64,000 nucleotides of DNA from NCBI RefSeq assembly GCF_014334335.1, contig NZ_JACSEU010000001.1, forward strand, positions 372,001 to 436,000, read 5' to 3'. Below are positions 1-64,000 of the stretch, one piece after another. Position 1 is the first letter of the stretch; every line of letters starts with the position of its first letter. The notes under the pieces are model-generated. The model was not told where the DNA came from. It did no database searches and worked only from the letters and a program-made list of their open reading frames with translations. The position numbers were made by a program, and so were the translations under genes. Source of the stretch: Treponema sp. Marseille-Q3903. Lineage in GTDB: Bacteria > Spirochaetota > Spirochaetia > Treponematales > Treponemataceae.

Positions 1-897
1 TGTGCTACAGCAGATTTTGCCGGCTGCCTTGCGTATGCTTCAACTTTTTACAAAAATACAGATACTGCTTTTGCAAAGAAACTTGTTGAAGCTGCCGTAA
101 AAGCTCAAAATTATCTTTTTTTACATGATGATGAACTTTATATAAATCCACCGGAAATCACAACAGGAGGATACGGAGACAGCGATGTTTCTGATGAGCG
201 TTATTTTGCTCTCTGTTCACTTTGGGCTGTAACCGGAGAAGAAAAATACATTGCGCACGCTTTAAAAATTCGGGAGGAAAAGAAAAAAGAAATTCCTGAT
301 TTGGAACAACCTTGGAAAGGCGGATGGCGTGAAGATTTTAGCTGGTCGAGCGTCGCAGGGTACGGTACAGAAATCCTCCTTGAAAACGCAGATAAACTCG
401 ATAGGAAAGTTCTCGAAGAAATAAAAAACGACATCATCGTTCAGGCGGAAAAGGCTTTGCAGACCGCTAGAAAATCAGCATTCGGGTATTGTTCAAATTT
501 TATTTCTTGGGGAAGCAATGGGGCAATTTGCGATTCTGGTCATTTAATGATTATGGCTTACGACATCACAAAACGTAAAGATTTTTTTATTGCAGCAAAA
601 CAGCAGATAGATTACATACTCGGTTGCAACCCGTTGAATTACTGCTATGTAACAGGCGAGGGAACTAAAAACCCCGTCAATCCTCATCATAGACCAAGCA
701 TAGCAAGAAAAAAAATCTATCGGGGAATGCTCGTTGGCGGGCCTTGTGCTGAACTTCAGGACACTTATGCAAAAGAACATCTTGAAGGCATGCCGGCTCT
801 CAAATGTTATGTAGACGCCGTCCCAAGCTATAGCACAAATGAAGTTGCAATATATTGGAATTCTGCATTTATATACATTTTGTCACGTGTAAAATAA
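1..897 (+). CDS. Glycoside hydrolase family 9 (endoglucanase/cellodextrinase), 3' part only
   Basis: The reading frame is open from the first base of the window, so the 5' end lies outside. The family hydrolyses beta-1,4-glucans such as cellulose in an (alpha/alpha)6-barrel fold. Seen here: an ATADFAG segment at the window edge, the motif GGYGDSDVSDERYFA, the C-terminal family signature with NPVNPHHR, and the second signature NEVAIYWNS. The Glu in that last motif (codon 841-843) is the expected catalytic acid. The two N-terminal catalytic Asp residues would lie upstream of the window. The protein ends soon after the catalytic domain, so there is no C-terminal carbohydrate-binding module. Family assignment is firm; exact substrate is not determined. 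Confidence 0.9.
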   Translation, partial: CATADFAGCLAYASTFYKNTDTAFAKKLVEAAVKAQNYLFLHDDELYINPPEITTGGYGDSDVSDERYFALCSLWAVTGEEKYIAHALKIREEKKKEIPDLEQPWKGGWREDFSWSSVAGYGTEILLENADKLDRKVLEEIKNDIIVQAEKALQTARKSAFGYCSNFISWGSNGAICDSGHLMIMAYDITKRKDFFIAAKQQIDYILGCNPLNYCYVTGEGTKNPVNPHHRPSIARKKIYRGMLVGGPCAELQDTYAKEHLEGMPALKCYVDAVPSYSTNEVAIYWNSAFIYILSRVK

Positions 898-968
898 TAC
901 CAAGTAAAACAATTGAATTTTTTCACCATCTCGATTAGGATTTATAGCAAATTATTGCGAGGTTCAGA

Positions 969-1715
969 ATGTTTACAATTAAAAATGTTTCAAAATCATA
1001 TAACAAAAATGGCGAAAAAGCCGTAGATTCATTAAATCTTACAGTAAATAACGGTGAAATATTTGGTTTTCTTGGACCCAATGGAGCCGGAAAAACTACT
1101 TCAATCAAAATAGTAACAGGAATTCTTAAGCCTGATGAAGGCGATGTTTTTCTTGACGACATTTCAATCAAAGAGCGTCCAATTGCGGCAAAAAGGCAGT
1201 TTGCGTTTGTTCCTGACAATCCCGAGACATTCTCCCGTTTGAGAGCGATAGAATACCTGAACTTTATTGGAGACGTCTATAAAATCTCCTCTCAGGATAG
1301 AAAGCGGCGTATTGAATATTTTTGCCAGAAATTTGGACTTAAAGAAGTTTTGAACAACAGAATCAATTCGTTCAGCCACGGAATGAAGCAAAAATTGTTT
1401 TTGATTGCAAGCCTTATAACAGACCCCCAAAACTGGATTCTTGATGAGCCGATGGTCGGGCTTGACCCCGAAGCTGCGTTTATCATAAAAGAAATTATGC
1501 GTGAACGCACTGTCGCTGGTAAATCAGTTTTCTTTTCTACGCACGTAATGGAAGTCGCTGAAAAACTATGCGACAAAATTGGAATTATAAAGCGCGGTAA
1601 GTTGATTTTTGTAGGCACCATGGAAGACCTTAAACAAAAGCACAGTCAAGAAGGCAAATCACTAGAAGATATCTTCCTTTCACTGATTGGCAGCGATGTA
1701 AAGAAAACGGAATAA
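969..1715 (+). CDS. ABC transporter ATP-binding protein (ABC-2 exporter type)
   Basis: This is a 248-residue ATPase expected to power export through the membrane protein encoded next. Walker A GPNGAGKTT is at residues 36-44, the ABC signature SFSHGMKQ at 134-141, and Walker B NWILDEP at 155-161, followed by the D-loop GLDP and the switch His in STHVME. The start has a GAGG ribosome binding site seven bases upstream. The gene stops two bases before the GTG that could open the permease frame, so the two are surely one operon. Substrate cannot be read from the sequence. The family also serves lipid, drug and bacteriocin export. Confidence 0.93.
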   Translation: MFTIKNVSKSYNKNGEKAVDSLNLTVNNGEIFGFLGPNGAGKTTSIKIVTGILKPDEGDVFLDDISIKERPIAAKRQFAFVPDNPETFSRLRAIEYLNFIGDVYKISSQDRKRRIEYFCQKFGLKEVLNNRINSFSHGMKQKLFLIASLITDPQNWILDEPMVGLDPEAAFIIKEIMRERTVAGKSVFFSTHVMEVAEKLCDKIGIIKRGKLIFVGTMEDLKQKHSQEGKSLEDIFLSLIGSDVKKTE

Positions 1716-1728
1716 GGTGGCTGGCGTC

Positions 1729-3459
1729 ATGTACTTTAAGTTATTTAAAATTTTTGCGTCTAACATATTTTCCTTTTCAAATTTTTGGGACGGTTTTAAA
1801 AAGGGACCTAAAGGCATTGTAAAAAGCATTTTGCTTTTGCTTCTTTTTATTTATGTAATAGCCGCTTTTGGGGTTATGTATGTAGGGTATATGCTAGTTG
1901 CCTACAAAACGCTTCAAAACGCAGGAAACACAGAGCTTATGCCTTTTATTACAACGCTTTTATCTCTTTGTGTGATTTTTTTCTTTGGATTTACCTCTGT
2001 AGCGACAAATTATTACACTGGCAGTGGCGAAGAACAGTTTATTTCAATGCCGATTTCATCATGTCAATTTTTCGGGGCAAAGTTCGCTGTTAGTCTTGTG
2101 ACAGATGCTTTTATAGGACTTGTGATGTTTGCAATTTCTGCAGGAATCTATGGCTACAACGAGCATCTTCTTGCAAAACCTATGTTTTACGTGGGAACAA
2201 TTACAGTCGCGCTCGCGTTTTCTGTGGCAGCAGTTTTTATTATCTATCTGCTTTTATCTTTGATTCTTTATTTTATTCCAGCTTTTAGAAAAAAATCAAT
2301 TTTAACTGGCATTGCGTCGTTTCTCATTGTCTCTTTTTCAATTGGATATGGATTTTTAGCCTCAATAAGAGGTCAGATGTTATCTTCTGAAAACATGTTT
2401 GAGGAAGGTAAAGCGAGAGCTCTCACAGACTCATTTGCGCGTCTCAAGCCCCAGTCTTCCGCTATCAGTTTTTTTTCAAAAGCAATGAATGGAGATTTTT
2501 TTTCAATACTTGTAATGATTGCAACCGTCGCTTTTATCATTTTTGCATGCGTCCCACTTCTTGGAACACTTTATATAAAAACTTTGAATGGCTTTTCAGA
2601 TGTCAAGACAAAAAAAATTACAGATTCAAAAGTTGAGTCGCTTATAAAAAAAGACACTCGTTCTAATACAATTTTCCACGCCCTGTTTGTGCGAGATGTA
2701 AAAACGATATTCCGCGAGCCAGCATTTTTTGCAAATGGTCCTCTGATGGTTTTTTTAATGCCAATCATTATTTTTTTTAGTTTTGGAGTTAGCTTTGCAA
2801 CTTCGAGTGGTGGTAAAATTGCGGAGATTTTGTATTCAATTCAAGACGCGGTTGTCAACATATCAGCAGAGCAGTTTGAAAAAACAGAATATTACATTTG
2901 CGCTGGAGGAATGGCTTTTGTAATTTTTTTGGGAAATTGTACAAACATCGCCGCATCATCTTTTTCGAGGGAGGGAAAAGCGCTGTACGACTTAAAGGCT
3001 ATGCCAATCATGAATTCAATAATTGCGAAAGTCAAGTTTTGGCACGCTATGATGTACGTCATAATTTCAAATATCATTTTTGCGTCATTGATTATTGCCG
3101 CAAGTTTGTTTTTCAAATTTCCGTTTACGCCAGCTGATATTGCAAAAATGATATTACTGATTGTAATTGGCTCAATCTCTGTGTCTGTCGCAATAATTTT
3201 TGTAGATATGTTTGTAGACACAGCGAATCCAAAGTTGTCTTGGGAAAACCCAATTGCTGCGGTTAAGCAGAACATGAATACAGCGATTGCAGCATTTTTT
3301 ACAATTTTTGTCATCGCGCTTGCGGTTGCCCTTACAATATTTGTTTTACCAAAGTCGTATGCAGGAATTATAATTTTTAGCGCTGTGTTTGTCGTGATTT
3401 CGGCGCTGCTTGGAACCGCTTATTTTAAATATGCAGAAAAACGAATAACCGATATTTAG
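1729..3459 (+). CDS. ABC-2-type exporter membrane protein
   Basis: A 576-residue polytopic membrane protein and partner of the preceding ATPase. Hydrophobic segments occur in two clusters: about six in the first 300 residues, then a cytoplasmic stretch around 300-340, then further segments to the C-terminus. This length suggests a fused pair of six-helix half-transporters or a long ABC_export-type permease. A GTG at 1717 is in frame, but the ATG at 1729 is preferred because AAGGTGG (1714-1720) sits eight bases upstream of it. The next gene starts nine bases after the stop. Substrate unknown. Confidence 0.8.
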   Translation: MYFKLFKIFASNIFSFSNFWDGFKKGPKGIVKSILLLLLFIYVIAAFGVMYVGYMLVAYKTLQNAGNTELMPFITTLLSLCVIFFFGFTSVATNYYTGSGEEQFISMPISSCQFFGAKFAVSLVTDAFIGLVMFAISAGIYGYNEHLLAKPMFYVGTITVALAFSVAAVFIIYLLLSLILYFIPAFRKKSILTGIASFLIVSFSIGYGFLASIRGQMLSSENMFEEGKARALTDSFARLKPQSSAISFFSKAMNGDFFSILVMIATVAFIIFACVPLLGTLYIKTLNGFSDVKTKKITDSKVESLIKKDTRSNTIFHALFVRDVKTIFREPAFFANGPLMVFLMPIIIFFSFGVSFATSSGGKIAEILYSIQDAVVNISAEQFEKTEYYICAGGMAFVIFLGNCTNIAASSFSREGKALYDLKAMPIMNSIIAKVKFWHAMMYVIISNIIFASLIIAASLFFKFPFTPADIAKMILLIVIGSISVSVAIIFVDMFVDTANPKLSWENPIAAVKQNMNTAIAAFFTIFVIALAVALTIFVLPKSYAGIIIFSAVFVVISALLGTAYFKYAEKRITDI

Positions 3460-3467
3460 GACAGGGA

Positions 3468-6400
3468 ATGAAAAAGTTTTATTGTTTGATATTGTCAATC
3501 TGTTGTATTCAGTTCTCGTTCGCAGCTGATTTTGATGGAAAATCGAGTTTTATGTTCGGTGAGAAAGACCTCAGAACTGTAAAAACAGAATTTTTCGAGA
3601 TTATCTATCCGAAACGAAGCGAAAAAACTGCTGAAATTCTTTACTCAAATGTAGATTCTATTTACAGAGAAGTGACTGGAATTTACGGCTTTGAGCCAAA
3701 AGTCAGAATGCCTGTTGTCGTTGTGCCGGGCGTAGAAAGTTTAAATGCATTTTTCTCTTTTGTGCCGTACAATCACATCGTCCTTTTTGACACATCTGAT
3801 ACGGGTTTTGGAGAACTTCAGTCGTTCAGCGAGTCGATGCTCTCAATTTTTAAGCATGAACTTATTCACGCTGTAACATACAACATGTCTCAAAAAAACA
3901 GAAAAGATGTCACAAATCTGACGATGTATTCCGCAGGGCTTTTATTTATAACAACTGCGATGGCTGAAGGAGCGTCTGTAAGCGGAGAAAGTTTCGCCGG
4001 AGAAGGTCGGCTAAACAACGAATATGCAAAACAGTATGTAAAACAGGCGAAAATCGAAAACAAATTCCCAGACTATGATGATATTCAAGGAGCTGCAGAT
4101 AGAAGTCCGAGAGGTGCTCCATATTATTTTGGAGGAGCTTTTCATCAGTGGTTGCAAGAAAAGTACGGAATTGAAAAATACACAAACTTTTGGTACACAC
4201 TTGCGAGTGGGAAAAAACTTGGTATAAAGCGCTCTTTTAAGGAAGTTTATGGTCGCTCAATTTTAGCTGCGTGGGAAGATTTTAAAAACGATTATCAAAT
4301 TCCTGACGTTGAGCCAAATCCTGTAAAAGCCGGGCTTGCTTCTGATTTTTTTACTCCTGTTTCAGATGATTTTTCACACAAAAATAAATCCGGAGAATTG
4401 TATAAATCTCTTACAGCTTCTGAAAAAGGAATCGCATGGATTGATTCTTATGGAAGACAGGTTTTTTACATTTCGTCAGATAAGCTTGCAGAAAAAAAAC
4501 GCAAACCTGAAAAATTGTTTTCACAGAATGGAATTTATGCAATTTCGCTTTCGCAAAATGGAAAATATATTGCAGTTTCAAAGACAACATCAAATTCCGT
4601 AAATGTAAAAACAAAAGTCAGCATTTATGACATAGAAAAAAACAGATTTTATGATGTTCCTGACGAAGGTATAAAAGACGGTGCAATAATCGAAAAAGAC
4701 GGATTTTTCTATCTTGTCTGCCACAAATATCAAGCTCCATTCAACAGCCTTATGATTTATAAAATCGCCGTAAATGAAAAGGGAATCATAAAAGGTGTTG
4801 ACTTGCAGGCATCAAAAATTCTTCCGTTAAATGATTATGTGTCTAACTTTGCAGATTGCAAAGACGGTACTTTTGCAGCAATTTACAAAAGCGGACTTAT
4901 TTTTTCTGTCCGAAAATATGATTTAGATGGAAACACTTTAGAAGATTACAAAATTTCGAGCGACCCGGAAGAAAAAATCAATTTACAGAGTATGTCTGTC
5001 GACGGTGAAAATGCGTATTTCAGTTGGGCAAAGAGGGAGACAATGCCTAGACTTGGTAAAATGAATCTTAAAACAGGTTCTTTCACCCTTTCTGAAAAAG
5101 ATATTTCAGGCGGAGTCTACTGGCCGGTATTATTAAAAAATAAAACAGACAATCTCGAAATCGCTTACATAGGAACTTTTTATCGCCAAAATATGCTGCT
5201 GACTATTAAAGAAAAAGATTTTCTCGATTTTTCAAGCATAAAACAGACGAAAGAGGAATCCGTCAACGTTGCTGATTTTAAGACTTCTTTAAAACAAGAT
5301 TCCGGCTCTGAGCGTCGAAATGATAGTTCATCGCCATTTGTGTTCTGCGGGCTTGAACAAAAGTCATCGAGTTACAATCCTTATCGCTTGTCAAACTTTT
5401 TATTTTTGCCGGTTGGGATTTATAAAAGAGAAAATTTACCGCACTTGTCTGATAAAAAAGAAACATTTGGTTCGAGTTTCTTTTTGGCAGGCGTAACGTT
5501 GCTGCGTTCCGACCCATGGCTATCTTCAATAAAAGATATAGATTTATTTACGGCAGGATGGGATTTTTTTACAAATTCAATTGGGGTCGAGTATAAAACA
5601 TCGCCGCATTTCGGCACTGACATTTTCTCGAGTTCATTTGATTTTAAGACAGAGTTTGACCTGAACGGGTACGGCTGGAAGATAAGCTCTGCAGATGCGA
5701 CTCTACAGTCTGTTTTCAATGTCGGCAGAATGTCTTCTGTTTTTTTTACAAATAAATCATCGGCAAAAATCGGAAAACACACTGTGGAGCGCAAGTTAGA
5801 TGAAAACAACAAGTTATTTGATTATTTTGCGTCTGCAAAACCTGAATCAAACACAGTGTTTTTAGATGTGATAAACGTCTTTTCCGTTTCATATTCAAAT
5901 GTTCACAGAGTGAATTCAGGAAGATATAACAAAAGCGGATTTTCAGCAGGAATCGGCGTTGCCTACGGTTATTTCAGAAACATAAACGAAAATCGCATAT
6001 ATCAAAATGAATTCGCACTCCAGGCATCGGCTTCAGCTTATGTTCCGCAGCTTATTCCTGTTTCTAACGATTATGGGTTTGTATACAATCTGCCTTTGCG
6101 GCTCAACTTTGATGTCGACAGGATTGCTCTCGATTTTTCAAATGCGACGTTTTCAAGCGGAATCGAAACTGTTTTATTCGGATTAGATGTTCAAAAAGCG
6201 CTGCCATTTTTCAGCTATTTGTTTATAGAAGATTTATATTTGACTGCCGGATACAATGGATTTTACAAAGCGTTTTTTTCAAAAACTGCCGAAAAAAATC
6301 ACTATTCAGACACATTGAGCGTAAAACTTGTCGCAGACATCGCTTTGAATTTTGGAATTTTTACAGGTTCTGCTTTTAATTTGTTTACGGAATTTAATAT

Positions 6401-6470
6401 TCATTTTAACAAAGCAAAAGAAAATGACCGCCTGTTTGATTTTGATGTCGGAGTTTACACTTCATTTTGA
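3468..6470 (+). CDS. Envelope metallopeptidase-like protein with propeller-like middle and C-terminal beta-barrel-like region
   Basis: A 1000-residue exported protein. The N-terminus is a signal peptide ending near FSFAAD. Residues 130-134 are HELIH, a zinc-binding HExxH motif, with a candidate third ligand in MAEGAS (Glu167), as in gluzincin/peptidase-MA-like enzymes. Residues about 300-600 contain repeated short strands with I-x-S-x-D-G-like patterns, suggestive of a WD40/TolB-like propeller. The last ~300 residues alternate hydrophobic and polar residues and end in Phe (VGVYTSF), as outer-membrane beta barrels do. It follows the ABC exporter by nine bases. Its 3' end overlaps the convergent sirtuin gene by 16 bases. 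Peptidase activity is inferred only. Confidence 0.7.
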   Translation: MKKFYCLILSICCIQFSFAADFDGKSSFMFGEKDLRTVKTEFFEIIYPKRSEKTAEILYSNVDSIYREVTGIYGFEPKVRMPVVVVPGVESLNAFFSFVPYNHIVLFDTSDTGFGELQSFSESMLSIFKHELIHAVTYNMSQKNRKDVTNLTMYSAGLLFITTAMAEGASVSGESFAGEGRLNNEYAKQYVKQAKIENKFPDYDDIQGAADRSPRGAPYYFGGAFHQWLQEKYGIEKYTNFWYTLASGKKLGIKRSFKEVYGRSILAAWEDFKNDYQIPDVEPNPVKAGLASDFFTPVSDDFSHKNKSGELYKSLTASEKGIAWIDSYGRQVFYISSDKLAEKKRKPEKLFSQNGIYAISLSQNGKYIAVSKTTSNSVNVKTKVSIYDIEKNRFYDVPDEGIKDGAIIEKDGFFYLVCHKYQAPFNSLMIYKIAVNEKGIIKGVDLQASKILPLNDYVSNFADCKDGTFAAIYKSGLIFSVRKYDLDGNTLEDYKISSDPEEKINLQSMSVDGENAYFSWAKRETMPRLGKMNLKTGSFTLSEKDISGGVYWPVLLKNKTDNLEIAYIGTFYRQNMLLTIKEKDFLDFSSIKQTKEESVNVADFKTSLKQDSGSERRNDSSSPFVFCGLEQKSSSYNPYRLSNFLFLPVGIYKRENLPHLSDKKETFGSSFFLAGVTLLRSDPWLSSIKDIDLFTAGWDFFTNSIGVEYKTSPHFGTDIFSSSFDFKTEFDLNGYGWKISSADATLQSVFNVGRMSSVFFTNKSSAKIGKHTVERKLDENNKLFDYFASAKPESNTVFLDVINVFSVSYSNVHRVNSGRYNKSGFSAGIGVAYGYFRNINENRIYQNEFALQASASAYVPQLIPVSNDYGFVYNLPLRLNFDVDRIALDFSNATFSSGIETVLFGLDVQKALPFFSYLFIEDLYLTAGYNGFYKAFFSKTAEKNHYSDTLSVKLVADIALNFGIFTGSAFNLFTEFNIHFNKAKENDRLFDFDVGVYTSF

Positions 6471-7222
6471 CGTTTTACAGCGATTTGTTCTAAAACTTTG
6501 CCAATCGGCTCATGAATCACAATGTTTGCGATGTTATCCTGCGTTGTAGATGTTTTATTTATCAAAACAAGATTTTTTCCATGAAAGTAGTCTACAAGAC
6601 CTGCTGCCGGATAAACAGTAAGAGATGTTCCTCCAATTATAAGCGTGTCGGCATTTATAATTGCATCTACAGCGTTTTCGATTACATTTTGGTCAAGGCT
6701 TTCCTGATAGAGCACAACATCAGGTTTTATAAGGCCGCCACATTTTTTGCAGTGAGGCAACTTGTCTTCAGAATTTTCACTTTCAATAATTATATTTTCA
6801 TCGTAAAAAGCATGACATTGCGTGCAATAATTGCGGAGTGTGCTTCCGTGAAGTTCGTAAACTTTTTTGCTGCCTGCGAGCTGGTGAAGTCCGTCGATAT
6901 TTTGTGTGATGACTGCGGAAAGTTTTCCTTCTTTTTCGAGCTCTGCAAGTTTGTAGTGCGCTGCGTTCGGTTTAATCCCTTTTGGTAAAAGTTTTGCCCT
7001 GTAAAATCTATAAAACTCTTTTGGGTTATTGCAAAAAAATGAATGGCTGATTATTTCTTCCGGCGGATATTTCCATTGTTGATTGTAAAGTCCATCTATA
7101 CTGCGAAAATCTGGAATTCCCGACTCTGTAGAAACTCCTGCTCCTCCAAAAAACACAATCCGTTTGCTATTGTCGATGATTTGTTGTAGAATACACACCT
7201 TATCAGAAAAAAGTTCACCCAT
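6455..7222 (-). CDS. cobB: NAD-dependent protein deacylase (sirtuin)
   Basis: A 255-residue class II/III-like bacterial sirtuin that removes acyl groups from protein lysines using NAD+. The NAD-binding motif GAGVSTESGIPDFR is at residues 27-40, TQNIDGLHQLAGS at about 106-118, and the catalytic His is H125 in YELHGS. Two CxxC pairs (133/136 and 158/161) form the structural zinc site. The start at 7222 has GAGGA about ten bases upstream. It reads tail-to-tail into the preceding envelope-protein gene with a 16-base overlap and head-to-head with the giant surface-protein gene. Family certain; acyl preference unknown. Confidence 0.93.
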   Translation of the reverse strand: MGELFSDKVCILQQIIDNSKRIVFFGGAGVSTESGIPDFRSIDGLYNQQWKYPPEEIISHSFFCNNPKEFYRFYRAKLLPKGIKPNAAHYKLAELEKEGKLSAVITQNIDGLHQLAGSKKVYELHGSTLRNYCTQCHAFYDENIIIESENSEDKLPHCKKCGGLIKPDVVLYQESLDQNVIENAVDAIINADTLIIGGTSLTVYPAAGLVDYFHGKNLVLINKTSTTQDNIANIVIHEPIGKVLEQIAVKRQNEV

Positions 7223-7339
7223 AATAAAAAGTCCTCATTATTTATCATAATGTATTTTTCTCTAAAGAAACAGAGTTTATCAGCCGATATTCGGAGTTGG
7301 AGAATACTATATTTATACGGTTTTATAGGAATGATAAGA

Positions 7340-10300
7340 ATGAAAAAGATGCAGAAGAAAATTTATTCTATACTTCTTTGTGTTGTTTTGGGAATCTCAG
7401 CATTTGCTCATGGGAAAGGTGATATTGAAGAAATTTCCGTTGATAATTTAAGCAGCTGGCAGCAACAGTTCGATCTTGAAAACAAGAAAGTAGGTAAGTA
7501 TAACATCTTGATTACAGCGAGCGATCTTGGTGGCAACACCCATGTCGACGGACCTCACAATATCTATTTTGACCCAAAGTCTGATTTACCTGTTTGCGGT
7601 ATTACAAACCCATACAAGAACATGCGAGTTGTCGGAAACTTGAATATCGTTGGAACTTGTACCGATGATGACGGCGTTTCAAAAGTTGAACTTATCCTCG
7701 ACGAAGGAACTGAAACAGAAAAAGTTGTCAACGCTAAAGGAAAAGAATTCTGGTCTTATTATCTTGAAACGAACGACCTTGAAGAAGGAATGCACACAAT
7801 CAAGGTAATCGGATACGACATAAATGATGAGCCTAAAGTAAGCAGTCCTGTTGTCGTAAAATGGCAGCTTGACCGTAAGCAACCGAAGATGGAAATTCAA
7901 GACAGAGCGATGGGAATGCTTGTTTCCGGAAATGTCAAATTTGATGGAGCGGTGTCTGATGGTAACGGAATTAAATCGCTTGAACTTTCGGCAGATAACG
8001 GAAATACCTTTGTTCCTGTAAAACTCAATTCTAAAAAAACGACAGACTTGTGTACATTCTCAGTTTCTGTAGATACTAAAAAGTTTGAAGACGGACCTGC
8101 GGTTTTGTGGTTCAGGGCAACAGACCTTGCTGGTTCTGTAGGAATGTATTCTTTCCTTTATTTTATAGACAATGCAAAGCCTGATGTAAAAATCGTTTAT
8201 CCTTCATTAGACAAGGAAATGAATGGGAAAATCACAGTTGCAGGTTATGCAAAAGATAAAATCGGCGTGACAGACCTTTCTTGGACATTCGGCAATCAGA
8301 GCGGAAAAATCGATCTTGTTCCAGGAAACCCATATTGGGCTGTTGACCTCGATACTGCCGGAATAAAAGAAAAATCGGTTAAGTTTACAATTCGTGCTGT
8401 TGACCGTGCGAAAAACATCGTTGAGGTTTCTCAAAACATCCTTTTGAATAAGGATGCTGATAAACCTTCCATTGAAAATTTTGAACCGCAGGAAGGGCAC
8501 AATTATATAGACAATGAAGATGTCTTTGTTCGCGGAATTGCCCATGACGATGATGGAATCCAATCTGTAGTGATTCAACTTGACAACAAAGACCCAGTCG
8601 TTTTGGAAACAAACGGTGTTTATTATTTCAAACTTTGTTCAACAGAAGACCTTTCTGCCGGCAACCATAAAATCACTGTTGCAGCAGTTGATATAAACGG
8701 GCTCAAGAGTGACACCTCTGTTATCAATGTTTCTTCTAAAGGATCAGCTCCAAGATTCTCTGATGCAAGATTTGTTTCGGGCAAAGATTCAAGGATCGAT
8801 TATGTAAATGGCGTTGAAATTCATCCGGAATCAGGGAAAGTTTTCAACGTAACCGCAACTTCAGGAGTCGGAATCAAGAATATATTTTCGAATTTTTCAT
8901 GGGACGGCGGCAATCTTGAAAATAATGTAGACCTAAAAAATGTAAGCTCTTATACATATTCTCTACCTGTTTCTCCAGACAGTCCAAAAGGTCTTGTGTC
9001 TGTTACAGTCAAAGCGATCGACATTTTTGAACGAGTTGCAGAATTCAAAGCGTTTTATTACGTAACTAATACGACTGTCGTAAAGACTGACAATCCTGCT
9101 GTCGTATTTGATGACAGCACTGTTGGAGAAGACGGTTCAATTATAAGCAATCTTGAATTCCCTGTAACAGGATATTTGATTGGGGCAAAAGCCAAGAGTG
9201 TAGAACTTTATCCTGCGACTCCATTTGCAACGGCAGAACTTGAAGGCAACTTGATAAAACTTGTTGCAAAACCTGATGTTGCAGGAACTTCAAAAGATGT
9301 TGTTGTTCGCGTAAAAACAGATAACGGCAAAGTCATAGAATCTAAAAAAATAAGCTTTAAATCAGGGTCTGCAATTCCTGAACTCAAAATTGAACAATTT
9401 TCAGAAACTCAGTCAATCAATGCGCTATCTGGTGTTGTAACATTGAATGGAACTGCAACTTGTACAACTGGACTATCTTCTCTTGGATACAGAATTATTC
9501 CGGTCAATGCCGAGATTCAAAACGGTGTAATAGCTTCAACGCAAGTCGGAGAAATTAAACCGGAATTAACGAGTATCCCTGTTGCAAAAAGTGGAGCATT
9601 CTCTTTCAAAGTTGATGCCGACAGCCTCGATAACGGTATGCATATTGTTGAAGTCGTTGCAGAGAGCGCCGGCGGAAACAAAATCGCCAGAGCGGTCGCT
9701 CTAAAAAAGATTCCAGATGTTGAAGAGCAGGAAGAAAAAATGCCTGTTCCAACAGCGCCTGTTGTTGCCTGGGTAGATTCATTTGATGTCTATGCAGTCG
9801 GAATCTATCAGGGAGAGCTTGATACTGATTTTAAAGTGTTCTATCGGTCTGAAATGCCAGAAGGAAATAACTCTGAAATTTTTACGATAACTCCGACTGA
9901 AGGAAAGCCTGTTTCAAGCAAGTTCAGCGTAGTAAAAGAATATTCTCTTGATGCAAACATTGCCCTTGTAAACGATACTCCGTATTATAGCGGAATGCCT
10001 GTTTCCCTCGCCTACGGAGCAAAGACAGGCGGATTGATGAAAGTTTACATCGATACCGGTGCTGCCGTCAGTTCTGTCAACTACGAATTCTCCGGCGAAG
10101 ATGTCCCAGGCGGAGAGCTCTATCTTAAAGGTACTGCAAAAATTATAAAGCCGAATACAGACAATCCTTCGAGATGGGTTGCAGAAATTCCTTTTGCGAA
10201 TCTTCCAGTTCGTGTAAACAAAGTAAATATCACAATAAAAGCTGCCACACTTGAAAAGAAAATTTCAGGTTCAATAACAGTTGTGCGTAATTTTGACAGC

Positions 10301-13300
10301 TCAAAAATAAATGATGAAGAAAAGATTTATACAATACAGGGAGTTCAAACTGTCTTTAATGAAGAGAGCAAGAGTTTTGTTTTGAACAATGGTTCAAAGT
10401 TCTATTACTATGCTAATTATAACACTCCGCTGACAGCTGAACTCGTTTCTGCTACAAACGGACTTAAAATCGAAACAGATGGCCGTTTAATCACTCTCGT
10501 TGCTGAAAAAGAAGGTCTCTATAAAAATGTAACGCTTAGAATAAAAGATAAATTCGGCGATGTTCATGTTTCTGACGCATTGAATTTTGTTGCAAACACA
10601 AAAACTTCCGAAGTCCACCTTGAAAGTCCAAAATTGTTCGAGTGGCAGGCAAAAGTGATAAAACTTCAAGGAACTGCGGCACATCCTATTGGAATCTCAA
10701 AAGTTGAATATTCTTTTAACAGTGGCGAAACTTGGGAGTCTTTTGACCTCGGCAAAAATGTAAATAAACAAGGTGTAACTTTCAGCAAAAATGTCGATAT
10801 CTCTAACATGCCTGATGGTCTTATAAGGATCGATATTCGGGCAACTGATGTTGCTTCAAATTATAATTATTTTAGAACGGCTGTCTGCAAAGATGTAACA
10901 CCTCCTTCTGTGACTGTCGTTGAGCCTCTCGCCGGAGATGTCATAAACGGTCAAAACCTCATTGTGTTTGACGCAAAAGATGACGGTTTCCTTAAAACAG
11001 TAGAGTACACTGCTCCTTCCGTAAAAGGAAAAGCACAAATAAGGACGGGAATCCCTATTAATCCACTTATTCATACATACATTGGTACAGATGATGCGCC
11101 GCTCGATGATTCAATGTCGTTTGTGTTTACAGATGCGGCAGGAAATGCAACAACTGTAGAAGCTTGGAATTTTTCAATACAAAAAAAATCGGATTTACCG
11201 ACCGTCGAAATTCACGTCCCTGAAGATATGCAAGTTATCACTCGTGACTTCACAATTTCAGGAGTAGTTTATGATGATGACGGAGCATGTTCTATATATT
11301 ACAAAATCGATAACGATAAATATAAACGTGTTTCTACACACGAAGTATACAAACACGAAGATCCGTCTGCTGAATATATAATGGGCGCAAGTTTCTCTAT
11401 TGAAGTTCCTTTTTCTACGATGACTGACAATGAACATACAGTTACAGTCTACGCAGTCGATGTAAACGGTGTTCAAGGTCCGGAAATTTCAAGAACATTC
11501 AGAATTTCGCTTGAAGAACCTAAAGGCGCTGTCGAAAAGCCGACAATCGATACTTCAGTACGCAATCGAATCACTATTTCAGGCTGGGCGAGTGATAAAA
11601 ACGGTATTGCAGACGTAAAACTTTCACTCGACAATGGAAACTCATACAACGATGTGGAAGGCACTGAAAATTGGACGTACTCAATAGATACTCGAGCGAT
11701 CCCTGGTGGTACTCGAGTTGTATTCCTCAAAATTACAGACAAATATGGAATTCAGGGACTTTATTCAAGTTTAATCAATATAGATAACGATGCTCCTGAA
11801 TTGAACCTTGAACTTCCGATTGATGAATCAACAACTTCTGGAGTTGTATTCTTCTCCGGTTATACATACGACAATGTAGAGGTTACTGATTTGTACCTTA
11901 CAATCCGCAGCTTGGAGAAAAATTCAAAAGAAATTGTAACAAAATTCAAGATTGACCGCATAATCGGTGAAACTGTAGATCTCAGATACCTTGATAACGG
12001 ATTCTATAACGTAGAACTCACTGTAAAAGACAAGGCAGGAAATGCGAACAATGTCAGCCGAAATATTCACTTGAAAAAGGATATCGCACCGGCAACTGTT
12101 GATATCCTTTACCCGTTGAACGGTGAACATAAAAATGGAGTTTTCACAATCTACGGACAATCGGTTTCTGAAAAAGATATTTCGTCTTTAAAACTTTACA
12201 TCGATGATAAGCCTGTAGATGAAACAGGACTTTCAAATTCAGGATTCTTTAAATTTATTGTCGGCTCGGAATTGATGACGAAAGGCAAGCATAAATACCG
12301 TGTTGATGCATTCCTCAAAGATGGAACTCAAGTTGCTTCTCGTGAACAAGTAGTTACTTACAGCCCTGTGGGACCTTGGGTCACAATTGACAGCATTGGC
12401 GGAGAAGATTTCACGTGCGGTGACTTTGCAACAAACAGACCTTACATCCGAGGAATGGCAGGCTATGCAATAAGCGATGAAGAAGCAGCTTCAGAGGAGA
12501 AGGCAAGCCTCGCCGCAAAAAAAGTACAAAAAATTGAGATAAGTTTTGATAACGGCAAAAGGTTTAAAGAACTTTCCAGAAATGAAAAGTGGATGTACCG
12601 AATTGAAAACCAAGATATCGAGGAAGGTTATCATTTCTTCGTGATTCGCGCCACAATGAAAAACGGAGAGACTGCAATCACAAGGACTATAATTCAGATA
12701 GATAATACGTCTCCAACAATCAAGTTGATTTCGCCTGTAAAAGGAGGTCGTTACAATCAAAAATTAAATGTTTCAGGACTGTCAAGCGATGACGTTCAGC
12801 TTGAAGATTTAAAAATCACTTTACGCAAAGGCGACAAGGCAACTTATGAAGTTCCTGCATTTATTCAAGGGTTGTTTGTAGATCTTAAATTCTGGGGCGC
12901 TACATTGTACTCGGTTGGAGCGGGTCTTACTTTCTTTGATGATGTAGTAAAAATTCAGCTTTCTTATGGACAGTTTACACAAGTACAACGCGACTCTGCA
13001 TCAAAAACGCTAGGCGTTGAATTTTCAAATATGCGTTATGGCGGAAATGTATTCAGTGCTAAGATTCTTGCAAATATATCATCGATTCCGTTCAGTTATT
13101 TCTTTGGAAATGATTGGAGTTGGCTATATGCGACATTTGCTTTAGGAGCAGACTTCTCGTTCTTTACAGCGACAAGCAGTGGAAAATCACAGGTTCTCTC
13201 TGCTGTACTTGGACAAGTTGAATTCCCTAAAGTAAAATTACAAAACAGAAATGCATTCAGTTCATTTGCGGTTTACACTGAGGGGTCGCTGTGGTTTATT

Positions 13301-13381
13301 CCGACAGACGTGCAAGGTAGCGGCGGAATTAAAAATCTGATTCCACAGATTGGAATTGGTATTCGTGCCAATATATTTTAG
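7340..13381 (+). CDS. Giant exported protein with tandem Ig-like/Big repeats and a C-terminal barrel-like domain
   Basis: About 2013 residues. An in-frame ATG exists at 7250 (and another at 7331), but the ATG at 7340 has AGGA nine bases upstream and gives a clean signal peptide (MKKMQKKIYSILL...SAFAHG). Most of the protein is a chain of ~90-100-residue beta-rich units. They share phrases such as DDDGVSKVELILD, G(I/V)xxVEYSFNxGETW, and endings like ATDxAxN or ATDLAG, typical of bacterial Ig/cadherin-like domains. The last ~170 residues (from about LFVDLKFWGATLYSVG) alternate like a membrane barrel and end in Phe (RANIF). This suggests an outer-membrane-anchored surface or adhesin-like protein. 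No enzyme motif was seen. Function is not known from sequence. Confidence 0.75.
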   Translation: MKKMQKKIYSILLCVVLGISAFAHGKGDIEEISVDNLSSWQQQFDLENKKVGKYNILITASDLGGNTHVDGPHNIYFDPKSDLPVCGITNPYKNMRVVGNLNIVGTCTDDDGVSKVELILDEGTETEKVVNAKGKEFWSYYLETNDLEEGMHTIKVIGYDINDEPKVSSPVVVKWQLDRKQPKMEIQDRAMGMLVSGNVKFDGAVSDGNGIKSLELSADNGNTFVPVKLNSKKTTDLCTFSVSVDTKKFEDGPAVLWFRATDLAGSVGMYSFLYFIDNAKPDVKIVYPSLDKEMNGKITVAGYAKDKIGVTDLSWTFGNQSGKIDLVPGNPYWAVDLDTAGIKEKSVKFTIRAVDRAKNIVEVSQNILLNKDADKPSIENFEPQEGHNYIDNEDVFVRGIAHDDDGIQSVVIQLDNKDPVVLETNGVYYFKLCSTEDLSAGNHKITVAAVDINGLKSDTSVINVSSKGSAPRFSDARFVSGKDSRIDYVNGVEIHPESGKVFNVTATSGVGIKNIFSNFSWDGGNLENNVDLKNVSSYTYSLPVSPDSPKGLVSVTVKAIDIFERVAEFKAFYYVTNTTVVKTDNPAVVFDDSTVGEDGSIISNLEFPVTGYLIGAKAKSVELYPATPFATAELEGNLIKLVAKPDVAGTSKDVVVRVKTDNGKVIESKKISFKSGSAIPELKIEQFSETQSINALSGVVTLNGTATCTTGLSSLGYRIIPVNAEIQNGVIASTQVGEIKPELTSIPVAKSGAFSFKVDADSLDNGMHIVEVVAESAGGNKIARAVALKKIPDVEEQEEKMPVPTAPVVAWVDSFDVYAVGIYQGELDTDFKVFYRSEMPEGNNSEIFTITPTEGKPVSSKFSVVKEYSLDANIALVNDTPYYSGMPVSLAYGAKTGGLMKVYIDTGAAVSSVNYEFSGEDVPGGELYLKGTAKIIKPNTDNPSRWVAEIPFANLPVRVNKVNITIKAATLEKKISGSITVVRNFDSSKINDEEKIYTIQGVQTVFNEESKSFVLNNGSKFYYYANYNTPLTAELVSATNGLKIETDGRLITLVAEKEGLYKNVTLRIKDKFGDVHVSDALNFVANTKTSEVHLESPKLFEWQAKVIKLQGTAAHPIGISKVEYSFNSGETWESFDLGKNVNKQGVTFSKNVDISNMPDGLIRIDIRATDVASNYNYFRTAVCKDVTPPSVTVVEPLAGDVINGQNLIVFDAKDDGFLKTVEYTAPSVKGKAQIRTGIPINPLIHTYIGTDDAPLDDSMSFVFTDAAGNATTVEAWNFSIQKKSDLPTVEIHVPEDMQVITRDFTISGVVYDDDGACSIYYKIDNDKYKRVSTHEVYKHEDPSAEYIMGASFSIEVPFSTMTDNEHTVTVYAVDVNGVQGPEISRTFRISLEEPKGAVEKPTIDTSVRNRITISGWASDKNGIADVKLSLDNGNSYNDVEGTENWTYSIDTRAIPGGTRVVFLKITDKYGIQGLYSSLINIDNDAPELNLELPIDESTTSGVVFFSGYTYDNVEVTDLYLTIRSLEKNSKEIVTKFKIDRIIGETVDLRYLDNGFYNVELTVKDKAGNANNVSRNIHLKKDIAPATVDILYPLNGEHKNGVFTIYGQSVSEKDISSLKLYIDDKPVDETGLSNSGFFKFIVGSELMTKGKHKYRVDAFLKDGTQVASREQVVTYSPVGPWVTIDSIGGEDFTCGDFATNRPYIRGMAGYAISDEEAASEEKASLAAKKVQKIEISFDNGKRFKELSRNEKWMYRIENQDIEEGYHFFVIRATMKNGETAITRTIIQIDNTSPTIKLISPVKGGRYNQKLNVSGLSSDDVQLEDLKITLRKGDKATYEVPAFIQGLFVDLKFWGATLYSVGAGLTFFDDVVKIQLSYGQFTQVQRDSASKTLGVEFSNMRYGGNVFSAKILANISSIPFSYFFGNDWSWLYATFALGADFSFFTATSSGKSQVLSAVLGQVEFPKVKLQNRNAFSSFAVYTEGSLWFIPTDVQGSGGIKNLIPQIGIGIRANIF

Positions 13382-13429
13382 GTGATTTTTTGCAGATTTG
13401 CATGATCGCAGATTTGCAGAGCTTCAAGC

Positions 13430-13461
13430 TTGGCAAGTTTAATCAGCTTGCCAAAATAGTT
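13430..13461 (+). terminator. Possible terminator hairpin after the giant surface-protein gene
   Basis: TTGGCAAG (13430-13437) and CTTGCCAA (13447-13454) form an 8-bp stem with a nine-base loop, 49 bases after the stop codon at 13379-13381. The following run (AATAGTTTAATT) is T-rich but not a clean T-tract, so termination may be partial. Upstream in the same gap the decamer GCAGATTTGC occurs twice (13392-13401 and 13408-13417). Confidence 0.4.
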
Positions 13462-13500
13462 TAATTCAACATTAAAGAATTATATGCCGATAAAGAGAGT

Positions 13501-15834
13501 ATGAAGAAATCGATTTTTGTACTCTCTTTGTCTTTTTTAACGGGATTTGTCTTTACTAATGAGATTAAACCTTTGTACAAACTCCCGGGAAAAAATTCTG
13601 TAATTGCAACTGAAAATGAAGCGGAAAGCGACTTTATGCTCGTCGGTTCTGATGAAGGTCTTTTCCGTGTTACAAATAGAAATACTGCAATTCCTTTGTG
13701 GAAGGAAGGACGTGTTGAGCAGCTTATAAAAGTGAATTATCAAAATGCTCAAGGAAATTACAAGCCTGCATGGCTCATGAGGACTTCAAAGGGGCTTTTT
13801 TTTACATCCGATTTAAAAAACTTTGAAGAAAAAAACAAGGGGCTTCCTTTTTTGACAATCAAAAAATTTAAAAATAACATAAAAACTCTTGAAAAGCAGA
13901 TTCAGGAGCTTAAAGATTTGTCTATAAATCCGCTCAATAATAGTGAAATCGTCACCGCAACAAAAGACAACGTTTATTATTCTCATGACAACGGCGCTAC
14001 ATGGAAAAACTTGAGTTCTATGAGCAAAACGACGCCGGGAATAAAAGCTGTAGGCGTTGCCACAATAGACGATAAAACTGTCGTGTTTATGTCGCATCCG
14101 ATTTTCGGGCTTTCATATATTTTTCCAAATTCGGAACGCCCTGAATGGATTGACGTTGGAGAAGGTTTTGAAAAAATGCCATCGCTCACATCTCCTGACG
14201 AAATTTCCGATATTATTCCTGTTGTGCGCACAAAAGCCGATGGAACTCAATATACCGAAATTTATATTTCTCAGACTTATATTCCAAGAATTTATAAATT
14301 TAACTGGTCAGAAAAAAAAGGAGAATTGATTTTTGCGGGCGAAAACCCTGCTGACACAATTGATGGACTGACAACTATCGACAATGTGCTTTTATATACC
14401 CGGCTGGAAGGCTTCGGCGCACTTGATTTGGACTCGCTCAAAAGTCCGGGAACTCCTAGTGAAGAAAAAAAATGGCATCAGTCTTTTGCGGCAGTTCCCG
14501 GAATGATAAACACCGCTTGGATTCCTCAATCTCGTAGCGGATTCAGCAGAGGGATTTTGCTCAATGAGCTTTGGATGCTTTATCCAGGGAATGTTAACAC
14601 AAGATATGCGGAGAAGGCAAACGGACGCAAAAGCATTTATGTATCAGCTTATCAGTGCAGAAATCAGGCAGGAATTGATAAATTTAAAAAGGTTGTAAAA
14701 GACCGCAATATGAACAGCATCGTGATTGATATGAAAGATGACTATGGTTTTTTGCGTTACGACTCTCATGATTCGCTTGTTTTAGAAAAAGGTTCCACAT
14801 CTCAATATGCGGTAGATTTGGATCATTTTATCGACGAGTTTAAAAAAGAAAATATATATCTTGTTGCCCGCATCGTGACATTTAAAGATAAATCGCTATG
14901 CAAATATGCCGGCGGGAAATATGCAGTTTGGGATAAATCACAAAATAAACCGTGGCTCGGCATAAAAGGTTATGAAGAAGTATCAGATGAGTCGGGGCTA
15001 GCTATAGGAAAAGAAACTACTTATTATGATGAACAATGGGTAGACCCGTATTCGGAAGATGTCTGGGAATATAATGTTGCGGTGGCAAAAGAATTAGTCT
15101 CACGAGGATTTGATGAAATTCAGTTTGACTATATTAGGTTTCCAACAGACGGTTTGAATTTGCACAACGCTCAGTATCGTTGGCAAGATAAAGGGATGGA
15201 TAAGGAATCTGCGTTGATTTCTTTTCTTTCTTATGCTCGAGAAAATATCGATGCACCGATTGGAATTGATATTTACGGAGCGAACGGATGGTATCGCAGT
15301 GGAACAAGGACAGGGCAAAATGCCGAAATGCTTGCCGAATATGTCGATGTGATAGGTCCGATGTTTTATCCAAGTCACTTTGAACAGACATTTTTGAATT
15401 ATGCGCCAATCGCTGACAGAACTTACAGAATATATTATTATGGCTCTTTCAGAAACACTGTGATGGTTCGAAATAGAGCGATTATCCGCCCGTGGATACA
15501 ATCGTTTTATCTGAATGTAAGTTACGACAGACTTTACTATGATTCTGATTACATCAAAAAAGAATTTTTTGGAGTGAGAGATTCAATCGACAGGGGTTAT
15601 ATGTGTTGGAACAATTCAGGCAATTATGATTTAACACCGCCTGATGTCACTCCAAATGAAGAATATACAGGAACAACAGCAGAGGCCGACAAAAAATACA
15701 GAAAGCCTGCGATAGGAAATGAGATAAAGCCTCTTCATGTTGATTCAGATGTTTCAATTTTGGACAGCATATTGAATCCTACTCGTGAAGATGATAGTGT
15801 GAGCTTCAAGCCGTTTCTAAGGGTATTGCCATGA
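13501..15834 (+). CDS. Exported DUF4015 (COG1306) glycosidase-like protein
   Basis: A 777-residue protein with an N-terminal signal peptide (MKKSIFVLSLSFLTGFVFT). Residues about 20-330 look like a beta-propeller or sialidase-like repeat region (YYSHDNGATWKNL). From about residue 380 on is a TIM-barrel-like DUF4015 domain: SIVIDMKDDYG, then EIQFDYIRFPTDG and GPMFYPSHF, all typical of this putative glycosyl-hydrolase family. The catalytic reaction of the family is not established to my knowledge. The stop codon overlaps the mnmE start (ATGA at 15831-15834), so the two genes are translationally coupled. Confidence 0.8.
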   Translation: MKKSIFVLSLSFLTGFVFTNEIKPLYKLPGKNSVIATENEAESDFMLVGSDEGLFRVTNRNTAIPLWKEGRVEQLIKVNYQNAQGNYKPAWLMRTSKGLFFTSDLKNFEEKNKGLPFLTIKKFKNNIKTLEKQIQELKDLSINPLNNSEIVTATKDNVYYSHDNGATWKNLSSMSKTTPGIKAVGVATIDDKTVVFMSHPIFGLSYIFPNSERPEWIDVGEGFEKMPSLTSPDEISDIIPVVRTKADGTQYTEIYISQTYIPRIYKFNWSEKKGELIFAGENPADTIDGLTTIDNVLLYTRLEGFGALDLDSLKSPGTPSEEKKWHQSFAAVPGMINTAWIPQSRSGFSRGILLNELWMLYPGNVNTRYAEKANGRKSIYVSAYQCRNQAGIDKFKKVVKDRNMNSIVIDMKDDYGFLRYDSHDSLVLEKGSTSQYAVDLDHFIDEFKKENIYLVARIVTFKDKSLCKYAGGKYAVWDKSQNKPWLGIKGYEEVSDESGLAIGKETTYYDEQWVDPYSEDVWEYNVAVAKELVSRGFDEIQFDYIRFPTDGLNLHNAQYRWQDKGMDKESALISFLSYARENIDAPIGIDIYGANGWYRSGTRTGQNAEMLAEYVDVIGPMFYPSHFEQTFLNYAPIADRTYRIYYYGSFRNTVMVRNRAIIRPWIQSFYLNVSYDRLYYDSDYIKKEFFGVRDSIDRGYMCWNNSGNYDLTPPDVTPNEEYTGTTAEADKKYRKPAIGNEIKPLHVDSDVSILDSILNPTREDDSVSFKPFLRVLP

Positions 15835-17243
15835 CATTAAAACAATACACACCTGAAGAGCCAATCTCGTCAATTGCAACTGCACTTGCACCTGCCGCTC
15901 TTGGAATAGTCAGAGTTTCAGGAAAAGGCAGTATTGAATTAGTAAGCAAAGTATTTTCAAGACCAAAAGCGTTGCAAAAGGCTTTGGGAAATACGATTGT
16001 TTATGGCTGGATAATCAATAATTCCGGTGGTAAAAAAGCTCGCATAGATGAAGTTATGTGTTTTGTCTATCGCGGACCAAAATCGTTCACCGGCGAAGAT
16101 ATGGTAGAAATCTCTTGTCACGGAGGTCCTGCCGTCGTAACCGCAATTCAAAATCTTCTGCTTCGTTCAGGATTTAGGCAAGCTAACCGCGGTGAATATA
16201 CTTTTCGGGCATTTATAAACGGAAAGACAGACCTTACAAAAGCAGAAGCGATTAAAGAGATAATCGATTCTCATACAGATGTTTCACGCTCTCATGCAGC
16301 CGGTCGTTTAGCGGGGTCTCTTTTTGAAGAAATAAACTCTATCAAAAAACTTATCATAGATACACTTGCAGCAATTGAAGTTGAAATAGAATATCCTGAA
16401 GATGAGGAGACAATCGCAGAGACTTTTGACAGAGCAGATATAGAAAAAGCTCGTGACGGATTGCAGATTCTCGTCGATTCATGGCAAGGAGAAAAACTCT
16501 ATCAGGATGGGGCGCGCGTTGTTCTTGCAGGGCGCACAAATGCAGGAAAATCTTCGTTGTTCAACGCAATTTTAAAAGAAGAGCGTGCAATTGTAAGCGA
16601 TATTGAAGGTACAACGCGGGATTGGCTCGAAAGTTGGGCGGGCATCAACGGCATCCCTGTGCGTTTGTTTGATACAGCCGGGCTGCGCGAAACTCAAGAC
16701 AAAATTGAAGCGCAGGGCGTGGAGCTTACTAAAAACTTGGCATGCGATGCAGACATTGTTTTATATCTTGTCGATATAACTCGCGGGCTCGACAAAGATG
16801 ATAAAGAGTTCATAGGAAATTGCAAGGAACCGCTTGTTTTAGTCTGGACAAAAATAGATAAACCTTTTGTTGGGGTCGCTGAACAAGAAAAAGAAGAGAA
16901 AGAAACCAAAGAATGCAAAGCAAAAAAGGCAAGCGTCAAAGTATCTTCGAAAACCGGCGAAGGAATGAATAAACTGTTTGACGAAATCTCAAAAATATTG
17001 ACTGCCGGTATAGCGACGGAACGACAGCAAGCAGGGCTCGGGTCTGTGCGCCAAAAAGATGCAGTTGCCTCAGCTCTTGAATGTGTAAAGCATTCTCTTT
17101 TGAGCGCAGACGACAATTACACACTTGATGCAGTTGTTCAAGATTTGGAAGATGCCCTAGATGCACTGGGTGAGGTGACAGGAGATGTCACCCCAGACGA
17201 TGTTTTGGGAAGCATATTTGAAAACTTCTGTGTAGGAAAATAA
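15831..17243 (+). CDS. mnmE: tRNA uridine-5-carboxymethylaminomethyl modification GTPase MnmE (TrmE)
   Basis: A 470-residue GTPase that, with MnmG, installs the cmnm5 modification at wobble uridine 34 of tRNAs. The N-terminal tetrahydrofolate-binding domain (ATALAPAALGIVRVSG, residues about 16-31) is followed by a helical domain. The inserted G domain has G1 GRTNAGKSS (234-242), G2/G3 EGTTRD and DTAGLRE (281-287), and TKID. The C-terminus ends FCVGK, matching the CxGK box with the catalytic Cys. A Lys/Glu-rich insertion (EQEKEEKETKECKAKKA) makes the G domain slightly longer than in E. coli. The start codon overlaps the preceding stop; there is no strong ribosome binding site, which fits coupling. 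Confidence 0.96.
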   Translation: MTLKQYTPEEPISSIATALAPAALGIVRVSGKGSIELVSKVFSRPKALQKALGNTIVYGWIINNSGGKKARIDEVMCFVYRGPKSFTGEDMVEISCHGGPAVVTAIQNLLLRSGFRQANRGEYTFRAFINGKTDLTKAEAIKEIIDSHTDVSRSHAAGRLAGSLFEEINSIKKLIIDTLAAIEVEIEYPEDEETIAETFDRADIEKARDGLQILVDSWQGEKLYQDGARVVLAGRTNAGKSSLFNAILKEERAIVSDIEGTTRDWLESWAGINGIPVRLFDTAGLRETQDKIEAQGVELTKNLACDADIVLYLVDITRGLDKDDKEFIGNCKEPLVLVWTKIDKPFVGVAEQEKEEKETKECKAKKASVKVSSKTGEGMNKLFDEISKILTAGIATERQQAGLGSVRQKDAVASALECVKHSLLSADDNYTLDAVVQDLEDALDALGEVTGDVTPDDVLGSIFENFCVGK

Positions 17244-17413
17244 GAGGTTTATTTTTAAGACTTTCATTTTTTCTCCGCTTTATTGAGTTATCATTTAAAA
17301 ACATGTAAAATAAAAATACAGAATTTATTTTTGGAGGATAAGATAAGCCAAAATATAAAATCGTAAATAATAAAAATATTACAATTTTATTAAATGGTTT
17401 CTCGATTGTCATT

Positions 17414-19315
17414 ATGTGTGGAATTGTAGGTTACGTTGGTTCAAAAAAGGCTGCACCGATTTTAATAAACGGTTTAAAAAAACTTGAATATCGAGGATAC
17501 GATTCCGCCGGCATTTCTGTTCTCTCTGACAGCACAGATGAGATTATCGTAAAAAAGGCAAAAGGAGCGTTGAAATTCCTTGTCGAAAAAATAACCGCTG
17601 AAGTTGTAGATATGTCTAAAAACTATGACAGCTTGATCAATAAATGCGGCGAATTTGTTCCCGGCTCAATCGGTATCGGGCACACTCGCTGGGCAACTCA
17701 TGGAGAACCAAGCGACTCAAATAGCCACCCGCATTCAAGCATGGATGGAAGAATTTCTCTTGTTCACAACGGAATCATAGAAAATTATGCTGAGTTAAAA
17801 GCAAAACTTCAGGCAGAGGGGACTGTATTTCAGTCTCAGACAGATACAGAAGTTGCCGTAAATCTTATAGGTAAATTTTATAAAGAAGAAAAAGATATAT
17901 TCAAAGCTGTATTAAAAGCTCTTCACACGATTGAAGGCTCTTATGCATTTGGAGTTTTGTGCAAAGATTATCCCGACCGCATCATCGCCTGTCGAAAAGA
18001 AAGCCCTCTTGTTGTAGGGCTTGGAAAAGGTGAGAATTTTATAGCCTCTGACGTTCCTGCAATCCTCGAGCACACACGCGATGTTTATTATCTTGGAGAA
18101 AAAGAGCTCGCCGTTTTATATACAGACCATGTAGATTTATTCAATTTTGAAGGTGAAAAAATTATAAAAGAACCTAGCCGTGTTGAATGGGACATGGACG
18201 CTGCGGAAAAAAATGGATATCCGCATTTTATGATAAAGGAAATCCACGAACAGCCAAAAGGTCTTACAGATACTATGCGGCCCCGAATTATTCACGACGC
18301 TTCCGGAAAGCCAACAGATGTTTATTTTGAAGAAAACAAAATGGACGACGCATGGCGCAAAGCAGGACGTGTTGTAATCACTGCATGCGGAACCGCCTAT
18401 CATTCAGGCGTTGTTGCAAAATATGCGTTTGAAAAGATTGCGCGAATGAAAGTCGATGTAGATGTAGCATCTGAATTCCGTTACAGAGATCCAATCCTCG
18501 ATAAAGATGATATTTTCATAGTGGTCAGTCAGTCAGGAGAGACCGCTGATACATTGAGTGCGCTTCGTCTTGCAAAACAAAAAGGTCTTAAAGTTGTTGC
18601 CATCACAAACTGCGTTGGTTCAACGGTGAGCCGAGAAGCTGATGATGTGATTTATACACTTGCAGGACCTGAAATCGCAGTCGCATCGACAAAAGCGTAT
18701 ACAACGCAGGTTTTATGCATGTTCCTTTTGGCAATTAAAGCGGGAAAACTTCGTGGCACTTTGGGCGAAGCAGAAGCGTCAAAACTTCTTTCGGAGCTTG
18801 AAACAATCCCATCAAAGATACAGCAGATTCTTGACGGGAAAAATATCATCCAAAAATTTGCAAGTCAGCAGTTCAACAAGGATAAGATTTTTTACATCGG
18901 CCGCCAGTTTGATTCCGCAACATCTTTGGAAGCAGCCCTTAAACTCAAGGAAGTTTCATATATGCATTCGGAAGCTTTTGCTGCAGGAGAATTAAAGCAC
19001 GGGCCAATTGCATTGATTGAACAGCAGACTTTGGTTGTTGCAATTGCAAGCGAGCCGAGCCTCTACGATAAAATCGGTTCCAACATGGTAGAAGTAAAAA
19101 GCAGAGGAGCGACAGTTCTCGTAATCACACAGGATAAAGGGGAGTCATTCGATGGCAAAGCTGATGAAGTGTTTAGAATACCTGAGTGTTCATCTACTTT
19201 GGCGAGCTTATTGACTGTAATTCCAGCCCAACTATTTGCATATTATTGTGCAGTCTTGCGAGGCTTTGATCCGGATAAACCGCGCAATTTAGCTAAATCG
19301 GTTACAGTAGAATAA
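17414..19315 (+). CDS. glmS: Glutamine-fructose-6-phosphate aminotransferase (isomerizing)
   Basis: A 633-residue enzyme making glucosamine-6-phosphate from fructose-6-phosphate and glutamine, the first step towards UDP-GlcNAc for peptidoglycan. The protein starts MCGIVGYVG, so after Met removal Cys2 is the glutaminase nucleophile. GHTRWATHG and the N-terminal Ntn domain fill residues 1-~240. Two SIS sugar-isomerase domains follow (ITACGTAYHSG; SQSGETADTL; ELKHGPIALIE), and the family-typical C-terminus KSVTVE ends the protein. It is about 20 residues longer than E. coli GlmS, mostly in the glutaminase part. No convincing ribosome binding site precedes the ATG. No glmS ribozyme was recognised in the 170-base upstream gap. 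Confidence 0.97.
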   Translation: MCGIVGYVGSKKAAPILINGLKKLEYRGYDSAGISVLSDSTDEIIVKKAKGALKFLVEKITAEVVDMSKNYDSLINKCGEFVPGSIGIGHTRWATHGEPSDSNSHPHSSMDGRISLVHNGIIENYAELKAKLQAEGTVFQSQTDTEVAVNLIGKFYKEEKDIFKAVLKALHTIEGSYAFGVLCKDYPDRIIACRKESPLVVGLGKGENFIASDVPAILEHTRDVYYLGEKELAVLYTDHVDLFNFEGEKIIKEPSRVEWDMDAAEKNGYPHFMIKEIHEQPKGLTDTMRPRIIHDASGKPTDVYFEENKMDDAWRKAGRVVITACGTAYHSGVVAKYAFEKIARMKVDVDVASEFRYRDPILDKDDIFIVVSQSGETADTLSALRLAKQKGLKVVAITNCVGSTVSREADDVIYTLAGPEIAVASTKAYTTQVLCMFLLAIKAGKLRGTLGEAEASKLLSELETIPSKIQQILDGKNIIQKFASQQFNKDKIFYIGRQFDSATSLEAALKLKEVSYMHSEAFAAGELKHGPIALIEQQTLVVAIASEPSLYDKIGSNMVEVKSRGATVLVITQDKGESFDGKADEVFRIPECSSTLASLLTVIPAQLFAYYCAVLRGFDPDKPRNLAKSVTVE

Positions 19316-19360
19316 TCATTAAAAATGGCGGCTCTTCGAAACCAAAACATTAAAATAGAA

Positions 19361-19735
19361 TCAAAATAGAGATTTTAGTTTAATATATTTTTTTATTGCT
19401 TCAAAACTTTCCTTACTGATTGCATGTTCTATTCTGCATGCATCGTTTGCGGCTATAGTTGAGTCGACTCCAAGTTTTGTAAGCCATTTTGTAAACAAAG
19501 TGTGTCGTTCATATATTTCTTCAGCAATTGCCTTTCCTGCATCAGTTAAATAAATAAAGCCAGAATCGTTTACTGTTACAAGTTTTTTTTCACGAAGTTT
19601 TTTCATTGCAACACTTATGCTTGGTTTTTTAAAGCCGAGCTCATTTGCGATGTCAACAGAACGAACAACCGGAAGCCTTTCACTTAGCACAAGAATCGCT
19701 TCTAGATAATCTTCAGATGACTGCTTTTGATCCAT
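19361..19735 (-). CDS. DtxR/MntR-family metal-dependent transcriptional regulator
   Basis: A 124-residue regulator with an N-terminal winged helix (SSEDYLEAILVLSE, then RSVDIANELGFKKPSISVAMKKL) and a short metal-binding/dimerisation domain containing HTLFTKWL and the CRIEHAIS segment that supplies metal ligands in MntR-like proteins. No C-terminal SH3-like domain is present. Such proteins repress Mn or Fe uptake genes when metal is bound. The start has AGGAGA seven bases upstream. No metal transporter is adjacent, so its targets lie elsewhere. A CTATA-AG-TATAG inverted repeat at 19764-19775 overlaps its likely promoter and could be an operator. Confidence 0.88.
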   Translation of the reverse strand: MDQKQSSEDYLEAILVLSERLPVVRSVDIANELGFKKPSISVAMKKLREKKLVTVNDSGFIYLTDAGKAIAEEIYERHTLFTKWLTKLGVDSTIAANDACRIEHAISKESFEAIKKYIKLKSLF

Positions 19736-19864
19736 AATTTATTCTCCTGTTTGTGATTGTTTTCTATAAGTATAGCATAAAAAAAACTTTAATACACAGA
19801 TTTTTGCCTTTTTGGGAATAGTGTCCGCTTTTTCAAATTATTGTTGATAATTTTTTTTGGTATA

Positions 19865-19894
19865 TTGATTAAAACTAGGTCTTTGTGATATTAT
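19865..19894 (+). promoter_or_regulatory. Sigma-70-like promoter of the tRNA gene
   Basis: TTGATT (19865-19870) and TATTAT (19889-19894) are separated by 18 bases. The predicted transcription start is near 19901, just upstream of the mature tRNA 5' end at 19907. Confidence 0.5.
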
Positions 19895-19906
19895 TATTGT
19901 CAATTC

Positions 19907-19979
19907 GGGCCATTAGCTCAGTGGTTAGAGCAGAGGACTCATAATCCTTTGGTCCTTGGTTCAAGTCCAAGATGGCCCA
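19907..19979 (+). tRNA. tRNA with CAU anticodon (elongator tRNA-Met, or tRNA-Ile2)
   Basis: The 73-base sequence folds as a standard cloverleaf: acceptor GGGCCAT/ATGGCCC with discriminator A, D-arm GCTC/GAGC, anticodon loop CTCATAA with CAT, and T-arm CTTGG/CCAAG. No CCA is encoded. It lacks the initiator features (1:72 mismatch, three GC pairs in the anticodon stem). The D-loop, variable loop (TGGTC) and T-loop TTCAAGT closely resemble the E. coli lysidine-modified tRNA-Ile2, so isoleucine identity after TilS modification is a real alternative. The CAT anticodon alone cannot decide. Confidence 0.9.
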
Positions 19980-20074
19980 TAATTTAAGTCCTTTACAATA
20001 GCGGCTAAGTCATATTAAAATTCATGATGGCGTTTGCGCATTCCTTTCACAAAAAACATCTTCATTACAATTAG

Positions 20075-20103
20075 TGGACAGCATTAAACTTTGGTTTTAT
20101 TAT
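20075..20103 (+). promoter_or_regulatory. Promoter of the two-component/transport operon, predicted leaderless
   Basis: TGGACA (20075-20080), 17-base spacer and TATTAT (20098-20103). The -10 box ends seven bases before the ATG at 20111, so transcription would start at or next to the start codon. No ribosome binding site is present. Confidence 0.5.
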
Positions 20104-20110
20104 TTCTTGT

Positions 20111-21778
20111 ATGATTAAGCAAAAAACGCATTCATTCAGGACAAAACTGATTTTCATGCTGATTTTCCAGATTATTTTGCTGGTAACGATTCTCACTTCA
20201 TATACTATTTTTTTATATATAAATACTGCTAAAAGCTCAAAAATCGCCAACGAAAATTTCATCGCTCTTTATGGGAAAGACCTTGAATTGAAAATAAAGG
20301 ATGCACAGAAGGTTTTGGAGCAGATTGTGTACGACAATGCTGATTATGTTCTGCTTCAAAGTCCGTCAGAAGCGGACAGGTATCATGCTTCAAGAAGATT
20401 GTTTCTTTTGTTAAACGAAAAACTTTCATTTGATAAGAATGTAGATTTACTGCTTATAACAGAAAACAAGTATGAGCAGTGCATCGCTTCCGATAATATT
20501 AAACTTGGCTACAATATAATTACAGAACTTCAGAATTTTATTCTTGCGCAGTCAAAAAATAAGGAGCTCAAATCACTGTGGTTTATAAAAAAAGCTGCCG
20601 GACATACTTTTTTGTATAAAATGTACAGTTGGCAGGGCAGAGCTGCAAGTGTTTTTCTTGATGCCGATAAATTTTTGAGCAATACAAGTTATTATGATTT
20701 TTCAGATTTAAGAATCAGGTTGGTCAGCAATGCAGGTGAAGATATTGTTTTTTTAGGCGAAGAAAAAGACTTTTCACCAACTGAATCATTCTCTTATGCT
20801 ATTTCAGATACAAATCTGTCATTGCAGCTCGATGTGCGGTTAAATTCTGTCGTTAAATCATTTACATTAAACGGGATCGGCGTGTTGCTGATAATTTTCA
20901 TTTCGTTGATTTCGGGGATAATTTTGTTCAAATCTGTTTCATTTCACATAATCCATCCTGTTGCTGATATGGGTAAAAATATGAAACAGATTCAAAACGG
21001 TGATTACGACCATAAAGTCACAACAGATTACCCAAACAGAGAATTTGAAGGTTTAAAGGATACATTCAACAAACTAATGGATGAAATTGAAAATCTTAGA
21101 ATTGCACGTTATGAAGAACAGCTTGAGCTTGAACAGTCTGAATTAAAGGCTATTAAACTTCAAATCAGACCTCATTTCTTTTTGAATGCGCTTACGTCAA
21201 TTTCAAATCTCAGTCAGCAGCATAAAAACGATGAAATTGTATCATATATCAATATTCTTTCTAAAAATATAAGGTATATGTTTAAATCAGGTATGCACAC
21301 TGTCGACCTGAAGCAGGAGCTGGACAATCTTGATTCTTATTTTGAAATGCAGAAATTAAAATACCCTGACTGTGTTTTCAATATGATAACTGTTGAAGAA
21401 GGGTTAGATAATTATCAGATACCGCAGATGCTTTTACATACGGTTATTGAAAATGAATATAAGTACGCTGTTGTCATGGGGCATGTTTTGAGTATTTTTA
21501 TCAATATCAAAAAAATTGAACTGAATAGTAGGCAGTACCTTTGTATCGAAATTGAAGATGATGGAGACGGTTATCCCCAAGAATTTATAGACGATTTTTT
21601 GAAAGAACAACGCCCAAAAGAAGATGGCACACGTATCGGGCTTTGGGGACTAAAAAAGATGCTCTATCTGATGTATAAAGAAAAAGGGCTGTTTACCATA
21701 GAAAACATTGAACCGCATGGCTGCCATAACAAATTTCTTATTCCTGAAAAACCGGTTCATGAAATTAGGAAATATTGA
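20111..21778 (+). CDS. Sensor histidine kinase, YesM/LytS-like (His_kinase + HATPase_c)
   Basis: A 555-residue membrane sensor. TM1 spans about residues 14-38 and TM2 about 255-278, enclosing an extracytoplasmic sensor domain. A HAMP linker (HPVADMGKNMKQIQNGDYDH) and coiled coil follow. The phospho-acceptor His lies in LQIRPHFFLNALTSISN, typical of the YesM group that pairs with AraC-type regulators. The ATPase domain keeps DDGDGYP and GTRIGLWGLKKM, but its N-box is IENEYKYA rather than the usual VENAIKHG. It heads an operon with the response regulator and a sugar importer, implying that it senses an extracellular glycan or its binding protein. Confidence 0.9.
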   Translation: MIKQKTHSFRTKLIFMLIFQIILLVTILTSYTIFLYINTAKSSKIANENFIALYGKDLELKIKDAQKVLEQIVYDNADYVLLQSPSEADRYHASRRLFLLLNEKLSFDKNVDLLLITENKYEQCIASDNIKLGYNIITELQNFILAQSKNKELKSLWFIKKAAGHTFLYKMYSWQGRAASVFLDADKFLSNTSYYDFSDLRIRLVSNAGEDIVFLGEEKDFSPTESFSYAISDTNLSLQLDVRLNSVVKSFTLNGIGVLLIIFISLISGIILFKSVSFHIIHPVADMGKNMKQIQNGDYDHKVTTDYPNREFEGLKDTFNKLMDEIENLRIARYEEQLELEQSELKAIKLQIRPHFFLNALTSISNLSQQHKNDEIVSYINILSKNIRYMFKSGMHTVDLKQELDNLDSYFEMQKLKYPDCVFNMITVEEGLDNYQIPQMLLHTVIENEYKYAVVMGHVLSIFINIKKIELNSRQYLCIEIEDDGDGYPQEFIDDFLKEQRPKEDGTRIGLWGLKKMLYLMYKEKGLFTIENIEPHGCHNKFLIPEKPVHEIRKY

Positions 21779-21780
21779 AG

Positions 21781-23367
21781 ATGAATACCCTTATTGTTGA
21801 TGATGATTTAACAACATTGACTCTTATAAAAAACAGCATTAAATGGACTTCTCTTGGAATTGAGAACGTATTTACCGCATATAATGTTGTGGAAGCTAAG
21901 AAAATTGTCAGGAATAATGAAATCGCCATCGTAATAAGTGATATCGAAATGCCGGGTCAAAATGGTGTCGAATTTTTAAAATGGTACCGTGAAAACAACT
22001 ATGAAGGGAAATTTTTCTTTTTAACAAGTCATGAAAATTTCAGCTATGCTTCGGCATCAATTAAATACCATGTTACCGACTATCTTTTAAAGCCTTTTGA
22101 TGTGTTTGTAATGGAAGCAGCTCTTAAAAAGATTGTTGCCGAAATTGCAGAAGAAGAAGCAAAAAAAAATGATTTGAATTATGGGCGCTGGATAAAACAA
22201 AATGCCGACAGGCTCTGGCTTGACTTTTTATATGCGATTTTTGAAGGGCGCATTGTAGACGACTGGAATAAAGAAAATCTTGAACGCAATTTTTCAGTTT
22301 CTACTGACGATGAATACGTGCTCATCGTTTCTTATCTTACAGATGTTGAAAAGGATCTGGAAAAAATGAACCCTGACTTATTCCGCTTTGTAATTGAGCA
22401 GCTTTATGGTGAAGTGTTTTTTCAGAGTAAGACAAATAAAAATATAGTCTGTATTCAGAACGATTCAAATTATTTTGTAATAAACGTGTGCCCTGTAGAT
22501 ATTGTCAAGAAATTTGATACAATTTTTGATACTTTTGATAAAAAACTGCATGCAATCCTATCACTTACGGCGACAACATGCATTAGTGACAATGTAAAAC
22601 TGAGGTTTTTCTATAACAAGTTTGATTCAATCCGCGATATTTTGACAAATGCAGTTTCTTTTGGCGGGACTTATTTTTTTGAAAAAGATGCAGTGCTGTT
22701 GGACACCAAGGTTGTGCAAGGAATAGACATAAATTTCATTGCCGAAAATCTTGAAAAGAAAGATAAGCTTAAGATTATGAGTTATTTGAAGAGGTTTTTG
22801 TCCGAGCATACGCAGAACAGAAGCCTCGATTCAAATGCCCTTAAATCTATAAGACAGGAACTTCTGCAATGTGTTTACATCTACTTTGCAAAGCGGAACG
22901 TAACTCCTACCGGATTTCTTACAAAAGACATTGAAGTTGGGCTAACAAAAAAAGCGGGCGAGACTGTCATGGATATGATTAAATGGGCAAATTATCTAAT
23001 TGAACAGACTTTTGAAAACCTTGATCAGAATAAGCAGAGTATGACTCTCGAAGAGCGCATAAATGAATATATACGTACACACTACAGAGAAAATATAGGT
23101 CGCAGTGAAATTGCAGACGAATTCTGCTTGGCACCTGAATATATTGCAAAGTTATACAAAAAAAGAACAGGGCTTTCAATCAAAGATTATCTGAATCAGT
23201 ACAGAATTGAACAGGCAAAACTGCTGCTCGAAAATGAAACACTCAGAATAAGCGAGATTTCGGAAATGACAGGGTTTGACAGTTTCGCTTATTTCAGCAC
23301 GATTTTTAAGAAGTACATGGACGTAAGCCCTATCGAATACAGAAAAAAACTGGGAATAATGTCTTAA
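21781..23367 (+). CDS. Response regulator with AraC-type DNA-binding domain (YesN-like)
   Basis: About 528 residues. The receiver domain (MNTLIVDDDL...) has phospho-acceptor Asp54 in VISDIEMPG and the switch Lys in YLLKPFD. A long middle region of unknown fold follows. The last ~100 residues are a double helix-turn-helix AraC domain (IGRSEIADEFCLAPEYIAKL and ISEISEMTGFDSFAYFSTIF). An in-frame TTG at 21775 overlaps the kinase stop, but the ATG at 21781, with AGGA ten bases upstream, gives the canonical receiver start. It probably activates the importer genes that follow directly. Confidence 0.9.
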   Translation: MNTLIVDDDLTTLTLIKNSIKWTSLGIENVFTAYNVVEAKKIVRNNEIAIVISDIEMPGQNGVEFLKWYRENNYEGKFFFLTSHENFSYASASIKYHVTDYLLKPFDVFVMEAALKKIVAEIAEEEAKKNDLNYGRWIKQNADRLWLDFLYAIFEGRIVDDWNKENLERNFSVSTDDEYVLIVSYLTDVEKDLEKMNPDLFRFVIEQLYGEVFFQSKTNKNIVCIQNDSNYFVINVCPVDIVKKFDTIFDTFDKKLHAILSLTATTCISDNVKLRFFYNKFDSIRDILTNAVSFGGTYFFEKDAVLLDTKVVQGIDINFIAENLEKKDKLKIMSYLKRFLSEHTQNRSLDSNALKSIRQELLQCVYIYFAKRNVTPTGFLTKDIEVGLTKKAGETVMDMIKWANYLIEQTFENLDQNKQSMTLEERINEYIRTHYRENIGRSEIADEFCLAPEYIAKLYKKRTGLSIKDYLNQYRIEQAKLLLENETLRISEISEMTGFDSFAYFSTIFKKYMDVSPIEYRKKLGIMS

Positions 23368-23453
23368 AATTAAAAAAAAATGTCTTATTCTCTAAAGCGG
23401 ACATGAAATTTCGGTTGTATCCTTTAAGTATAAGATTGAAGGAGGACATCGAA

Positions 23454-24956
23454 ATGAAAAAGAAGATGTTAGTTTTAGGATGTGGATTGACCCTTTTTGG
23501 TTTTATCCTTACAGGTTGTGGTGGGAACGCTGCGGTAAAAAAATCTACAAATTATGATAAAGTAACGTTTGCTTATCCGACTTTTAATAATATCCCAGCA
23601 GAAGCAGACCTCAACGTTGTTGAAGAATCGATCAACAAAATTACAAGAGAGAAAATCGGCGTTGAAGTAACTCTCATGCCAATTTCCATTTTCGAATATT
23701 CAAGCAAAGTAAGCCTCGCTCTCCAAGGGGGAGAAAAACTCGATGCGTTTGAATCGCTTGGTAACTTTTCTACTTGTATTTCAACAGATATGGCATACGA
23801 CATTACAGATTTGATTGACAAATGTGCTCCTGAAACAAAACAACTGATCGGTGATGCATGGCTAGACGCTTGTAAATCAAAAGGTCGTCTCTACGGCATT
23901 CCGACTTATAAACCGATAGCTCTTACACCGATGCTAATCTACAGGAAAGACATTGCGGAAGCTGCCGGAATCGATATGAGCAAAGTAAACTCACTCGATG
24001 ATATCACTGCTGTCCTTGAAAAAGTAAAGAAAGCATATCCGAATATGACGCCGCTCGCTCCTGTTCAGACAGGATTCCTTGGTTCTCTTTTCTGTATCCC
24101 GGAACGCGACCCGCTTTGTGATGATATTTATAAACCGATAGGAGTTCTTCTCGGAAAAGAGCTTAAGGTAAAAGATTTGTATTCAACGCCTGAATTCAAT
24201 CATGTTACAGAGCTTGCCCGTTATTGGTATCAAAATGGTCTTGTGATGAAAGATGCCGCTACGACTACTAGCATGGCTGCTGAAACAATGAGCTCAGGAA
24301 ACTATTTTGCATACATCGCAAGCTATAGCTACCCTGAGGAAGATACTGCAGTTTCTCTTCAGAGTCAGATGAACAACTTCCCAATCGGAGCTAAAACAAT
24401 CGGCGATGCTTACCTTTCAACAGGAGATATCAACAGTCTCAGTTGGATGGTCGCATCTACATCAAAAGTACCGGAAGCAACCCTCAAGTTCCTAAACCTT
24501 ACGTATACAGATAGAGACGTCATCAACCTTGTTATTTACGGTGTAGAAGGACGCGATTATGTTAAAAATGCGGACGGTTCAGTTTCTTACCCTGAAGGAC
24601 AAGATGCTTCAACAGTTCCGTATACGGCGCAGCTTACATGTGGTATTTTTGGAAACTTCTTTGAAATGTACCAGATGGGTGTTGCAAACAAAGCTTCTCT
24701 TGAATGGGAATTGGAACAAAACAAACACGCTGCGACTTCTCCTGCTATGGGATTCACGTTTGATGCAAGCGCTTTGAAAACTCAGTACACAGCGGTAAAC
24801 AACGTAATTTCTCAGTATCTGCCTGGTCTTCTCTGCGGAAGCCTTGATCCGGCGACAGAAACTTCTAAGTTCGTAAAAGCCTTAAACGACGCAGGATATC
24901 AACAGATTCTTGAAGCAAAACAGGCTCAGCTTGACGCTTGGGTAAAAAATAAATAG
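23454..24956 (+). CDS. Extracellular solute-binding lipoprotein, LplA-like (glycan importer)
   Basis: A 500-residue lipoprotein with signal sequence MKKKMLVLGCGLTLFGFIL and lipobox LTGC. A frame extension to 23403 exists, but AAGGAGG (23439-23445) lies eight bases before the ATG at 23454. Periplasmic-binding-protein fold of the family-1 extracellular solute-binding class, with length matching LplA/YtcQ proteins that bind complex oligosaccharides. The two permease genes follow at once, so this is the capture subunit. No ATPase is encoded in the operon; a shared MsmK-type ATPase elsewhere is likely. Ligand unknown. Confidence 0.9.
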   Translation: MKKKMLVLGCGLTLFGFILTGCGGNAAVKKSTNYDKVTFAYPTFNNIPAEADLNVVEESINKITREKIGVEVTLMPISIFEYSSKVSLALQGGEKLDAFESLGNFSTCISTDMAYDITDLIDKCAPETKQLIGDAWLDACKSKGRLYGIPTYKPIALTPMLIYRKDIAEAAGIDMSKVNSLDDITAVLEKVKKAYPNMTPLAPVQTGFLGSLFCIPERDPLCDDIYKPIGVLLGKELKVKDLYSTPEFNHVTELARYWYQNGLVMKDAATTTSMAAETMSSGNYFAYIASYSYPEEDTAVSLQSQMNNFPIGAKTIGDAYLSTGDINSLSWMVASTSKVPEATLKFLNLTYTDRDVINLVIYGVEGRDYVKNADGSVSYPEGQDASTVPYTAQLTCGIFGNFFEMYQMGVANKASLEWELEQNKHAATSPAMGFTFDASALKTQYTAVNNVISQYLPGLLCGSLDPATETSKFVKALNDAGYQQILEAKQAQLDAWVKNK

Positions 24957-24965
24957 GAAATTAAA

Positions 24966-25898
24966 ATGAAAACAGTAATGGCAAATAAAAAACGTAATTT
25001 TATGGTAAACATTTTGCCATTACTTTTGATTGCGCTCCCGGGAATTATCTATCTGATTATAAACAATTATATTCCGATGCTCGGTATATTCCTTGCGTTT
25101 AAGGATTACAGCTTTGTTAAGGGCGTTTTCAAAAGTGATTGGTGTGGTTTTGAAAATTTCAGATTTCTTTTCCAGACTAAAGACGCCTGGATTATGACAA
25201 GAAATACATTGCTATACAACATCGGGTTTATTGCAATTGGAACTGTTTTGTCTATTTTGGTTGCAATTCTTATGTGCGAATTGGGGGAAAGAGTAAGAGT
25301 CAAGTTCTTTCAGTCGGCGCTTTTGCTGCCGAATCTGCTTTCGTGGGTCGTGATTTCTTATATCGCCTATGCATTTTTGAATGCAGATTCCGGGTTTATA
25401 AACAACTCTATTTTGAAATTGTTCGGTAAAACAGCCGTCGCTTGGTATTCCCAAGCCAAATCATGGCCGTTTATCTTGACCTTTGTTTATATCTGGAAAA
25501 ACATCGGTTATATGTCAATCGTTTACATGGCAAGTATTTCGGGAATTGACAAAGGCATATATGAAGCTGCCGAAATTGACGGTGCAAACAAGTTGAAGCA
25601 GATTTTTGTAGTTACAATTCCTATGCTTAAGCCGACAATCATCACTTTGACACTCATGTCTGTCGGAAGAATCTTCTATTCTGATTTTGGATTGTTTTAT
25701 CAAGTGCCGCAGAACTCCGGAGCCTTGTTCAACACAACTCAGACGATCGATACTTACGTATACCGTGGGCTTATGACATTGAACAATATTGGTATGTCAT
25801 CAGCCGCCGGCTTCTATCAGTCAATTGTAGGTTTCATACTTGTACTTTGTGTAAACGGCATTGTACGAAAGCTTGATGATTCAAACGCATTATTCTAA
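24966..25898 (+). CDS. Sugar ABC transporter permease, LplB-like
   Basis: A 310-residue inner-membrane permease with about six helices. It carries the cytoplasmic EAA loop (YEAAEIDGANKLKQIFVVTI) that contacts the ATPase. The N-terminal NYIPMLGIFLAFKDY and the C-terminal NGIVRKLDDSNALF are typical of the LplB/YteP group that imports oligosaccharides. The gene lies nine bases after the binding-protein stop. Partner of the next permease. Confidence 0.93.
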   Translation: MKTVMANKKRNFMVNILPLLLIALPGIIYLIINNYIPMLGIFLAFKDYSFVKGVFKSDWCGFENFRFLFQTKDAWIMTRNTLLYNIGFIAIGTVLSILVAILMCELGERVRVKFFQSALLLPNLLSWVVISYIAYAFLNADSGFINNSILKLFGKTAVAWYSQAKSWPFILTFVYIWKNIGYMSIVYMASISGIDKGIYEAAEIDGANKLKQIFVVTIPMLKPTIITLTLMSVGRIFYSDFGLFYQVPQNSGALFNTTQTIDTYVYRGLMTLNNIGMSSAAGFYQSIVGFILVLCVNGIVRKLDDSNALF

Positions 25899-25910
25899 CG
25901 GGAGCAAATC

Positions 25911-26795
25911 ATGGTAGAAAATAAAAAAGCAAAACTTATTTCAACTGTCATTTTAGGTGTTTTTGTAGCTCTTGCATTGCTTCCAATCTTGCTTATTGTG
26001 ATTGCCTCATTTACAGATGAAAACACGTTGCTTCGCAACGGATATTCATATTTACCAAGAAAAGTAAGTCTCGATGCTTATGTTTATATGGTAAAACAGG
26101 GAATGGTGATTCTTCGCTCTTATGGGGTTGCATTCGTTGTAACTCTCATCGGAACTGTGGTAAGCGTACTTCTTACAGCGATGCTCGCTTACCCGATTTC
26201 AAGAAAATCGTTTAAATACAGAAACGTGCTTGCGTTTTTTGTATTTTTCACAATGCTTTTTAACGGAGGTATTGTCCCAGCCTACATTATGTGGACAAGG
26301 TTCTTCCATATCAAAAATACATTGGCTGCCCTCATAATTCCAAACTATCTTGTTTCTGCGTTCAATGTAATCCTTGTGAAAAACTATTATTCAAACAGCA
26401 TCCCTGAATCACTCGTAGAGGCTGCAAAGATTGATGGAGCGAGCGAATACAGAATCTTTTTTAGGATTATGCTACCACTTGCCGTTCCAGCAATCATGAC
26501 AATCGCCTTGTTTACAGGTTTATGCTACTGGAACGACTGGACAAACGGTTTGTATTACATCACTAACGAAAAACTTTATAGCATTCAGCTTTTACTGATG
26601 AAAATTATGAATAATATTCAGGCTCTGAAAACAAACTCATCAGCTTCACTTATTGGCACAGGTGCGGTTGCTTTGCCTGGAACATCGATCAGAATGGCTA
26701 TGGCTGTAGTTGGAATTCTTCCAATCATAATCATCTATCCGTTTATGCAGAAATACCTTATTCGCGGTGTCGTAGTTGGCGCCGTAAAAGGGTGA
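25911..26795 (+). CDS. Sugar ABC transporter permease, LplC-like
   Basis: A 294-residue permease with about six helices and the EAA loop VEAAKIDGASEYRIFFRIML. The C-terminal IIYPFMQKYLIRGVVVGAVKG segment (residues ~274-294) is characteristic of the LplC/YtcP family. A GGAG ribosome binding site precedes the ATG. With the preceding permease and the lipoprotein it forms a CUT1-like importer. Confidence 0.93.
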   Translation: MVENKKAKLISTVILGVFVALALLPILLIVIASFTDENTLLRNGYSYLPRKVSLDAYVYMVKQGMVILRSYGVAFVVTLIGTVVSVLLTAMLAYPISRKSFKYRNVLAFFVFFTMLFNGGIVPAYIMWTRFFHIKNTLAALIIPNYLVSAFNVILVKNYYSNSIPESLVEAAKIDGASEYRIFFRIMLPLAVPAIMTIALFTGLCYWNDWTNGLYYITNEKLYSIQLLLMKIMNNIQALKTNSSASLIGTGAVALPGTSIRMAMAVVGILPIIIIYPFMQKYLIRGVVVGAVKG

Positions 26796-26807
26796 TAGGA
26801 GTAAATA

Positions 26808-27623
26808 ATGGCTGTATTTAAGTGCGAACAATTTTCATTATGTATGGGCAGAAATATGCCTTTTGTGGTGGTGTCGAGCAACGATTGCCCGCCGTTTATC
26901 ACGGAAAATAACGAAAACTTTGAACGTCCTGCAAAGAATGTTTTTATTCTTCACGGACACAGTGGATATGCCACAGACTGGCTCTACAACGCAAATCTTG
27001 TTGATTTGTGCGGTAAATATAATATCAACATAATTCTTCCAAATGGTGAAAATTCTTTCTACCTTGATTTACCTTCAAATGAACATAAATATGCGACTTA
27101 TGTAGGCAAGGAATTGAAAGATTACGTGTGCAAGACTTTTGGCTTCAGTCAAAAGCGAGAAGACAATTTCATAATGGGCTTGAGCATGGGCGGTTTCGGT
27201 GCAATTCACACAGGCTTACAGTTCAACGATACTTTCTCAAAACTTTCGGGTTTGTCTTCGGCTTTGATTATTTACAACATCGCAAATATGAAGCCGGGCA
27301 CGATGGACGGAATTGCGGGCTATGATTATTACAGTATGATGTTCGGGGATCTTACAAAAGTTGTAGAAAGCAAAAATAATCCCGAGACACTTGTGCTAGA
27401 CATCTTAAAAGAAAAGAAGCAGATGCCTGAAATTTACATTGCAATCGGGACGGAAGATTTTCTTTACAAGGAAAATCAGATTTTTAAGAAGTTCCTTGAA
27501 GACCACAAAGTCGCTTTTGAATATCACGAAGAAAAAGGTACTCACGACTGGATTTTCTGGAATAAATACATTGAACCGAGCATCAGATGGTTTTTAGATT
27601 TGGAGAATACTTATAATGATTAA
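26808..27623 (+). CDS. Esterase family protein (PF00756-like, acetyl esterase)
   Basis: A 271-residue alpha/beta hydrolase without signal peptide, hence cytoplasmic. The nucleophile elbow GLSMGG holds Ser126; Asp217 (GTEDF) and His246 (GTHDW) complete a plausible catalytic triad. This resembles tributyrin/acetyl esterases of the esterase-D group. Within a sugar-import operon it probably removes acetyl groups from imported oligosaccharides. It has an AGGAG ribosome binding site and overlaps the next gene by eight bases. Confidence 0.82.
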   Translation: MAVFKCEQFSLCMGRNMPFVVVSSNDCPPFITENNENFERPAKNVFILHGHSGYATDWLYNANLVDLCGKYNINIILPNGENSFYLDLPSNEHKYATYVGKELKDYVCKTFGFSQKREDNFIMGLSMGGFGAIHTGLQFNDTFSKLSGLSSALIIYNIANMKPGTMDGIAGYDYYSMMFGDLTKVVESKNNPETLVLDILKEKKQMPEIYIAIGTEDFLYKENQIFKKFLEDHKVAFEYHEEKGTHDWIFWNKYIEPSIRWFLDLENTYND

Positions 27624-28500
27624 ACTGACAAATAGAGATGTAGTCAACAAGATACTCGAATATCATCCTAAAATTGAAAATTACAGTGGTTGCGATTGTT
27701 TTAAAAGCGGTCATGAAGATGATATTTGTACAGGAGTTGCTGTCTGCCTTGACCCTTCGATGAACGCAATCAAAAGGGCAGTTGAAGCCGGCTGTAACCT
27801 TGTTGTAACACACGAAACGCTTTTTTATCAGACGCCTGACTATAAAATTTGGAAAGGCGACTACAAAAACACAATCTTTACAGAAAAAGACGAATACATT
27901 AAAAAACATCGGATTGCCGTATTTCGCGATCACGACCACATGCATTTCCATCAACCTGATTGTATTTTTACAGGAGTTATGAAAGAACTTGGCTGGGGAA
28001 AATACTATGTAAAACCTGTTGAACGAGATTTTTCTTATATTTTTGATTTTGGTTTTGAAGGTTTTGTCTATTCCGACATCATAGAGTTGTTTAAAGAGAA
28101 AATCAATTTTAACGGAATAAAATATCTCGGCGATAAAAACATGAAAATTCACAAGGCGGCGATTGTAGGTCACATGTGTCCAAACTGCTTTTATCCTGAT
28201 CATGAAGAAAAAGATGGTACTTATCACGACTATTCAATGGACATAATCAAACTTATGGAGGAAAATGGAGTAGACTTGATAATTCCCGGAGAAACTATCG
28301 ACTGGACAGTTCCTGCATATATTCGCGATGCTAATGAACTTGGGCATCCGAAAGCCTTGATGAATATCGGTCACTACAACATGGAAGAGCTTGGAATGAA
28401 AGATTTTGCAAAAGTAATTCAGAAGCTTGTTTGTTCTGACCTCAAAGTTGAATACCTTCAGTCTAAAGACAGCTTTAATTACATAAATTTCAGGAAATAG
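27616..28500 (+). CDS. Nif3-like dinuclear metal centre protein
   Basis: A 294-residue member of the Nif3/YbgI superfamily. Seen: AGCNLVVTHETLFYQ in place of the usual AGADLIITHHPLIF, a His-rich DHDHMHFHQPD segment, and near the C-terminus GETIDWTVPAYI and NIGHYNMEELGM. These His, Asp and Glu residues match the positions of the two-metal site. The molecular role of the family is unsettled. Placement between an esterase and a kinase in a glycan operon is unusual and suggests a hydrolase acting on a sugar or its derivative; that is inference. Confidence 0.8.
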   Translation: MIKLTNRDVVNKILEYHPKIENYSGCDCFKSGHEDDICTGVAVCLDPSMNAIKRAVEAGCNLVVTHETLFYQTPDYKIWKGDYKNTIFTEKDEYIKKHRIAVFRDHDHMHFHQPDCIFTGVMKELGWGKYYVKPVERDFSYIFDFGFEGFVYSDIIELFKEKINFNGIKYLGDKNMKIHKAAIVGHMCPNCFYPDHEEKDGTYHDYSMDIIKLMEENGVDLIIPGETIDWTVPAYIRDANELGHPKALMNIGHYNMEELGMKDFAKVIQKLVCSDLKVEYLQSKDSFNYINFRK

Positions 28501-28502
28501 CG

Positions 28503-29720
28503 ATGGATAAAGAGGAATTGACAATTAATGTTGACTTGACAGAGACTCATGAAGTAGTTGGAACACAAGGCAAAAGCCTGATGGTTCTATTCAGTGGGTA
28601 TGCAGACTGCGAAAACTTCAAGGGGAAAATTCTTTCAGGAGGGGTAGACACTCAGCTTGTTTCTAAAGATTTTGCGCACACCTTGTCTGCTAGGTACACT
28701 CTCGAAGGAAAAGACTGCGACGGTCAGAACTGTAAAATCTTTATTGAGAATCAGGGGACTGTAGAAAATGATGGAACATTGGTTACAACCCCAAAGATTT
28801 ATACAGACAGTAAACGCCTTGCTTACCTTGAAAAAAGCAGTCTATATGGAACAATAACTCCAAACGGTAAAAGAATTGTAATACATATTTTCAGCCGTGA
28901 GCAGAAAAATTCTGACTTGCTTAAAAACGGAAACAAAACTACAGTGCTGAAAACTCGGAAAATTCTCGATTTTATTACAGAGCAGTCTGAAAAAAAACCG
29001 GCAGGAAGCCGTGCAATTGTCGCCTTGAGCGGAGGAAGCGGTTCCGGGAAGACTACCGTTGCCGAAGAACTCAGGAAAATGCTTTTCGAAAAAAATAAAA
29101 AAGCGCTTGTTGTTCACGGTGATGAATATGCGATAAGAATTCCACTTTATAACGATGCGGAGAGAATCTCTTTGTTCAGAAATGCCGGGCTGAAAGCGCT
29201 GCTTGCGTCTGGGGAATATACGAGCGAACGCGCAGCCAAGATTCAAAAATGGCAGAACGATTTTATAGATGCTTCAGTTGAACTTTGTGAAGAAAATGCA
29301 TGGTATAAACAATACCTCAGCGCCGGCCGTGCAGCACTCGAAAAGTATCTTGGAACTGAAGAAGAATTGGATTTTGAGTCTTTGCAGAAGTTTATCGATG
29401 ATTATAAATCGGGCAAACCAAAATCGTTTATCCGTATTCTTGGTCGAAAAGAAGGCGTCCTCCATTATGAAGAAACTGACCTTGAAGATATCGATGTTGT
29501 AATACTGGAATGGACTCACGGCGGAAATCCTGTCTTAACTGGGATTGATTGGAAAATCTTCCTTGAAGGAACTCCGGAACAGACAGTCACTTACAGATGT
29601 TCAAGAAATAAAGACCCGAATGCCGACAGCGCCTTTGTAGCGATGGTTCTCGACATTGAGCAGGCAAAAATCAAAGAGTACGCAAAAAATGCATCTCTCG
29701 TAGTTCCAAGAATCGAATAG
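28503..29720 (+). CDS. DUF3237-like domain fused to a P-loop kinase-like domain
   Basis: A 405-residue protein of unknown function. Residues about 10-135 resemble DUF3237 (LSARYTLEGKDCDGQNCKIF, then a TTPKIYTDSKRLAYLEKS segment and SLYGTITP). Residues about 165-405 are a uridine/adenylylsulfate-kinase-like P-loop domain with Walker A GGSGSGKTT (177-185), HGDEYAI, and a late segment DVVILEWTHGGNP. The kinase part lacks a recognisable substrate signature. The gene sits two bases after the Nif3-like stop and twelve before the GH13 gene. It may phosphorylate a sugar or sugar-derived compound; I cannot name the substrate. Confidence 0.6.
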   Translation: MDKEELTINVDLTETHEVVGTQGKSLMVLFSGYADCENFKGKILSGGVDTQLVSKDFAHTLSARYTLEGKDCDGQNCKIFIENQGTVENDGTLVTTPKIYTDSKRLAYLEKSSLYGTITPNGKRIVIHIFSREQKNSDLLKNGNKTTVLKTRKILDFITEQSEKKPAGSRAIVALSGGSGSGKTTVAEELRKMLFEKNKKALVVHGDEYAIRIPLYNDAERISLFRNAGLKALLASGEYTSERAAKIQKWQNDFIDASVELCEENAWYKQYLSAGRAALEKYLGTEEELDFESLQKFIDDYKSGKPKSFIRILGRKEGVLHYEETDLEDIDVVILEWTHGGNPVLTGIDWKIFLEGTPEQTVTYRCSRNKDPNADSAFVAMVLDIEQAKIKEYAKNASLVVPRIE

Positions 29721-29732
29721 AAGGGGAATAAA

Positions 29733-31202
29733 ATGAATTTAAGGCCGATGTTCAACGCATATCCCGACAGTTTGGGAAAAAGACTCGACTCTGCTGTAAA
29801 GTTTCTTTCAGCGCCTGAAGTAAAAAATACTTTTGAATCTTTTTATATTTTGCCAAGCATTTTTAATTCAGATTTGGATCGCGGATTTTCTGTAATCGAT
29901 TACGACTTAAACAGAGAACTTGCCGCTCCTGAGGACATAGAAAACATTAAGAAAAATAATGTTTCTTTGATGATGGATTTTGTGTTGAATCATGCTTCTG
30001 TTCAAAGCCCTCAGTTTCAGGACATACTCAACAACGGAAATAAATCAAAATATAAAGATTTTTTTATCGACTGGAACAAATTTTGGGAAGGCTGCGGAGA
30101 GATTGGGCAAGATGGTTACATTATCCCTGAAGATAAGTACATCAAAAATATGTTCTTCCGCAAAAAAGGGCTTCCTGTTCTTGTAGTTGAATGCAAAGAC
30201 GGCACAAAAATTCCTTATTGGAATACTTTTTATCAAGAAAAAACTGAAAACGGCTACCTTGGGCAGATGGATCTCAATTTGAACAGCCCTCTTGTTTCGG
30301 ATTTCTATAGACAGACAATCGAAAAACTTGCATCTTACGGGGCAAAATATATCCGTCTTGACGCATTTGCTTATGCATGCAAAAAAGTCGGGGAGCGAAA
30401 CTTCTTTAATCCTGAAGATACATGGAAACTTCTCGGGGAAATCAATTCAATGTGTCAGAAACGCGGAATTGAAGTTCTTCCTGAAATTCATGCTGAATAC
30501 AGTGAGGGAATATACAAACAGATGGCAGAAAAAGGGTATCTCTTCTATGATTTTTTTATGCCAGGCCTTATTTTATATTCAATTGAAAAACACGATAGCT
30601 CTTTGCTCACAAAATGGGCAAACGAGATAATCGAAAATAATTATAAAACAGTCAGCATGCTAGGCTGCCATGACGGTATCCCTCTGCTCGATTTAAAAGG
30701 ACTTGTCCCTGAAGAAGAAATTCAACAACTCACAGAAACAATCCTCAGCCGCGGCGGAATTATCAAAAATCTTTACGGTCAAAAAAATGTTTATTATCAG
30801 GTGAACTCGACGTATTACAGTGCTCTCGGAGCTGACGACAAGAAGATGCTTTTTGCAAGGGCTCTTCAGATTTTCATGCCGGGGAAACCGCTAGTTTGGT
30901 ATCTTGATTTATTTGCCGGTAAAAACAATCTTGAGCGTGCAGAAAAACTTGGACATAAAGAAATTAACAGGTCAAATCTTTCTATGGAAGAAGTTACAGA
31001 AGACCTTAAAAAGCCTGTTGTCGCAAAACAACTGGAGCTTTTGAAATTGAGAAACAACAATCCTGCATTTGATTTGAATTCAAAAGTTGATGTTCAGGGG
31101 CATGGCAGCAAGCTGACAATTATCTGGAAAGGTAAAAAAAACTCAGTTAAATTTACAGCAGATTTTAATGATTATTCATATTCTTATGAGGAGATGTCAT
31201 AA
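29733..31202 (+). CDS. GH13 subfamily 18-like glycoside phosphorylase (sucrose-phosphorylase type)
   Basis: A 489-residue cytoplasmic enzyme. Conserved GH13 regions: DFVLNH (82-87), YIRLDAFAY with nucleophile Asp210, LPEIH with acid/base Glu251, and CHDGIPLLDLKG with transition-state Asp314. Length and the RLDA-Y / EIHxE / HDGI pattern match sucrose phosphorylase and relatives (sucrose-6'-phosphate, glucosylglycerate or glucosylglycerol phosphorylases). These use phosphate to release glucose-1-phosphate. AAGGGG precedes the ATG. Which acceptor it uses cannot be fixed from sequence. Its place after the kinase and importer suggests phosphorolysis of an imported glucoside. Confidence 0.85.
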   Translation: MNLRPMFNAYPDSLGKRLDSAVKFLSAPEVKNTFESFYILPSIFNSDLDRGFSVIDYDLNRELAAPEDIENIKKNNVSLMMDFVLNHASVQSPQFQDILNNGNKSKYKDFFIDWNKFWEGCGEIGQDGYIIPEDKYIKNMFFRKKGLPVLVVECKDGTKIPYWNTFYQEKTENGYLGQMDLNLNSPLVSDFYRQTIEKLASYGAKYIRLDAFAYACKKVGERNFFNPEDTWKLLGEINSMCQKRGIEVLPEIHAEYSEGIYKQMAEKGYLFYDFFMPGLILYSIEKHDSSLLTKWANEIIENNYKTVSMLGCHDGIPLLDLKGLVPEEEIQQLTETILSRGGIIKNLYGQKNVYYQVNSTYYSALGADDKKMLFARALQIFMPGKPLVWYLDLFAGKNNLERAEKLGHKEINRSNLSMEEVTEDLKKPVVAKQLELLKLRNNNPAFDLNSKVDVQGHGSKLTIIWKGKKNSVKFTADFNDYSYSYEEMS

Positions 31203-31214
31203 AAATCACTTATG

Positions 31215-31232
31215 CCGCTAACGTTAATGCGG
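31215..31232. promoter_or_regulatory. Small inverted repeat before the second hydrolase gene
   Basis: CCGC-TAACGTTAAT-GCGG forms a short hairpin, and its core TAACGTTA is a perfect palindrome resembling LacI-family operators. It could be an mRNA hairpin or an operator. Evidence is weak. Confidence 0.25.
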
Positions 31233-31255
31233 TGTTTCTATAGGAGATAAAACAA

Positions 31256-32092
31256 ATGATTCATGAAAAAATAGAGTTACCTGTTCAGTACAGAGAAAAA
31301 GGAATTAAGAACAACAATTTTATTCCGTATATCAAAACATATATCCTCGACAACTATCAGGAAATAGATATGCAGCGCCGTCGCCCAACAATCGTGATAT
31401 GCCCGGGCGGAGGATACGAAATCGTGAGCGACAGGGAAGCAGAAGCTGTTGCAATTAAAATGAATTCTTATGGTTTCAACGCAGTCATTCTCTGGTACAG
31501 CATTAAACCGATGCAGTTTCCTGCAAGTCTTTTGGATTTGTGTGAAGCAGTTCACTATATCAGAGAACGCGCAAAAGAATGGCATGTAGATGAAAACAAA
31601 GTGATTGTCGGCGGATTTTCTGCCGGCGGCCATCTTGCTGCGAGCCTTGGAGTTTACTGGAACAAATCTCTAATTCAGAAATTTTTGCCATATACAGCAG
31701 ATTCTATAAAGCCGAACGGACTTATGCTTTGCTATCCGGTTATCACTACCGGAAAAAGAGCGCATCAAGGGTCAATCACAAACGTCATCGGGTGCAGCAA
31801 AGATTACACAGAAGCTGATGTAAAACTCGATACCCTTGTTGATAAAACTCTTCCGCCTGTTTATATGTGGCATACGTTTGATGACGACTGTGTCCCTCTT
31901 GAAAATAGCTTGTGTTTTGCCCGCTCATGTTATGAACAAAATGTCCCGGTGGAATATCATGTGTTTAAACACGGAGTTCACGGGCTTTCTCTTGCGACTG
32001 AAGAAACTGCAGGGAATTTCAGAGCCGGAGTTCAAAGCGAATGTTCAGTTTGGCCGGATTTATTCAAAGCTTGGGTTGAAGCTCTGAATTAG
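31256..32092 (+). CDS. Alpha/beta hydrolase, BD-FAE/acetyl-xylan-esterase-like
   Basis: A 278-residue cytoplasmic hydrolase. The oxyanion-hole motif PGGGYEIVSDREAE (50-63) and nucleophile elbow GGFSAGGH with Ser122 are clear; the Asp in WHTFDDDCVP and the His in HGVHGL complete the triad. The family includes carbohydrate deacetylases and feruloyl esterases. It closes the operon after a 53-base gap and has a TAGGAG ribosome binding site. Together with the upstream esterase it suggests that the imported glycan is acylated. Confidence 0.82.
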   Translation: MIHEKIELPVQYREKGIKNNNFIPYIKTYILDNYQEIDMQRRRPTIVICPGGGYEIVSDREAEAVAIKMNSYGFNAVILWYSIKPMQFPASLLDLCEAVHYIRERAKEWHVDENKVIVGGFSAGGHLAASLGVYWNKSLIQKFLPYTADSIKPNGLMLCYPVITTGKRAHQGSITNVIGCSKDYTEADVKLDTLVDKTLPPVYMWHTFDDDCVPLENSLCFARSCYEQNVPVEYHVFKHGVHGLSLATEETAGNFRAGVQSECSVWPDLFKAWVEALN

Positions 32093-32167
32093 CCTTAGGT
32101 CTTTATTCATTTTTAGCCTCAAATATCGCTGAAAAAGTAAAAAAAATCAAAAAAAGCAAAAATAAAT

Positions 32168-32196
32168 TTGACAGACAGAATGTAAGCGCTTACACT
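32168..32196 (+). promoter_or_regulatory. Promoter of the lacI-type regulator/sucrose operon
   Basis: TTGACA (32168-32173), 17-base spacer and TACACT (32191-32196). The -10 box ends six bases before the ATG at 32203, so the transcript would be leaderless. A perfect operator palindrome fills the spacer. Confidence 0.55.
32181..32194. promoter_or_regulatory. LacI-family operator O1
   Basis: TGTAAGCGCTTACA is a perfect 14-base palindrome with the central CG typical of LacI/CcpA-type operators. It lies between the -35 and -10 boxes, where bound repressor would block RNA polymerase. Confidence 0.7.
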
Positions 32197-32202
32197 ATAA
32201 GC

Positions 32203-33213
32203 ATGAAAGCGCTTACATCAATTACAACAATGCAGGAACTGGCAGATGCATCAGGAGTATCCCTTGCAACTGTTTCCAGAGTATTCAGCAATAGCGATAA
32301 GGTTTCGGCTAAAACTAAGGAAAGAGTAATGGAGCTGGTTCGCCAGTCCGGCTTTAGTCCTAACGAAACTGCAAGAACCATGGCAGCAGGAAAATCCCGA
32401 CTTATCGCAGTGATATTGCCGGATATTGAAAACCCTTTCTTTTCGGGGCTTTTGTCGGAAGTGGAAGAAAATTGTGTGAAAAATGGGTATTCCATGATTT
32501 TTTTTAACTCCAACGGAGATAGCAAAAAAGAAAGAGAAATTGTTAGTAAAATGATGGCCCGTCAGGCAGATGGAATGTTGATCTGTATGACAAAAGTAAA
32601 ATCTGAGATGATTCCGGTTTTAAAAACTGCAAAATTCCCTGTAGTTGTTATGGCCAGAAACATTGAAGGTTTGAATTCAGTTGGAATCGATCACCTTGCC
32701 GGTGGTCGTCTTGCAGCTGAATATCTTATTAAAAAACAGTGTAAACGATTCTTCTTCTTCGGTTTACGAGAAGATGAAAAGTTCATTGGTTTTAGAGATG
32801 AACTGCTTGCCAATGGTGTTGAAGAAAAAGACATCCGGGTATTTGGGAACCAAAACTGGTACTTTAATGATTTTGATAAAGCTGCCGGTATAATGGACGA
32901 TTTTGTGCAGAAAAATGTGAAAGATTCAAAAGTAGGACTTTTCTGCGTAAATGACCTTTTTGCAGTTCAGGCAATCAGTGCGGCGCACAGGAACAATGTT
33001 GGTGTTTCCGGGCAGCTTAGTATTGTAGGTTTCGATAACACAATGCTTTGTGGCATGACTTTTCCATTGTTGACTTCTATCGATCAACCTTTGGATTTGA
33101 TTGCAAAAGAAAGTTTTAATTTATTGTGTGCGAAAATGAAAGAGAATGATGAAGGCAATTCGTTCATAGATAATATTTTACTTCAGCCTTCTATCATAAC
33201 ACGGGAATCTTAA
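32203..33213 (+). CDS. LacI/GalR-family transcriptional regulator
   Basis: A 336-residue repressor. The N-terminal helix-turn-helix is TMQELADASGVSLATVSRVF, followed by a periplasmic-binding-protein-like effector domain (PDIENPFFSGLLSEVE; VGIDHLAGGRLAAEYL; SIVGFDNTMLC). An alternative ATG at 32230 would still leave the helix-turn-helix intact. There is no ribosome binding site before either start. It probably represses itself and the sucrose/fructan genes that follow, with a sugar as inducer. Confidence 0.93.
   Translation: MKALTSITTMQELADASGVSLATVSRVFSNSDKVSAKTKERVMELVRQSGFSPNETARTMAAGKSRLIAVILPDIENPFFSGLLSEVEENCVKNGYSMIFFNSNGDSKKEREIVSKMMARQADGMLICMTKVKSEMIPVLKTAKFPVVVMARNIEGLNSVGIDHLAGGRLAAEYLIKKQCKRFFFFGLREDEKFIGFRDELLANGVEEKDIRVFGNQNWYFNDFDKAAGIMDDFVQKNVKDSKVGLFCVNDLFAVQAISAAHRNNVGVSGQLSIVGFDNTMLCGMTFPLLTSIDQPLDLIAKESFNLLCAKMKENDEGNSFIDNILLQPSIITRES
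32204..32217. promoter_or_regulatory. LacI-family operator O2, overlapping the start codon
   Basis: TGAAAGCGCTTACA matches O1 in 13 of 14 bases. Centre-to-centre distance is 23 bases, about two helical turns, so two dimers could bind on the same face. It covers codons 1-5 of the regulator gene. Confidence 0.6.
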
Positions 33214-33258
33214 AAAGATTCAAAATCAGTTTTTGAGAACTAAAAAAGGAGAACTTAA

Positions 33259-34554
33259 ATGAAAAAATTAGGGTTAGTGATTGTATCTGTAGCTCTTGCA
33301 GTTTCAGTATTTACAGGATGTAGCAATAAAAAAGCTTCATCTAATTCAATCAGCATTATGTTCCAGGGTTCGGATTTGGAGCAGTCGGCACTTAAAGGTT
33401 GTGCGGAACGTTTTACGGCAGAAACAGGAATCAACGTAGAGCTTTTGTATACGCCGCACGATTCTTATACATCAAAATTGGCAAGTTTTATCAAAAATAA
33501 AAATGTCCCTGATATTATCAGCATCGACGGTCCCGTTCTCGCAAATTTGGCTTGGTCGGGAGTAATTCAGTGTGTAGAGCCATACATCTCTCAGGACATT
33601 ATCGACGATATGACCCCTTCTAATGTTGAACAGTGTACTTATCCTGTTGATAAAAAGCTTTATGCTATCAGCTATGCTGACTCAACAGTTCTTTTGTACT
33701 GCAACAAAACATATTTGAATAAGATTGGTGCAAGAATTCCAAAAAGCGTAGATGACTCATGGACAGCTGCGGAATTTGATGACATCCTTACAAAACTTGC
33801 AGCTCTTCCTGAAGTAAAATGGCCGTTGGATTTAATGTGGGCTTGGAATATCGCTGGTTCGGAATGGGGTACATACGCATTTTATGAATGTCTTGCATCT
33901 GGTGGTGGAGATATCATAAACCGCAACACTTGGGTCGCAGACGGCACTTTGAACAGCGAGGCATCTGTAAATGTTTTGAAATACTTCCAGAAATGGGGAA
34001 CAAACGGATGGATTGTTCCAAAATCGGCAGGAGAAAACACTCTTTACAACGATAAACGCCAGACAGCAATTGCATGGAACGGAAACTGGAACTATTTGAC
34101 TTGTGAAGCTTCAATGGGTGATGAAGTTGTTGTTGTTCCTCTTCCAAACTTTGGTAAAGGAACTCGCACTCCGAACGCTACATGGATATGGGGAATTTCG
34201 GCAACTTCTAAAAATCCTGACAAAGCCGGCAAATTTTTAAACTACATGATGACAGATACAACTTTCCTCGATATTCAGGAAACAAATGCTTGTTATCCTG
34301 CTTTGAAAAAGTTTGCAGAGCGCTGCGAAGTTTATATGGATCCTGCAAAGATGGGGATCGCTTACGAGCAGTCAAATTATGCAATCAGCCGTCCGAACCA
34401 TCCTGCTTATCCGACAATTACTCTTGCATTCTCTGATGCATTCGAAGCTATTTTGAACGGAGCTGATATAAAAATCGAACTCGACAAGGCAGCTCAAAAA
34501 ATTGATGAAGATATAAAAGACAACAATGGTTATCCTCCGTTTGGAAAAAATTAA
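33259..34554 (+). CDS. Sugar ABC transporter substrate-binding lipoprotein
   Basis: A 431-residue lipoprotein with signal peptide MKKLGLVIVSVALAVSVF and lipobox FTGC. The body is a MalE-like family-1 solute-binding protein (ISIMFQGSDLEQSAL; TAWNGNW region; NATWIWGISATSKNPDKAGK). GGAG sits eight bases upstream of the ATG. It is followed by a terminator-like hairpin, then the two permeases. From the invertase and fructokinase downstream the ligand is probably sucrose or a fructo-oligosaccharide. Confidence 0.93.
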   Translation: MKKLGLVIVSVALAVSVFTGCSNKKASSNSISIMFQGSDLEQSALKGCAERFTAETGINVELLYTPHDSYTSKLASFIKNKNVPDIISIDGPVLANLAWSGVIQCVEPYISQDIIDDMTPSNVEQCTYPVDKKLYAISYADSTVLLYCNKTYLNKIGARIPKSVDDSWTAAEFDDILTKLAALPEVKWPLDLMWAWNIAGSEWGTYAFYECLASGGGDIINRNTWVADGTLNSEASVNVLKYFQKWGTNGWIVPKSAGENTLYNDKRQTAIAWNGNWNYLTCEASMGDEVVVVPLPNFGKGTRTPNATWIWGISATSKNPDKAGKFLNYMMTDTTFLDIQETNACYPALKKFAERCEVYMDPAKMGIAYEQSNYAISRPNHPAYPTITLAFSDAFEAILNGADIKIELDKAAQKIDEDIKDNNGYPPFGKN

Positions 34555-34573
34555 TCGTTAGTCGCAATTGGTG

Positions 34574-34610
34574 GGGCTGTTTAGAATGTATTTAAACAGC
34601 CCATTTTTTT
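34574..34610 (+). terminator. Intra-operon intrinsic terminator/attenuator
   Basis: GGGCTGTTTA (34574-34583) and TAAACAGCCC (34593-34602) form a perfect 10-bp stem with a nine-base loop, followed by ATTTTTTT. It lies between the binding-protein stop and the permease start. Partial readthrough here would give more binding protein than permease. Confidence 0.88.
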
Positions 34611-34630
34611 ACCGGAATCAGAGGTATAAA

Positions 34631-35551
34631 ATGGAAAAGACACCTTTCTCTTTACTCAAAGAAAAAAATATCCGTCAGGAATTGTACATGCTGCTCCCGG
34701 CGTGTGTATTGCTGATTATCTTTATGGCAGTTCCTTTCTTTTCTGCATTTGGGCTTTCTCTTACAAACCAAAAGCTTATTCCAAATCCGACTGTTTCTGC
34801 AAAATTTGTCGGACTTAGAAATTACATTCAGATTTTTAAGGATTTGAGTTTTTGGCAGGCTTTTAAGAATGTAATTCTCTTTACTGTTATGGTTATTCCT
34901 TTGCAGTGCGGATTTGCTCTTTTAATGGCAAATGCGCTGAATAAAGTTCGCTACTTAAAAGGTTTTTTGCGAAGTTTGTTTTTCCTTCCTTATATTACTC
35001 CAATGGTAATAGTTGCTGTAATTTGGAAATCTATCTATCAGTATCCTGATGGAATTGCAAACTTGACTCTTAAGATTTTAAGTTTCGGACAGGCTCATTC
35101 AATTGACTGGCTCGGAAATAAAAACAGCGCTCTGATAGCCATCACAATTCTTTCTGCATGGCAGGCTTTCGGTTTTCAGATGATTATTTATCTTGGCGCA
35201 TTGCAGAGTATCCCGACTTTTCTGTACGAAGCTGCAAACATTGACGGAGCAACTTCACGGCAGGTTTTCTGGAATATAACATGGCCAAGCTTAAAAGAAA
35301 CAAACACGCTTGTTTTAATCATCACAACAATTCAGGCATTAAAGCTGTTTACTCAAGTAAATATCATGACTAAAGGTGGCCCAAACGGTTCTACAAACAC
35401 CCTTGTTCACTATATCTACCAAAGCGGATTTACAGGTCAAAAAATCGGGTATGCGTCTGCGGCATCTGTAATTTTATTCCTTCTTATCCTTTTTATTTTC
35501 CTTATTCAGAATAAACTTCTGCGCGGAAAAGAAGAAGCAGCAAGAGACTAG
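34631..35551 (+). CDS. Sugar ABC transporter permease, MalF-like
   Basis: A 306-residue permease with about six helices and the EAA loop YEAANIDGATSRQVFWNITW. The frame is open from a TTG at 34568, but that would place the terminator hairpin inside the gene. The ATG at 34631 has AGAGG six bases upstream and gives a normal N-terminus. Works with the next permease and the upstream lipoprotein. No ATPase gene is in the operon. Confidence 0.93.
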   Translation: MEKTPFSLLKEKNIRQELYMLLPACVLLIIFMAVPFFSAFGLSLTNQKLIPNPTVSAKFVGLRNYIQIFKDLSFWQAFKNVILFTVMVIPLQCGFALLMANALNKVRYLKGFLRSLFFLPYITPMVIVAVIWKSIYQYPDGIANLTLKILSFGQAHSIDWLGNKNSALIAITILSAWQAFGFQMIIYLGALQSIPTFLYEAANIDGATSRQVFWNITWPSLKETNTLVLIITTIQALKLFTQVNIMTKGGPNGSTNTLVHYIYQSGFTGQKIGYASAASVILFLLILFIFLIQNKLLRGKEEAARD

Positions 35552-35561
35552 GAGGCTTAAA

Positions 35562-36407
35562 ATGGTACGAAGTAAAGAAAAAGAAAAAATCTTTACAGTT
35601 TTCCTTTTTATTTTGGGATTAATAATCATCACTCCAATCTTTCTTATGTTCATCTCATCACTGAAAGACGATCGCTATGAAATTATGAAAGACATGGGAA
35701 GTCTTAAAGCATTTGTTGTGACAAAGCCGACTTTGCATAACTTTCAGGAGATTCTTTTTGAATCTGTTCAGAATTTTGGGCGCGCATTTATCAATTCAAT
35801 GATTGTGCTTGCAGTGACAGTTATCCTCACTTCAATTGTCTGTTCTATGACAGGATATGCTTTGCAGCGCGGAAAACTGAAGATTAAAAAGTACATTTTT
35901 ATCGCTGTGCTTTCACTTTACATCATTCCAATGGAATCAATCATGCTTCCGTTGATGTATCAGGTGTCGACATGGGGAATTACAGATACTTATGCGGTTC
36001 AGATTTTGCCGTTCGCTGCGAGCCCGCTATATATTTATCTTTTCTACAATTACTTTAAGGAAGTTCCCATCTCGCTTTCTGAAAATGCGGAACTTGAAGG
36101 GGCTTCGTTCTGGCAAGTTTACAAAAGTGTCTATCTTCCAATGAATAAAGCGCCTTTTATCACAGTTTGTATCCTTCAGGGAATGGACATGTGGAACCAG
36201 TATTTATGGCCGCTTTTAGTGACAACTGACCAGAGAGTTAGACCGATGTCTGTTGCGATTTCGTCATTTACGGGAACCGGCGGAGATATTTATTGGGATC
36301 AGCTTATGGCAGCTAGCGTCGTGATGCTTTTACCTGTTTTGATTTTATTTATTTGTTTCCAGAGGTACTTCGTTGAATCTGTGATTTCCTCTGCCGTAAA
36401 AGGATAA
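35562..36407 (+). CDS. Sugar ABC transporter permease, MalG-like
   Basis: A 281-residue permease with about six helices and an EAA-like loop (SENAELEGASFWQVYKSVYL). The C-terminus (QRYFVESVISSAVKG) is typical of CUT1 MalG-like subunits. AGGAGG lies seven bases before the ATG. Stop is four bases before the invertase start. Confidence 0.93.
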   Translation: MVRSKEKEKIFTVFLFILGLIIITPIFLMFISSLKDDRYEIMKDMGSLKAFVVTKPTLHNFQEILFESVQNFGRAFINSMIVLAVTVILTSIVCSMTGYALQRGKLKIKKYIFIAVLSLYIIPMESIMLPLMYQVSTWGITDTYAVQILPFAASPLYIYLFYNYFKEVPISLSENAELEGASFWQVYKSVYLPMNKAPFITVCILQGMDMWNQYLWPLLVTTDQRVRPMSVAISSFTGTGGDIYWDQLMAASVVMLLPVLILFICFQRYFVESVISSAVKG

Positions 36408-36411
36408 TCGA

Positions 36412-37914
36412 ATGAATGAAAATTTAAGTTTAGCACAGAAGAAGCAAGATGAACTTTTGAAAGTGATAGAAGAGTCACCTGAGATTCAGGCTCAGCGACC
36501 TGTCTTCCATTTTGCAACTTTTGGTGGCTGGTGTAACGACCCGAACGGGTTTTCCCAATTCAAAAATACAGTTCATCTTTTTTTCCAGTATCATCCTTAT
36601 TCGACAAAATGGGGACCAATGCATTGGGGGCATGTGACTTCAAAAGATATGCTTAATTGGAAGTTGCAGCCCGTAGCCCTTGCGCCGGAAACGGAAGGTG
36701 ACTGTAAAGGTTGTTTTTCGGGAACCGCAATCGATGATGAAGGAATACACCTTATAGCATATACGGGCGTTTCAGGAAAAGGCAATGTCGAAGTTCAAAA
36801 CCAGTGTATGGCGATTGGAGACGGAGTTATCTACAACAAAATCTCTGATAAGCCGCTCATAACCGCAAAGGATATCCCTTTTGAATACAACAAAGAGCAT
36901 TTCCGCGACCCTAAAATATGGAAAAAAGACGGCACTTATTATATGGCTTGCGTTATAAAACAAAATGACGATAATGGTGCTTTGATTTTGTTTCAGTCTT
37001 CAAATTCAAGAAAATGGACTTACAGAGGGATTCTCGATTCCAGCAAAGATGGACTCAGCAAAATGTGGGAATGCCCTGACGTTCTTAACCTCGACGGAAA
37101 AGACATGCTGATTCTCTCTCCGCAGGAGATGAAAGAAAATTATGATTTAGGCTTTCACAATGGAAACAACAGTCTATACATAACAGGAAGTCTGGATTAC
37201 AAAAACTGCAAGTTTGCCCGAGAAACTCGTCCCGAAAACGGATATACAGCCGCACAGATCGATTACGGAATAGATTTTTATGCACCGGAGACGACAAAAC
37301 TGAAAGACGGTCGTACAATTATGATAGGGTGGATGCAGTCTTGGGAGTCTTATATCACTCCCGAAGATTATATGTGGTCGGGAATGATGACGATTCCTCG
37401 AGAGCTTTCTTACAAAAATAATCAACTTTATCAGCTGCCGATAAGAGAACTTGAAAAATGGAAGTGCAACCATGAAAATGGAATCTTAAGTTCAGGGGAT
37501 ATGGCGCTCTCAACTAAAAAAATGGGCGAAATGCAAAGGCAGTTTGAATATGATTTAAGCATAAACAGCAAAGCCGGCGGAAAAGTTAAATTTATTTTAG
37601 GAAACACTGAAAATGAATATGTTGTTCTGGAAATCAATCTATCTGAAAATTTCATCAGTTTTGACAGGACGGCGAGCAGAACTCCGAGAGCTGTATCCTT
37701 TAGAAAAGCAAAACTCAAATCTGAAAATGATTTAATGAAAGTAAGAATTCTTTGTGACACATGCTCAATGGAAGTTTTTGTTGATGATGGAAGAATGGCT
37801 TTTACAAATGCATTTTTCTTTACAAATCCAAAATCGGGATTGATACTTATCAATGAGAGCTCGGATTCTCTGGAGTACTTTTTTTGTAATATCAAAAAAA
37901 ATAAGGAGCGTTAA
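36412..37914 (+). CDS. GH32 beta-fructofuranosidase (sucrose/sucrose-6-phosphate hydrolase)
   Basis: A 500-residue cytoplasmic GH32 enzyme that hydrolyses terminal beta-fructofuranosides. The five-bladed propeller carries the nucleophile Asp43 in GWCNDPNG, stabiliser Asp166 in FRDPKIW and acid/base Glu220 in WECPDV. A beta-sandwich (residues ~360-500, ending around VFVDDGRMAFTNAFF) follows. Absence of a signal peptide and a neighbouring ABC importer fit hydrolysis of imported unphosphorylated sucrose or short fructans. A GAGG-type ribosome binding site is not clear; the start is four bases after the permease stop. Confidence 0.95.
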   Translation: MNENLSLAQKKQDELLKVIEESPEIQAQRPVFHFATFGGWCNDPNGFSQFKNTVHLFFQYHPYSTKWGPMHWGHVTSKDMLNWKLQPVALAPETEGDCKGCFSGTAIDDEGIHLIAYTGVSGKGNVEVQNQCMAIGDGVIYNKISDKPLITAKDIPFEYNKEHFRDPKIWKKDGTYYMACVIKQNDDNGALILFQSSNSRKWTYRGILDSSKDGLSKMWECPDVLNLDGKDMLILSPQEMKENYDLGFHNGNNSLYITGSLDYKNCKFARETRPENGYTAAQIDYGIDFYAPETTKLKDGRTIMIGWMQSWESYITPEDYMWSGMMTIPRELSYKNNQLYQLPIRELEKWKCNHENGILSSGDMALSTKKMGEMQRQFEYDLSINSKAGGKVKFILGNTENEYVVLEINLSENFISFDRTASRTPRAVSFRKAKLKSENDLMKVRILCDTCSMEVFVDDGRMAFTNAFFFTNPKSGLILINESSDSLEYFFCNIKKNKER

Positions 37915-37915
37915 A

Positions 37916-38893
37916 ATGAATAAATATGATGTAACAGCTTTAGGCGAACTGTTGATAGACTTTACGCATAACGGAACAAGTGAAGCAGGCAACTGGATAA
38001 TGGAAGCAAACCCTGGAGGAGCGCCCTGCAATGTGCTTGCAATGCTTACAAAGCTTGGACACAGGACAGCCTTCATAGGACAAGTCGGAAATGACATGTT
38101 CGGTAAGATGTTAAAAAAACGAGTTTCGTCTATAAACATCGATGTTTCTAATCTTGTTTTGTCAGATGATTACAACACGACTCTTGCTTTTGTACACAAC
38201 TCTCCCGATGGCGACAGAGATTTTTCTTTTTACCGCAGGGCAGGAGCAGATGCTTTTTTTGCTAAAGATAAGGTGAATGTAGAAACTGTTAAAAATTCAA
38301 AGATACTCCATTACGGAACACTCTCAATGACTAATGAACCTGTAAACGAGGCTACGATGTTTGCACTGGAAACTGCAAAGTCATTCGGTGTTTTGCGTTC
38401 CTTTGACCCGAACCTTCGTAAACCATTGTGGGATTCGTTGGAAAAAGCAAAAGAAAGAATCTGGTACGGAATTTCAATGTGTGACATCTTAAAAATTGCA
38501 GAAGAAGAACTCGAGTTTATTACAGGAAAAAATGATATTGAAGACGGTATAAATGCTATCAGAGCCAAGTATTCAATTCCATTGATCACTGTTACAAAAG
38601 GAAAGCTCGGAAGTGAAGCCTTTTTTGATGACGGAGAAGTTTCTTTGCATACTTCAAAACCAACGTTTATGAAAGTAAAAACAATCGATACGACAGGGGC
38701 TGGAGATACTTTTGCCGCTTGTGTCCTTCATGATATTCTTGAAAATGGGTATAAAACCTTTACACAAGAGCGACTGGGAGAAATTTTGACTTTTGCAAAT
38801 TCAGCATCTTCTCTTATAACTACAAAAAAAGGAGCTCTGTGCGTGATGCCTGACAAAACTGAAATCGAAGCTCTGATTCAGTTTGGAAATTAA
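37916..38893 (+). CDS. Fructokinase (PfkB/ribokinase family)
   Basis: A 325-residue sugar kinase. The frame extends to 37853, overlapping the invertase, but the ATG at 37916 has AAGGAG about seven bases upstream and gives the usual N-terminus MNKYDVTALGELLIDF. PfkB motifs: GGAPCNVLAMLTKLG near the N-terminus and DTTGAGDTFAACVL with the catalytic Asp near the C-terminus. It would phosphorylate the fructose released by the invertase. Last gene of the sucrose operon; no clear terminator follows. Confidence 0.93.
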   Translation: MNKYDVTALGELLIDFTHNGTSEAGNWIMEANPGGAPCNVLAMLTKLGHRTAFIGQVGNDMFGKMLKKRVSSINIDVSNLVLSDDYNTTLAFVHNSPDGDRDFSFYRRAGADAFFAKDKVNVETVKNSKILHYGTLSMTNEPVNEATMFALETAKSFGVLRSFDPNLRKPLWDSLEKAKERIWYGISMCDILKIAEEELEFITGKNDIEDGINAIRAKYSIPLITVTKGKLGSEAFFDDGEVSLHTSKPTFMKVKTIDTTGAGDTFAACVLHDILENGYKTFTQERLGEILTFANSASSLITTKKGALCVMPDKTEIEALIQFGN

Positions 38894-38974
38894 GTTTTCA
38901 TGTCATTTGGTTTGTTGATGCGGTCGGAAATTTTGCGTCTTGATTTACTGTAATAGTTAACCCGCCTCGGCATA

Positions 38975-39003
38975 TATACATGCATAACGCAATTCATTAT
39001 CAT
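38975..39003 (+). promoter_or_regulatory. Predicted promoter of the MATE gene, leaderless type
   Basis: TATACA (38975-38980), 17-base spacer and TATCAT (38998-39003). The -10 box ends eight bases before the ATG at 39012. No ribosome binding site is seen. The -35 match is weak (4 of 6). Confidence 0.35.
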
Positions 39004-39011
39004 TCTCTCAA

Positions 39012-40346
39012 ATGAAATCTGCTTATATAAAGATGACCGATGGGTCGTTGTTTAAAAATATTCTGATTTTTAGCATTCCGCTTATTTTCTCAAATATTCT
39101 CCAGATTCTTTTTAACATTGTCGATATCTCTGTTGTGGGACGCTTTGCAAATTCTTTTGCTCTCGGGGCTGTCGGCTCTACATCAATGCTGATTTTGTTT
39201 TTTACCGGAATGATTATGGGCATTGCAAACGGCGTAAACGCTATCGTCGCATATTATATCGGGGCAAATAGTCAAAAAGACGTAGACGAAATTGTTATCT
39301 CTGCTTTTGTTGTCTGTCTTATCTCGGGAATTATTTTGATGATTGCAGGAATCGTTTTGAGCAGACCTGTCCTTATCTTGATGAAGACAAAATCAGAATT
39401 GCTCGATGATGCCGTCCTTTACTTCCGAATATATATGATTGGGCTTCCCGCTCTCGCAGTATACAATTACGGTTATGCGCTTTTAAGTGCAATCGGAGAT
39501 ACAAAAACTCCTGTCGTTTTTCTTGTGATTGCCGGCATAATAAACGTTGCGCTTGACCTTTTCCTTGTGATTGTATTCCACCTTGACGCAGTCGGCGTCG
39601 GAATTGCTAGCGTTGTCAGTCTTTGTGTTTCTGCTGTTTTGATAATGATAGTTGTCATTCGTGGGTCGGGCAGAATCAAACTCAGCTTTAGCCAAAAGGT
39701 TCATTCACAAAAAATAATCAGAATATTAAAGATTGGCATTCCGGCAGGACTTCAAAACAGTATTTTTTCATTTGCAAACATGTTTATTCAAGCTGGAGTC
39801 AACAACTTTGATGCGTACATGGTCGCAGGAAACACAGTTGCAGATAAAGCCGATGCTCTTGTTTACAATATAATGGGCGGATTTTACACTGCCTGTGCCA
39901 CTTTTATAAGTCAAAATTTCGGTGCTCGCAAAAAAGACAGAGTCTTAAAAAGTTATCTTGTTGGAGTTGGATATTCATTGGTGATTGCAGTGATAGCCGG
40001 GATTCTCCTTTTGTTTTTTGGGCCGCAGTTTCTTTCTGTTTTTACAAACGACAGAATTGTTATTGAAGACGGTATGCGTCGTCTTCATATAATGGCATTT
40101 TCGTACTGGATTTCGGCATTTATGGATTGTACAATTGCCGCAAACCGTGGGCTTGGTAAGACGCTTATTCCTGTTGTTTTTGTTTTGCTCGGTTCATGCG
40201 TGTTTAGAATCATCTGGATTTACACGATTTTTGCATATTTTCAGACGATTCCTTCGCTGTTTTTGCTTTACACTTTTTCGTGGGCAATCACAGCAACAGC
40301 TGAAATCATATATTTTGCAAAGCAATACAGAGCGTGCCTCAATTAA
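39012..40346 (+). CDS. MATE-family multidrug/metabolite efflux transporter
   Basis: A 444-residue inner-membrane protein with about 12 helices in two homologous halves, starting with the family-typical ILIFSIPLIFSNILQILFNI. It should exchange Na+ or H+ for an organic substrate. It stands alone between the sucrose operon and the convergent acyltransferase gene, with 18 bases to the latter's stop. Substrate cannot be predicted. Its position next to the polyketide cluster may be coincidence. Confidence 0.93.
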   Translation: MKSAYIKMTDGSLFKNILIFSIPLIFSNILQILFNIVDISVVGRFANSFALGAVGSTSMLILFFTGMIMGIANGVNAIVAYYIGANSQKDVDEIVISAFVVCLISGIILMIAGIVLSRPVLILMKTKSELLDDAVLYFRIYMIGLPALAVYNYGYALLSAIGDTKTPVVFLVIAGIINVALDLFLVIVFHLDAVGVGIASVVSLCVSAVLIMIVVIRGSGRIKLSFSQKVHSQKIIRILKIGIPAGLQNSIFSFANMFIQAGVNNFDAYMVAGNTVADKADALVYNIMGGFYTACATFISQNFGARKKDRVLKSYLVGVGYSLVIAVIAGILLLFFGPQFLSVFTNDRIVIEDGMRRLHIMAFSYWISAFMDCTIAANRGLGKTLIPVVFVLLGSCVFRIIWIYTIFAYFQTIPSLFLLYTFSWAITATAEIIYFAKQYRACLN

Positions 40347-40364
40347 GTTTTAAAACACGCCTAT

Positions 40365-41219
40365 CTAGTAATTGTTGATTGTTTTGCCTGTCCAAGTCTT
40401 TTTGAATTCATCGCCGGCAGCTTTTATCACTTCTTCCATTTTATCCGTGAGGTGTTTTGCAGCGATTGCTTCAGGCAATGTTTTATAATCTGCAATTGGA
40501 ATTTCAGGGAGAATTTTGAAATCGAAATAATATCTTTCAACATGATTGTAAGACCACAGAGGATCGTGTTTGCCGAGCCCGTATTTGTCTGAGCCGCCTA
40601 TGAACAACGGAAGAATGTCGCAATCTGTATAGAGTGCAATTCGAGCAGCCCCTTTCTTATATTTTACATATCCGTGTCGCGGCGTTCGAGTTCCTGCAGG
40701 AAATATTATAACATTGCATCCTTTATCTGTGAGTTTTTTACATTCATCACATATGTCGTCAAAATTTGATGTATTTGTGATGTAAGCCTGTTTGATCACT
40801 CCGGCTAGAGGTGTTTTTGTAAGCCCCCCGCGGACAATGCATGTAGAATTCGGGACAAGTGACATTATGTATACAAAATCTATCAATGATGGATGATTTG
40901 CTACGATTATTTTGCTGTGGATATTTTTATAAGCCTGTTTATCTTCTACGTTGAGTTTTGAGATTCCCAAAAAATCAAAAAATCCTAAAAAATTTCTGAA
41001 TGTGTGCGAGATGTATGAACGCGCTACAATGCCAAACTCATTTTTTTTTAAATTAAACAATCTGATAACTGGAAATGCAAAAAGTGCGAGGAACACAGCT
41101 CCTACTCCAAAAAAAACTATCGAAAGCACTTTTATAAGGCAACACAAATGATATCCAAAAAAATTTTTTATTTTTGGGATATCATCATGATTGTAAAGTT
41201 CGTAAAACTCTTTTTTCAT
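40365..41219 (-). CDS. Lysophospholipid acyltransferase (PlsC-like, APE-cluster associated)
   Basis: A 284-residue membrane-bound acyltransferase of the 1-acylglycerol-3-phosphate family. The N-terminus has a hydrophobic segment (about residues 27-55). Catalytic motif I is NHPSLID (His109, Asp114) and motif III is FPAGTRT (173-179). It lies nine bases downstream of the chain-length-factor gene on the same strand, in divergent orientation to the polyketide operon. Related acyltransferases occur in aryl-polyene clusters and may attach the polyene acyl chain or make the lipid anchor. A general phospholipid role cannot be excluded. Confidence 0.85.
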   Translation of the reverse strand: MKKEFYELYNHDDIPKIKNFFGYHLCCLIKVLSIVFFGVGAVFLALFAFPVIRLFNLKKNEFGIVARSYISHTFRNFLGFFDFLGISKLNVEDKQAYKNIHSKIIVANHPSLIDFVYIMSLVPNSTCIVRGGLTKTPLAGVIKQAYITNTSNFDDICDECKKLTDKGCNVIIFPAGTRTPRHGYVKYKKGAARIALYTDCDILPLFIGGSDKYGLGKHDPLWSYNHVERYYFDFKILPEIPIADYKTLPEAIAAKHLTDKMEEVIKAAGDEFKKTWTGKTINNY

Positions 41220-41228
41220 AAAAATATC

Positions 41229-41894
41229 CTATCTTAACAGCAATTTGAGGAATTCAACAGGAGATTTGCTTACATTTGAAAAGTCGTCAAACGTTACACA
41301 ATTTGATTTTTTTTCTGAGCTTACGATGCACGCAAACGCCATCGGGATATTTTCTTCAGGGCGTTTATCTCCGTAGAATTCAGGGACAAGTTCATCTGCA
41401 TATACGAGGATGATTTCTTTTTCTGTTCCGGCTAGGACAGGTGCGACGGCTGTTTTAAAAGCTTCTGCAAAATCGTTGTCGGCAGGAAAGATAACCGAAT
41501 AACCGCCTTTTAATCCGAACGCGAGTGTCGACGAAGAGATTGGAGTGTTAAAGACAGAAAGTGAAAAACTCGCAGGCAAAACAGATGCGCTTTCTATAAG
41601 ATCTTTTGCAACTTGAAACTGACGAACAATTTCTCCGCGAAAAGAAATAAAAACTAATTTCGTATCTTTATCTATGCGAGTTTTTTCAAGGATATCGTGG
41701 ACAACGTGAATCGTCATTTTTGTAATCTGGCTGAGACGCCTCCTGAACAAAGGTGACGTGTATTCTAATTTTGGAGATTCATTTGCCAATTCGATTTTTG
41801 ATGAACACGTATCGTTTGCCCAGTCCTGCCATGCCTTTTTATCGTCGCCAAGTCCCGGTGCCCATGCAGTTACATCAGAAAGATTTAATGTCAT
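41229..41894 (-). CDS. Beta-ketoacyl synthase-like chain-length factor (Ketoacyl-synt_2 type)
   Basis: About 221 residues from the ATG at 41894, which has GAAGG close upstream. A TTG at 41924 would add ten residues. The start MTLNLSDVTAWAPGLGD, then SPLFRRRLSQITKM and PASFSLSVFNTPISSS, match the short ketosynthase-like proteins (PF13723) of aryl-polyene clusters. No active-site Cys is at the expected place (SVFNTP), so it should not condense by itself; it is expected to pair with a ketosynthase and set chain length. Followed by the acyltransferase gene and divergent from the carrier-protein operon. Confidence 0.75.
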   Translation of the reverse strand: MTLNLSDVTAWAPGLGDDKKAWQDWANDTCSSKIELANESPKLEYTSPLFRRRLSQITKMTIHVVHDILEKTRIDKDTKLVFISFRGEIVRQFQVAKDLIESASVLPASFSLSVFNTPISSSTLAFGLKGGYSVIFPADNDFAEAFKTAVAPVLAGTEKEIILVYADELVPEFYGDKRPEENIPMAFACIVSSEKKSNCVTFDDFSNVSKSPVEFLKLLLR

Positions 41895-42004
41895 AATACC
41901 TTCGTCAATATATTTTGGTTTCAATCTATAATAGATTTGCTAATTTTTCAAGATAAACGGATTGCTGCAAAATTCCGTTGCCTATACTGATAAATGATAT
42001 ACGC

Positions 42005-42033
42005 TTGCACAATGTCGGCTTATTTTATAAAAT
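42005..42033 (+). promoter_or_regulatory. Possible promoter of the polyketide operon
   Basis: TTGCAC (42005-42010), 17-base spacer and TAAAAT (42028-42033). This gives a leader of about 30 bases containing the AGGAAG ribosome binding site of the first carrier-protein gene. The -35 match is weak. Confidence 0.35.
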
Positions 42034-42069
42034 AAACGAAAATTTATTAACATTGATAGGAAGTCTGTT

Positions 42070-42327
42070 ATGGATGATCTAAAACAACAGATAAAAGAAA
42101 TAATTATCTCTTCTCTGGAAATTGAAGATTTGAGTCCTGAAGATATTGTAGATTCGGAACCGTTGTTTGGAGAAGGCTTGGGGCTCGATTCTATTGACGC
42201 ATTGGAGCTTGGCGTCGCTTTGAAAAAGAAATTCGGAATTAAATTTTCATCTAAAAGTGATGATAATAAAAAATATTTTGCATCTATTGATGCACTAGCT
42301 GAATATATTTCGGCAAACAAGCAATAA
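42070..42327 (+). CDS. Acyl carrier protein 1 of the APE-type cluster
   Basis: An 85-residue acidic carrier protein. The 4'-phosphopantetheine attachment Ser41 lies in GLGLDSIDALEL. AGGAAG precedes the ATG. In aryl-polyene systems one carrier (ApeE) holds the starter and growing chain. It is followed three bases later by a second carrier-protein frame. Which of the two is the ApeE or ApeF counterpart is judged only from gene order. Confidence 0.88.
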   Translation: MDDLKQQIKEIIISSLEIEDLSPEDIVDSEPLFGEGLGLDSIDALELGVALKKKFGIKFSSKSDDNKKYFASIDALAEYISANKQ

Positions 42328-42342
42328 TAAATGGAGAGTTTT

Positions 42343-42594
42343 ATGTCTAAAGATGAAATTTTTGATAAGGTAAAGAATATTCTTATTTCAGAGTTTGAAA
42401 TCGATGAAAAAGACATTACTCCTGATGCGCTTCTCGGAGACGATCTTGACCTCGACTCGATAGATTCTATAGACCTTATCGTGAAGATGAAAGAATTTAT
42501 GCCGGCAGATAAAGGCAACGTAGATCCTTCAATCTTCAAAACTGTAAAAACTTTGCAGGATGTAGTAGACGCTCTTGTCCCTTATATGGCTTAG
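42343..42594 (+). CDS. Acyl carrier protein 2 of the APE-type cluster
   Basis: An 83-residue carrier protein starting MSKDEIFDKV, with Ser39 in DLDLDSIDSIDL as the phosphopantetheine site. An in-frame ATG at 42331 would add four residues, but GGAG lies at 42333-42336, which supports the ATG at 42343. Tandem carrier proteins are typical of aryl-polyene clusters. Confidence 0.88.
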   Translation: MSKDEIFDKVKNILISEFEIDEKDITPDALLGDDLDLDSIDSIDLIVKMKEFMPADKGNVDPSIFKTVKTLQDVVDALVPYMA

Positions 42595-42611
42595 GCTTGA
42601 TAAAGAGATTG

Positions 42612-44603
42612 ATGAAAAGAATTCTTAAAGCCTTATTTTATGTAATGGCGGCAGTTTATCCAATCCTTATATTTACATTGCTTGTGATTTTTAAAGTAGA
42701 TATAAGAATTTTGTCGCTGTGCATCATATTTTTAGGTGTCGTATTCTTTTTGAGTGCTACAGGAAATAAAAAGAGCGGAGAAAAAAAAGAACTGCTTGAT
42801 TGGAAACCTTTCTTAAGTTCTGCGCTTCTTCTCTCTGCGGGGTTGTTTTGTTTTATAACGGGAAAAGAGCTTTTTTTAAAGTTATATCCTGTAGTTGTAA
42901 ATGTAATTTTTCTTTTTGTATTTGGAAGCACTCTGTTTTTAGGGCCTTCAATAGTTTTCCGGTTTGCAACTCTCGCCGACAAATCGATTTTGAACTCCCC
43001 TTATGAGAGTCAGGTCAGACGATATTGCAGAAAAGTCACTGTGATATGGTGCTGCTTTTTTATATTTAATGGAAGCGTTGCCTGCTATACGACTTTCTTT
43101 TGCTCTAAAGAGATGTGGGCTTTATATAACGGCGGAATATCTTATGTGCTCATGGGCTTTTTATTCGCCGGTGAATTTATAATCAGAAAATTGGAGAATA
43201 AAAAAATGGTGAAGCAATATTCTATTGCAAAATTTAACTCAAAATCACGACAAGATGATTACGTGATGAGTTATGACGGAATTTGGTCTGAAAAACTTTA
43301 CAAAACATGGAAAGATTTTTTGATTGATTGTGCAAAAATCAGAAGATATCTACAAGGACAGTCTGCGAACGACTATGTTTTGCATTGCGAAGACAATTGG
43401 TATTTCCTTTGCACATTTGTAGCTCTCCTTCAGTCTAAAAAGAACGTTTACATAACGCAGACTATTTCCGAATCGTATCTTTCTGAAATTTTAGACGACA
43501 ACACTGTTTTTCTTACAGACCAGGCTGCCGGTGGAGCTCTTGCAACTGCATTCGTTCCTGATTTGTTTGAAAAAACGGAAACTCCATCAGAGTTGGAAAT
43601 AAGGACGACTCCTCCAATCGACGAAACTGAAAATCACATTTACCTTTATACTTCAGGCAGCACAGGAAAGCCGAAAGCGATTTTGCATACTTTAAAAGAA
43701 ATTGAAGAAGATAATAAAACTGTAATTTCTATCTGGGGCGAGGAATACAGCAAACGCAAACTTATCACAACTGTGAGCCAGCACCACATTTACGGTCTTT
43801 ACTGGTGCATCTGCCTTCCTTTTACGATAGGAGTTCCATTCCGCCGCCGCAGGATTGAATTTCCATCAGAATTTGAAAAACTCACCGACACTTCTTATGT
43901 TTTGGTTTCAACTCCAGCGTTTATTAAAAGAACGGTAGAAACTGAGGAAAAACTCGACATGAAAGACATATTCATCTCCACAAGCGGTGGTGCACTTTCT
44001 GAAGATTTGGCAGTAAAAGCGGAAAAAGTTTTTGGATTTTGTCCGGTGGAAGGGTATGGTTCAACAGAGACTTCCGGAGTTGCATACAGACAGCAGAGCA
44101 GAGACGGACTTTGGCTTACGCCTTATGATTGTTGCAAAATTTCTGTAAATGAAAACGGCTGTTTACACGTCATCTCTCCGTTTATAAAAGACCCTAAAGG
44201 TGTTTCTACCGCAGACCTCGCTGAAATTCGCGAAGACGGAAAATTCCTTATAAAAGGGCGTTCTGATTCAATCGTAAAAATTGAAGAAAAGCGAATTTCA
44301 ATGACAGAAGTTGAAAACAGGCTTTATGAATCGGGATTTGTTGAAGACGCATCTGTTGTAGCGCTTTCTAACAATGTTCGCCAGTATCTTGCCGCTGTAA
44401 TTGTATTAAATGCCGGAGGAAAAAAGAAATTCGAAAATCAGGAAAAATTGGCAATCAACAGATATTTCCACGACTTTTTGATGAAATATTTTGAAAATGT
44501 TGTGATTCCTAAAAAATGGCGTTTTGTTGAAAAAATCCCAAAAGATGTTCAAGGCAAAAAACAAAAACTGGAAATTATGGAAATGTTTGAAGGAAAAAAA
44601 TGA
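42612..44603 (+). CDS. Fusion of a COG4648 membrane domain with an acyl/aryl-ACP ligase (ApeG-ApeH-like)
   Basis: About 663 residues from the ATG at 42612 (AAAGAG upstream; a TTG at 42597 is also in frame; residue numbers here count from that TTG). Residues 1-~200 have five or six hydrophobic helices and resemble COG4648 membrane proteins (YCRKVTVIWCCFFIFNGS, then WALYNGGISYVLMGFLFAGE). Residues ~225-668 are an adenylate-forming ligase with A3 YTSGSTGKPKA (351-361), A5 GYGSTETSG (486-494) and the C-terminal catalytic-Lys region PKDVQGKKQK. In known aryl-polyene clusters these are two adjacent genes; here they are one polypeptide. It should activate the starter or a fatty acid and load it on a carrier protein. 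Confidence 0.85.
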   Translation: MKRILKALFYVMAAVYPILIFTLLVIFKVDIRILSLCIIFLGVVFFLSATGNKKSGEKKELLDWKPFLSSALLLSAGLFCFITGKELFLKLYPVVVNVIFLFVFGSTLFLGPSIVFRFATLADKSILNSPYESQVRRYCRKVTVIWCCFFIFNGSVACYTTFFCSKEMWALYNGGISYVLMGFLFAGEFIIRKLENKKMVKQYSIAKFNSKSRQDDYVMSYDGIWSEKLYKTWKDFLIDCAKIRRYLQGQSANDYVLHCEDNWYFLCTFVALLQSKKNVYITQTISESYLSEILDDNTVFLTDQAAGGALATAFVPDLFEKTETPSELEIRTTPPIDETENHIYLYTSGSTGKPKAILHTLKEIEEDNKTVISIWGEEYSKRKLITTVSQHHIYGLYWCICLPFTIGVPFRRRRIEFPSEFEKLTDTSYVLVSTPAFIKRTVETEEKLDMKDIFISTSGGALSEDLAVKAEKVFGFCPVEGYGSTETSGVAYRQQSRDGLWLTPYDCCKISVNENGCLHVISPFIKDPKGVSTADLAEIREDGKFLIKGRSDSIVKIEEKRISMTEVENRLYESGFVEDASVVALSNNVRQYLAAVIVLNAGGKKKFENQEKLAINRYFHDFLMKYFENVVIPKKWRFVEKIPKDVQGKKQKLEIMEMFEGKK

Positions 44604-44977
44604 AAGAAATTAATTTTCACAGCATTGAAAACGAAAAAGTGATATCGAGAGAAGAAGATAACGTTTGTTTGGAATTTTTGATTCCTTCGACAAGCGATTT
44701 TTTTGATGGGCATTTTCCTCAATACAAACTACTCCCTGCTGTAGCTCAGTTTGAAGTTATCACACGGTTTTCGCGTAAATATTTGGGAACGCAGCGTTAT
44801 GTCCCGAATATCAAAAGGGTAAAGTTTTCTGCGCCAATCAGACCGGATACTAGAATAATCTTGGAGTTGGCTAAAAGTGCAGCAAAAGAGACTGTCACTT
44901 TTAAAATGGCAGATGCCGACGCTGAAGGTAAAGTTTACTCTTCGGGTTCATTTAAATATTTGGACGAGCAGCGATGA
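44600..44977 (+). CDS. Hotdog-fold thioester dehydratase (ApeI-like)
   Basis: A 125-residue FabA/FabZ-like hotdog protein. The motif FFDGHFPQYKLLPAVAQFEV is the active-site helix with His in GHFP, as in 3-hydroxyacyl-ACP dehydratases. It overlaps both neighbours by four bases (ATGA at both ends), indicating tight translational coupling. One of two dehydratases in the cluster; together with the ketosynthases and reductase it would create the conjugated double bonds. Confidence 0.82.
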   Translation: MKEINFHSIENEKVISREEDNVCLEFLIPSTSDFFDGHFPQYKLLPAVAQFEVITRFSRKYLGTQRYVPNIKRVKFSAPIRPDTRIILELAKSAAKETVTFKMADADAEGKVYSSGSFKYLDEQR

Positions 44978-45726
44978 ATCTCTGTTTTGTAATTCCTGTC
45001 TATAGACACGGTTCTACAGTTGAATCTGTCGTTCAGAGTTTACTAAAATATAATTACCCGATTATTGTTGTAGATGACGGAAATGACGAAATTAATAGAG
45101 TTCGAATCAACGAGGTTGCAGAAAAATATCCTGATGTTATAACTTTAGTCACACGTGCTAAAAACGGCGGAAAAGGCAAAGCGATGACCGACGGTATTTT
45201 GAAAGCCAGTGAAATGGGAATTACACATGTTTTTCAGATTGATTCCGACGGTCAGCATGATGCAGAGAGAGCAGGGGTCTTTATTGAAAAATCTAAAAAA
45301 CATCCTGAAGCAATTATATGCGGATTCCCAGAATATGAACGGTCTGCCCCTAAAAATAGAGTAAACGGACGAAAGTTTGCGAACGGCTGGATTCATTTTG
45401 TTACAATGTCAAAAGATATCAAAGATGCGATGATTGGATTTAGGATATATCCTGTTGAACAGTATTTGAGAGTGCTGAAAAAGTCGTTGTATATAGATTC
45501 AAGAATGGGTTGTGACATCGATATCCTTGTAAGAATGCACTGGTTTGGGGTTCCTGTAATTTCAGAGTCGGTAAAAGTTTCGTATCCAAAAGATGGAATT
45601 TCAAATTACAGATATGTTAGAGATACGTTGAGAATTTCGGGGACTTATGCGCGGCTGTGTATAGGTATGATTTTGCGCTTGCCTCATCTTGTAGCTAGAA
45701 AAATTAAAAAATCTCTAAAGAGGTGA
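44974..45726 (+). CDS. Family 2 glycosyltransferase (ApeJ N-terminal-like)
   Basis: A 250-residue GT-A transferase starting NLCFVIPVYRHGSTVESVVQ, with nucleotide-binding DDG (IVVDDGNDE) and metal-binding DSDGQHD; later IYPVEQYLRVLKK and GCDIDILVRMHW. No transmembrane helix except weak hydrophobicity near the end. The start overlaps the preceding stop (ATGA). In other aryl-polyene clusters this domain is found as, or next to, the acyltransferase encoded by the next gene. It probably adds a sugar to the polyene lipid. Confidence 0.87.
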   Translation: MNLCFVIPVYRHGSTVESVVQSLLKYNYPIIVVDDGNDEINRVRINEVAEKYPDVITLVTRAKNGGKGKAMTDGILKASEMGITHVFQIDSDGQHDAERAGVFIEKSKKHPEAIICGFPEYERSAPKNRVNGRKFANGWIHFVTMSKDIKDAMIGFRIYPVEQYLRVLKKSLYIDSRMGCDIDILVRMHWFGVPVISESVKVSYPKDGISNYRYVRDTLRISGTYARLCIGMILRLPHLVARKIKKSLKR

Positions 45727-46691
45727 ACTGTGGGATTTTTTTTATGAAAGAAGAAGATTTACATTGGGCTGATGAAAAAGAAGCCATAAAAACAAACAAG
45801 CCTCTTTTACTTGTTTTGAAGATGATGAACTTTATCCCATCGTTCATTATTCGCTGCCTTGTTTTTCCTGTAAGTTTTTTTTATCTGATTTTTTCATCGA
45901 GGGCTAGGAAAGAATCGGTCAGATACCAGAAGCAGTTGAGAAAATTTACAGGCGGAAAAGTCCCTTTTAGAATTAGTTCTTACCGTCAAATTGTCTCGTT
46001 TTCTTTAAGTGTTTTTGAAAAAATGGAAGGCTGGCTCGGCAAAGTAGAGCCTTCAAGGGTTCAACTTCAAAATGACTCTCTGAACGAAATGCTTGAAGAC
46101 TTAAAGAGCGGAAAAGGGGCGGTTGCACTTACCGCTCATTTTGGAAATATGGAGCTGATGCGCGCAATTTCAAATGTCCCCGTATACGCTGTGATGAACG
46201 TAAAAGTCGGCAAACAGTTTACAGATACGCTTAAAATGATAAACCCCAATTCCATAGTAAACGTGATTGATTCTGATTCTGTCGGACCAGATACAATGGT
46301 GTTTTTGATAGATGAAATAGAAAAAGGAGCGCTCGTAGTTTCGACAGGAGACAGACCGTCAGCGAATGCTCGTGAACGCATATTAAAATATCCTTTTCTC
46401 GGCAAAGATGCAGAGTTTCCTTATGGCGTATTTTTGATGGTTGCGCTTTTGAAGAAACCCGTATATTACATGTTCGGTTTTAGAGAGCGATTTTCGATTT
46501 TTAATTCAAATTACAAACTTTACGTAGAAAAATCAAAGATTGATTTTAATTGCCGGCGTGCTGAGCGCGAAGAGCGCATAAATCAGTGCTGTAAAGAGTT
46601 TGTTGAAAAGTTAGAAAAGTTTTGTCTGTTATATCCGTATCAGTGGTATAACTTCCATAATTTTTGGAAACTTCAAAATGAAGAATCTTAG
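45723..46691 (+). CDS. LpxL/HtrB-like lipid acyltransferase (ApeJ C-terminal-like)
   Basis: About 322 residues from a GTG that overlaps the preceding stop (GTGA); an ATG at 45744 gives a form seven residues shorter. LpxL-like signs: LHWADEKEA near the N-terminus, a hydrophobic segment at ~residues 30-55, and the catalytic HFGNMELM (H-x4-E) around residue 140, followed by GDRPSANARERILKYPFLG. The family transfers acyl chains to lipid acceptors at the inner membrane. Here it could attach the polyene acyl chain. No spirochaetal lipid A role is implied. Confidence 0.83.
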   Translation: MNCGIFFMKEEDLHWADEKEAIKTNKPLLLVLKMMNFIPSFIIRCLVFPVSFFYLIFSSRARKESVRYQKQLRKFTGGKVPFRISSYRQIVSFSLSVFEKMEGWLGKVEPSRVQLQNDSLNEMLEDLKSGKGAVALTAHFGNMELMRAISNVPVYAVMNVKVGKQFTDTLKMINPNSIVNVIDSDSVGPDTMVFLIDEIEKGALVVSTGDRPSANARERILKYPFLGKDAEFPYGVFLMVALLKKPVYYMFGFRERFSIFNSNYKLYVEKSKIDFNCRRAEREERINQCCKEFVEKLEKFCLLYPYQWYNFHNFWKLQNEES

Positions 46692-46702
46692 AGGAATCTT
46701 AA

Positions 46703-47317
46703 ATGAAAAAAAATAAAACAGTATTATTTGGTGCTCTTGTTTTATCATTATTTTTTGCACAAAATCTGTCTGCTATTTCTTTTGAAGACATCTGCTCAGG
46801 ACTTTCCAAAAGGGCAAATACAATCGGAGAATTTACGCAGACAAAAAAAATCAATTCAAATGGCAGACAGCTGAAATCTTCAGGCGTTTATATAATCTGC
46901 CCCGATGGAATCATGTGGAAAACTCTAAAACCGTTTCCCTTAAAACTCGTTCTGACAAAAACTCAGATGATTCAAACAAGTGCCGATGGAAGAAAATCCG
47001 TGATAAACGGCGCTGAAAATCAAGTTTTTAAAAACATCTCTTCGATTTTGAGTTCTGTTTTTTCCGGCGACAGCGAACAACTGAAAAACAACTTTGAAAC
47101 AGAGTTTTTCCTCGTTGATGACGGCTGGAGAATTGAACTTACTCCAAAAGATTCGACAATCGCTTCAGCAATGAAAAAATTGGTTCTTTCAGGCGAGGCT
47201 AAAGGCAAAGATGATGTTTCAATGAATCGCCTTGAGATTTTAGAGGCTTCAGACAATTCAATCGTATACGAATTTTCGAATCAGCGGTATCCGAAGGAAC
47301 TGACTTTAGATGAATAA
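46703..47317 (+). CDS. LolA-like periplasmic carrier protein (ApeL-like)
   Basis: A 204-residue exported protein: signal peptide MKKNKTVLFGALVLSLFFA with likely cleavage after NLSA. The body matches LolA-type folds (FEDICSGLSKRANTIGEFTQ; SGVYIICPDGIMWKTLKPFP). LolA-like proteins shuttle lipids or lipoproteins across the periplasm. GAGGA lies seven bases upstream. It overlaps the exporter gene by eight bases. In the cluster it should pass the polyene lipid from the exporter to the outer membrane. Confidence 0.82.
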   Translation: MKKNKTVLFGALVLSLFFAQNLSAISFEDICSGLSKRANTIGEFTQTKKINSNGRQLKSSGVYIICPDGIMWKTLKPFPLKLVLTKTQMIQTSADGRKSVINGAENQVFKNISSILSSVFSGDSEQLKNNFETEFFLVDDGWRIELTPKDSTIASAMKKLVLSGEAKGKDDVSMNRLEILEASDNSIVYEFSNQRYPKELTLDE

Positions 47318-49721
47318 ACTGCCCAATCCGAGAAAAAACAAAAATAATTTTTTTTTCACTTTATGGCTTATCTTTCATCTTGGGATTGTAGCCGCTTTTT
47401 TGCTTGTTTTTGCATTTTCTCGCGATAAACTCAAACTTGAGACAGATTTGTTTAATCTTATTCCAAAATCTCTGTCGCTCGAAAGCGTCCGCAAAGCTGA
47501 TGAAAAAATGCTCTCCAAGACAAGCCGGAACGTTTTTATACTTGTAGCGAACCGTGATTTTCAGTCTGCAAAAAATGTTGCCGAGAATATTTTCGAAGAG
47601 CTCAATTCCAGCGAAAATTTTGAATCTGTTTCGTTGTATAACGATATGGCTTTTATCTCAGATATAACAGATTTTTTGTTTAAGTACCGCTGGAATATGC
47701 TCGATCAAAAAACAATAGATTCAATCAACTCTGATGGCGGCGATTCTTTTGCACTTGGAGCTCTTTCAAAAGCATACAGTGGCTTTACAATGCTTCCATT
47801 GGACAACCTTGAGCTAGACCCTTTTTTGCTTGCAGAACACAATTTTTCTTCATATCTTTCTTCCGTGCAAAAATCGGGGACGGCAATGTCTCTTGTTGAT
47901 GGAGTGCTCGCTTCTCAATACGAAGGGGAATGGTACATCATGATTCGTGCCGTCTTGAGTAAAAAGGGGAGCGCTCTTGCAAGTAAAAAAAATGGAGTCA
48001 GCGAGATTTATTCCGCATGCAGGCGCTTTGAAAACTTAAACGGCGATTCTAGAGAAAAAACTCATTTTATATATTCTGGCGTCCCTTATCACAGCAGTCA
48101 AAGCTCAAATGCCGCTGCGCGCGAAATCTCAATAATCGCAACTATTTCTATGCTCGCCGTAATTGCGATTTTAATTTTAGTTTTCAAAAGTCCGAAACCT
48201 GTCATTTTCTCAGCAGGCTCAATTTTGATTTCAATTGTGGCGGCGTTTCTTGCGACTATTTCCGTCTTTCGAGAGATGCACATAATCACTTTGGTATTCG
48301 GAACTTCTCTGATAGGTTCGTGCATAGATTACAGCCTCCACTATTTTATTCACTGGGCAGGCAGCCTCTCTCTAAAAACAGGTTCCGATATCAGGGCAAA
48401 GCTCTTGCCTGAGCTCAGCATGGCAATTTGTTCAACAGGGATATGTTTTGCGGTGCTTTTGTTCGCTCCGTTTGCAATTCTCAAACAGATGTCACTTTTT
48501 TGCTTGACAGGGCTTTTGAGTTCATTCCTCACAACGATTGCAATTTATCCTAAAATAAAAACACCTGCCGGTGAACGAAAACTCCCTCTTGCAGACAAAT
48601 TCAGATTTTTTGTAGATAGAGCGCAGAATAAAACAGTCGGCAGAATTACAATCACAGCGCTTTTTGTTTTTTCTATTGCATCAATCATCGTATTTCATGG
48701 GAATATCCGCATCAAAAACAATATTTTATCGCTATATAAAATGCAGGGAAAACTCCTTGACGACGAGATAACCGCCGGTAAAATTATCAAATATAATCCG
48801 TCAGGCTGGTACATCGTTGGAGGAGAAACAGAGCAACAAGCTCTCGAAAATGAAGAGAACTTTCGTCATGCTTTTGAAGAAAAAACTTCCGGCAAAGCAG
48901 GCTACATGAGCACTTCTCTTTTTATTCCATCTATCGAACAGCAAAAAAAATCTCGATATGCATCAGAAAAACTGCTGAAACTCGCCGCTCATCAGTTGCA
49001 ATCGCTTGGCTATGAAAAGAAGTTTACCGAAAAATTGAAAGCTGATTTTGAACAAAGTGCAGGTGACTTCATTTCCTTTGCTGCCGGCAACGTTCCTGAA
49101 TTTATAACTTCTTCAATCTCTTCTGTATGGATTGGAGAAGTCGAAGGAAAGTATTATTCGGTTCTTTTGCCAAACAGCGTTGAAGATTATGAATTTTTTC
49201 GCTCGATTGCGGACGGTTTTGAAGACGTACACTTTGTAAGCAAATCGGCAGATGTGAGCCGAGACCTCGATAAACTCACTGTGATGGTCATTAAATTCTT
49301 TGTTGCAGCTTATATTTTGATGTTGATAATGCTTCGTTTTTTTTATTCATGGAAACAATCTTTGAAGATAATTTCCGTGCCGCTTTTAATTGTCCTAGTA
49401 ACTGTCGCTGTGTTTGGAATTGCAAAAATCAATCTGGAATTCTTTTCGGTGACTGGCTTGATTCTTGTTTTTGGGCTTGGGCTTGATTACATAATTTATA
49501 TGATAGAAAATGAAAAATCTATAGAAAAAGAAAAAATCCTTGAACCATTTGCGACTATGCTTTCATTTGTCACGACTGGGATTTCGTTCGGGGCGCTTGC
49601 TTTGAGTTCGTTTCAGCCTGTGCGTCTTATTGGACTGTCGATTTTTATCGGTTTGACAACTGCTTATTTGAGTTCTTTCTTTTATGCTAGAGATAACGGG
49701 TCTGCACAGGACTATAGATGA
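47310..49721 (+). CDS. MMPL/RND-superfamily exporter (ApeM-like)
   Basis: An 803-residue inner-membrane protein. One helix near the N-terminus (~residues 15-35) is followed by a periplasmic domain, then helices at about 265-400, a second periplasmic domain, and a final helical block from about 650. This is the two-repeat RND layout, close to YedE/COG4258 lipid exporters. It overlaps the LolA-like gene. It should move the polyene lipid out of the inner membrane. Confidence 0.87.
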   Translation: MNKLPNPRKNKNNFFFTLWLIFHLGIVAAFLLVFAFSRDKLKLETDLFNLIPKSLSLESVRKADEKMLSKTSRNVFILVANRDFQSAKNVAENIFEELNSSENFESVSLYNDMAFISDITDFLFKYRWNMLDQKTIDSINSDGGDSFALGALSKAYSGFTMLPLDNLELDPFLLAEHNFSSYLSSVQKSGTAMSLVDGVLASQYEGEWYIMIRAVLSKKGSALASKKNGVSEIYSACRRFENLNGDSREKTHFIYSGVPYHSSQSSNAAAREISIIATISMLAVIAILILVFKSPKPVIFSAGSILISIVAAFLATISVFREMHIITLVFGTSLIGSCIDYSLHYFIHWAGSLSLKTGSDIRAKLLPELSMAICSTGICFAVLLFAPFAILKQMSLFCLTGLLSSFLTTIAIYPKIKTPAGERKLPLADKFRFFVDRAQNKTVGRITITALFVFSIASIIVFHGNIRIKNNILSLYKMQGKLLDDEITAGKIIKYNPSGWYIVGGETEQQALENEENFRHAFEEKTSGKAGYMSTSLFIPSIEQQKKSRYASEKLLKLAAHQLQSLGYEKKFTEKLKADFEQSAGDFISFAAGNVPEFITSSISSVWIGEVEGKYYSVLLPNSVEDYEFFRSIADGFEDVHFVSKSADVSRDLDKLTVMVIKFFVAAYILMLIMLRFFYSWKQSLKIISVPLLIVLVTVAVFGIAKINLEFFSVTGLILVFGLGLDYIIYMIENEKSIEKEKILEPFATMLSFVTTGISFGALALSSFQPVRLIGLSIFIGLTTAYLSSFFYARDNGSAQDYR

Positions 49722-49773
49722 AAGATTTTTTTGCAGTGTTTTATATTTAAATGTTTTCTAAAGAGAGGTTTCG

Positions 49774-50358
49774 ATGAAAAAATATATAAAGAATTTTCTG
49801 CCACTATCAGTTTTTATCATTTTGTATTTTTCCGCCTGTCAGACATCAAAAAACTTGACTTCGGCGCTGAACCCTGTCTATGTGACAAATTCTAAATCAA
49901 TTCAGCTTCTTTCAACGGAAAATATAGAGTGTACAAAAGATTCTATGCAACAGATTTTTGGAGAATTTGGAGGACAAAGTTTTTCGTTTTTAGCATATTT
50001 TCATGCCGACAAAAAAGCTCTTCAGCTTTCTCTTATCAGTGCGATGGGAACGGATTTGGGCAGCCTTGAATACGATGGTGATACTGCGAGCTTTTCATCT
50101 GGGATGATTTTTGGCAAGATAAAACCTGAATACATAATTGCAGACATCCAAAACGCTTATTACACATCTGACAGTTTGAAAAAAAATTACGAAAAATCCG
50201 GCATATTATTTGAAGAAGAGCTCAGCGAAAATGGAAAGATAAGAAAAATAATCAGCGGAAAAGACGTTGTAGAACAGATAACAATAAGCAAAAACAATGT
50301 GACAATTGAAAATTTTTTGAGGGGATATATATATCACATTACAGAAATTGAAGAATAA
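49774..50358 (+). CDS. Small outer-membrane lipoprotein (ApeN/DUF3261-like)
   Basis: A 194-residue lipoprotein: MKKYIKNFLPLSVFIILYF signal and lipobox FSAC. The body is beta-rich with GEFGGQSFSFLAYFHADKKA and resembles the small lipoproteins (DUF3261) next to MMPL exporters in aryl-polyene clusters. GAGAGG precedes the ATG. By position it may accept cargo from the LolA-like carrier, as LolB does for LolA. Assigned mainly by context and layout. Confidence 0.65.
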   Translation: MKKYIKNFLPLSVFIILYFSACQTSKNLTSALNPVYVTNSKSIQLLSTENIECTKDSMQQIFGEFGGQSFSFLAYFHADKKALQLSLISAMGTDLGSLEYDGDTASFSSGMIFGKIKPEYIIADIQNAYYTSDSLKKNYEKSGILFEEELSENGKIRKIISGKDVVEQITISKNNVTIENFLRGYIYHITEIEE

Positions 50359-50412
50359 GCTGTGCGTGGTTTTCAAAAATGAAGGAATTCAGTAAGATAA
50401 GGTTTACTTAGT

Positions 50413-51585
50413 ATGAATATTTATATTTCAAAGCCCGGCGTAATGACAGCTGCCGGTGTTACAATCGATGAATTATGGGATTCTGTCGTTGCCGGCAATC
50501 AGAGCGTGATAAAAAGAGTGAAAGCATGTAACGGAGTTGATTTTTTTGCAGCGAAAATAGATGAAGAAAAATTGAAGAGTGCATCTGAAAACAACTCTCG
50601 AATTTTGCAGATTGAGCAAGGTGCATTGAATCAGGTTTCTGATGATATTGAAATTGTAAAATCTAAATACGGTTCAGAACGTGTAGCCGTATGTATAGGT
50701 TCGTGCGACAACGGCGAAGAGCAATCAATCTCCGCTGACAGAGTGTACCTCGAAACTCAAAAATTCCCTGAAGATTTTACTCTCGAAGTTCAAAGCGCAA
50801 GTTATGTTGCAAAATACATTGCAGCCAGATATGGTCTGAAAGGTCCTGCAAATACGTTCAGCACGGCATGTTCTTCAAGTGCCGGTGCAATTATCAAAGG
50901 GGCGGAGCTCATCCTTGCGGGGCTTGTTGACGCTGTAGTAGTCGGCGGAGTAGATGCCTCTTCCGATACTGTCCTTGTAGGTTTTAATGCCCTTGAAGCC
51001 GTTTCTCCTGAAATTACAAACCCTTTGAGTAAAAACAGGCACGGGATCACTCTTGGCGAAGGTGCATCATTTTTTATTTTGACAAAAGAACCTATTCGCC
51101 CAGATGACAATATTCAATTGCTCGGTTGGGGAGAGAGTTCCGATGCATATCACATGACTTCTCCCGACCCAAGCGGTGAAGGAGCTATAAAAGCAATCAG
51201 ACGTGCGATTGAAAGCGCAAAAATATCTCCGAAAGATGTTGATTATATAAATATGCACGGGACAGGAACAAAGTTGAACGATAGCATGGAATCTATTGCA
51301 ATCGATAAAATATTTGGCGATTATAAGGTTCCTGTGAGCTCAACAAAACCGGTGACGGGACATACGCTCGGCGCTGCGGCTGCTGTAGAGGCGGCTATTT
51401 GCTATAAAGCGATAAATAATGTAGCATTACCTGTGCATGTGTGGGATAAAGAATATGATCCTGAGCTTCCGAATCTCAACATCGTAGAAAAAAACTATTC
51501 AGCAAATAAGAAGATTAAAATTTGTCTTTCGAATTCGTTTGCTTTTGGCGGGGCAAATGCCTGCCTTGCGATTGGAATCAGATAG
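50413..51585 (+). CDS. Beta-ketoacyl-ACP synthase (ApeO-like ketosynthase)
   Basis: A 390-residue thiolase-fold condensing enzyme with an intact catalytic triad: Cys153 in STACSSSAGA, His282 in MHGTGT and His317 in VTGHTLGAAA; C-terminal NSFAFGGANA is the glycine-rich loop. It performs decarboxylative condensation with malonyl-ACP. Only a weak AAGG lies upstream of the ATG. It is one of two active ketosynthases in the cluster; one of them should pair with the chain-length factor encoded upstream. Confidence 0.92.
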   Translation: MNIYISKPGVMTAAGVTIDELWDSVVAGNQSVIKRVKACNGVDFFAAKIDEEKLKSASENNSRILQIEQGALNQVSDDIEIVKSKYGSERVAVCIGSCDNGEEQSISADRVYLETQKFPEDFTLEVQSASYVAKYIAARYGLKGPANTFSTACSSSAGAIIKGAELILAGLVDAVVVGGVDASSDTVLVGFNALEAVSPEITNPLSKNRHGITLGEGASFFILTKEPIRPDDNIQLLGWGESSDAYHMTSPDPSGEGAIKAIRRAIESAKISPKDVDYINMHGTGTKLNDSMESIAIDKIFGDYKVPVSSTKPVTGHTLGAAAAVEAAICYKAINNVALPVHVWDKEYDPELPNLNIVEKNYSANKKIKICLSNSFAFGGANACLAIGIR

Positions 51586-51593
51586 GGGTTTTT

Positions 51594-52079
51594 ATGGAAA
51601 TTCAACAGCATATTGAGCGCGACGAGCTGATAAATTACTTGCCTCACAAAGGGAAGATGTTTTTGCTATCACGTGTCACTCAGCATGATATTGAAAAACA
51701 CACAATTACATGTGAATATGATATCACAGAAGATTGTATTTTCTATGAATCGGAATTTGACGGAGTTCCAACTTGGGCAGGTTTTGAATTTATGGCGCAG
51801 GGAGTTTCTGCACTGACGGGAATCACAAACACAATAAAAAGAATCTCGCCGCTACCAGGCTTTATACTTTCTGTAATGGAATTCAATGCAAGCGTCGGTT
51901 ATCTCAAAAACAACACAACAATTCAGATGAAGACAGTTGAAGATTTTAGAGATGAGGAAAATCACATATACAGATATATCTGTGAACTATATGCAAATAA
52001 AGGAGATGCGGCTCCTGTTGTGACAACGAAAGTGTCAGTTATGGAAACAGAAGATGCGCACGCATTATTTGGAGATTGA
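51594..52079 (+). CDS. 3-hydroxyacyl-ACP dehydratase, hotdog fold (ApeP-like)
   Basis: About 161 residues. The frame opens at 51522 within the ketosynthase gene, but the ATG at 51594 has AGGGG five bases upstream and gives the family N-terminus ending in INYLPHKGKMFLLSRV (PHxxxM-x-LL). DGVPTWAGFEFMAQGVSAL forms the active-site helix region. It is the second dehydratase of the cluster. Confidence 0.82.
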   Translation: MEIQQHIERDELINYLPHKGKMFLLSRVTQHDIEKHTITCEYDITEDCIFYESEFDGVPTWAGFEFMAQGVSALTGITNTIKRISPLPGFILSVMEFNASVGYLKNNTTIQMKTVEDFRDEENHIYRYICELYANKGDAAPVVTTKVSVMETEDAHALFGD

Positions 52080-52141
52080 TAAAAAAGATTATTGGATGAA
52101 CATACGGCAGTGTGAATCTTTCATGAAGCAAGGAGAATAAA

Positions 52142-52894
52142 ATGGAAAATCAAAATGCAGACAAAAAAGTATTGGTAACAGGAGCAAGCGGCGGCATCGG
52201 TCGCGCAATTGCAGTTGAAGCCGGAAAAGCCGGATATTATGTAATTTGCCATTACAATGGAAATAAGGCAAACGCCGAAGAAACTTTTGCACAGATAAAA
52301 GCAAATGGCGGCAGCGGTGAAATCATTCAATTCGATGTTTCAAACCGCGAAGATTGTAAAGCAAAACTCTCCGAAATGGCAAAAAATTATGGCGCACTAT
52401 GGGGAATTGTGAACAACGCCGGTGTTACACGTGACAATGCATTTGTCGCAATGAGCGGTGAAGATTGGGATAAGGTTATCCACACAAATCTCGATAGCTT
52501 TTACAACGTAATCAATCCGCTTTTAATGCCGATGGCAAGCCGCAAAAACAAACGAGGTGGTCGTATCATCACAGTGTCTTCTGTAAGCGGTGTAGACGGA
52601 AACAGAGGACAGACAAATTACAGTGCTTCAAAGGCCGGTATCATCGGTGCTACAAAAGCACTTGCTGTTGAACTTGCAGGACGCGGAATCACATGTAATG
52701 CAATTGCTCCGGGCGTAATAGACACTGATATGACAAAAGCAATCATCCCTGAAGCTTACGAAATGATTATGAAAGCAATTCCGATGGGCCGCGCAGGAAA
52801 ACCTGAAGAAATCGCTGCGGCAGTCGTTTTTCTGCTTTCTGAAGGCGCTGCGTATATCACTCGTCAAGTTATTGAAATAGATGGCGGAATGTAA
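52142..52894 (+). CDS. 3-oxoacyl-ACP reductase, FabG-like (ApeQ-like)
   Basis: A 250-residue short-chain dehydrogenase using NADPH to reduce 3-ketoacyl-ACP. TGASGGIGRA (13-22) is the nucleotide site, NNAG (91-94) the structural motif, and Ser147, Tyr160 (YSASK) and Lys164 the catalytic residues. AAGGAG lies eight bases before the ATG. Its place between the dehydratase and second ketosynthase indicates a dedicated role in polyene synthesis. Confidence 0.93.
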   Translation: MENQNADKKVLVTGASGGIGRAIAVEAGKAGYYVICHYNGNKANAEETFAQIKANGGSGEIIQFDVSNREDCKAKLSEMAKNYGALWGIVNNAGVTRDNAFVAMSGEDWDKVIHTNLDSFYNVINPLLMPMASRKNKRGGRIITVSSVSGVDGNRGQTNYSASKAGIIGATKALAVELAGRGITCNAIAPGVIDTDMTKAIIPEAYEMIMKAIPMGRAGKPEEIAAAVVFLLSEGAAYITRQVIEIDGGM

Positions 52895-52972
52895 TCAAAA
52901 AAACACACGGTAATGTGCGGAGCGTTTTAATCTGAACATAAATTTCAAAAAATTGGTTTGAGGATAAATATT

Positions 52973-54241
52973 ATGGAATTTACTAAACCTAATGGGAAAC
53001 GCCGTGTTGTTGTTACAGGCGGCGGAATGGTAAGCGCACTTGGTCGCGATTGGGACACGGCATTCAAAAATCTTAAATCATATAAAAACAAAATACGATA
53101 TATGCCGGAATGGGAACGCTATACTAAAATGAATACCCGTTTGGCGTGCCCTTATGATGAACCGCTCCCTTCTTTTCCACGAAAAAAAATACGGGGTATG
53201 GGCAGAGTCGCGATGCTTGGACTTTTGGCTACAACAGATGCCTTGAAAATGGCAGGCTGTCTGACAGAAGACGGCGAAGATGTTGTAGAAGAACTTAAAA
53301 ACGGGCTCACAGGTATTGCATACGGAACTTGCATGGGAAGCATGGATGCTATCGGAGACCTCGCAAAAATGGTTGAGACAGGTGACTCCTCTCATCTGAA
53401 CAGCCAAACTTACATAAAAGCAATGCCGCAGACAAACGCATGTAACATGAGCGTTTATTGGCAGATTCGCGGTCGTGTAATCATCACTGATACCGCTTGT
53501 ACATCAGGTTCTCAGTCAATCGGATATGCGTATGAAGCGATTGAAGACGGACGTCAGGAAATGATGATTGCAGGCGGTGCTGAAGAACTCTCGGCTCCAG
53601 ATGCAGCAATTTTTGACACGCTTGGAGCAACTTCTGTTATGAACAAAACACCTGGTGAAACTCCAAAGTGCTTTGATAAAGACCGCGATGGACTTGTAAT
53701 TGGAGAAGGTGCCGGAACACTTATTTTGGAAGATTTGGAACACGCAGTTAAGCGCGGTGCAAAAATCTACGCAGAGATTGCCGGTTTTGCTACAAATTCC
53801 GATGGTTCACATATCACTTCTCCTAATGAAGAAACTCAGGCTCGTTGTCTTGAAATGGCAATTGCAGATGCAGGCATTTCAAAAGAGCAGATCGCTTATG
53901 TAAACGCTCACGGAACAGGAACCCCTCACGGAGATATAACGGAAACTCAGGCTGTTTATAAAGTTTTCAATCGAGTAATTCCTATTTCTACGACAAAAAG
54001 TTACATCGGGCATATTCTCGGTGCATGTGGCGCTGTAGAGGCTTGGCTTACAATCAACATGATGAACGAATCATGGTTCCATCCGAACTTGAATTTGCAC
54101 AATGTTGACCCGGAATGCGGACATTTGGATTATATAAGAGACGAAGGTCGTAAAATTGATTGCGAATATGTCATGTCAAACAACTTCGCTTTTGGCGGCG
54201 TGAACACATCTTTGATTTTTAAGAAATGGCATGAGCAGTAA
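52973..54241 (+). CDS. Beta-ketoacyl-ACP synthase II-like (ApeR-like ketosynthase)
   Basis: 422 residues from the ATG at 52973, which has GAGGA eight bases upstream (a TTG at 52958 is also in frame). Catalytic Cys176 in DTACTSGSQS, His313 in AHGTGTPHG and His347 in YIGHILGACG are all present. The N-terminus GKRRVVVTGGGMVSALGRDW is FabF-like. This gene closes the cluster; no strong terminator follows. Confidence 0.92.
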   Translation: MEFTKPNGKRRVVVTGGGMVSALGRDWDTAFKNLKSYKNKIRYMPEWERYTKMNTRLACPYDEPLPSFPRKKIRGMGRVAMLGLLATTDALKMAGCLTEDGEDVVEELKNGLTGIAYGTCMGSMDAIGDLAKMVETGDSSHLNSQTYIKAMPQTNACNMSVYWQIRGRVIITDTACTSGSQSIGYAYEAIEDGRQEMMIAGGAEELSAPDAAIFDTLGATSVMNKTPGETPKCFDKDRDGLVIGEGAGTLILEDLEHAVKRGAKIYAEIAGFATNSDGSHITSPNEETQARCLEMAIADAGISKEQIAYVNAHGTGTPHGDITETQAVYKVFNRVIPISTTKSYIGHILGACGAVEAWLTINMMNESWFHPNLNLHNVDPECGHLDYIRDEGRKIDCEYVMSNNFAFGGVNTSLIFKKWHEQ

Positions 54242-54335
54242 ATAAAAGAGTCACACGAATTTGCATTTTTATTTTCACAGGACAATTTTTAGCAGATGTG
54301 CCAATGTTTTTCGTCAATCTATTTTTTAGCAGAAG

Positions 54336-54364
54336 TTGTTAAAAAAACAGAAAGATATTATAAT
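54336..54364 (+). promoter_or_regulatory. Promoter of the DUF1846 gene, leaderless type
   Basis: TTGTTA (54336-54341), 17-base spacer and TATAAT (54359-54364). The -10 box ends ten bases before the ATG at 54375, leaving a leader of about four bases. No ribosome binding site. Confidence 0.6.
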
Positions 54365-54374
54365 TTAATCCCGT

Positions 54375-55856
54375 ATGAAATGCGGATTTGATAATGAAAA
54401 ATATCTGAAAATTCAATCAGAGCACATAAAAGAGAGAATTGTTTCCTTCGGCGATAAACTCTATCTGGAATTCGGTGGAAAACTTTTTGACGACTACCAT
54501 GCAGCCAGAGTTTTGCCGGGCTTTCATCCTGACAGCAAATTACAGATGCTCATGCAGCTTGCAGACATGGCAGAGATTATCATTGTAATCAGCGCAGTCG
54601 ACATTGAAAAAAACAAAGTGCGCGGAGACCTTGGAATCACTTATGATAAAGATGTTCTGCGGCTTCGCGATGAATTCAGAAGCCGTGGGCTTATGGTAGG
54701 TAGCGTTGTCATCACTCACTACTCAGGTCAGGAAGCTGCAAAGATATTCCGCAATAAACTCAAAAAAATGAATATCAAGACTTACTATCATTATACAATT
54801 CCGGGTTATCCGTCTAATGTTGCGCTTATCGACAGCGATGAAGGATATGGAAAAAATGATTATGTCGAAACGACAAGACCTCTCGTAGTAGTTACGGCAC
54901 CAGGTCCTGGAAGCGGAAAAATGGCTGTTTGTCTAAGCCAACTGTATCAGGAAAACAAAAAAGGAATTAAAGCCGGATACGCTAAGTTTGAAACATTCCC
55001 AATCTGGAATCTTCCTCTAAAACATCCTGTCAACCTTGCATACGAAGCCGCAACAGCCGATTTGAACGATGTAAACATGATAGATCCGTTTCACCTTGAA
55101 GCGTATGGAGAAACAACTGTCAATTACAACCGCGATATAGAAATTTTCCCTGTTCTCGATGCTATTTTTAAAGGAATTTACGGAAAGAATCCATATAAAT
55201 CGCCGACAGACATGGGTGTAAATATGGCAGGTTTTTGTATTTACGATGATGAAGTTTGCTGCGAAGCAAGTAAGCAGGAAATCATCCGCCGATATTACAC
55301 AACTTTGAATAATCTTGTACAAGGAAATGCTTCCGAAAGCGAAGTCAGCAAAATTGAACTTTTGATGAAGCAGGCGAATATCACTACAGATGACCGAAGA
55401 GTTACTGTTGCGGCAAAAGAACGTGCCGCAAAATCTAAAGTGCCTTCAGCTGCGATAGAGCTTGCAGACGGAACAATAATCACTTCGGAAACTTCGGATT
55501 TGCTTGGAACAAGTGCAGCTCTTTTGTTAAATGCAAATAAATATCTTGCTGGAATTGATCACAAGTTGAAGCTGATTCCAAAAGAGATGATAGAACCTAT
55601 TCAAAAGATGAAAGTCACTTATCTAGCAGGAAAAAATCCTCGTCTTCACACTGATGAGGTTCTTGTTGCCCTTGCGATGCTTTCTAAAGACGACGAGAAC
55701 TGCCGCCGCGCAATTGAACAGTTTCCAAACTTAAAAGGATGTCAAGTTCATACGACAGTTATGCTAAGTGAAGTCGACAGAAAAATTTTCAAAAAACTCG
55801 GCATAGACCTTACTTGTGAACCGATAAGCAAAAAGCAAAAACCTTTGATTGGCTAA
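54375..55856 (+). CDS. DUF1846 (UPF0371) family protein
   Basis: A 493-residue cytoplasmic protein matching the whole length of DUF1846. It starts MKCGFDNEKYLKIQSEHIKE; other typical segments are EFGGKLFDDYHAARVLPGF, VVTAPGPGSGKMAVCLSQLY and GKNPRLHTDEVLVALAML. The GPGSGK stretch looks like a P-loop. Family function is not established to my knowledge. The stop codon is directly followed by the start of the next gene. Confidence 0.9.
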   Translation: MKCGFDNEKYLKIQSEHIKERIVSFGDKLYLEFGGKLFDDYHAARVLPGFHPDSKLQMLMQLADMAEIIIVISAVDIEKNKVRGDLGITYDKDVLRLRDEFRSRGLMVGSVVITHYSGQEAAKIFRNKLKKMNIKTYYHYTIPGYPSNVALIDSDEGYGKNDYVETTRPLVVVTAPGPGSGKMAVCLSQLYQENKKGIKAGYAKFETFPIWNLPLKHPVNLAYEAATADLNDVNMIDPFHLEAYGETTVNYNRDIEIFPVLDAIFKGIYGKNPYKSPTDMGVNMAGFCIYDDEVCCEASKQEIIRRYYTTLNNLVQGNASESEVSKIELLMKQANITTDDRRVTVAAKERAAKSKVPSAAIELADGTIITSETSDLLGTSAALLLNANKYLAGIDHKLKLIPKEMIEPIQKMKVTYLAGKNPRLHTDEVLVALAMLSKDDENCRRAIEQFPNLKGCQVHTTVMLSEVDRKIFKKLGIDLTCEPISKKQKPLIG

Positions 55857-56657
55857 ATGACAGAAGAATTAAAACTACATCTGATTGAACTCGCAGACAA
55901 ATACGAAAATACCTCATTTCCAGATTCCGATCCGTCTCAATTTCTGCGCTGGTTTGATATAAAAAATGATGGTGTTACAGCTGTAGAATGCGCTTCTTTT
56001 ATCGCTGCAATGCTCGCTTTTGGAAATCGTAAACAGTTTATTCCAAAAATAAAGCAGATTTTGCAGATGTCACAGGAAATGCCGACAGATCCGGCTCTAT
56101 CAAAAGGGCAAGTTTTTATTGAATGGCTCAAATCGAATTCTCCCAATTTTGGCACCGGCAAAAAAAAGTTTTATCGTTTTTATTCCTACGATGATATGCG
56201 CGATTTGTTTAGTGAATTGGGAGAAATTGTAACAAAATATGTTTCTTTAGGAGAAGCTGTCAGACAACAATTGGATTTTTTGAACTGCAATTTAAGCGAG
56301 AAAAAACCTTTTAATGTTGCGGACGCTCTTTCTTCTCTGTTTCCAAAATCAGCGATAGTCCCAAAGGGTCGCTCGAGTGCCAACAAGCGCATTCACATGT
56401 ATCTTCGCTGGATGGTACGTATGAATTCTCCTGTTGACCTTGGGCTATGGAAGTGGGCAAATCCTGCCGAGTTGTTGATACCTCTTGATGTTCACGTGAT
56501 GCAGGAAGCTGTAAAGTTAGGGCTTTTGTCGCATGGCGTAAATGCAAGCCGAAAAACCGCAGAAAAATTGACCGAAAAACTGCGCATCGCATTCCCAAAA
56601 GATCCTTGCCGCGCAGACTACTCTCTGTTCGGGCTCGGAGTCGATGAAAAAGTTTGA
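55857..56657 (+). CDS. TIGR02757 (DUF2400) family protein
   Basis: A 266-residue protein starting directly after the preceding stop. Recognised by VECASFIAAMLAFGNRKQF, then RWMVRMNSPVDLGLWKW and IPLDVHVMQEAVKLGLL. The helical layout with LDVHV and a late Asp/Cys-containing segment (FPKDPCRADYSLFGLG) recalls HhH-type DNA glycosylases, but that is inference. No function is assigned. Confidence 0.87.
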   Translation: MTEELKLHLIELADKYENTSFPDSDPSQFLRWFDIKNDGVTAVECASFIAAMLAFGNRKQFIPKIKQILQMSQEMPTDPALSKGQVFIEWLKSNSPNFGTGKKKFYRFYSYDDMRDLFSELGEIVTKYVSLGEAVRQQLDFLNCNLSEKKPFNVADALSSLFPKSAIVPKGRSSANKRIHMYLRWMVRMNSPVDLGLWKWANPAELLIPLDVHVMQEAVKLGLLSHGVNASRKTAEKLTEKLRIAFPKDPCRADYSLFGLGVDEKV

Positions 56658-56682
56658 CAAAAATATTTGAAACCGTTAGTAT
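56654..56682 (+). promoter_or_regulatory. Promoter of the ECF S-component gene
   Basis: TTGACA (56654-56659), a perfect -35 box overlapping the preceding stop codon, then 17 bases and TAGTAT (56677-56682). It predicts a ~17-base leader carrying the AAGGAGA ribosome binding site. Confidence 0.6.
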
Positions 56683-56705
56683 ACGGCTTAATTAAGGAGA
56701 CACAA

Positions 56706-57320
56706 ATGGTAGAAAACACAAAAAGAACATTGACCCGCAACAGAAAGTTGGCTTTGACAGGTGCTTTCAGCGCACTTGTAATTGTACTTGGAATCACAAA
56801 ACTTGGGTTTATCACTTTGAGCCTAACTGCAAGCATCACAATTCTTCAGATTCCTGTAATTCTTATCTGTATGCTCGCAGGGCTTCCAGAAGGATTGTTT
56901 GTCGGCTTATCTTTTGGTGTATTGTCTCTAATTCAGGCAGCGATGACTCCTACAGGCGTATTAGACCCTCTGTTTATAAATCCTCTTTGCTCTGTTTTGC
57001 CGCGCCTTCTTCTAGCGGTTGTCGCATGGCTGTGCTGGAAACTGTTGAATCTTATCCCACACATGCCGAAAACTGTTTCTGCATCAGTTACGGGGTTTAT
57101 TGCAACTGCCGCACATACTCTGCTGGTAATCGGCTGCCTTTATATATTTGAAGGCGGCGCAGTTAGAAAAGCTCTTGGAGGTATCGGCTACTGGGCGTTG
57201 ATAGGTACACTATCTTTCAATGCAATTCTTGAATCACTAGCGTCAACAGTTGTATGTGCCTCTGTATTTGCAGGATTTTTTATTGCAAGCAATAAGAAAT
57301 CTAAATTGTCGGAGGAATAA
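56706..57320 (+). CDS. ECF transporter S component (vitamin or cofactor uptake)
   Basis: 204 residues from the ATG at 56706, which has AAGGAGA six bases upstream. About six hydrophobic helices start with KLALTGAFSALVIVLGITKL. This is typical of substrate-binding S components that work with a shared EcfA/EcfA'/EcfT module. No Ecf module genes are nearby, so it is a group II (orphan) S component. No riboswitch was recognised upstream. Substrate unknown; folate-, pantothenate- or riboflavin-like vitamins are candidates. Confidence 0.82.
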   Translation: MVENTKRTLTRNRKLALTGAFSALVIVLGITKLGFITLSLTASITILQIPVILICMLAGLPEGLFVGLSFGVLSLIQAAMTPTGVLDPLFINPLCSVLPRLLLAVVAWLCWKLLNLIPHMPKTVSASVTGFIATAAHTLLVIGCLYIFEGGAVRKALGGIGYWALIGTLSFNAILESLASTVVCASVFAGFFIASNKKSKLSEE

Positions 57321-57393
57321 AATGTTTGCAAAATCACACTTTTATTGCAACGATGTCCTTCTTAAATCTTTCTGATAAAAAAACTCAAAAAAT

Positions 57394-57421
57394 TTGAATT
57401 TTTTATTTATTATTGTATAAT
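57394..57421 (+). promoter_or_regulatory. Promoter of trkA, leaderless type
   Basis: TTGAAT (57394-57399), 16-base spacer and a perfect TATAAT (57416-57421). The ATG at 57428 is only six bases further on, so the transcript should begin at the start codon. No ribosome binding site. Confidence 0.6.
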
Positions 57422-57427
57422 CAACGA

Positions 57428-58873
57428 ATGCGTATTGTTATAGTCGGAGCCGGATTCACTGGAATTCAGCTCGCAAAATTGCTGATAAATGAAAAAAATC
57501 AAGTCACTGTTATAGATAACGATGAAGATATAATCCGTCATGTTTCGAATCAACTTGACTGCACAGTAATGTGTGCAGATGGAAATAACCTCGACACACT
57601 TGAAGAAGTTGGAATTGCAAAAGCCGATGCATTGATTTGTGTAAGCGCTTCCGATGAAGTGAACATGATCACATGTTCTCTCGTAGACGCAGTTTACCCT
57701 GATATTTTAAAAATCGCCAGAGTCCGAAACTATGCATATTATGTGAATACTGCAAAAGCAGAAAAAAAACACCCGAACAGTTTTGCCGGTAAACATCGAC
57801 CTCTCTATGGAATCAACTATATGATTCATCCGGACGTAGAAGCTGCTGATGCAATTTTTCAGGCTGTAGAAAACGGGGCAATCGGTAATATAATTTCTTT
57901 CGATAATACAGACCTCGAAATTGCGCGGATTACAATTGAAGAAGGCAGCACACTGGACGGCGTTATCCTCAAAGAGATACACACAAAAACAGACGTAAAA
58001 TTTATCGTTGCGTATATTGAACGAGATGGTGAGACAATGCTTCCTTCCGGTGAAACACAGCTTAAGGCAGGCTCAACAATAGGGGTGCTTATTTCAAAGG
58101 AGCAAATTGGAGAAGTACTTGCATTGTGTGGAGCAGAGCAAAACACTCTCAACAAAGTTGTGATGATTGGTGCCGGAAGAATTGGAACAATTGTCGCAGA
58201 AAAACTTATGGGAATGGGAGCTCAAAAAGCTGGAGGAATTAAACAGTTTTTTACGAATATAAAAACAAAACGTTCTTTCGATTTTGTAATAATTGACAGC
58301 AAAGATGAGAATGCAAAAGAAGCATCAGAGAAATTTGCAAACGCTCGCATTCTTCGAGCAGACGCAACAGATGAAACTTTTCTCAGGGAAGAGGGAATAA
58401 CTGATTTTGATCTTGCAATTTGTACAACTCACAATCATGAGTTGAATATGGTTCTTGCAGCTTATCTGGAATCGCTCGGCGTAAAACAGACTATCAGCCT
58501 TGTAGGAAGCTCTGCATTTGCAGAAATTTCTACACGACTAGGTATAGACGTTCCTGTTCCGCTCCGAGATGTAGTTGTAGATTCAATCATGAGTCATCTT
58601 CGCGGAAAATCTGTAAAAGAGATTCACACCGTTACTAATGGACAGCTCGAAATTGTCGAATGTGAAATATCTCCCGATTCAAAAACAAACGGAAAAGAAT
58701 TAAAAGAAATCTCTAATCCCGGCACATTCCTCGTTCTCATGGCACGAAAAGCCGGAGTTGAGCAATATAATATTGTAAACGGAAGTACAAAATTTGCTGC
58801 CGGTGACCACGTTGTTTTAATTACAAATTCAGAAGACAGCAAAAAAATCATTTCAGATTTTACAAGCATTTAA
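57428..58873 (+). CDS. trkA: Trk-system potassium uptake regulatory protein TrkA
   Basis: A 481-residue peripheral membrane protein that gates TrkH. Two RCK_N-RCK_C units: the first Rossmann motif is IVIVGAGFTGIQLAKLL at the N-terminus and the second VVMIGAGRIGTIVAEKL near residue 245. A TTG at 57413 is in frame but would overlap the -10 box. The ATG at 57428 is the natural start. It is followed 17 bases later by trkH, so the two form the K+ importer operon. Confidence 0.95.
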   Translation: MRIVIVGAGFTGIQLAKLLINEKNQVTVIDNDEDIIRHVSNQLDCTVMCADGNNLDTLEEVGIAKADALICVSASDEVNMITCSLVDAVYPDILKIARVRNYAYYVNTAKAEKKHPNSFAGKHRPLYGINYMIHPDVEAADAIFQAVENGAIGNIISFDNTDLEIARITIEEGSTLDGVILKEIHTKTDVKFIVAYIERDGETMLPSGETQLKAGSTIGVLISKEQIGEVLALCGAEQNTLNKVVMIGAGRIGTIVAEKLMGMGAQKAGGIKQFFTNIKTKRSFDFVIIDSKDENAKEASEKFANARILRADATDETFLREEGITDFDLAICTTHNHELNMVLAAYLESLGVKQTISLVGSSAFAEISTRLGIDVPVPLRDVVVDSIMSHLRGKSVKEIHTVTNGQLEIVECEISPDSKTNGKELKEISNPGTFLVLMARKAGVEQYNIVNGSTKFAAGDHVVLITNSEDSKKIISDFTSI

Positions 58874-58890
58874 TCAAAACAGGTGAGACG

Positions 58891-60339
58891 ATGTCTTTTA
58901 CTATTACATTTTTTAAAATCGTTACAATTTTGCTTTCAATTGTCGGAGCTTCTTTTGCGATTCCGCTTGCAGTTGCATTTGCGTACGGTGAATCATCAGT
59001 TTATCTTGTGTTTATAATTCCGATGATTGTGAGCTTTATTTTAGGGCTTGCAGTAAATCTTCCAACTCGCAAAATGAAGTTTTCTATGAACACTCGCCAG
59101 ACATATCTTATTGTCGCACTTTCGTGGGTTGTTTCAAGTTTGATGGGTACTGTTCCTCTGTATTTCAGCGGATGTTTTAATTCTTTTGCTGATGCACTTT
59201 TTGAGAGCATCAGCGGAATTACAACTACAGGTTCAACTGTTTTGTCGGAAGTTGAAAGTTTGCCGCGCTCAATCAATATGTGGCGCTGTCTTACTCATTG
59301 GATTGGAGGAATGGGAATTGTAACTCTTACCGTTGCTCTTATGCCTTTGCTTGGAGTCGGCGGATTCCAGCTGATAAAAGCAGAAACTACAGGTCCTGAA
59401 AAAGGAAAAGTCACCGCCCGAATCACAACAACTGCTAAAATTCTTTGGGGGCTTTATGTAGGGCTGACACTTGTACAGACACTTGCTTTGAAAATCGCAG
59501 GGATGGATTTTGTAGATGCACTTGCGCATTCATTTGCAACTCTCGGTACAGGCGGATTTTCTACAAGGAACGCTTCTGTTGGAGCGTATAATTCTGCCTC
59601 TATCGAAATAATCTGCACGATTTTTATGTTCCTTTCCGGGGTCAACTTCAGCCTTTATTTTTACGTAGTTTCACGCAAATTCAGAGATATATCAAGCAAC
59701 TCTGAACTCAAAGCATACATCGCAATTGTCGTTGTTTTTATAGCGGCAGTGACAATTTCTTTAAAATCATATTACGGCGGAATCGGAAAAAGCCTGCGCT
59801 ATTCATCATTTCAAGTAGTTTCTCTGCTTACAACAACAGGTTTTGCGACAGCCGATTTTATAAAATGGCCGGCGGCGGCACAATTCTGGCTTTTGTTGAC
59901 GTATTTTATAGGTGGTTGTTCCGGTTCAACTGCCGGCGGTATTAAAGTAATCCGTTGGGTTATAGTTGGAAAACAGATTAAAAATGAGACTAGCCTTATG
60001 ATTCACCCTCGAGGAGTTTTTGCGATAAGGTTGAACGGCCGCACAGGAAGAAAAGATATTGTTTTTAGCGTTGTAGCGTTTATGTCAGTTTATTTTGTAC
60101 TTTTGATGATTACGACATTTGCAGGTTGTGTCGCAAATCTGGATTTGTGGACTGCATTTACAGGAGCGCTTACAATGGTCGGCAACGTAGGGCCTGCTTT
60201 TGGGTTGCTCGGTCCAACTTCGAATTTTGGATTTTTGCCTGACTTGTTAAAATACTGGTATTGTTTTGCTATGTTAGCGGGTCGTCTTGAACTTTACACA
60301 ATAATGATTTTCTTTATGCCTGCGTTCTGGAAGAAATAA
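58891..60339 (+). CDS. trkH: Trk-type potassium channel subunit TrkH
   Basis: A 482-residue inner-membrane protein with four M1-P-M2 repeats. Selectivity-filter segments are visible: GITTTGSTVLSE, FATLGTGGFSTRN, LLTTTGFATADF and MVGNVGPAFGL, all with the expected Gly. AGGTGAG is near the ATG. The 3' end overlaps the convergent diacylglycerol-kinase-like gene by 26 bases. Confidence 0.95.
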   Translation: MSFTITFFKIVTILLSIVGASFAIPLAVAFAYGESSVYLVFIIPMIVSFILGLAVNLPTRKMKFSMNTRQTYLIVALSWVVSSLMGTVPLYFSGCFNSFADALFESISGITTTGSTVLSEVESLPRSINMWRCLTHWIGGMGIVTLTVALMPLLGVGGFQLIKAETTGPEKGKVTARITTTAKILWGLYVGLTLVQTLALKIAGMDFVDALAHSFATLGTGGFSTRNASVGAYNSASIEIICTIFMFLSGVNFSLYFYVVSRKFRDISSNSELKAYIAIVVVFIAAVTISLKSYYGGIGKSLRYSSFQVVSLLTTTGFATADFIKWPAAAQFWLLLTYFIGGCSGSTAGGIKVIRWVIVGKQIKNETSLMIHPRGVFAIRLNGRTGRKDIVFSVVAFMSVYFVLLMITTFAGCVANLDLWTAFTGALTMVGNVGPAFGLLGPTSNFGFLPDLLKYWYCFAMLAGRLELYTIMIFFMPAFWKK

Positions 60340-61477
60340 TTCTTATACAAGGGGCAGTTTTTTCTACGACAAGAGGAAAATCTTCCTTGCACAACATAAC
60401 AACTTCTCCATCTGCTTGCACGAGAATTGCTTTGTCGTAATTAATTCTGATTTTTTCAGCAGAGTGAAGGCTCGCCAAATCGGTTCCGACAAACGAACCG
60501 TCTACAAATTGGTGATTGTCTCTTATCAGCCGAGCAAGTGTGATTTTAGGTGCAATGCAGACATTGTTTTCATTCGGCAAAACTTTGTGACCGCCTCCGT
60601 AAACTCTGTTTCCGGAAGCTCCGACAGCTATCAGCGTTATCGGTTCTGTCAGCTCGCCAACTTTAGAATCGTTTTCATCAAAAAATTCAACTGTAGCTGT
60701 TCCCATTGGAAAATCTTTGTTGTAGACAAGCCCGCTCAGAGGAACGCACAGATGATAAAAATTTCCCGGAAATTTTCGTTTTACGGTGTTTGTCATGTAA
60801 ACTACATAAGCGTCTAATCCCATGCTCACTATATTAAAGCAATACCACGGAGAAGGAGTTTTTATCGTATTGTATTTTGCATGATCTTTTCCAAGCCGTT
60901 TTATATCATCTTCAGTGTGTTTGCCTTTCGTGTAGATTTTTAAAGCTCGCGCGTTTGTAAAAGTTACTGCATTCCTAAGGATTTCAAATGTCTCTTCAAT
61001 GCTGTGACCGTCCGTTCCATCATTCCCGGTTCCGAGCGGAAGTCGAAGCAGCGTTATGTGATTCATGATCATCTCTTTTTTTCTCGGTTCTCTTTGGGCT
61101 GCAAGATATAATGCAGTTTGAACTTCAAGAGATGTTCCGTCTCCGCCTGCAGTGACGAGCACACATTCTGTTTCGGGGCGGAATGTTGCAATCAGCTCTG
61201 TGACTACGGCATCTGCAAGGTCTTTTGCATGACCTGTGTATTCCGTATTGAATATTTTTGTAATTACAGATGAAGTGCATGCCGGTGATTTAAGAGAATC
61301 TGCTTCAGTTTTATTAAAAAGGATTTTATAATACTTTGATTTTTTTTTGTTTGTAAAACAACCGGCTGTGATGTTTGCAATAAAATAAATCTGAACATTT
61401 TTGCCAGCCCATAATTTATTTCTCGAAATTAAAGTTGATATACATTTTTCAATGTCTTGTGGTGTCAGTCTATTCAT
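60314..61477 (-). CDS. Diacylglycerol/lipid kinase family protein
   Basis: 387 residues from the ATG at 61477; the frame runs back to 61525, but that part would lie upstream of the predicted transcription start. The DAGK catalytic motif TAGGDGTSLE covers residues 109-118 and RLPLGTGNDGTDG follows, both typical of the fold. An all-beta second domain carries VGASGNRVYGGGHKVLPNEN. It probably phosphorylates a lipid or a sphingoid-like base; cytosolic or membrane-associated. Last 26 bases overlap trkH. Confidence 0.85.
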   Translation of the reverse strand: MNRLTPQDIEKCISTLISRNKLWAGKNVQIYFIANITAGCFTNKKKSKYYKILFNKTEADSLKSPACTSSVITKIFNTEYTGHAKDLADAVVTELIATFRPETECVLVTAGGDGTSLEVQTALYLAAQREPRKKEMIMNHITLLRLPLGTGNDGTDGHSIEETFEILRNAVTFTNARALKIYTKGKHTEDDIKRLGKDHAKYNTIKTPSPWYCFNIVSMGLDAYVVYMTNTVKRKFPGNFYHLCVPLSGLVYNKDFPMGTATVEFFDENDSKVGELTEPITLIAVGASGNRVYGGGHKVLPNENNVCIAPKITLARLIRDNHQFVDGSFVGTDLASLHSAEKIRINYDKAILVQADGEVVMLCKEDFPLVVEKTAPCIRIISSRTQA

Positions 61478-61489
61478 AATATATATTTC

Positions 61490-61518
61490 ACTATAAATGG
61501 TTATCGGCTTTTTTGCAA
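61490..61518 (-). promoter_or_regulatory. Promoter of the lipid-kinase gene
   Basis: Read on the minus strand: TTGCAA (61518-61513), 17-base spacer and TATAGT (61495-61490). The ATG at 61477 is 12 bases beyond the -10 box, leaving about five bases of leader and no ribosome binding site. Confidence 0.5.
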
Positions 61519-61633
61519 ATTCCACAAGCAGACAACATTGTTAACTTTACAATAACTTTATAGCATCTCAAGATTTTGACAGTTTTAATTATGATACTTT
61601 TCAAAGTAACATAAATGATATAAACTACTTTAC

Positions 61634-63151
61634 ATGGGTAACGAACTCGATGAGCATTTGGAATGCGATAGAGAAAAAATCAGAAATTCCATTCGCCTTC
61701 AGATGCCGATTGAAATCACATCTTACACTCTCCCCAAGAATATGGAAGCATACATCAGTGGCGTCATAGATATGTTCTTGGAAGAATGCCACCAAGAATA
61801 TCTTAAAGAGTACATTGAATTTTGTGTAAGAGAGTTGCTTGCAAATTCTAAAAAGGCAAACACCAAGCGTATATATTTTCAGGAACTAGGGCTTGATATA
61901 AACAACCCAGATGAGTACGAAAAAGGAATGGTATCATTCAAAGAGGAGACTGTTACAAATATTGCGCACTATCTGGAGCTTCAAAGAAAAGCTGGTCTTT
62001 ATATAAAGCTGATACTTCGCATTGAAACAGATAAAATCTATATCGAAATAAAAAATAACTGCACATTGACAGTTTTTGAAGAAGAACGGATCCAAAAGAA
62101 ACTCGACAGCGCACAAAAATACGACAACATGGAAGAAGTGCTTGCTAACGTAATCGATCAGTCTGAAGGCGCAGGGCTTGGAATCATCATAATAATTTTG
62201 ATGCTCCACAAAGTTGGGCTCTCAAAGGATAACTATCAAGTTTTCTGCACTGAAAAAGAAACTGTCACTCGTATCATTCTCCCTTGCAGCGACCAGATTT
62301 TCGCCGGCGTTGAAATACTGTCTTATGAATTTATCTATATGCAAGAGCAACTGCCGGTTATAAAAGAAAATTTTGAAGTGGCAAAAAAGATTGTTTCTGA
62401 AGAAAAAATCAACCGCAATGCTCTGCTTCGTTTTGTTCGTACAGATATAACCCTTTCAATGCTCTTATTTACATTATCTTTAAAAAAAGACAAAAAGTGT
62501 TTTAATTTGCCAAAAGTTATAGAGCTTCTTTCCGATGATGAACTCAGGTTTGTTTATTCATATAAAAATCCTTCCTGCAAATTTGTAGATAAAACGGTGG
62601 AACTTGAACGGATTTGGGAACATGCGCACTGTACGGCGTTCTATGCATATAATCTTTTAAAAAACAGATATGATATACCTCTCAACATCGATGGAATAAA
62701 TGTCGATGAAGAATATTTTTATCTGCTTGGGCTGTTTAACAGCATCGGTCCAGCTCTTGTTGCAACTGCAAGCGAGGAACAGATAGAAAACATCACGGAA
62801 TTGAGCAAACAGTTTGAAGGTCTTTCGGATCAGATTATCGATATTTTCCGACATGGTAACGCACGCAACTATTTAAATCTTGTGTTCACAAAAAAGTTCG
62901 GATTCCCAACTGCAATTTGCAAACAACTTTTTGGCTGGAACAGCATTGCGGTGACGCAAAAAAAATATGTTCCGATTGTAGAAATCCTTCACCTTGCTGA
63001 GATGATGCAATATTTTGATGAACAAGAGATAGATTTTTATCAAATTGAAAAAAATATTCTTCGTGATTTTAGTATCGAAACTGAAAAACAGTTTTCATCG
63101 ATAATTTGCCAATTTAAAGAAGTGTTAAAGAATCAACCCATTTTTGTATAA
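61634..63151 (+). CDS. GHKL-type ATPase-like domain fused to an HDOD-like domain
   Basis: A 505-residue cytoplasmic protein. Residues ~40-215 resemble histidine-kinase/GHKL ATPases: N-box-like ELLANSKKA (68-76) and G-box-like SEGAGLGIIIIILM (177-190); the G1 position reads EIKNNCTLT and lacks D-x-G-x-G. No HisKA or transmembrane region is present. Residues ~250-500 look like an HDOD output domain (LRFVRTDITLSMLLF; HAHCTAFYAYNLLKNRYDIP; GWNSIAVTQKKYVPIVEILH). The -10-like TATAAA ends nine bases before the ATG, without a ribosome binding site. The 3' end overlaps the convergent methyltransferase gene by 38 bases. A signalling role is likely but unproven. Confidence 0.7.
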   Translation: MGNELDEHLECDREKIRNSIRLQMPIEITSYTLPKNMEAYISGVIDMFLEECHQEYLKEYIEFCVRELLANSKKANTKRIYFQELGLDINNPDEYEKGMVSFKEETVTNIAHYLELQRKAGLYIKLILRIETDKIYIEIKNNCTLTVFEEERIQKKLDSAQKYDNMEEVLANVIDQSEGAGLGIIIIILMLHKVGLSKDNYQVFCTEKETVTRIILPCSDQIFAGVEILSYEFIYMQEQLPVIKENFEVAKKIVSEEKINRNALLRFVRTDITLSMLLFTLSLKKDKKCFNLPKVIELLSDDELRFVYSYKNPSCKFVDKTVELERIWEHAHCTAFYAYNLLKNRYDIPLNIDGINVDEEYFYLLGLFNSIGPALVATASEEQIENITELSKQFEGLSDQIIDIFRHGNARNYLNLVFTKKFGFPTAICKQLFGWNSIAVTQKKYVPIVEILHLAEMMQYFDEQEIDFYQIEKNILRDFSIETEKQFSSIICQFKEVLKNQPIFV

Positions 63152-63938
63152 GAATTCCAAATGCGACCCCGACGTTTAAGCTGGCTTTTAATCCTTTCAT
63201 AGGAATTGTAACTCGTCCGTAAGTAGCTTTAGATAGTGCGTCGGGGCTTACCCCCAGTTCTTCAGAACCGATTATGCATATCCCTTTTTTTGGAAACTTG
63301 AACTCGTTTATGTCTGTGCCGCCTGTTTCAAGCGCAAAGATAGGGAGCGTTTCTGGCAGATTATCCAAGCTGGCCCTTTCCCATTTCATAGTTTCAATGC
63401 AGCCCATTCCCGAACGTTTTGCACGAGGTTGGTTTGGATCGATGCAGTTTTGCGAAATAAATATTTTTTCAGCACCCATAGCTTCTGCCGTCCTAAAAAT
63501 AGAGCCGATGTTGAAAGGAGAACGTATGTCTTCTGCATAAATGCACATGCCAGGATAAAAATCTCTTTGTCTTACAACTCCGTTCTCGTCTTTTTGAGGA
63601 ACATGAGGGGCGATCACAAGATCCCATTCGGCAGGAAAAGTTCCGATGATTGAAAGAAGGTTATTTCTGGCAAAATTGCAGATGCGCAGTTCGTCGAGCG
63701 GTTCTTTAGACAAAAGTCTTTGCAATTCAATACCGGCGCTCTCAGGAAGTTTTGGATCTTTTAATAAAATTCCAACAAGCTGCCTGATGTATTCCGGACG
63801 CAGGATATTAGTAAATGAATATTCTGTTCCCTTTTCTGCAATCCCTTGAATATCGCGTTCAAGAGCCCCGAACGTAAGTGCAAGTTTACGCCGTTTTTGT
63901 CCGCCTTCGAGCTGAAATAATTTTCCGGGTTCTATCAT
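63114..63938 (-). CDS. SpoU/TrmH-family RNA 2'-O-methyltransferase
   Basis: A 274-residue knotted methyltransferase using S-adenosylmethionine. The three SpoU motifs are NIGSIFRTAEAMG with the Asn-Ile-Gly-Ser catalytic region, IIGSEELGVS and IPMKGLKASLNVGVAFGILI. About 120 N-terminal residues form an extra substrate-recognition domain. It follows a minus-strand gene end by six bases, with no good ribosome binding site of its own, so it is likely coupled to that gene. Which rRNA or tRNA nucleotide it modifies is unknown. Confidence 0.9.
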   Translation of the reverse strand: MIEPGKLFQLEGGQKRRKLALTFGALERDIQGIAEKGTEYSFTNILRPEYIRQLVGILLKDPKLPESAGIELQRLLSKEPLDELRICNFARNNLLSIIGTFPAEWDLVIAPHVPQKDENGVVRQRDFYPGMCIYAEDIRSPFNIGSIFRTAEAMGAEKIFISQNCIDPNQPRAKRSGMGCIETMKWERASLDNLPETLPIFALETGGTDINEFKFPKKGICIIGSEELGVSPDALSKATYGRVTIPMKGLKASLNVGVAFGILIQKWVDSLTLL

Positions 63939-63944
63939 ATTTTT

Positions 63945-64000
63945 TTAATAAGCCAATTTTATAAAATCGAATAAATCATCTGTTGTCATACTTCGAGGAA
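63945..64000 (-). CDS. C-terminal end of an unidentified minus-strand gene
   Basis: The frame ending at the TAA complementary to 63945-63947 is open to the window edge and reads PRSMTTDDLFDFIKLAY. The stop is six bases before the methyltransferase start, as expected for an operon. Seventeen residues are too few to identify a family. Confidence 0.4.
   Translation of the reverse strand, partial: PRSMTTDDLFDFIKLAY

What the first reader, a model, noticed from the sequence alone, without database searches (positions are those of the whole stretch)
40365..54241. Near-complete aryl-polyene-type type II polyketide cluster in a spirochaete-like genome
Sequence shows, in one 14-kb block: two carrier proteins, an AMP-ligase with a membrane domain, two hotdog dehydratases, a glycosyltransferase, an LpxL-like acyltransferase, a LolA-like protein, an MMPL exporter, a small lipoprotein, two ketosynthases with intact Cys-His-His, a FabG-like reductase, and a divergent chain-length factor and PlsC-like acyltransferase. 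From established knowledge this gene set matches aryl-polyene (APE) clusters described in Proteobacteria and Bacteroidetes. Inference: a polyene lipid in the outer membrane, perhaps antioxidant. APE clusters in spirochaetes are, as far as I know, little described.
Basis: partly seen in the sequence, partly recalled or inferred. Interest (0 to 1): 0.85.

Follow-up and report, generated by a model that had tools for sequence, protein, structure and literature searches.

The report
Aryl-polyene pigment genes in a treponeme
A treponeme carries an intact set of genes for a yellow lipid pigment (an aryl polyene), a kind of cluster already catalogued in such bacteria, but no recognised gene for the aromatic building block from which the pigment starts was found in its genome.

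Summary
Fifteen genes at 40365-54241 match 15 of the 18 genes of the E. coli CFT073 aryl-polyene (APE) cluster. From apeE to apeR the E. coli order is kept, except that apeK is absent, apeG-apeH are fused and apeJ is split. A tree puts both ketosynthases with APE enzymes, apart from FabB/FabF; the ligase was not put on a tree. The methyltransferase apeB and thioesterase apeK are missing. APE clusters in Treponema are not new: four papers list them from genome mining. In 274 genomes of the window's family (taken as Treponemataceae) the marker ApeR is over cut-off in 130. The less expected part is the starter acid. UbiC, which makes 4-hydroxybenzoate in E. coli, is over cut-off in 0 of 274. Instead 88 of the 130 carry an aromatic ammonia-lyase, within 20 kb of ApeR in 20; the 17 aligned resemble a tyrosine ammonia-lyase proven in Treponema socranskii. 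The window's genome has neither. Best reading: an ordinary APE pathway starting from p-coumarate or 4-hydroxybenzoate, here scavenged or made by an unrecognised enzyme. New member of a known kind.

The parts
40365..41219 (-). ApeD-like PlsC-type lysophospholipid acyltransferase (HPSLID at residue 109, an HX4D motif; motif name recalled)
   Evidence: PF01553 53 bits; ApeD E 8e-24; motif
41229..41894 (-). ApeC-like half-size chain-length factor; probable ATG start at 41894 (ORF opens with TTG at 41924)
   Evidence: PF13723 107.7 bits; ApeC E 8e-17; 6qsp_B E 1.1e-11; start read by eye
42070..42327 (+). ApeE acyl carrier protein, Ser41 in LDSID
   Evidence: NF006617 95.2 bits, cut-off 70; ApeE 50% identity
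42331..42594 (+). ApeF acyl carrier protein, Ser43 in LDSID
   Evidence: NF003757 82.6 bits, cut-off 65; ApeF 44% identity
42597..44603 (+). ApeG-ApeH fusion: about five hydropathy-predicted membrane helices, then an AMP-forming acyl-ACP ligase
   Evidence: ApeG E 5e-27 (residues 93-207), ApeH E 9e-47 (residues 244-665); helices; PF00501 and PF13193 over gathering, the latter by 1.8 bits
44600..44977 (+). ApeI-like hotdog dehydratase
   Evidence: PF22818 ApeI-like 33.3 bits, gathering 28.5; 6qsr_A E 2e-10
44974..45726 (+). Glycosyltransferase family 2, matching the N-terminal half of E. coli ApeJ
   Evidence: PF00535 58.8 bits; ApeJ residues 8-242 E 5e-59
45723..46691 (+). LpxL-like acyltransferase (HFGNME at residue 139), matching the C-terminal half of E. 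coli ApeJ
   Evidence: ApeJ residues 241-551 E 4e-41; PF03279 21.4 bits, just under gathering 22.3
46703..47317 (+). ApeL, LolA-like periplasmic carrier
   Evidence: PF03548 35.3 bits, gathering 23.6; LolA2_flexi 72.8 bits, below its cut-off of 125; ApeL E 5e-17
47310..49721 (+). ApeM, RND/MMPL-family exporter, about 11 hydropathy-predicted membrane helices
   Evidence: ApeM E 2e-41; helices; PF03176 17.4 bits, below gathering 20.5
49774..50358 (+). ApeN, DUF3261 protein, lipobox-like FSAC at residue 19
   Evidence: PF11659 63.4 bits; ApeN E 6e-8; motif
50413..51585 (+). ApeO elongating ketosynthase, C153/H282/H317
   Evidence: ApeO 41% identity over 398 columns, FabF 37% over 267; 6qsp_A E 2e-78; tree; NF006618 399.7 bits, just under its cut-off 407
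51594..52079 (+). ApeP-like hotdog dehydratase; probable ATG start at 51594
   Evidence: PF22817 25.9 bits, just under gathering 27; 6qsr_B top but weak; ApeP E 9e-6
52142..52894 (+). ApeQ ketoreductase (SSVSG at 146-150, Tyr160, Lys164)
   Evidence: ApeQ 57% identity, FabG 43%; also over cut-off for a general FabG model, NF004200 341.6 of 273; motifs
52973..54241 (+). ApeR second ketosynthase, C181/H318/H352 (numbered from the TTG at 52958); probable ATG start at 52973
   Evidence: NF006587 598.9 bits, cut-off 470; ApeR 51% identity; 4ewg_A E 2.6e-139; tree
54375..56657 (+). Not part of the pathway: PRK13663 gene followed with no gap by a TIGR02757 gene. In relatives G088, G145 and G237 a tyrosine-ammonia-lyase-like gene follows PRK13663; in G088 it lies between PRK13663 and TIGR02757

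Best explanation
The block encodes an aryl-polyene lipid pathway. Shown from sequence: APE-type carrier proteins, ligase, ketosynthases, chain-length factor, reductase, dehydratases, attachment enzymes and transport proteins, in APE order. Inferred by analogy with E. coli, Xenorhabdus and Acinetobacter: the ApeGH ligase loads an aromatic acid on ApeE; ApeR and ApeO-ApeC add malonyl units; ApeQ reduces and ApeI-ApeP dehydrate each round, leaving a conjugated polyene acid; ApeD and the two ApeJ parts attach it to a lipid; ApeM, ApeL and ApeN move it to the outer membrane. The head group is probably unmethylated, since no apeB was found. The starter is p-coumarate or 4-hydroxybenzoate (inferred). 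Most ApeR-positive relatives appear to make p-coumarate from tyrosine with an ammonia-lyase. In this genome neither that gene nor UbiC was found, so here the starter is either taken up or made by an enzyme not recognised.
For: All 15 proteins have an E. coli Ape protein of matching role as best hit, in conserved order from E to R. In an 82-row tree the window ApeO lies in a starred group with E. coli ApeO and the window ApeR in a starred group with E. coli ApeR; FabF, FabB and this genome's two FabF-type copies fall outside. Top solved structures for the five proteins tested are APE proteins (6qsp and 4ewg named so in PMC8358021; 6qsr recalled). Residues said there to hold the aryl head are kept: AbApeR Tyr135, Ala163, Phe202 correspond to Y152, A180, F219, and AbApeO Ala166, Phe205 to A152, F191 (read by eye). 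dN/dS against L006 is 0.03-0.17 in the 7 of 11 compared genes where it could be computed (four of the 15 genes are not in L006). Starter: UbiC over cut-off in 0 of 274 family genomes; PF00221 lyase in 88 of 130 ApeR-positive and 26 of 144 other genomes, within 20 kb of ApeR in 20 of the 88, inside the operon in G029, G031 and G037.
Against: No product, expression or phenotype data. ApeP, ApeM and the acyltransferase half of ApeJ fall under their Pfam gathering scores, ApeO just under the NF006618 cut-off, and ApeQ also passes a general FabG model. The ligase's top NCBIfam hit is a long-chain fatty-acid ligase model, far below cut-off (95.5 of 476), and the ligase was not put on a tree. apeB, apeK and any recognised starter enzyme were not found in the genome, so the pathway may be conditional or decaying. 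'APE-positive' relatives are defined by ApeR alone; the fetched stretches show ApeO in 86 and ApeGH in 38 of 130 genomes, partly because contigs or stretches end. The lyase link is not corrected for kinship, and the label needs 25 changes on the ApeR tree. dS is near saturation, so dN/dS is rough.
Confidence: 0.9

Rival explanations
1. A flexirubin-type pathway: tyrosine-derived p-coumaroyl starter and a polyene esterified to a dialkylresorcinol, as in Bacteroidetes.
For: Two window proteins hit flexirubin models (LolA2_flexi 72.8 bits, FlxB 272.6 bits); relative G193 carries a FlxJ-family methyltransferase (444.9 bits) and the lyases of G037 and G090 hit the FlxA model; flexirubin synthesis starts with a tyrosine ammonia-lyase (PMC3992019).
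Against: All these hits are below the models' cut-offs (125, 340, 560, 700). E. coli Ape proteins match in order. The genome was not searched for dialkylresorcinol genes.
Confidence: 0.04
2. A type II pathway with a non-aromatic starter, making a polyunsaturated or polyene fatty acid for membrane lipids.
For: No recognised source of an aromatic starter found in this genome; the ligase's top NCBIfam hit is a long-chain fatty-acid ligase model, below cut-off (95.5 of 476).
Against: Head-group pocket residues kept; the ligase matches ApeH; relatives close to the window's ApeR carry an ammonia-lyase (13 of a starred set of 22).
Confidence: 0.05
3. A relic: the cluster is an APE cluster but no longer makes product in this strain because the starter gene was lost.
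For: In G088, G145 and G237 the lyase follows PRK13663; in the window PRK13663 is followed at once by TIGR02757, and no lyase was found in the genome. apeB and apeK were not found either.
Against: Frames are open and the motifs checked are intact; low dN/dS; 21 of the 42 ApeR-positive genomes without a lyase are at least 90% complete (read; one of them, G176, has 8% contamination), so the state recurs. Loss and gain cannot be told apart on the unrooted tree.
Confidence: 0.12

Closest known systems
APE cluster of E. coli CFT073 (apeA-R)
   Same: 15 of 18 genes have a counterpart; apeE-F-G-H-I-J-L-M-N-O-P-Q-R are collinear
   Different: apeG-apeH fused, apeJ split, apeC-apeD on the other strand, apeA, apeB and apeK not found, no UbiC found in the genome
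APE clusters of the window's family (taken as Treponemataceae)
   Same: ApeR over cut-off in 130 of 274 genomes; fused ApeGH and split ApeJ also in L123, L128 and L129
   Different: in the fetched stretches 42 of 130 genomes show an apeK-like and 18 an apeB-like ORF (stretches often cut); 88 of 130 have an aromatic ammonia-lyase somewhere
Flexirubin cluster of Chitinophaga pinensis
   Same: aryl-polyene core; its start with tyrosine ammonia-lyase and 4-coumarate-CoA ligase resembles what most ApeR-positive relatives seem to do (PMC3992019, abstract and passages seen)
   Different: window proteins fall below flexirubin model cut-offs; no lyase found in this genome
Tyrosine ammonia-lyase of Treponema socranskii
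   Same: shown to make p-coumarate from tyrosine, with a Phe-His selectivity pair (PMC8750797, passages seen); the 17 family lyases aligned here have Phe-His or Tyr-His at that site
   Different: no such gene found in this genome; whether T. socranskii has an APE cluster was not tested; a Tyr-His pair is not covered in the passages seen

Membership tests
Aryl-polyene cluster | ApeO ketosynthase with a half-size ApeC chain-length factor | tested here: met
Aryl-polyene cluster | Second FabB-like ketosynthase ApeR | tested here: met
   598.9 bits, cut-off 470; tree
Aryl-polyene cluster | Two adjacent free carrier proteins ApeE and ApeF | tested here: met
Aryl-polyene cluster | ApeH-type acyl-ACP ligase | tested here: met
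   E 9e-47 to ApeH, fused to ApeG; no ligase tree was made
[quoted passage not shown]
   ApeP is weak and ApeQ also passes a general FabG model
Aryl-polyene cluster | Attachment and transport genes D, J, L, M, N | tested here: met
   Pfam below gathering for M and the second half of J
Aryl-polyene cluster | Ketosynthases separate from primary FabB and FabF in a tree | tested here: met
   (quick tree, SH-aLRT support only)
Aryl-polyene cluster | Accessory head-group methyltransferase ApeB and thioesterase ApeK | tested here: not met
   none in the block; own-genome best 15.9 bits against cut-off 560 for the methyltransferase; one remote thioesterase, 36% over 81 residues, elsewhere. E. coli lacking apeK keeps partial pigment; I treat both as accessory, not defining
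Aryl-polyene cluster | Source of an aromatic starter acid in the genome | tested here: not met
   no UbiC, aromatic ammonia-lyase, Rv2949c-like or FkbO/Hyg5 chorismatase found; chorismate synthase is present. In E. coli this gene is outside the cluster, so it does not define the cluster
Aryl-polyene cluster | Aryl-polyene product | not testable with these tools
   needs cells and LC-MS
Flexirubin cluster | Curated flexirubin models over cut-off | tested here: not met
   LolA2_flexi 72.8 of 125; FlxB 272.6 of 340
Flexirubin cluster | Dialkylresorcinol genes (DarA, DarB) | not tested
   the genome was not searched; the DarB hit in the block is the general ketosynthase match of ApeR, 19.6 of 550 bits
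Primary fatty-acid synthase | Ketosynthases grouping with FabF or FabB | tested here: not met

The most novel reading that the evidence does not exclude
Treponemes of this family start their aryl polyenes with p-coumarate made from tyrosine instead of chorismate-derived 4-hydroxybenzoate, and several lineages, this one included, do without the tyrosine ammonia-lyase and live on phenolic acids released from plant material, so that their outer-membrane pigment depends on what the host eats. APE synthesis would then be a scavenging-dependent trait.
Probability: 0.3. Interest if true: 0.6.

Novelty: new member of a known kind. Interest (0 to 1): 0.38.

Why it matters
APE clusters are very common in Gram-negative bacteria, but the passages I read on spirochaetes give only genome predictions. 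The data here link lyases of the type proven in T. socranskii to APE genes across the family, a link I did not find in print (searches; the library lacks most subscription journals), and pose a directly testable question: where does the starter acid come from in the 42 of 130 ApeR-positive genomes in which no lyase was found.

Tried and rejected
UbiC, Rv2949c-like chorismate lyase, FkbO/Hyg5 chorismatase and aromatic ammonia-lyase as starter source in this genome: none found (the one chorismatase match has 11.7 bits against 325). The two weak UbiC matches in the family (G201, G131) are below cut-off and contain stops; one weak Rv2949c-like match (G012) is below cut-off.

A hydratase/aldolase next to the lyase, which would turn p-coumarate into 4-hydroxybenzoate, was looked for in two relatives; the neighbours scanned are a PrsW-type protease in G088 and a GNAT acetyltransferase and shikimate kinase in G145, so nothing supports it. 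A gene replacing the lyase in lyase-lacking clusters was looked for only by eye in the printed neighbourhoods; none stood out.

HutH as the explanation of the lyase signal: nine genomes with a match of 645 bits or more (eight of genus g15, and G033) were set apart as HutH-like by score, leaving 88 of 130 against 17 of 144. Two of them (G033, G039) also have a second lyase at 425-434 bits, so this step removes some that may not be HutH. Only two of the nine (L108, L109) were aligned; they have Ser-His and NKEDHVSMG instead.

ApeR cut-off: six genomes counted as negative have a truncated ApeR-like match; three carry a lyase (G093, G173, G231) and three do not (G028, G204, G212). Moving all six gives 91 of 136 against 23 of 138, the same picture.

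Recent horizontal transfer: most of the block is like the rest of the window in G+C, but the bin 52001-54000 (apeQ-apeR) is the highest in the window, 0.435. The treponeme ApeO rows form one starred group of 12; the ApeR rows group with a Kiritimatiellae row among them, so direction was not settled. Structure prediction and fold search were not used.

Full report
What is there. The block 40365-54241 holds 15 open genes. Two, a PlsC-like acyltransferase and a half-size ketosynthase-like protein, run on the minus strand; thirteen run on the plus strand with overlaps or short gaps. Family searches and a comparison with the 18 Ape proteins of E. coli CFT073 plus FabF, FabB, FabG and AcpP give each of the 15 proteins an Ape protein of matching role as best match.

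Which organism. I therefore take the window's family as Treponemataceae; this is inference.

Is it an APE set and not fatty-acid synthase? In an 82-row tree (quick method, SH-aLRT support only) the window ApeO falls with E. coli ApeO in a starred group and the window ApeR with E. coli ApeR in another; E. coli FabF and FabB and this genome's own two FabF-type copies fall outside. The ligase was not put on a tree. Five proteins were compared with solved structures and in each the top match is an APE protein (6qsp and 4ewg are named so in PMC8358021, while 6qsr is recalled), although for ApeP the match is weak (E 0.0075). Residues that PMC8358021 (introduction, and the first of two parts of the results) places around the aryl head are kept (read by eye). 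Carrier serines, ketosynthase triads, reductase Tyr and Lys, acyltransferase and ligase motifs are in place. Against this: ApeP, ApeM and the acyltransferase half of ApeJ fall under Pfam gathering scores, ApeO is just under one NCBIfam cut-off (399.7 of 407), ApeQ also passes a general FabG model, and the ligase's top NCBIfam hit is a long-chain fatty-acid ligase model far below cut-off. dN/dS against L006 is 0.03 to 0.17 in the 7 of 11 compared genes where it could be computed; in four dS was saturated, and four genes are not in L006.

What is missing. There is no apeA, which is dispensable for pigment in E. coli. There is no apeB methyltransferase in the block, and the genome's best match to the FlxJ-family methyltransferase model is 15.9 bits against a cut-off of 560. 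There is no apeK; the only relative found in the genome is a remote thioesterase elsewhere. In E. coli loss of apeK causes only partial loss of pigment.

The starter. In E. coli 4-hydroxybenzoate comes from UbiC. The window's genome (2.51 Mb, 4 contigs, 98.66% complete) has chorismate synthase and one phosphopantetheinyl transferase match, but no UbiC, aromatic ammonia-lyase or Rv2949c-like chorismate lyase was found, and for FkbO/Hyg5 chorismatase only a match of 11.7 bits against 325.

The family. ApeR (NF006587) is over cut-off in 130 of 274 genomes. I call these ApeR-positive; whether each has a whole cluster was not shown, and the stretches fetched around ApeR hold ApeO in 86 and ApeGH in 38 of the 130. 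UbiC is over cut-off in 0 of 274. An aromatic ammonia-lyase (PF00221) is present in 114 of 274: in 88 of the 130 and in 26 of the 144 others, or 17 of 144 once nine HutH-like genomes are set apart by score (Fisher p 4e-17 and 3e-22, not corrected for kinship). Of the 88, 25 have lyase and ApeR on one contig and 20 within 20 kb. In G029, G031 and G037 the lyase lies inside the cluster. Seventeen of the 88 lyases were aligned: all have Phe-His or Tyr-His at the selectivity site, and the 16 that reach that far have NQDKVSMG, whereas two HutH-like ones have Ser-His and NKEDHVSMG. The lyase of Treponema socranskii, with Phe-His there, was shown to be a tyrosine ammonia-lyase (PMC8750797, passages seen). 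p-Coumarate is what 4-hydroxybenzoate becomes after one round of elongation, reduction and dehydration (established chemistry), so it can replace it as a starter; flexirubin synthesis begins that way (PMC3992019, passages seen).

The own lineage. On a tree of the 130 ApeR proteins the lyase label needs 25 changes (FastTree), and the window row sits in a starred set of 22 rows, 13 with and 9 without the lyase. In G088, G145 and G237 the lyase follows directly after PRK13663; in G088 the next genes are a PrsW-type protease and TIGR02757. In the window the PRK13663 frame ends at 55856 and the TIGR02757 frame begins at 55857. So the site is there without the lyase; loss here or gain in the sisters cannot be told apart. 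Of the 42 ApeR-positive genomes without a lyase, 21 are at least 90% complete (read; G176 among them has 8% contamination), so incomplete assembly does not explain it all.

Mechanism. Shown: the genes, their order, kinship and motifs. Inferred from work in E. coli, Xenorhabdus and Acinetobacter: loading of the aryl acid on ApeE, elongation by ApeR and ApeO-ApeC, reduction and dehydration without enoyl reduction, attachment to a lipid by ApeD and the two ApeJ parts, export by ApeM, ApeL and ApeN. Protection from oxidative stress is known from E. coli (abstract) and is only a guess here.

Novelty. Papers already list APE clusters in Treponema_D (PMC8863827; PMC10904984 Table 2), Spirochaetota (PMC9177762) and oral Treponema (PMC8549736), all by genome mining; a swine-gut study reports a correlation of Treponema with arylpolyene clusters (PMC9964075). 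I saw passages of these, not whole papers. Searches for Treponema with tyrosine ammonia-lyase, and aryl polyene with tyrosine ammonia-lyase, returned two papers each; I opened one and saw the other three as listings, and none appeared to make the link proposed here. The library lacks most subscription journals, so this is weak evidence. I file the cluster as a new member of a known kind; the starter question is the part worth following.

Noticed in passing
L114 and L133 (relatives G051 and G052): The N-O-P-Q-R part of the APE cluster is interleaved in L114 with unrelated genes: a TrkH transporter, an MFS sugar transporter, a family 3 glycosidase, a choloylglycine-hydrolase-like protein and others; L133 has ORFs of the same sizes in the same order.
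   Followed up: partly
L117:12323-12589: A RelB-family antitoxin gene lies inside the APE operon of genome G037, next to the tyrosine-ammonia-lyase-like gene.
   Followed up: no
54375-55856: PRK13663, an NCBIfam 'hypothetical protein' family, lies in the fetched ApeR stretches of 11 relatives as well as next to ApeR in the window.
   Followed up: partly
7250-13381: A 2043-residue protein with bacterial Ig-like domains; two large neighbours at 1717-3459 and 3468-6470 match no Pfam family at E 1e-5.
   Followed up: no
24966-31202: Two genes scanned here, a binding-protein-dependent transporter component (24966-25898) and an alpha-amylase family protein (29733-31202), suggest a sugar-uptake region; the genes between were not scanned.
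   Followed up: no
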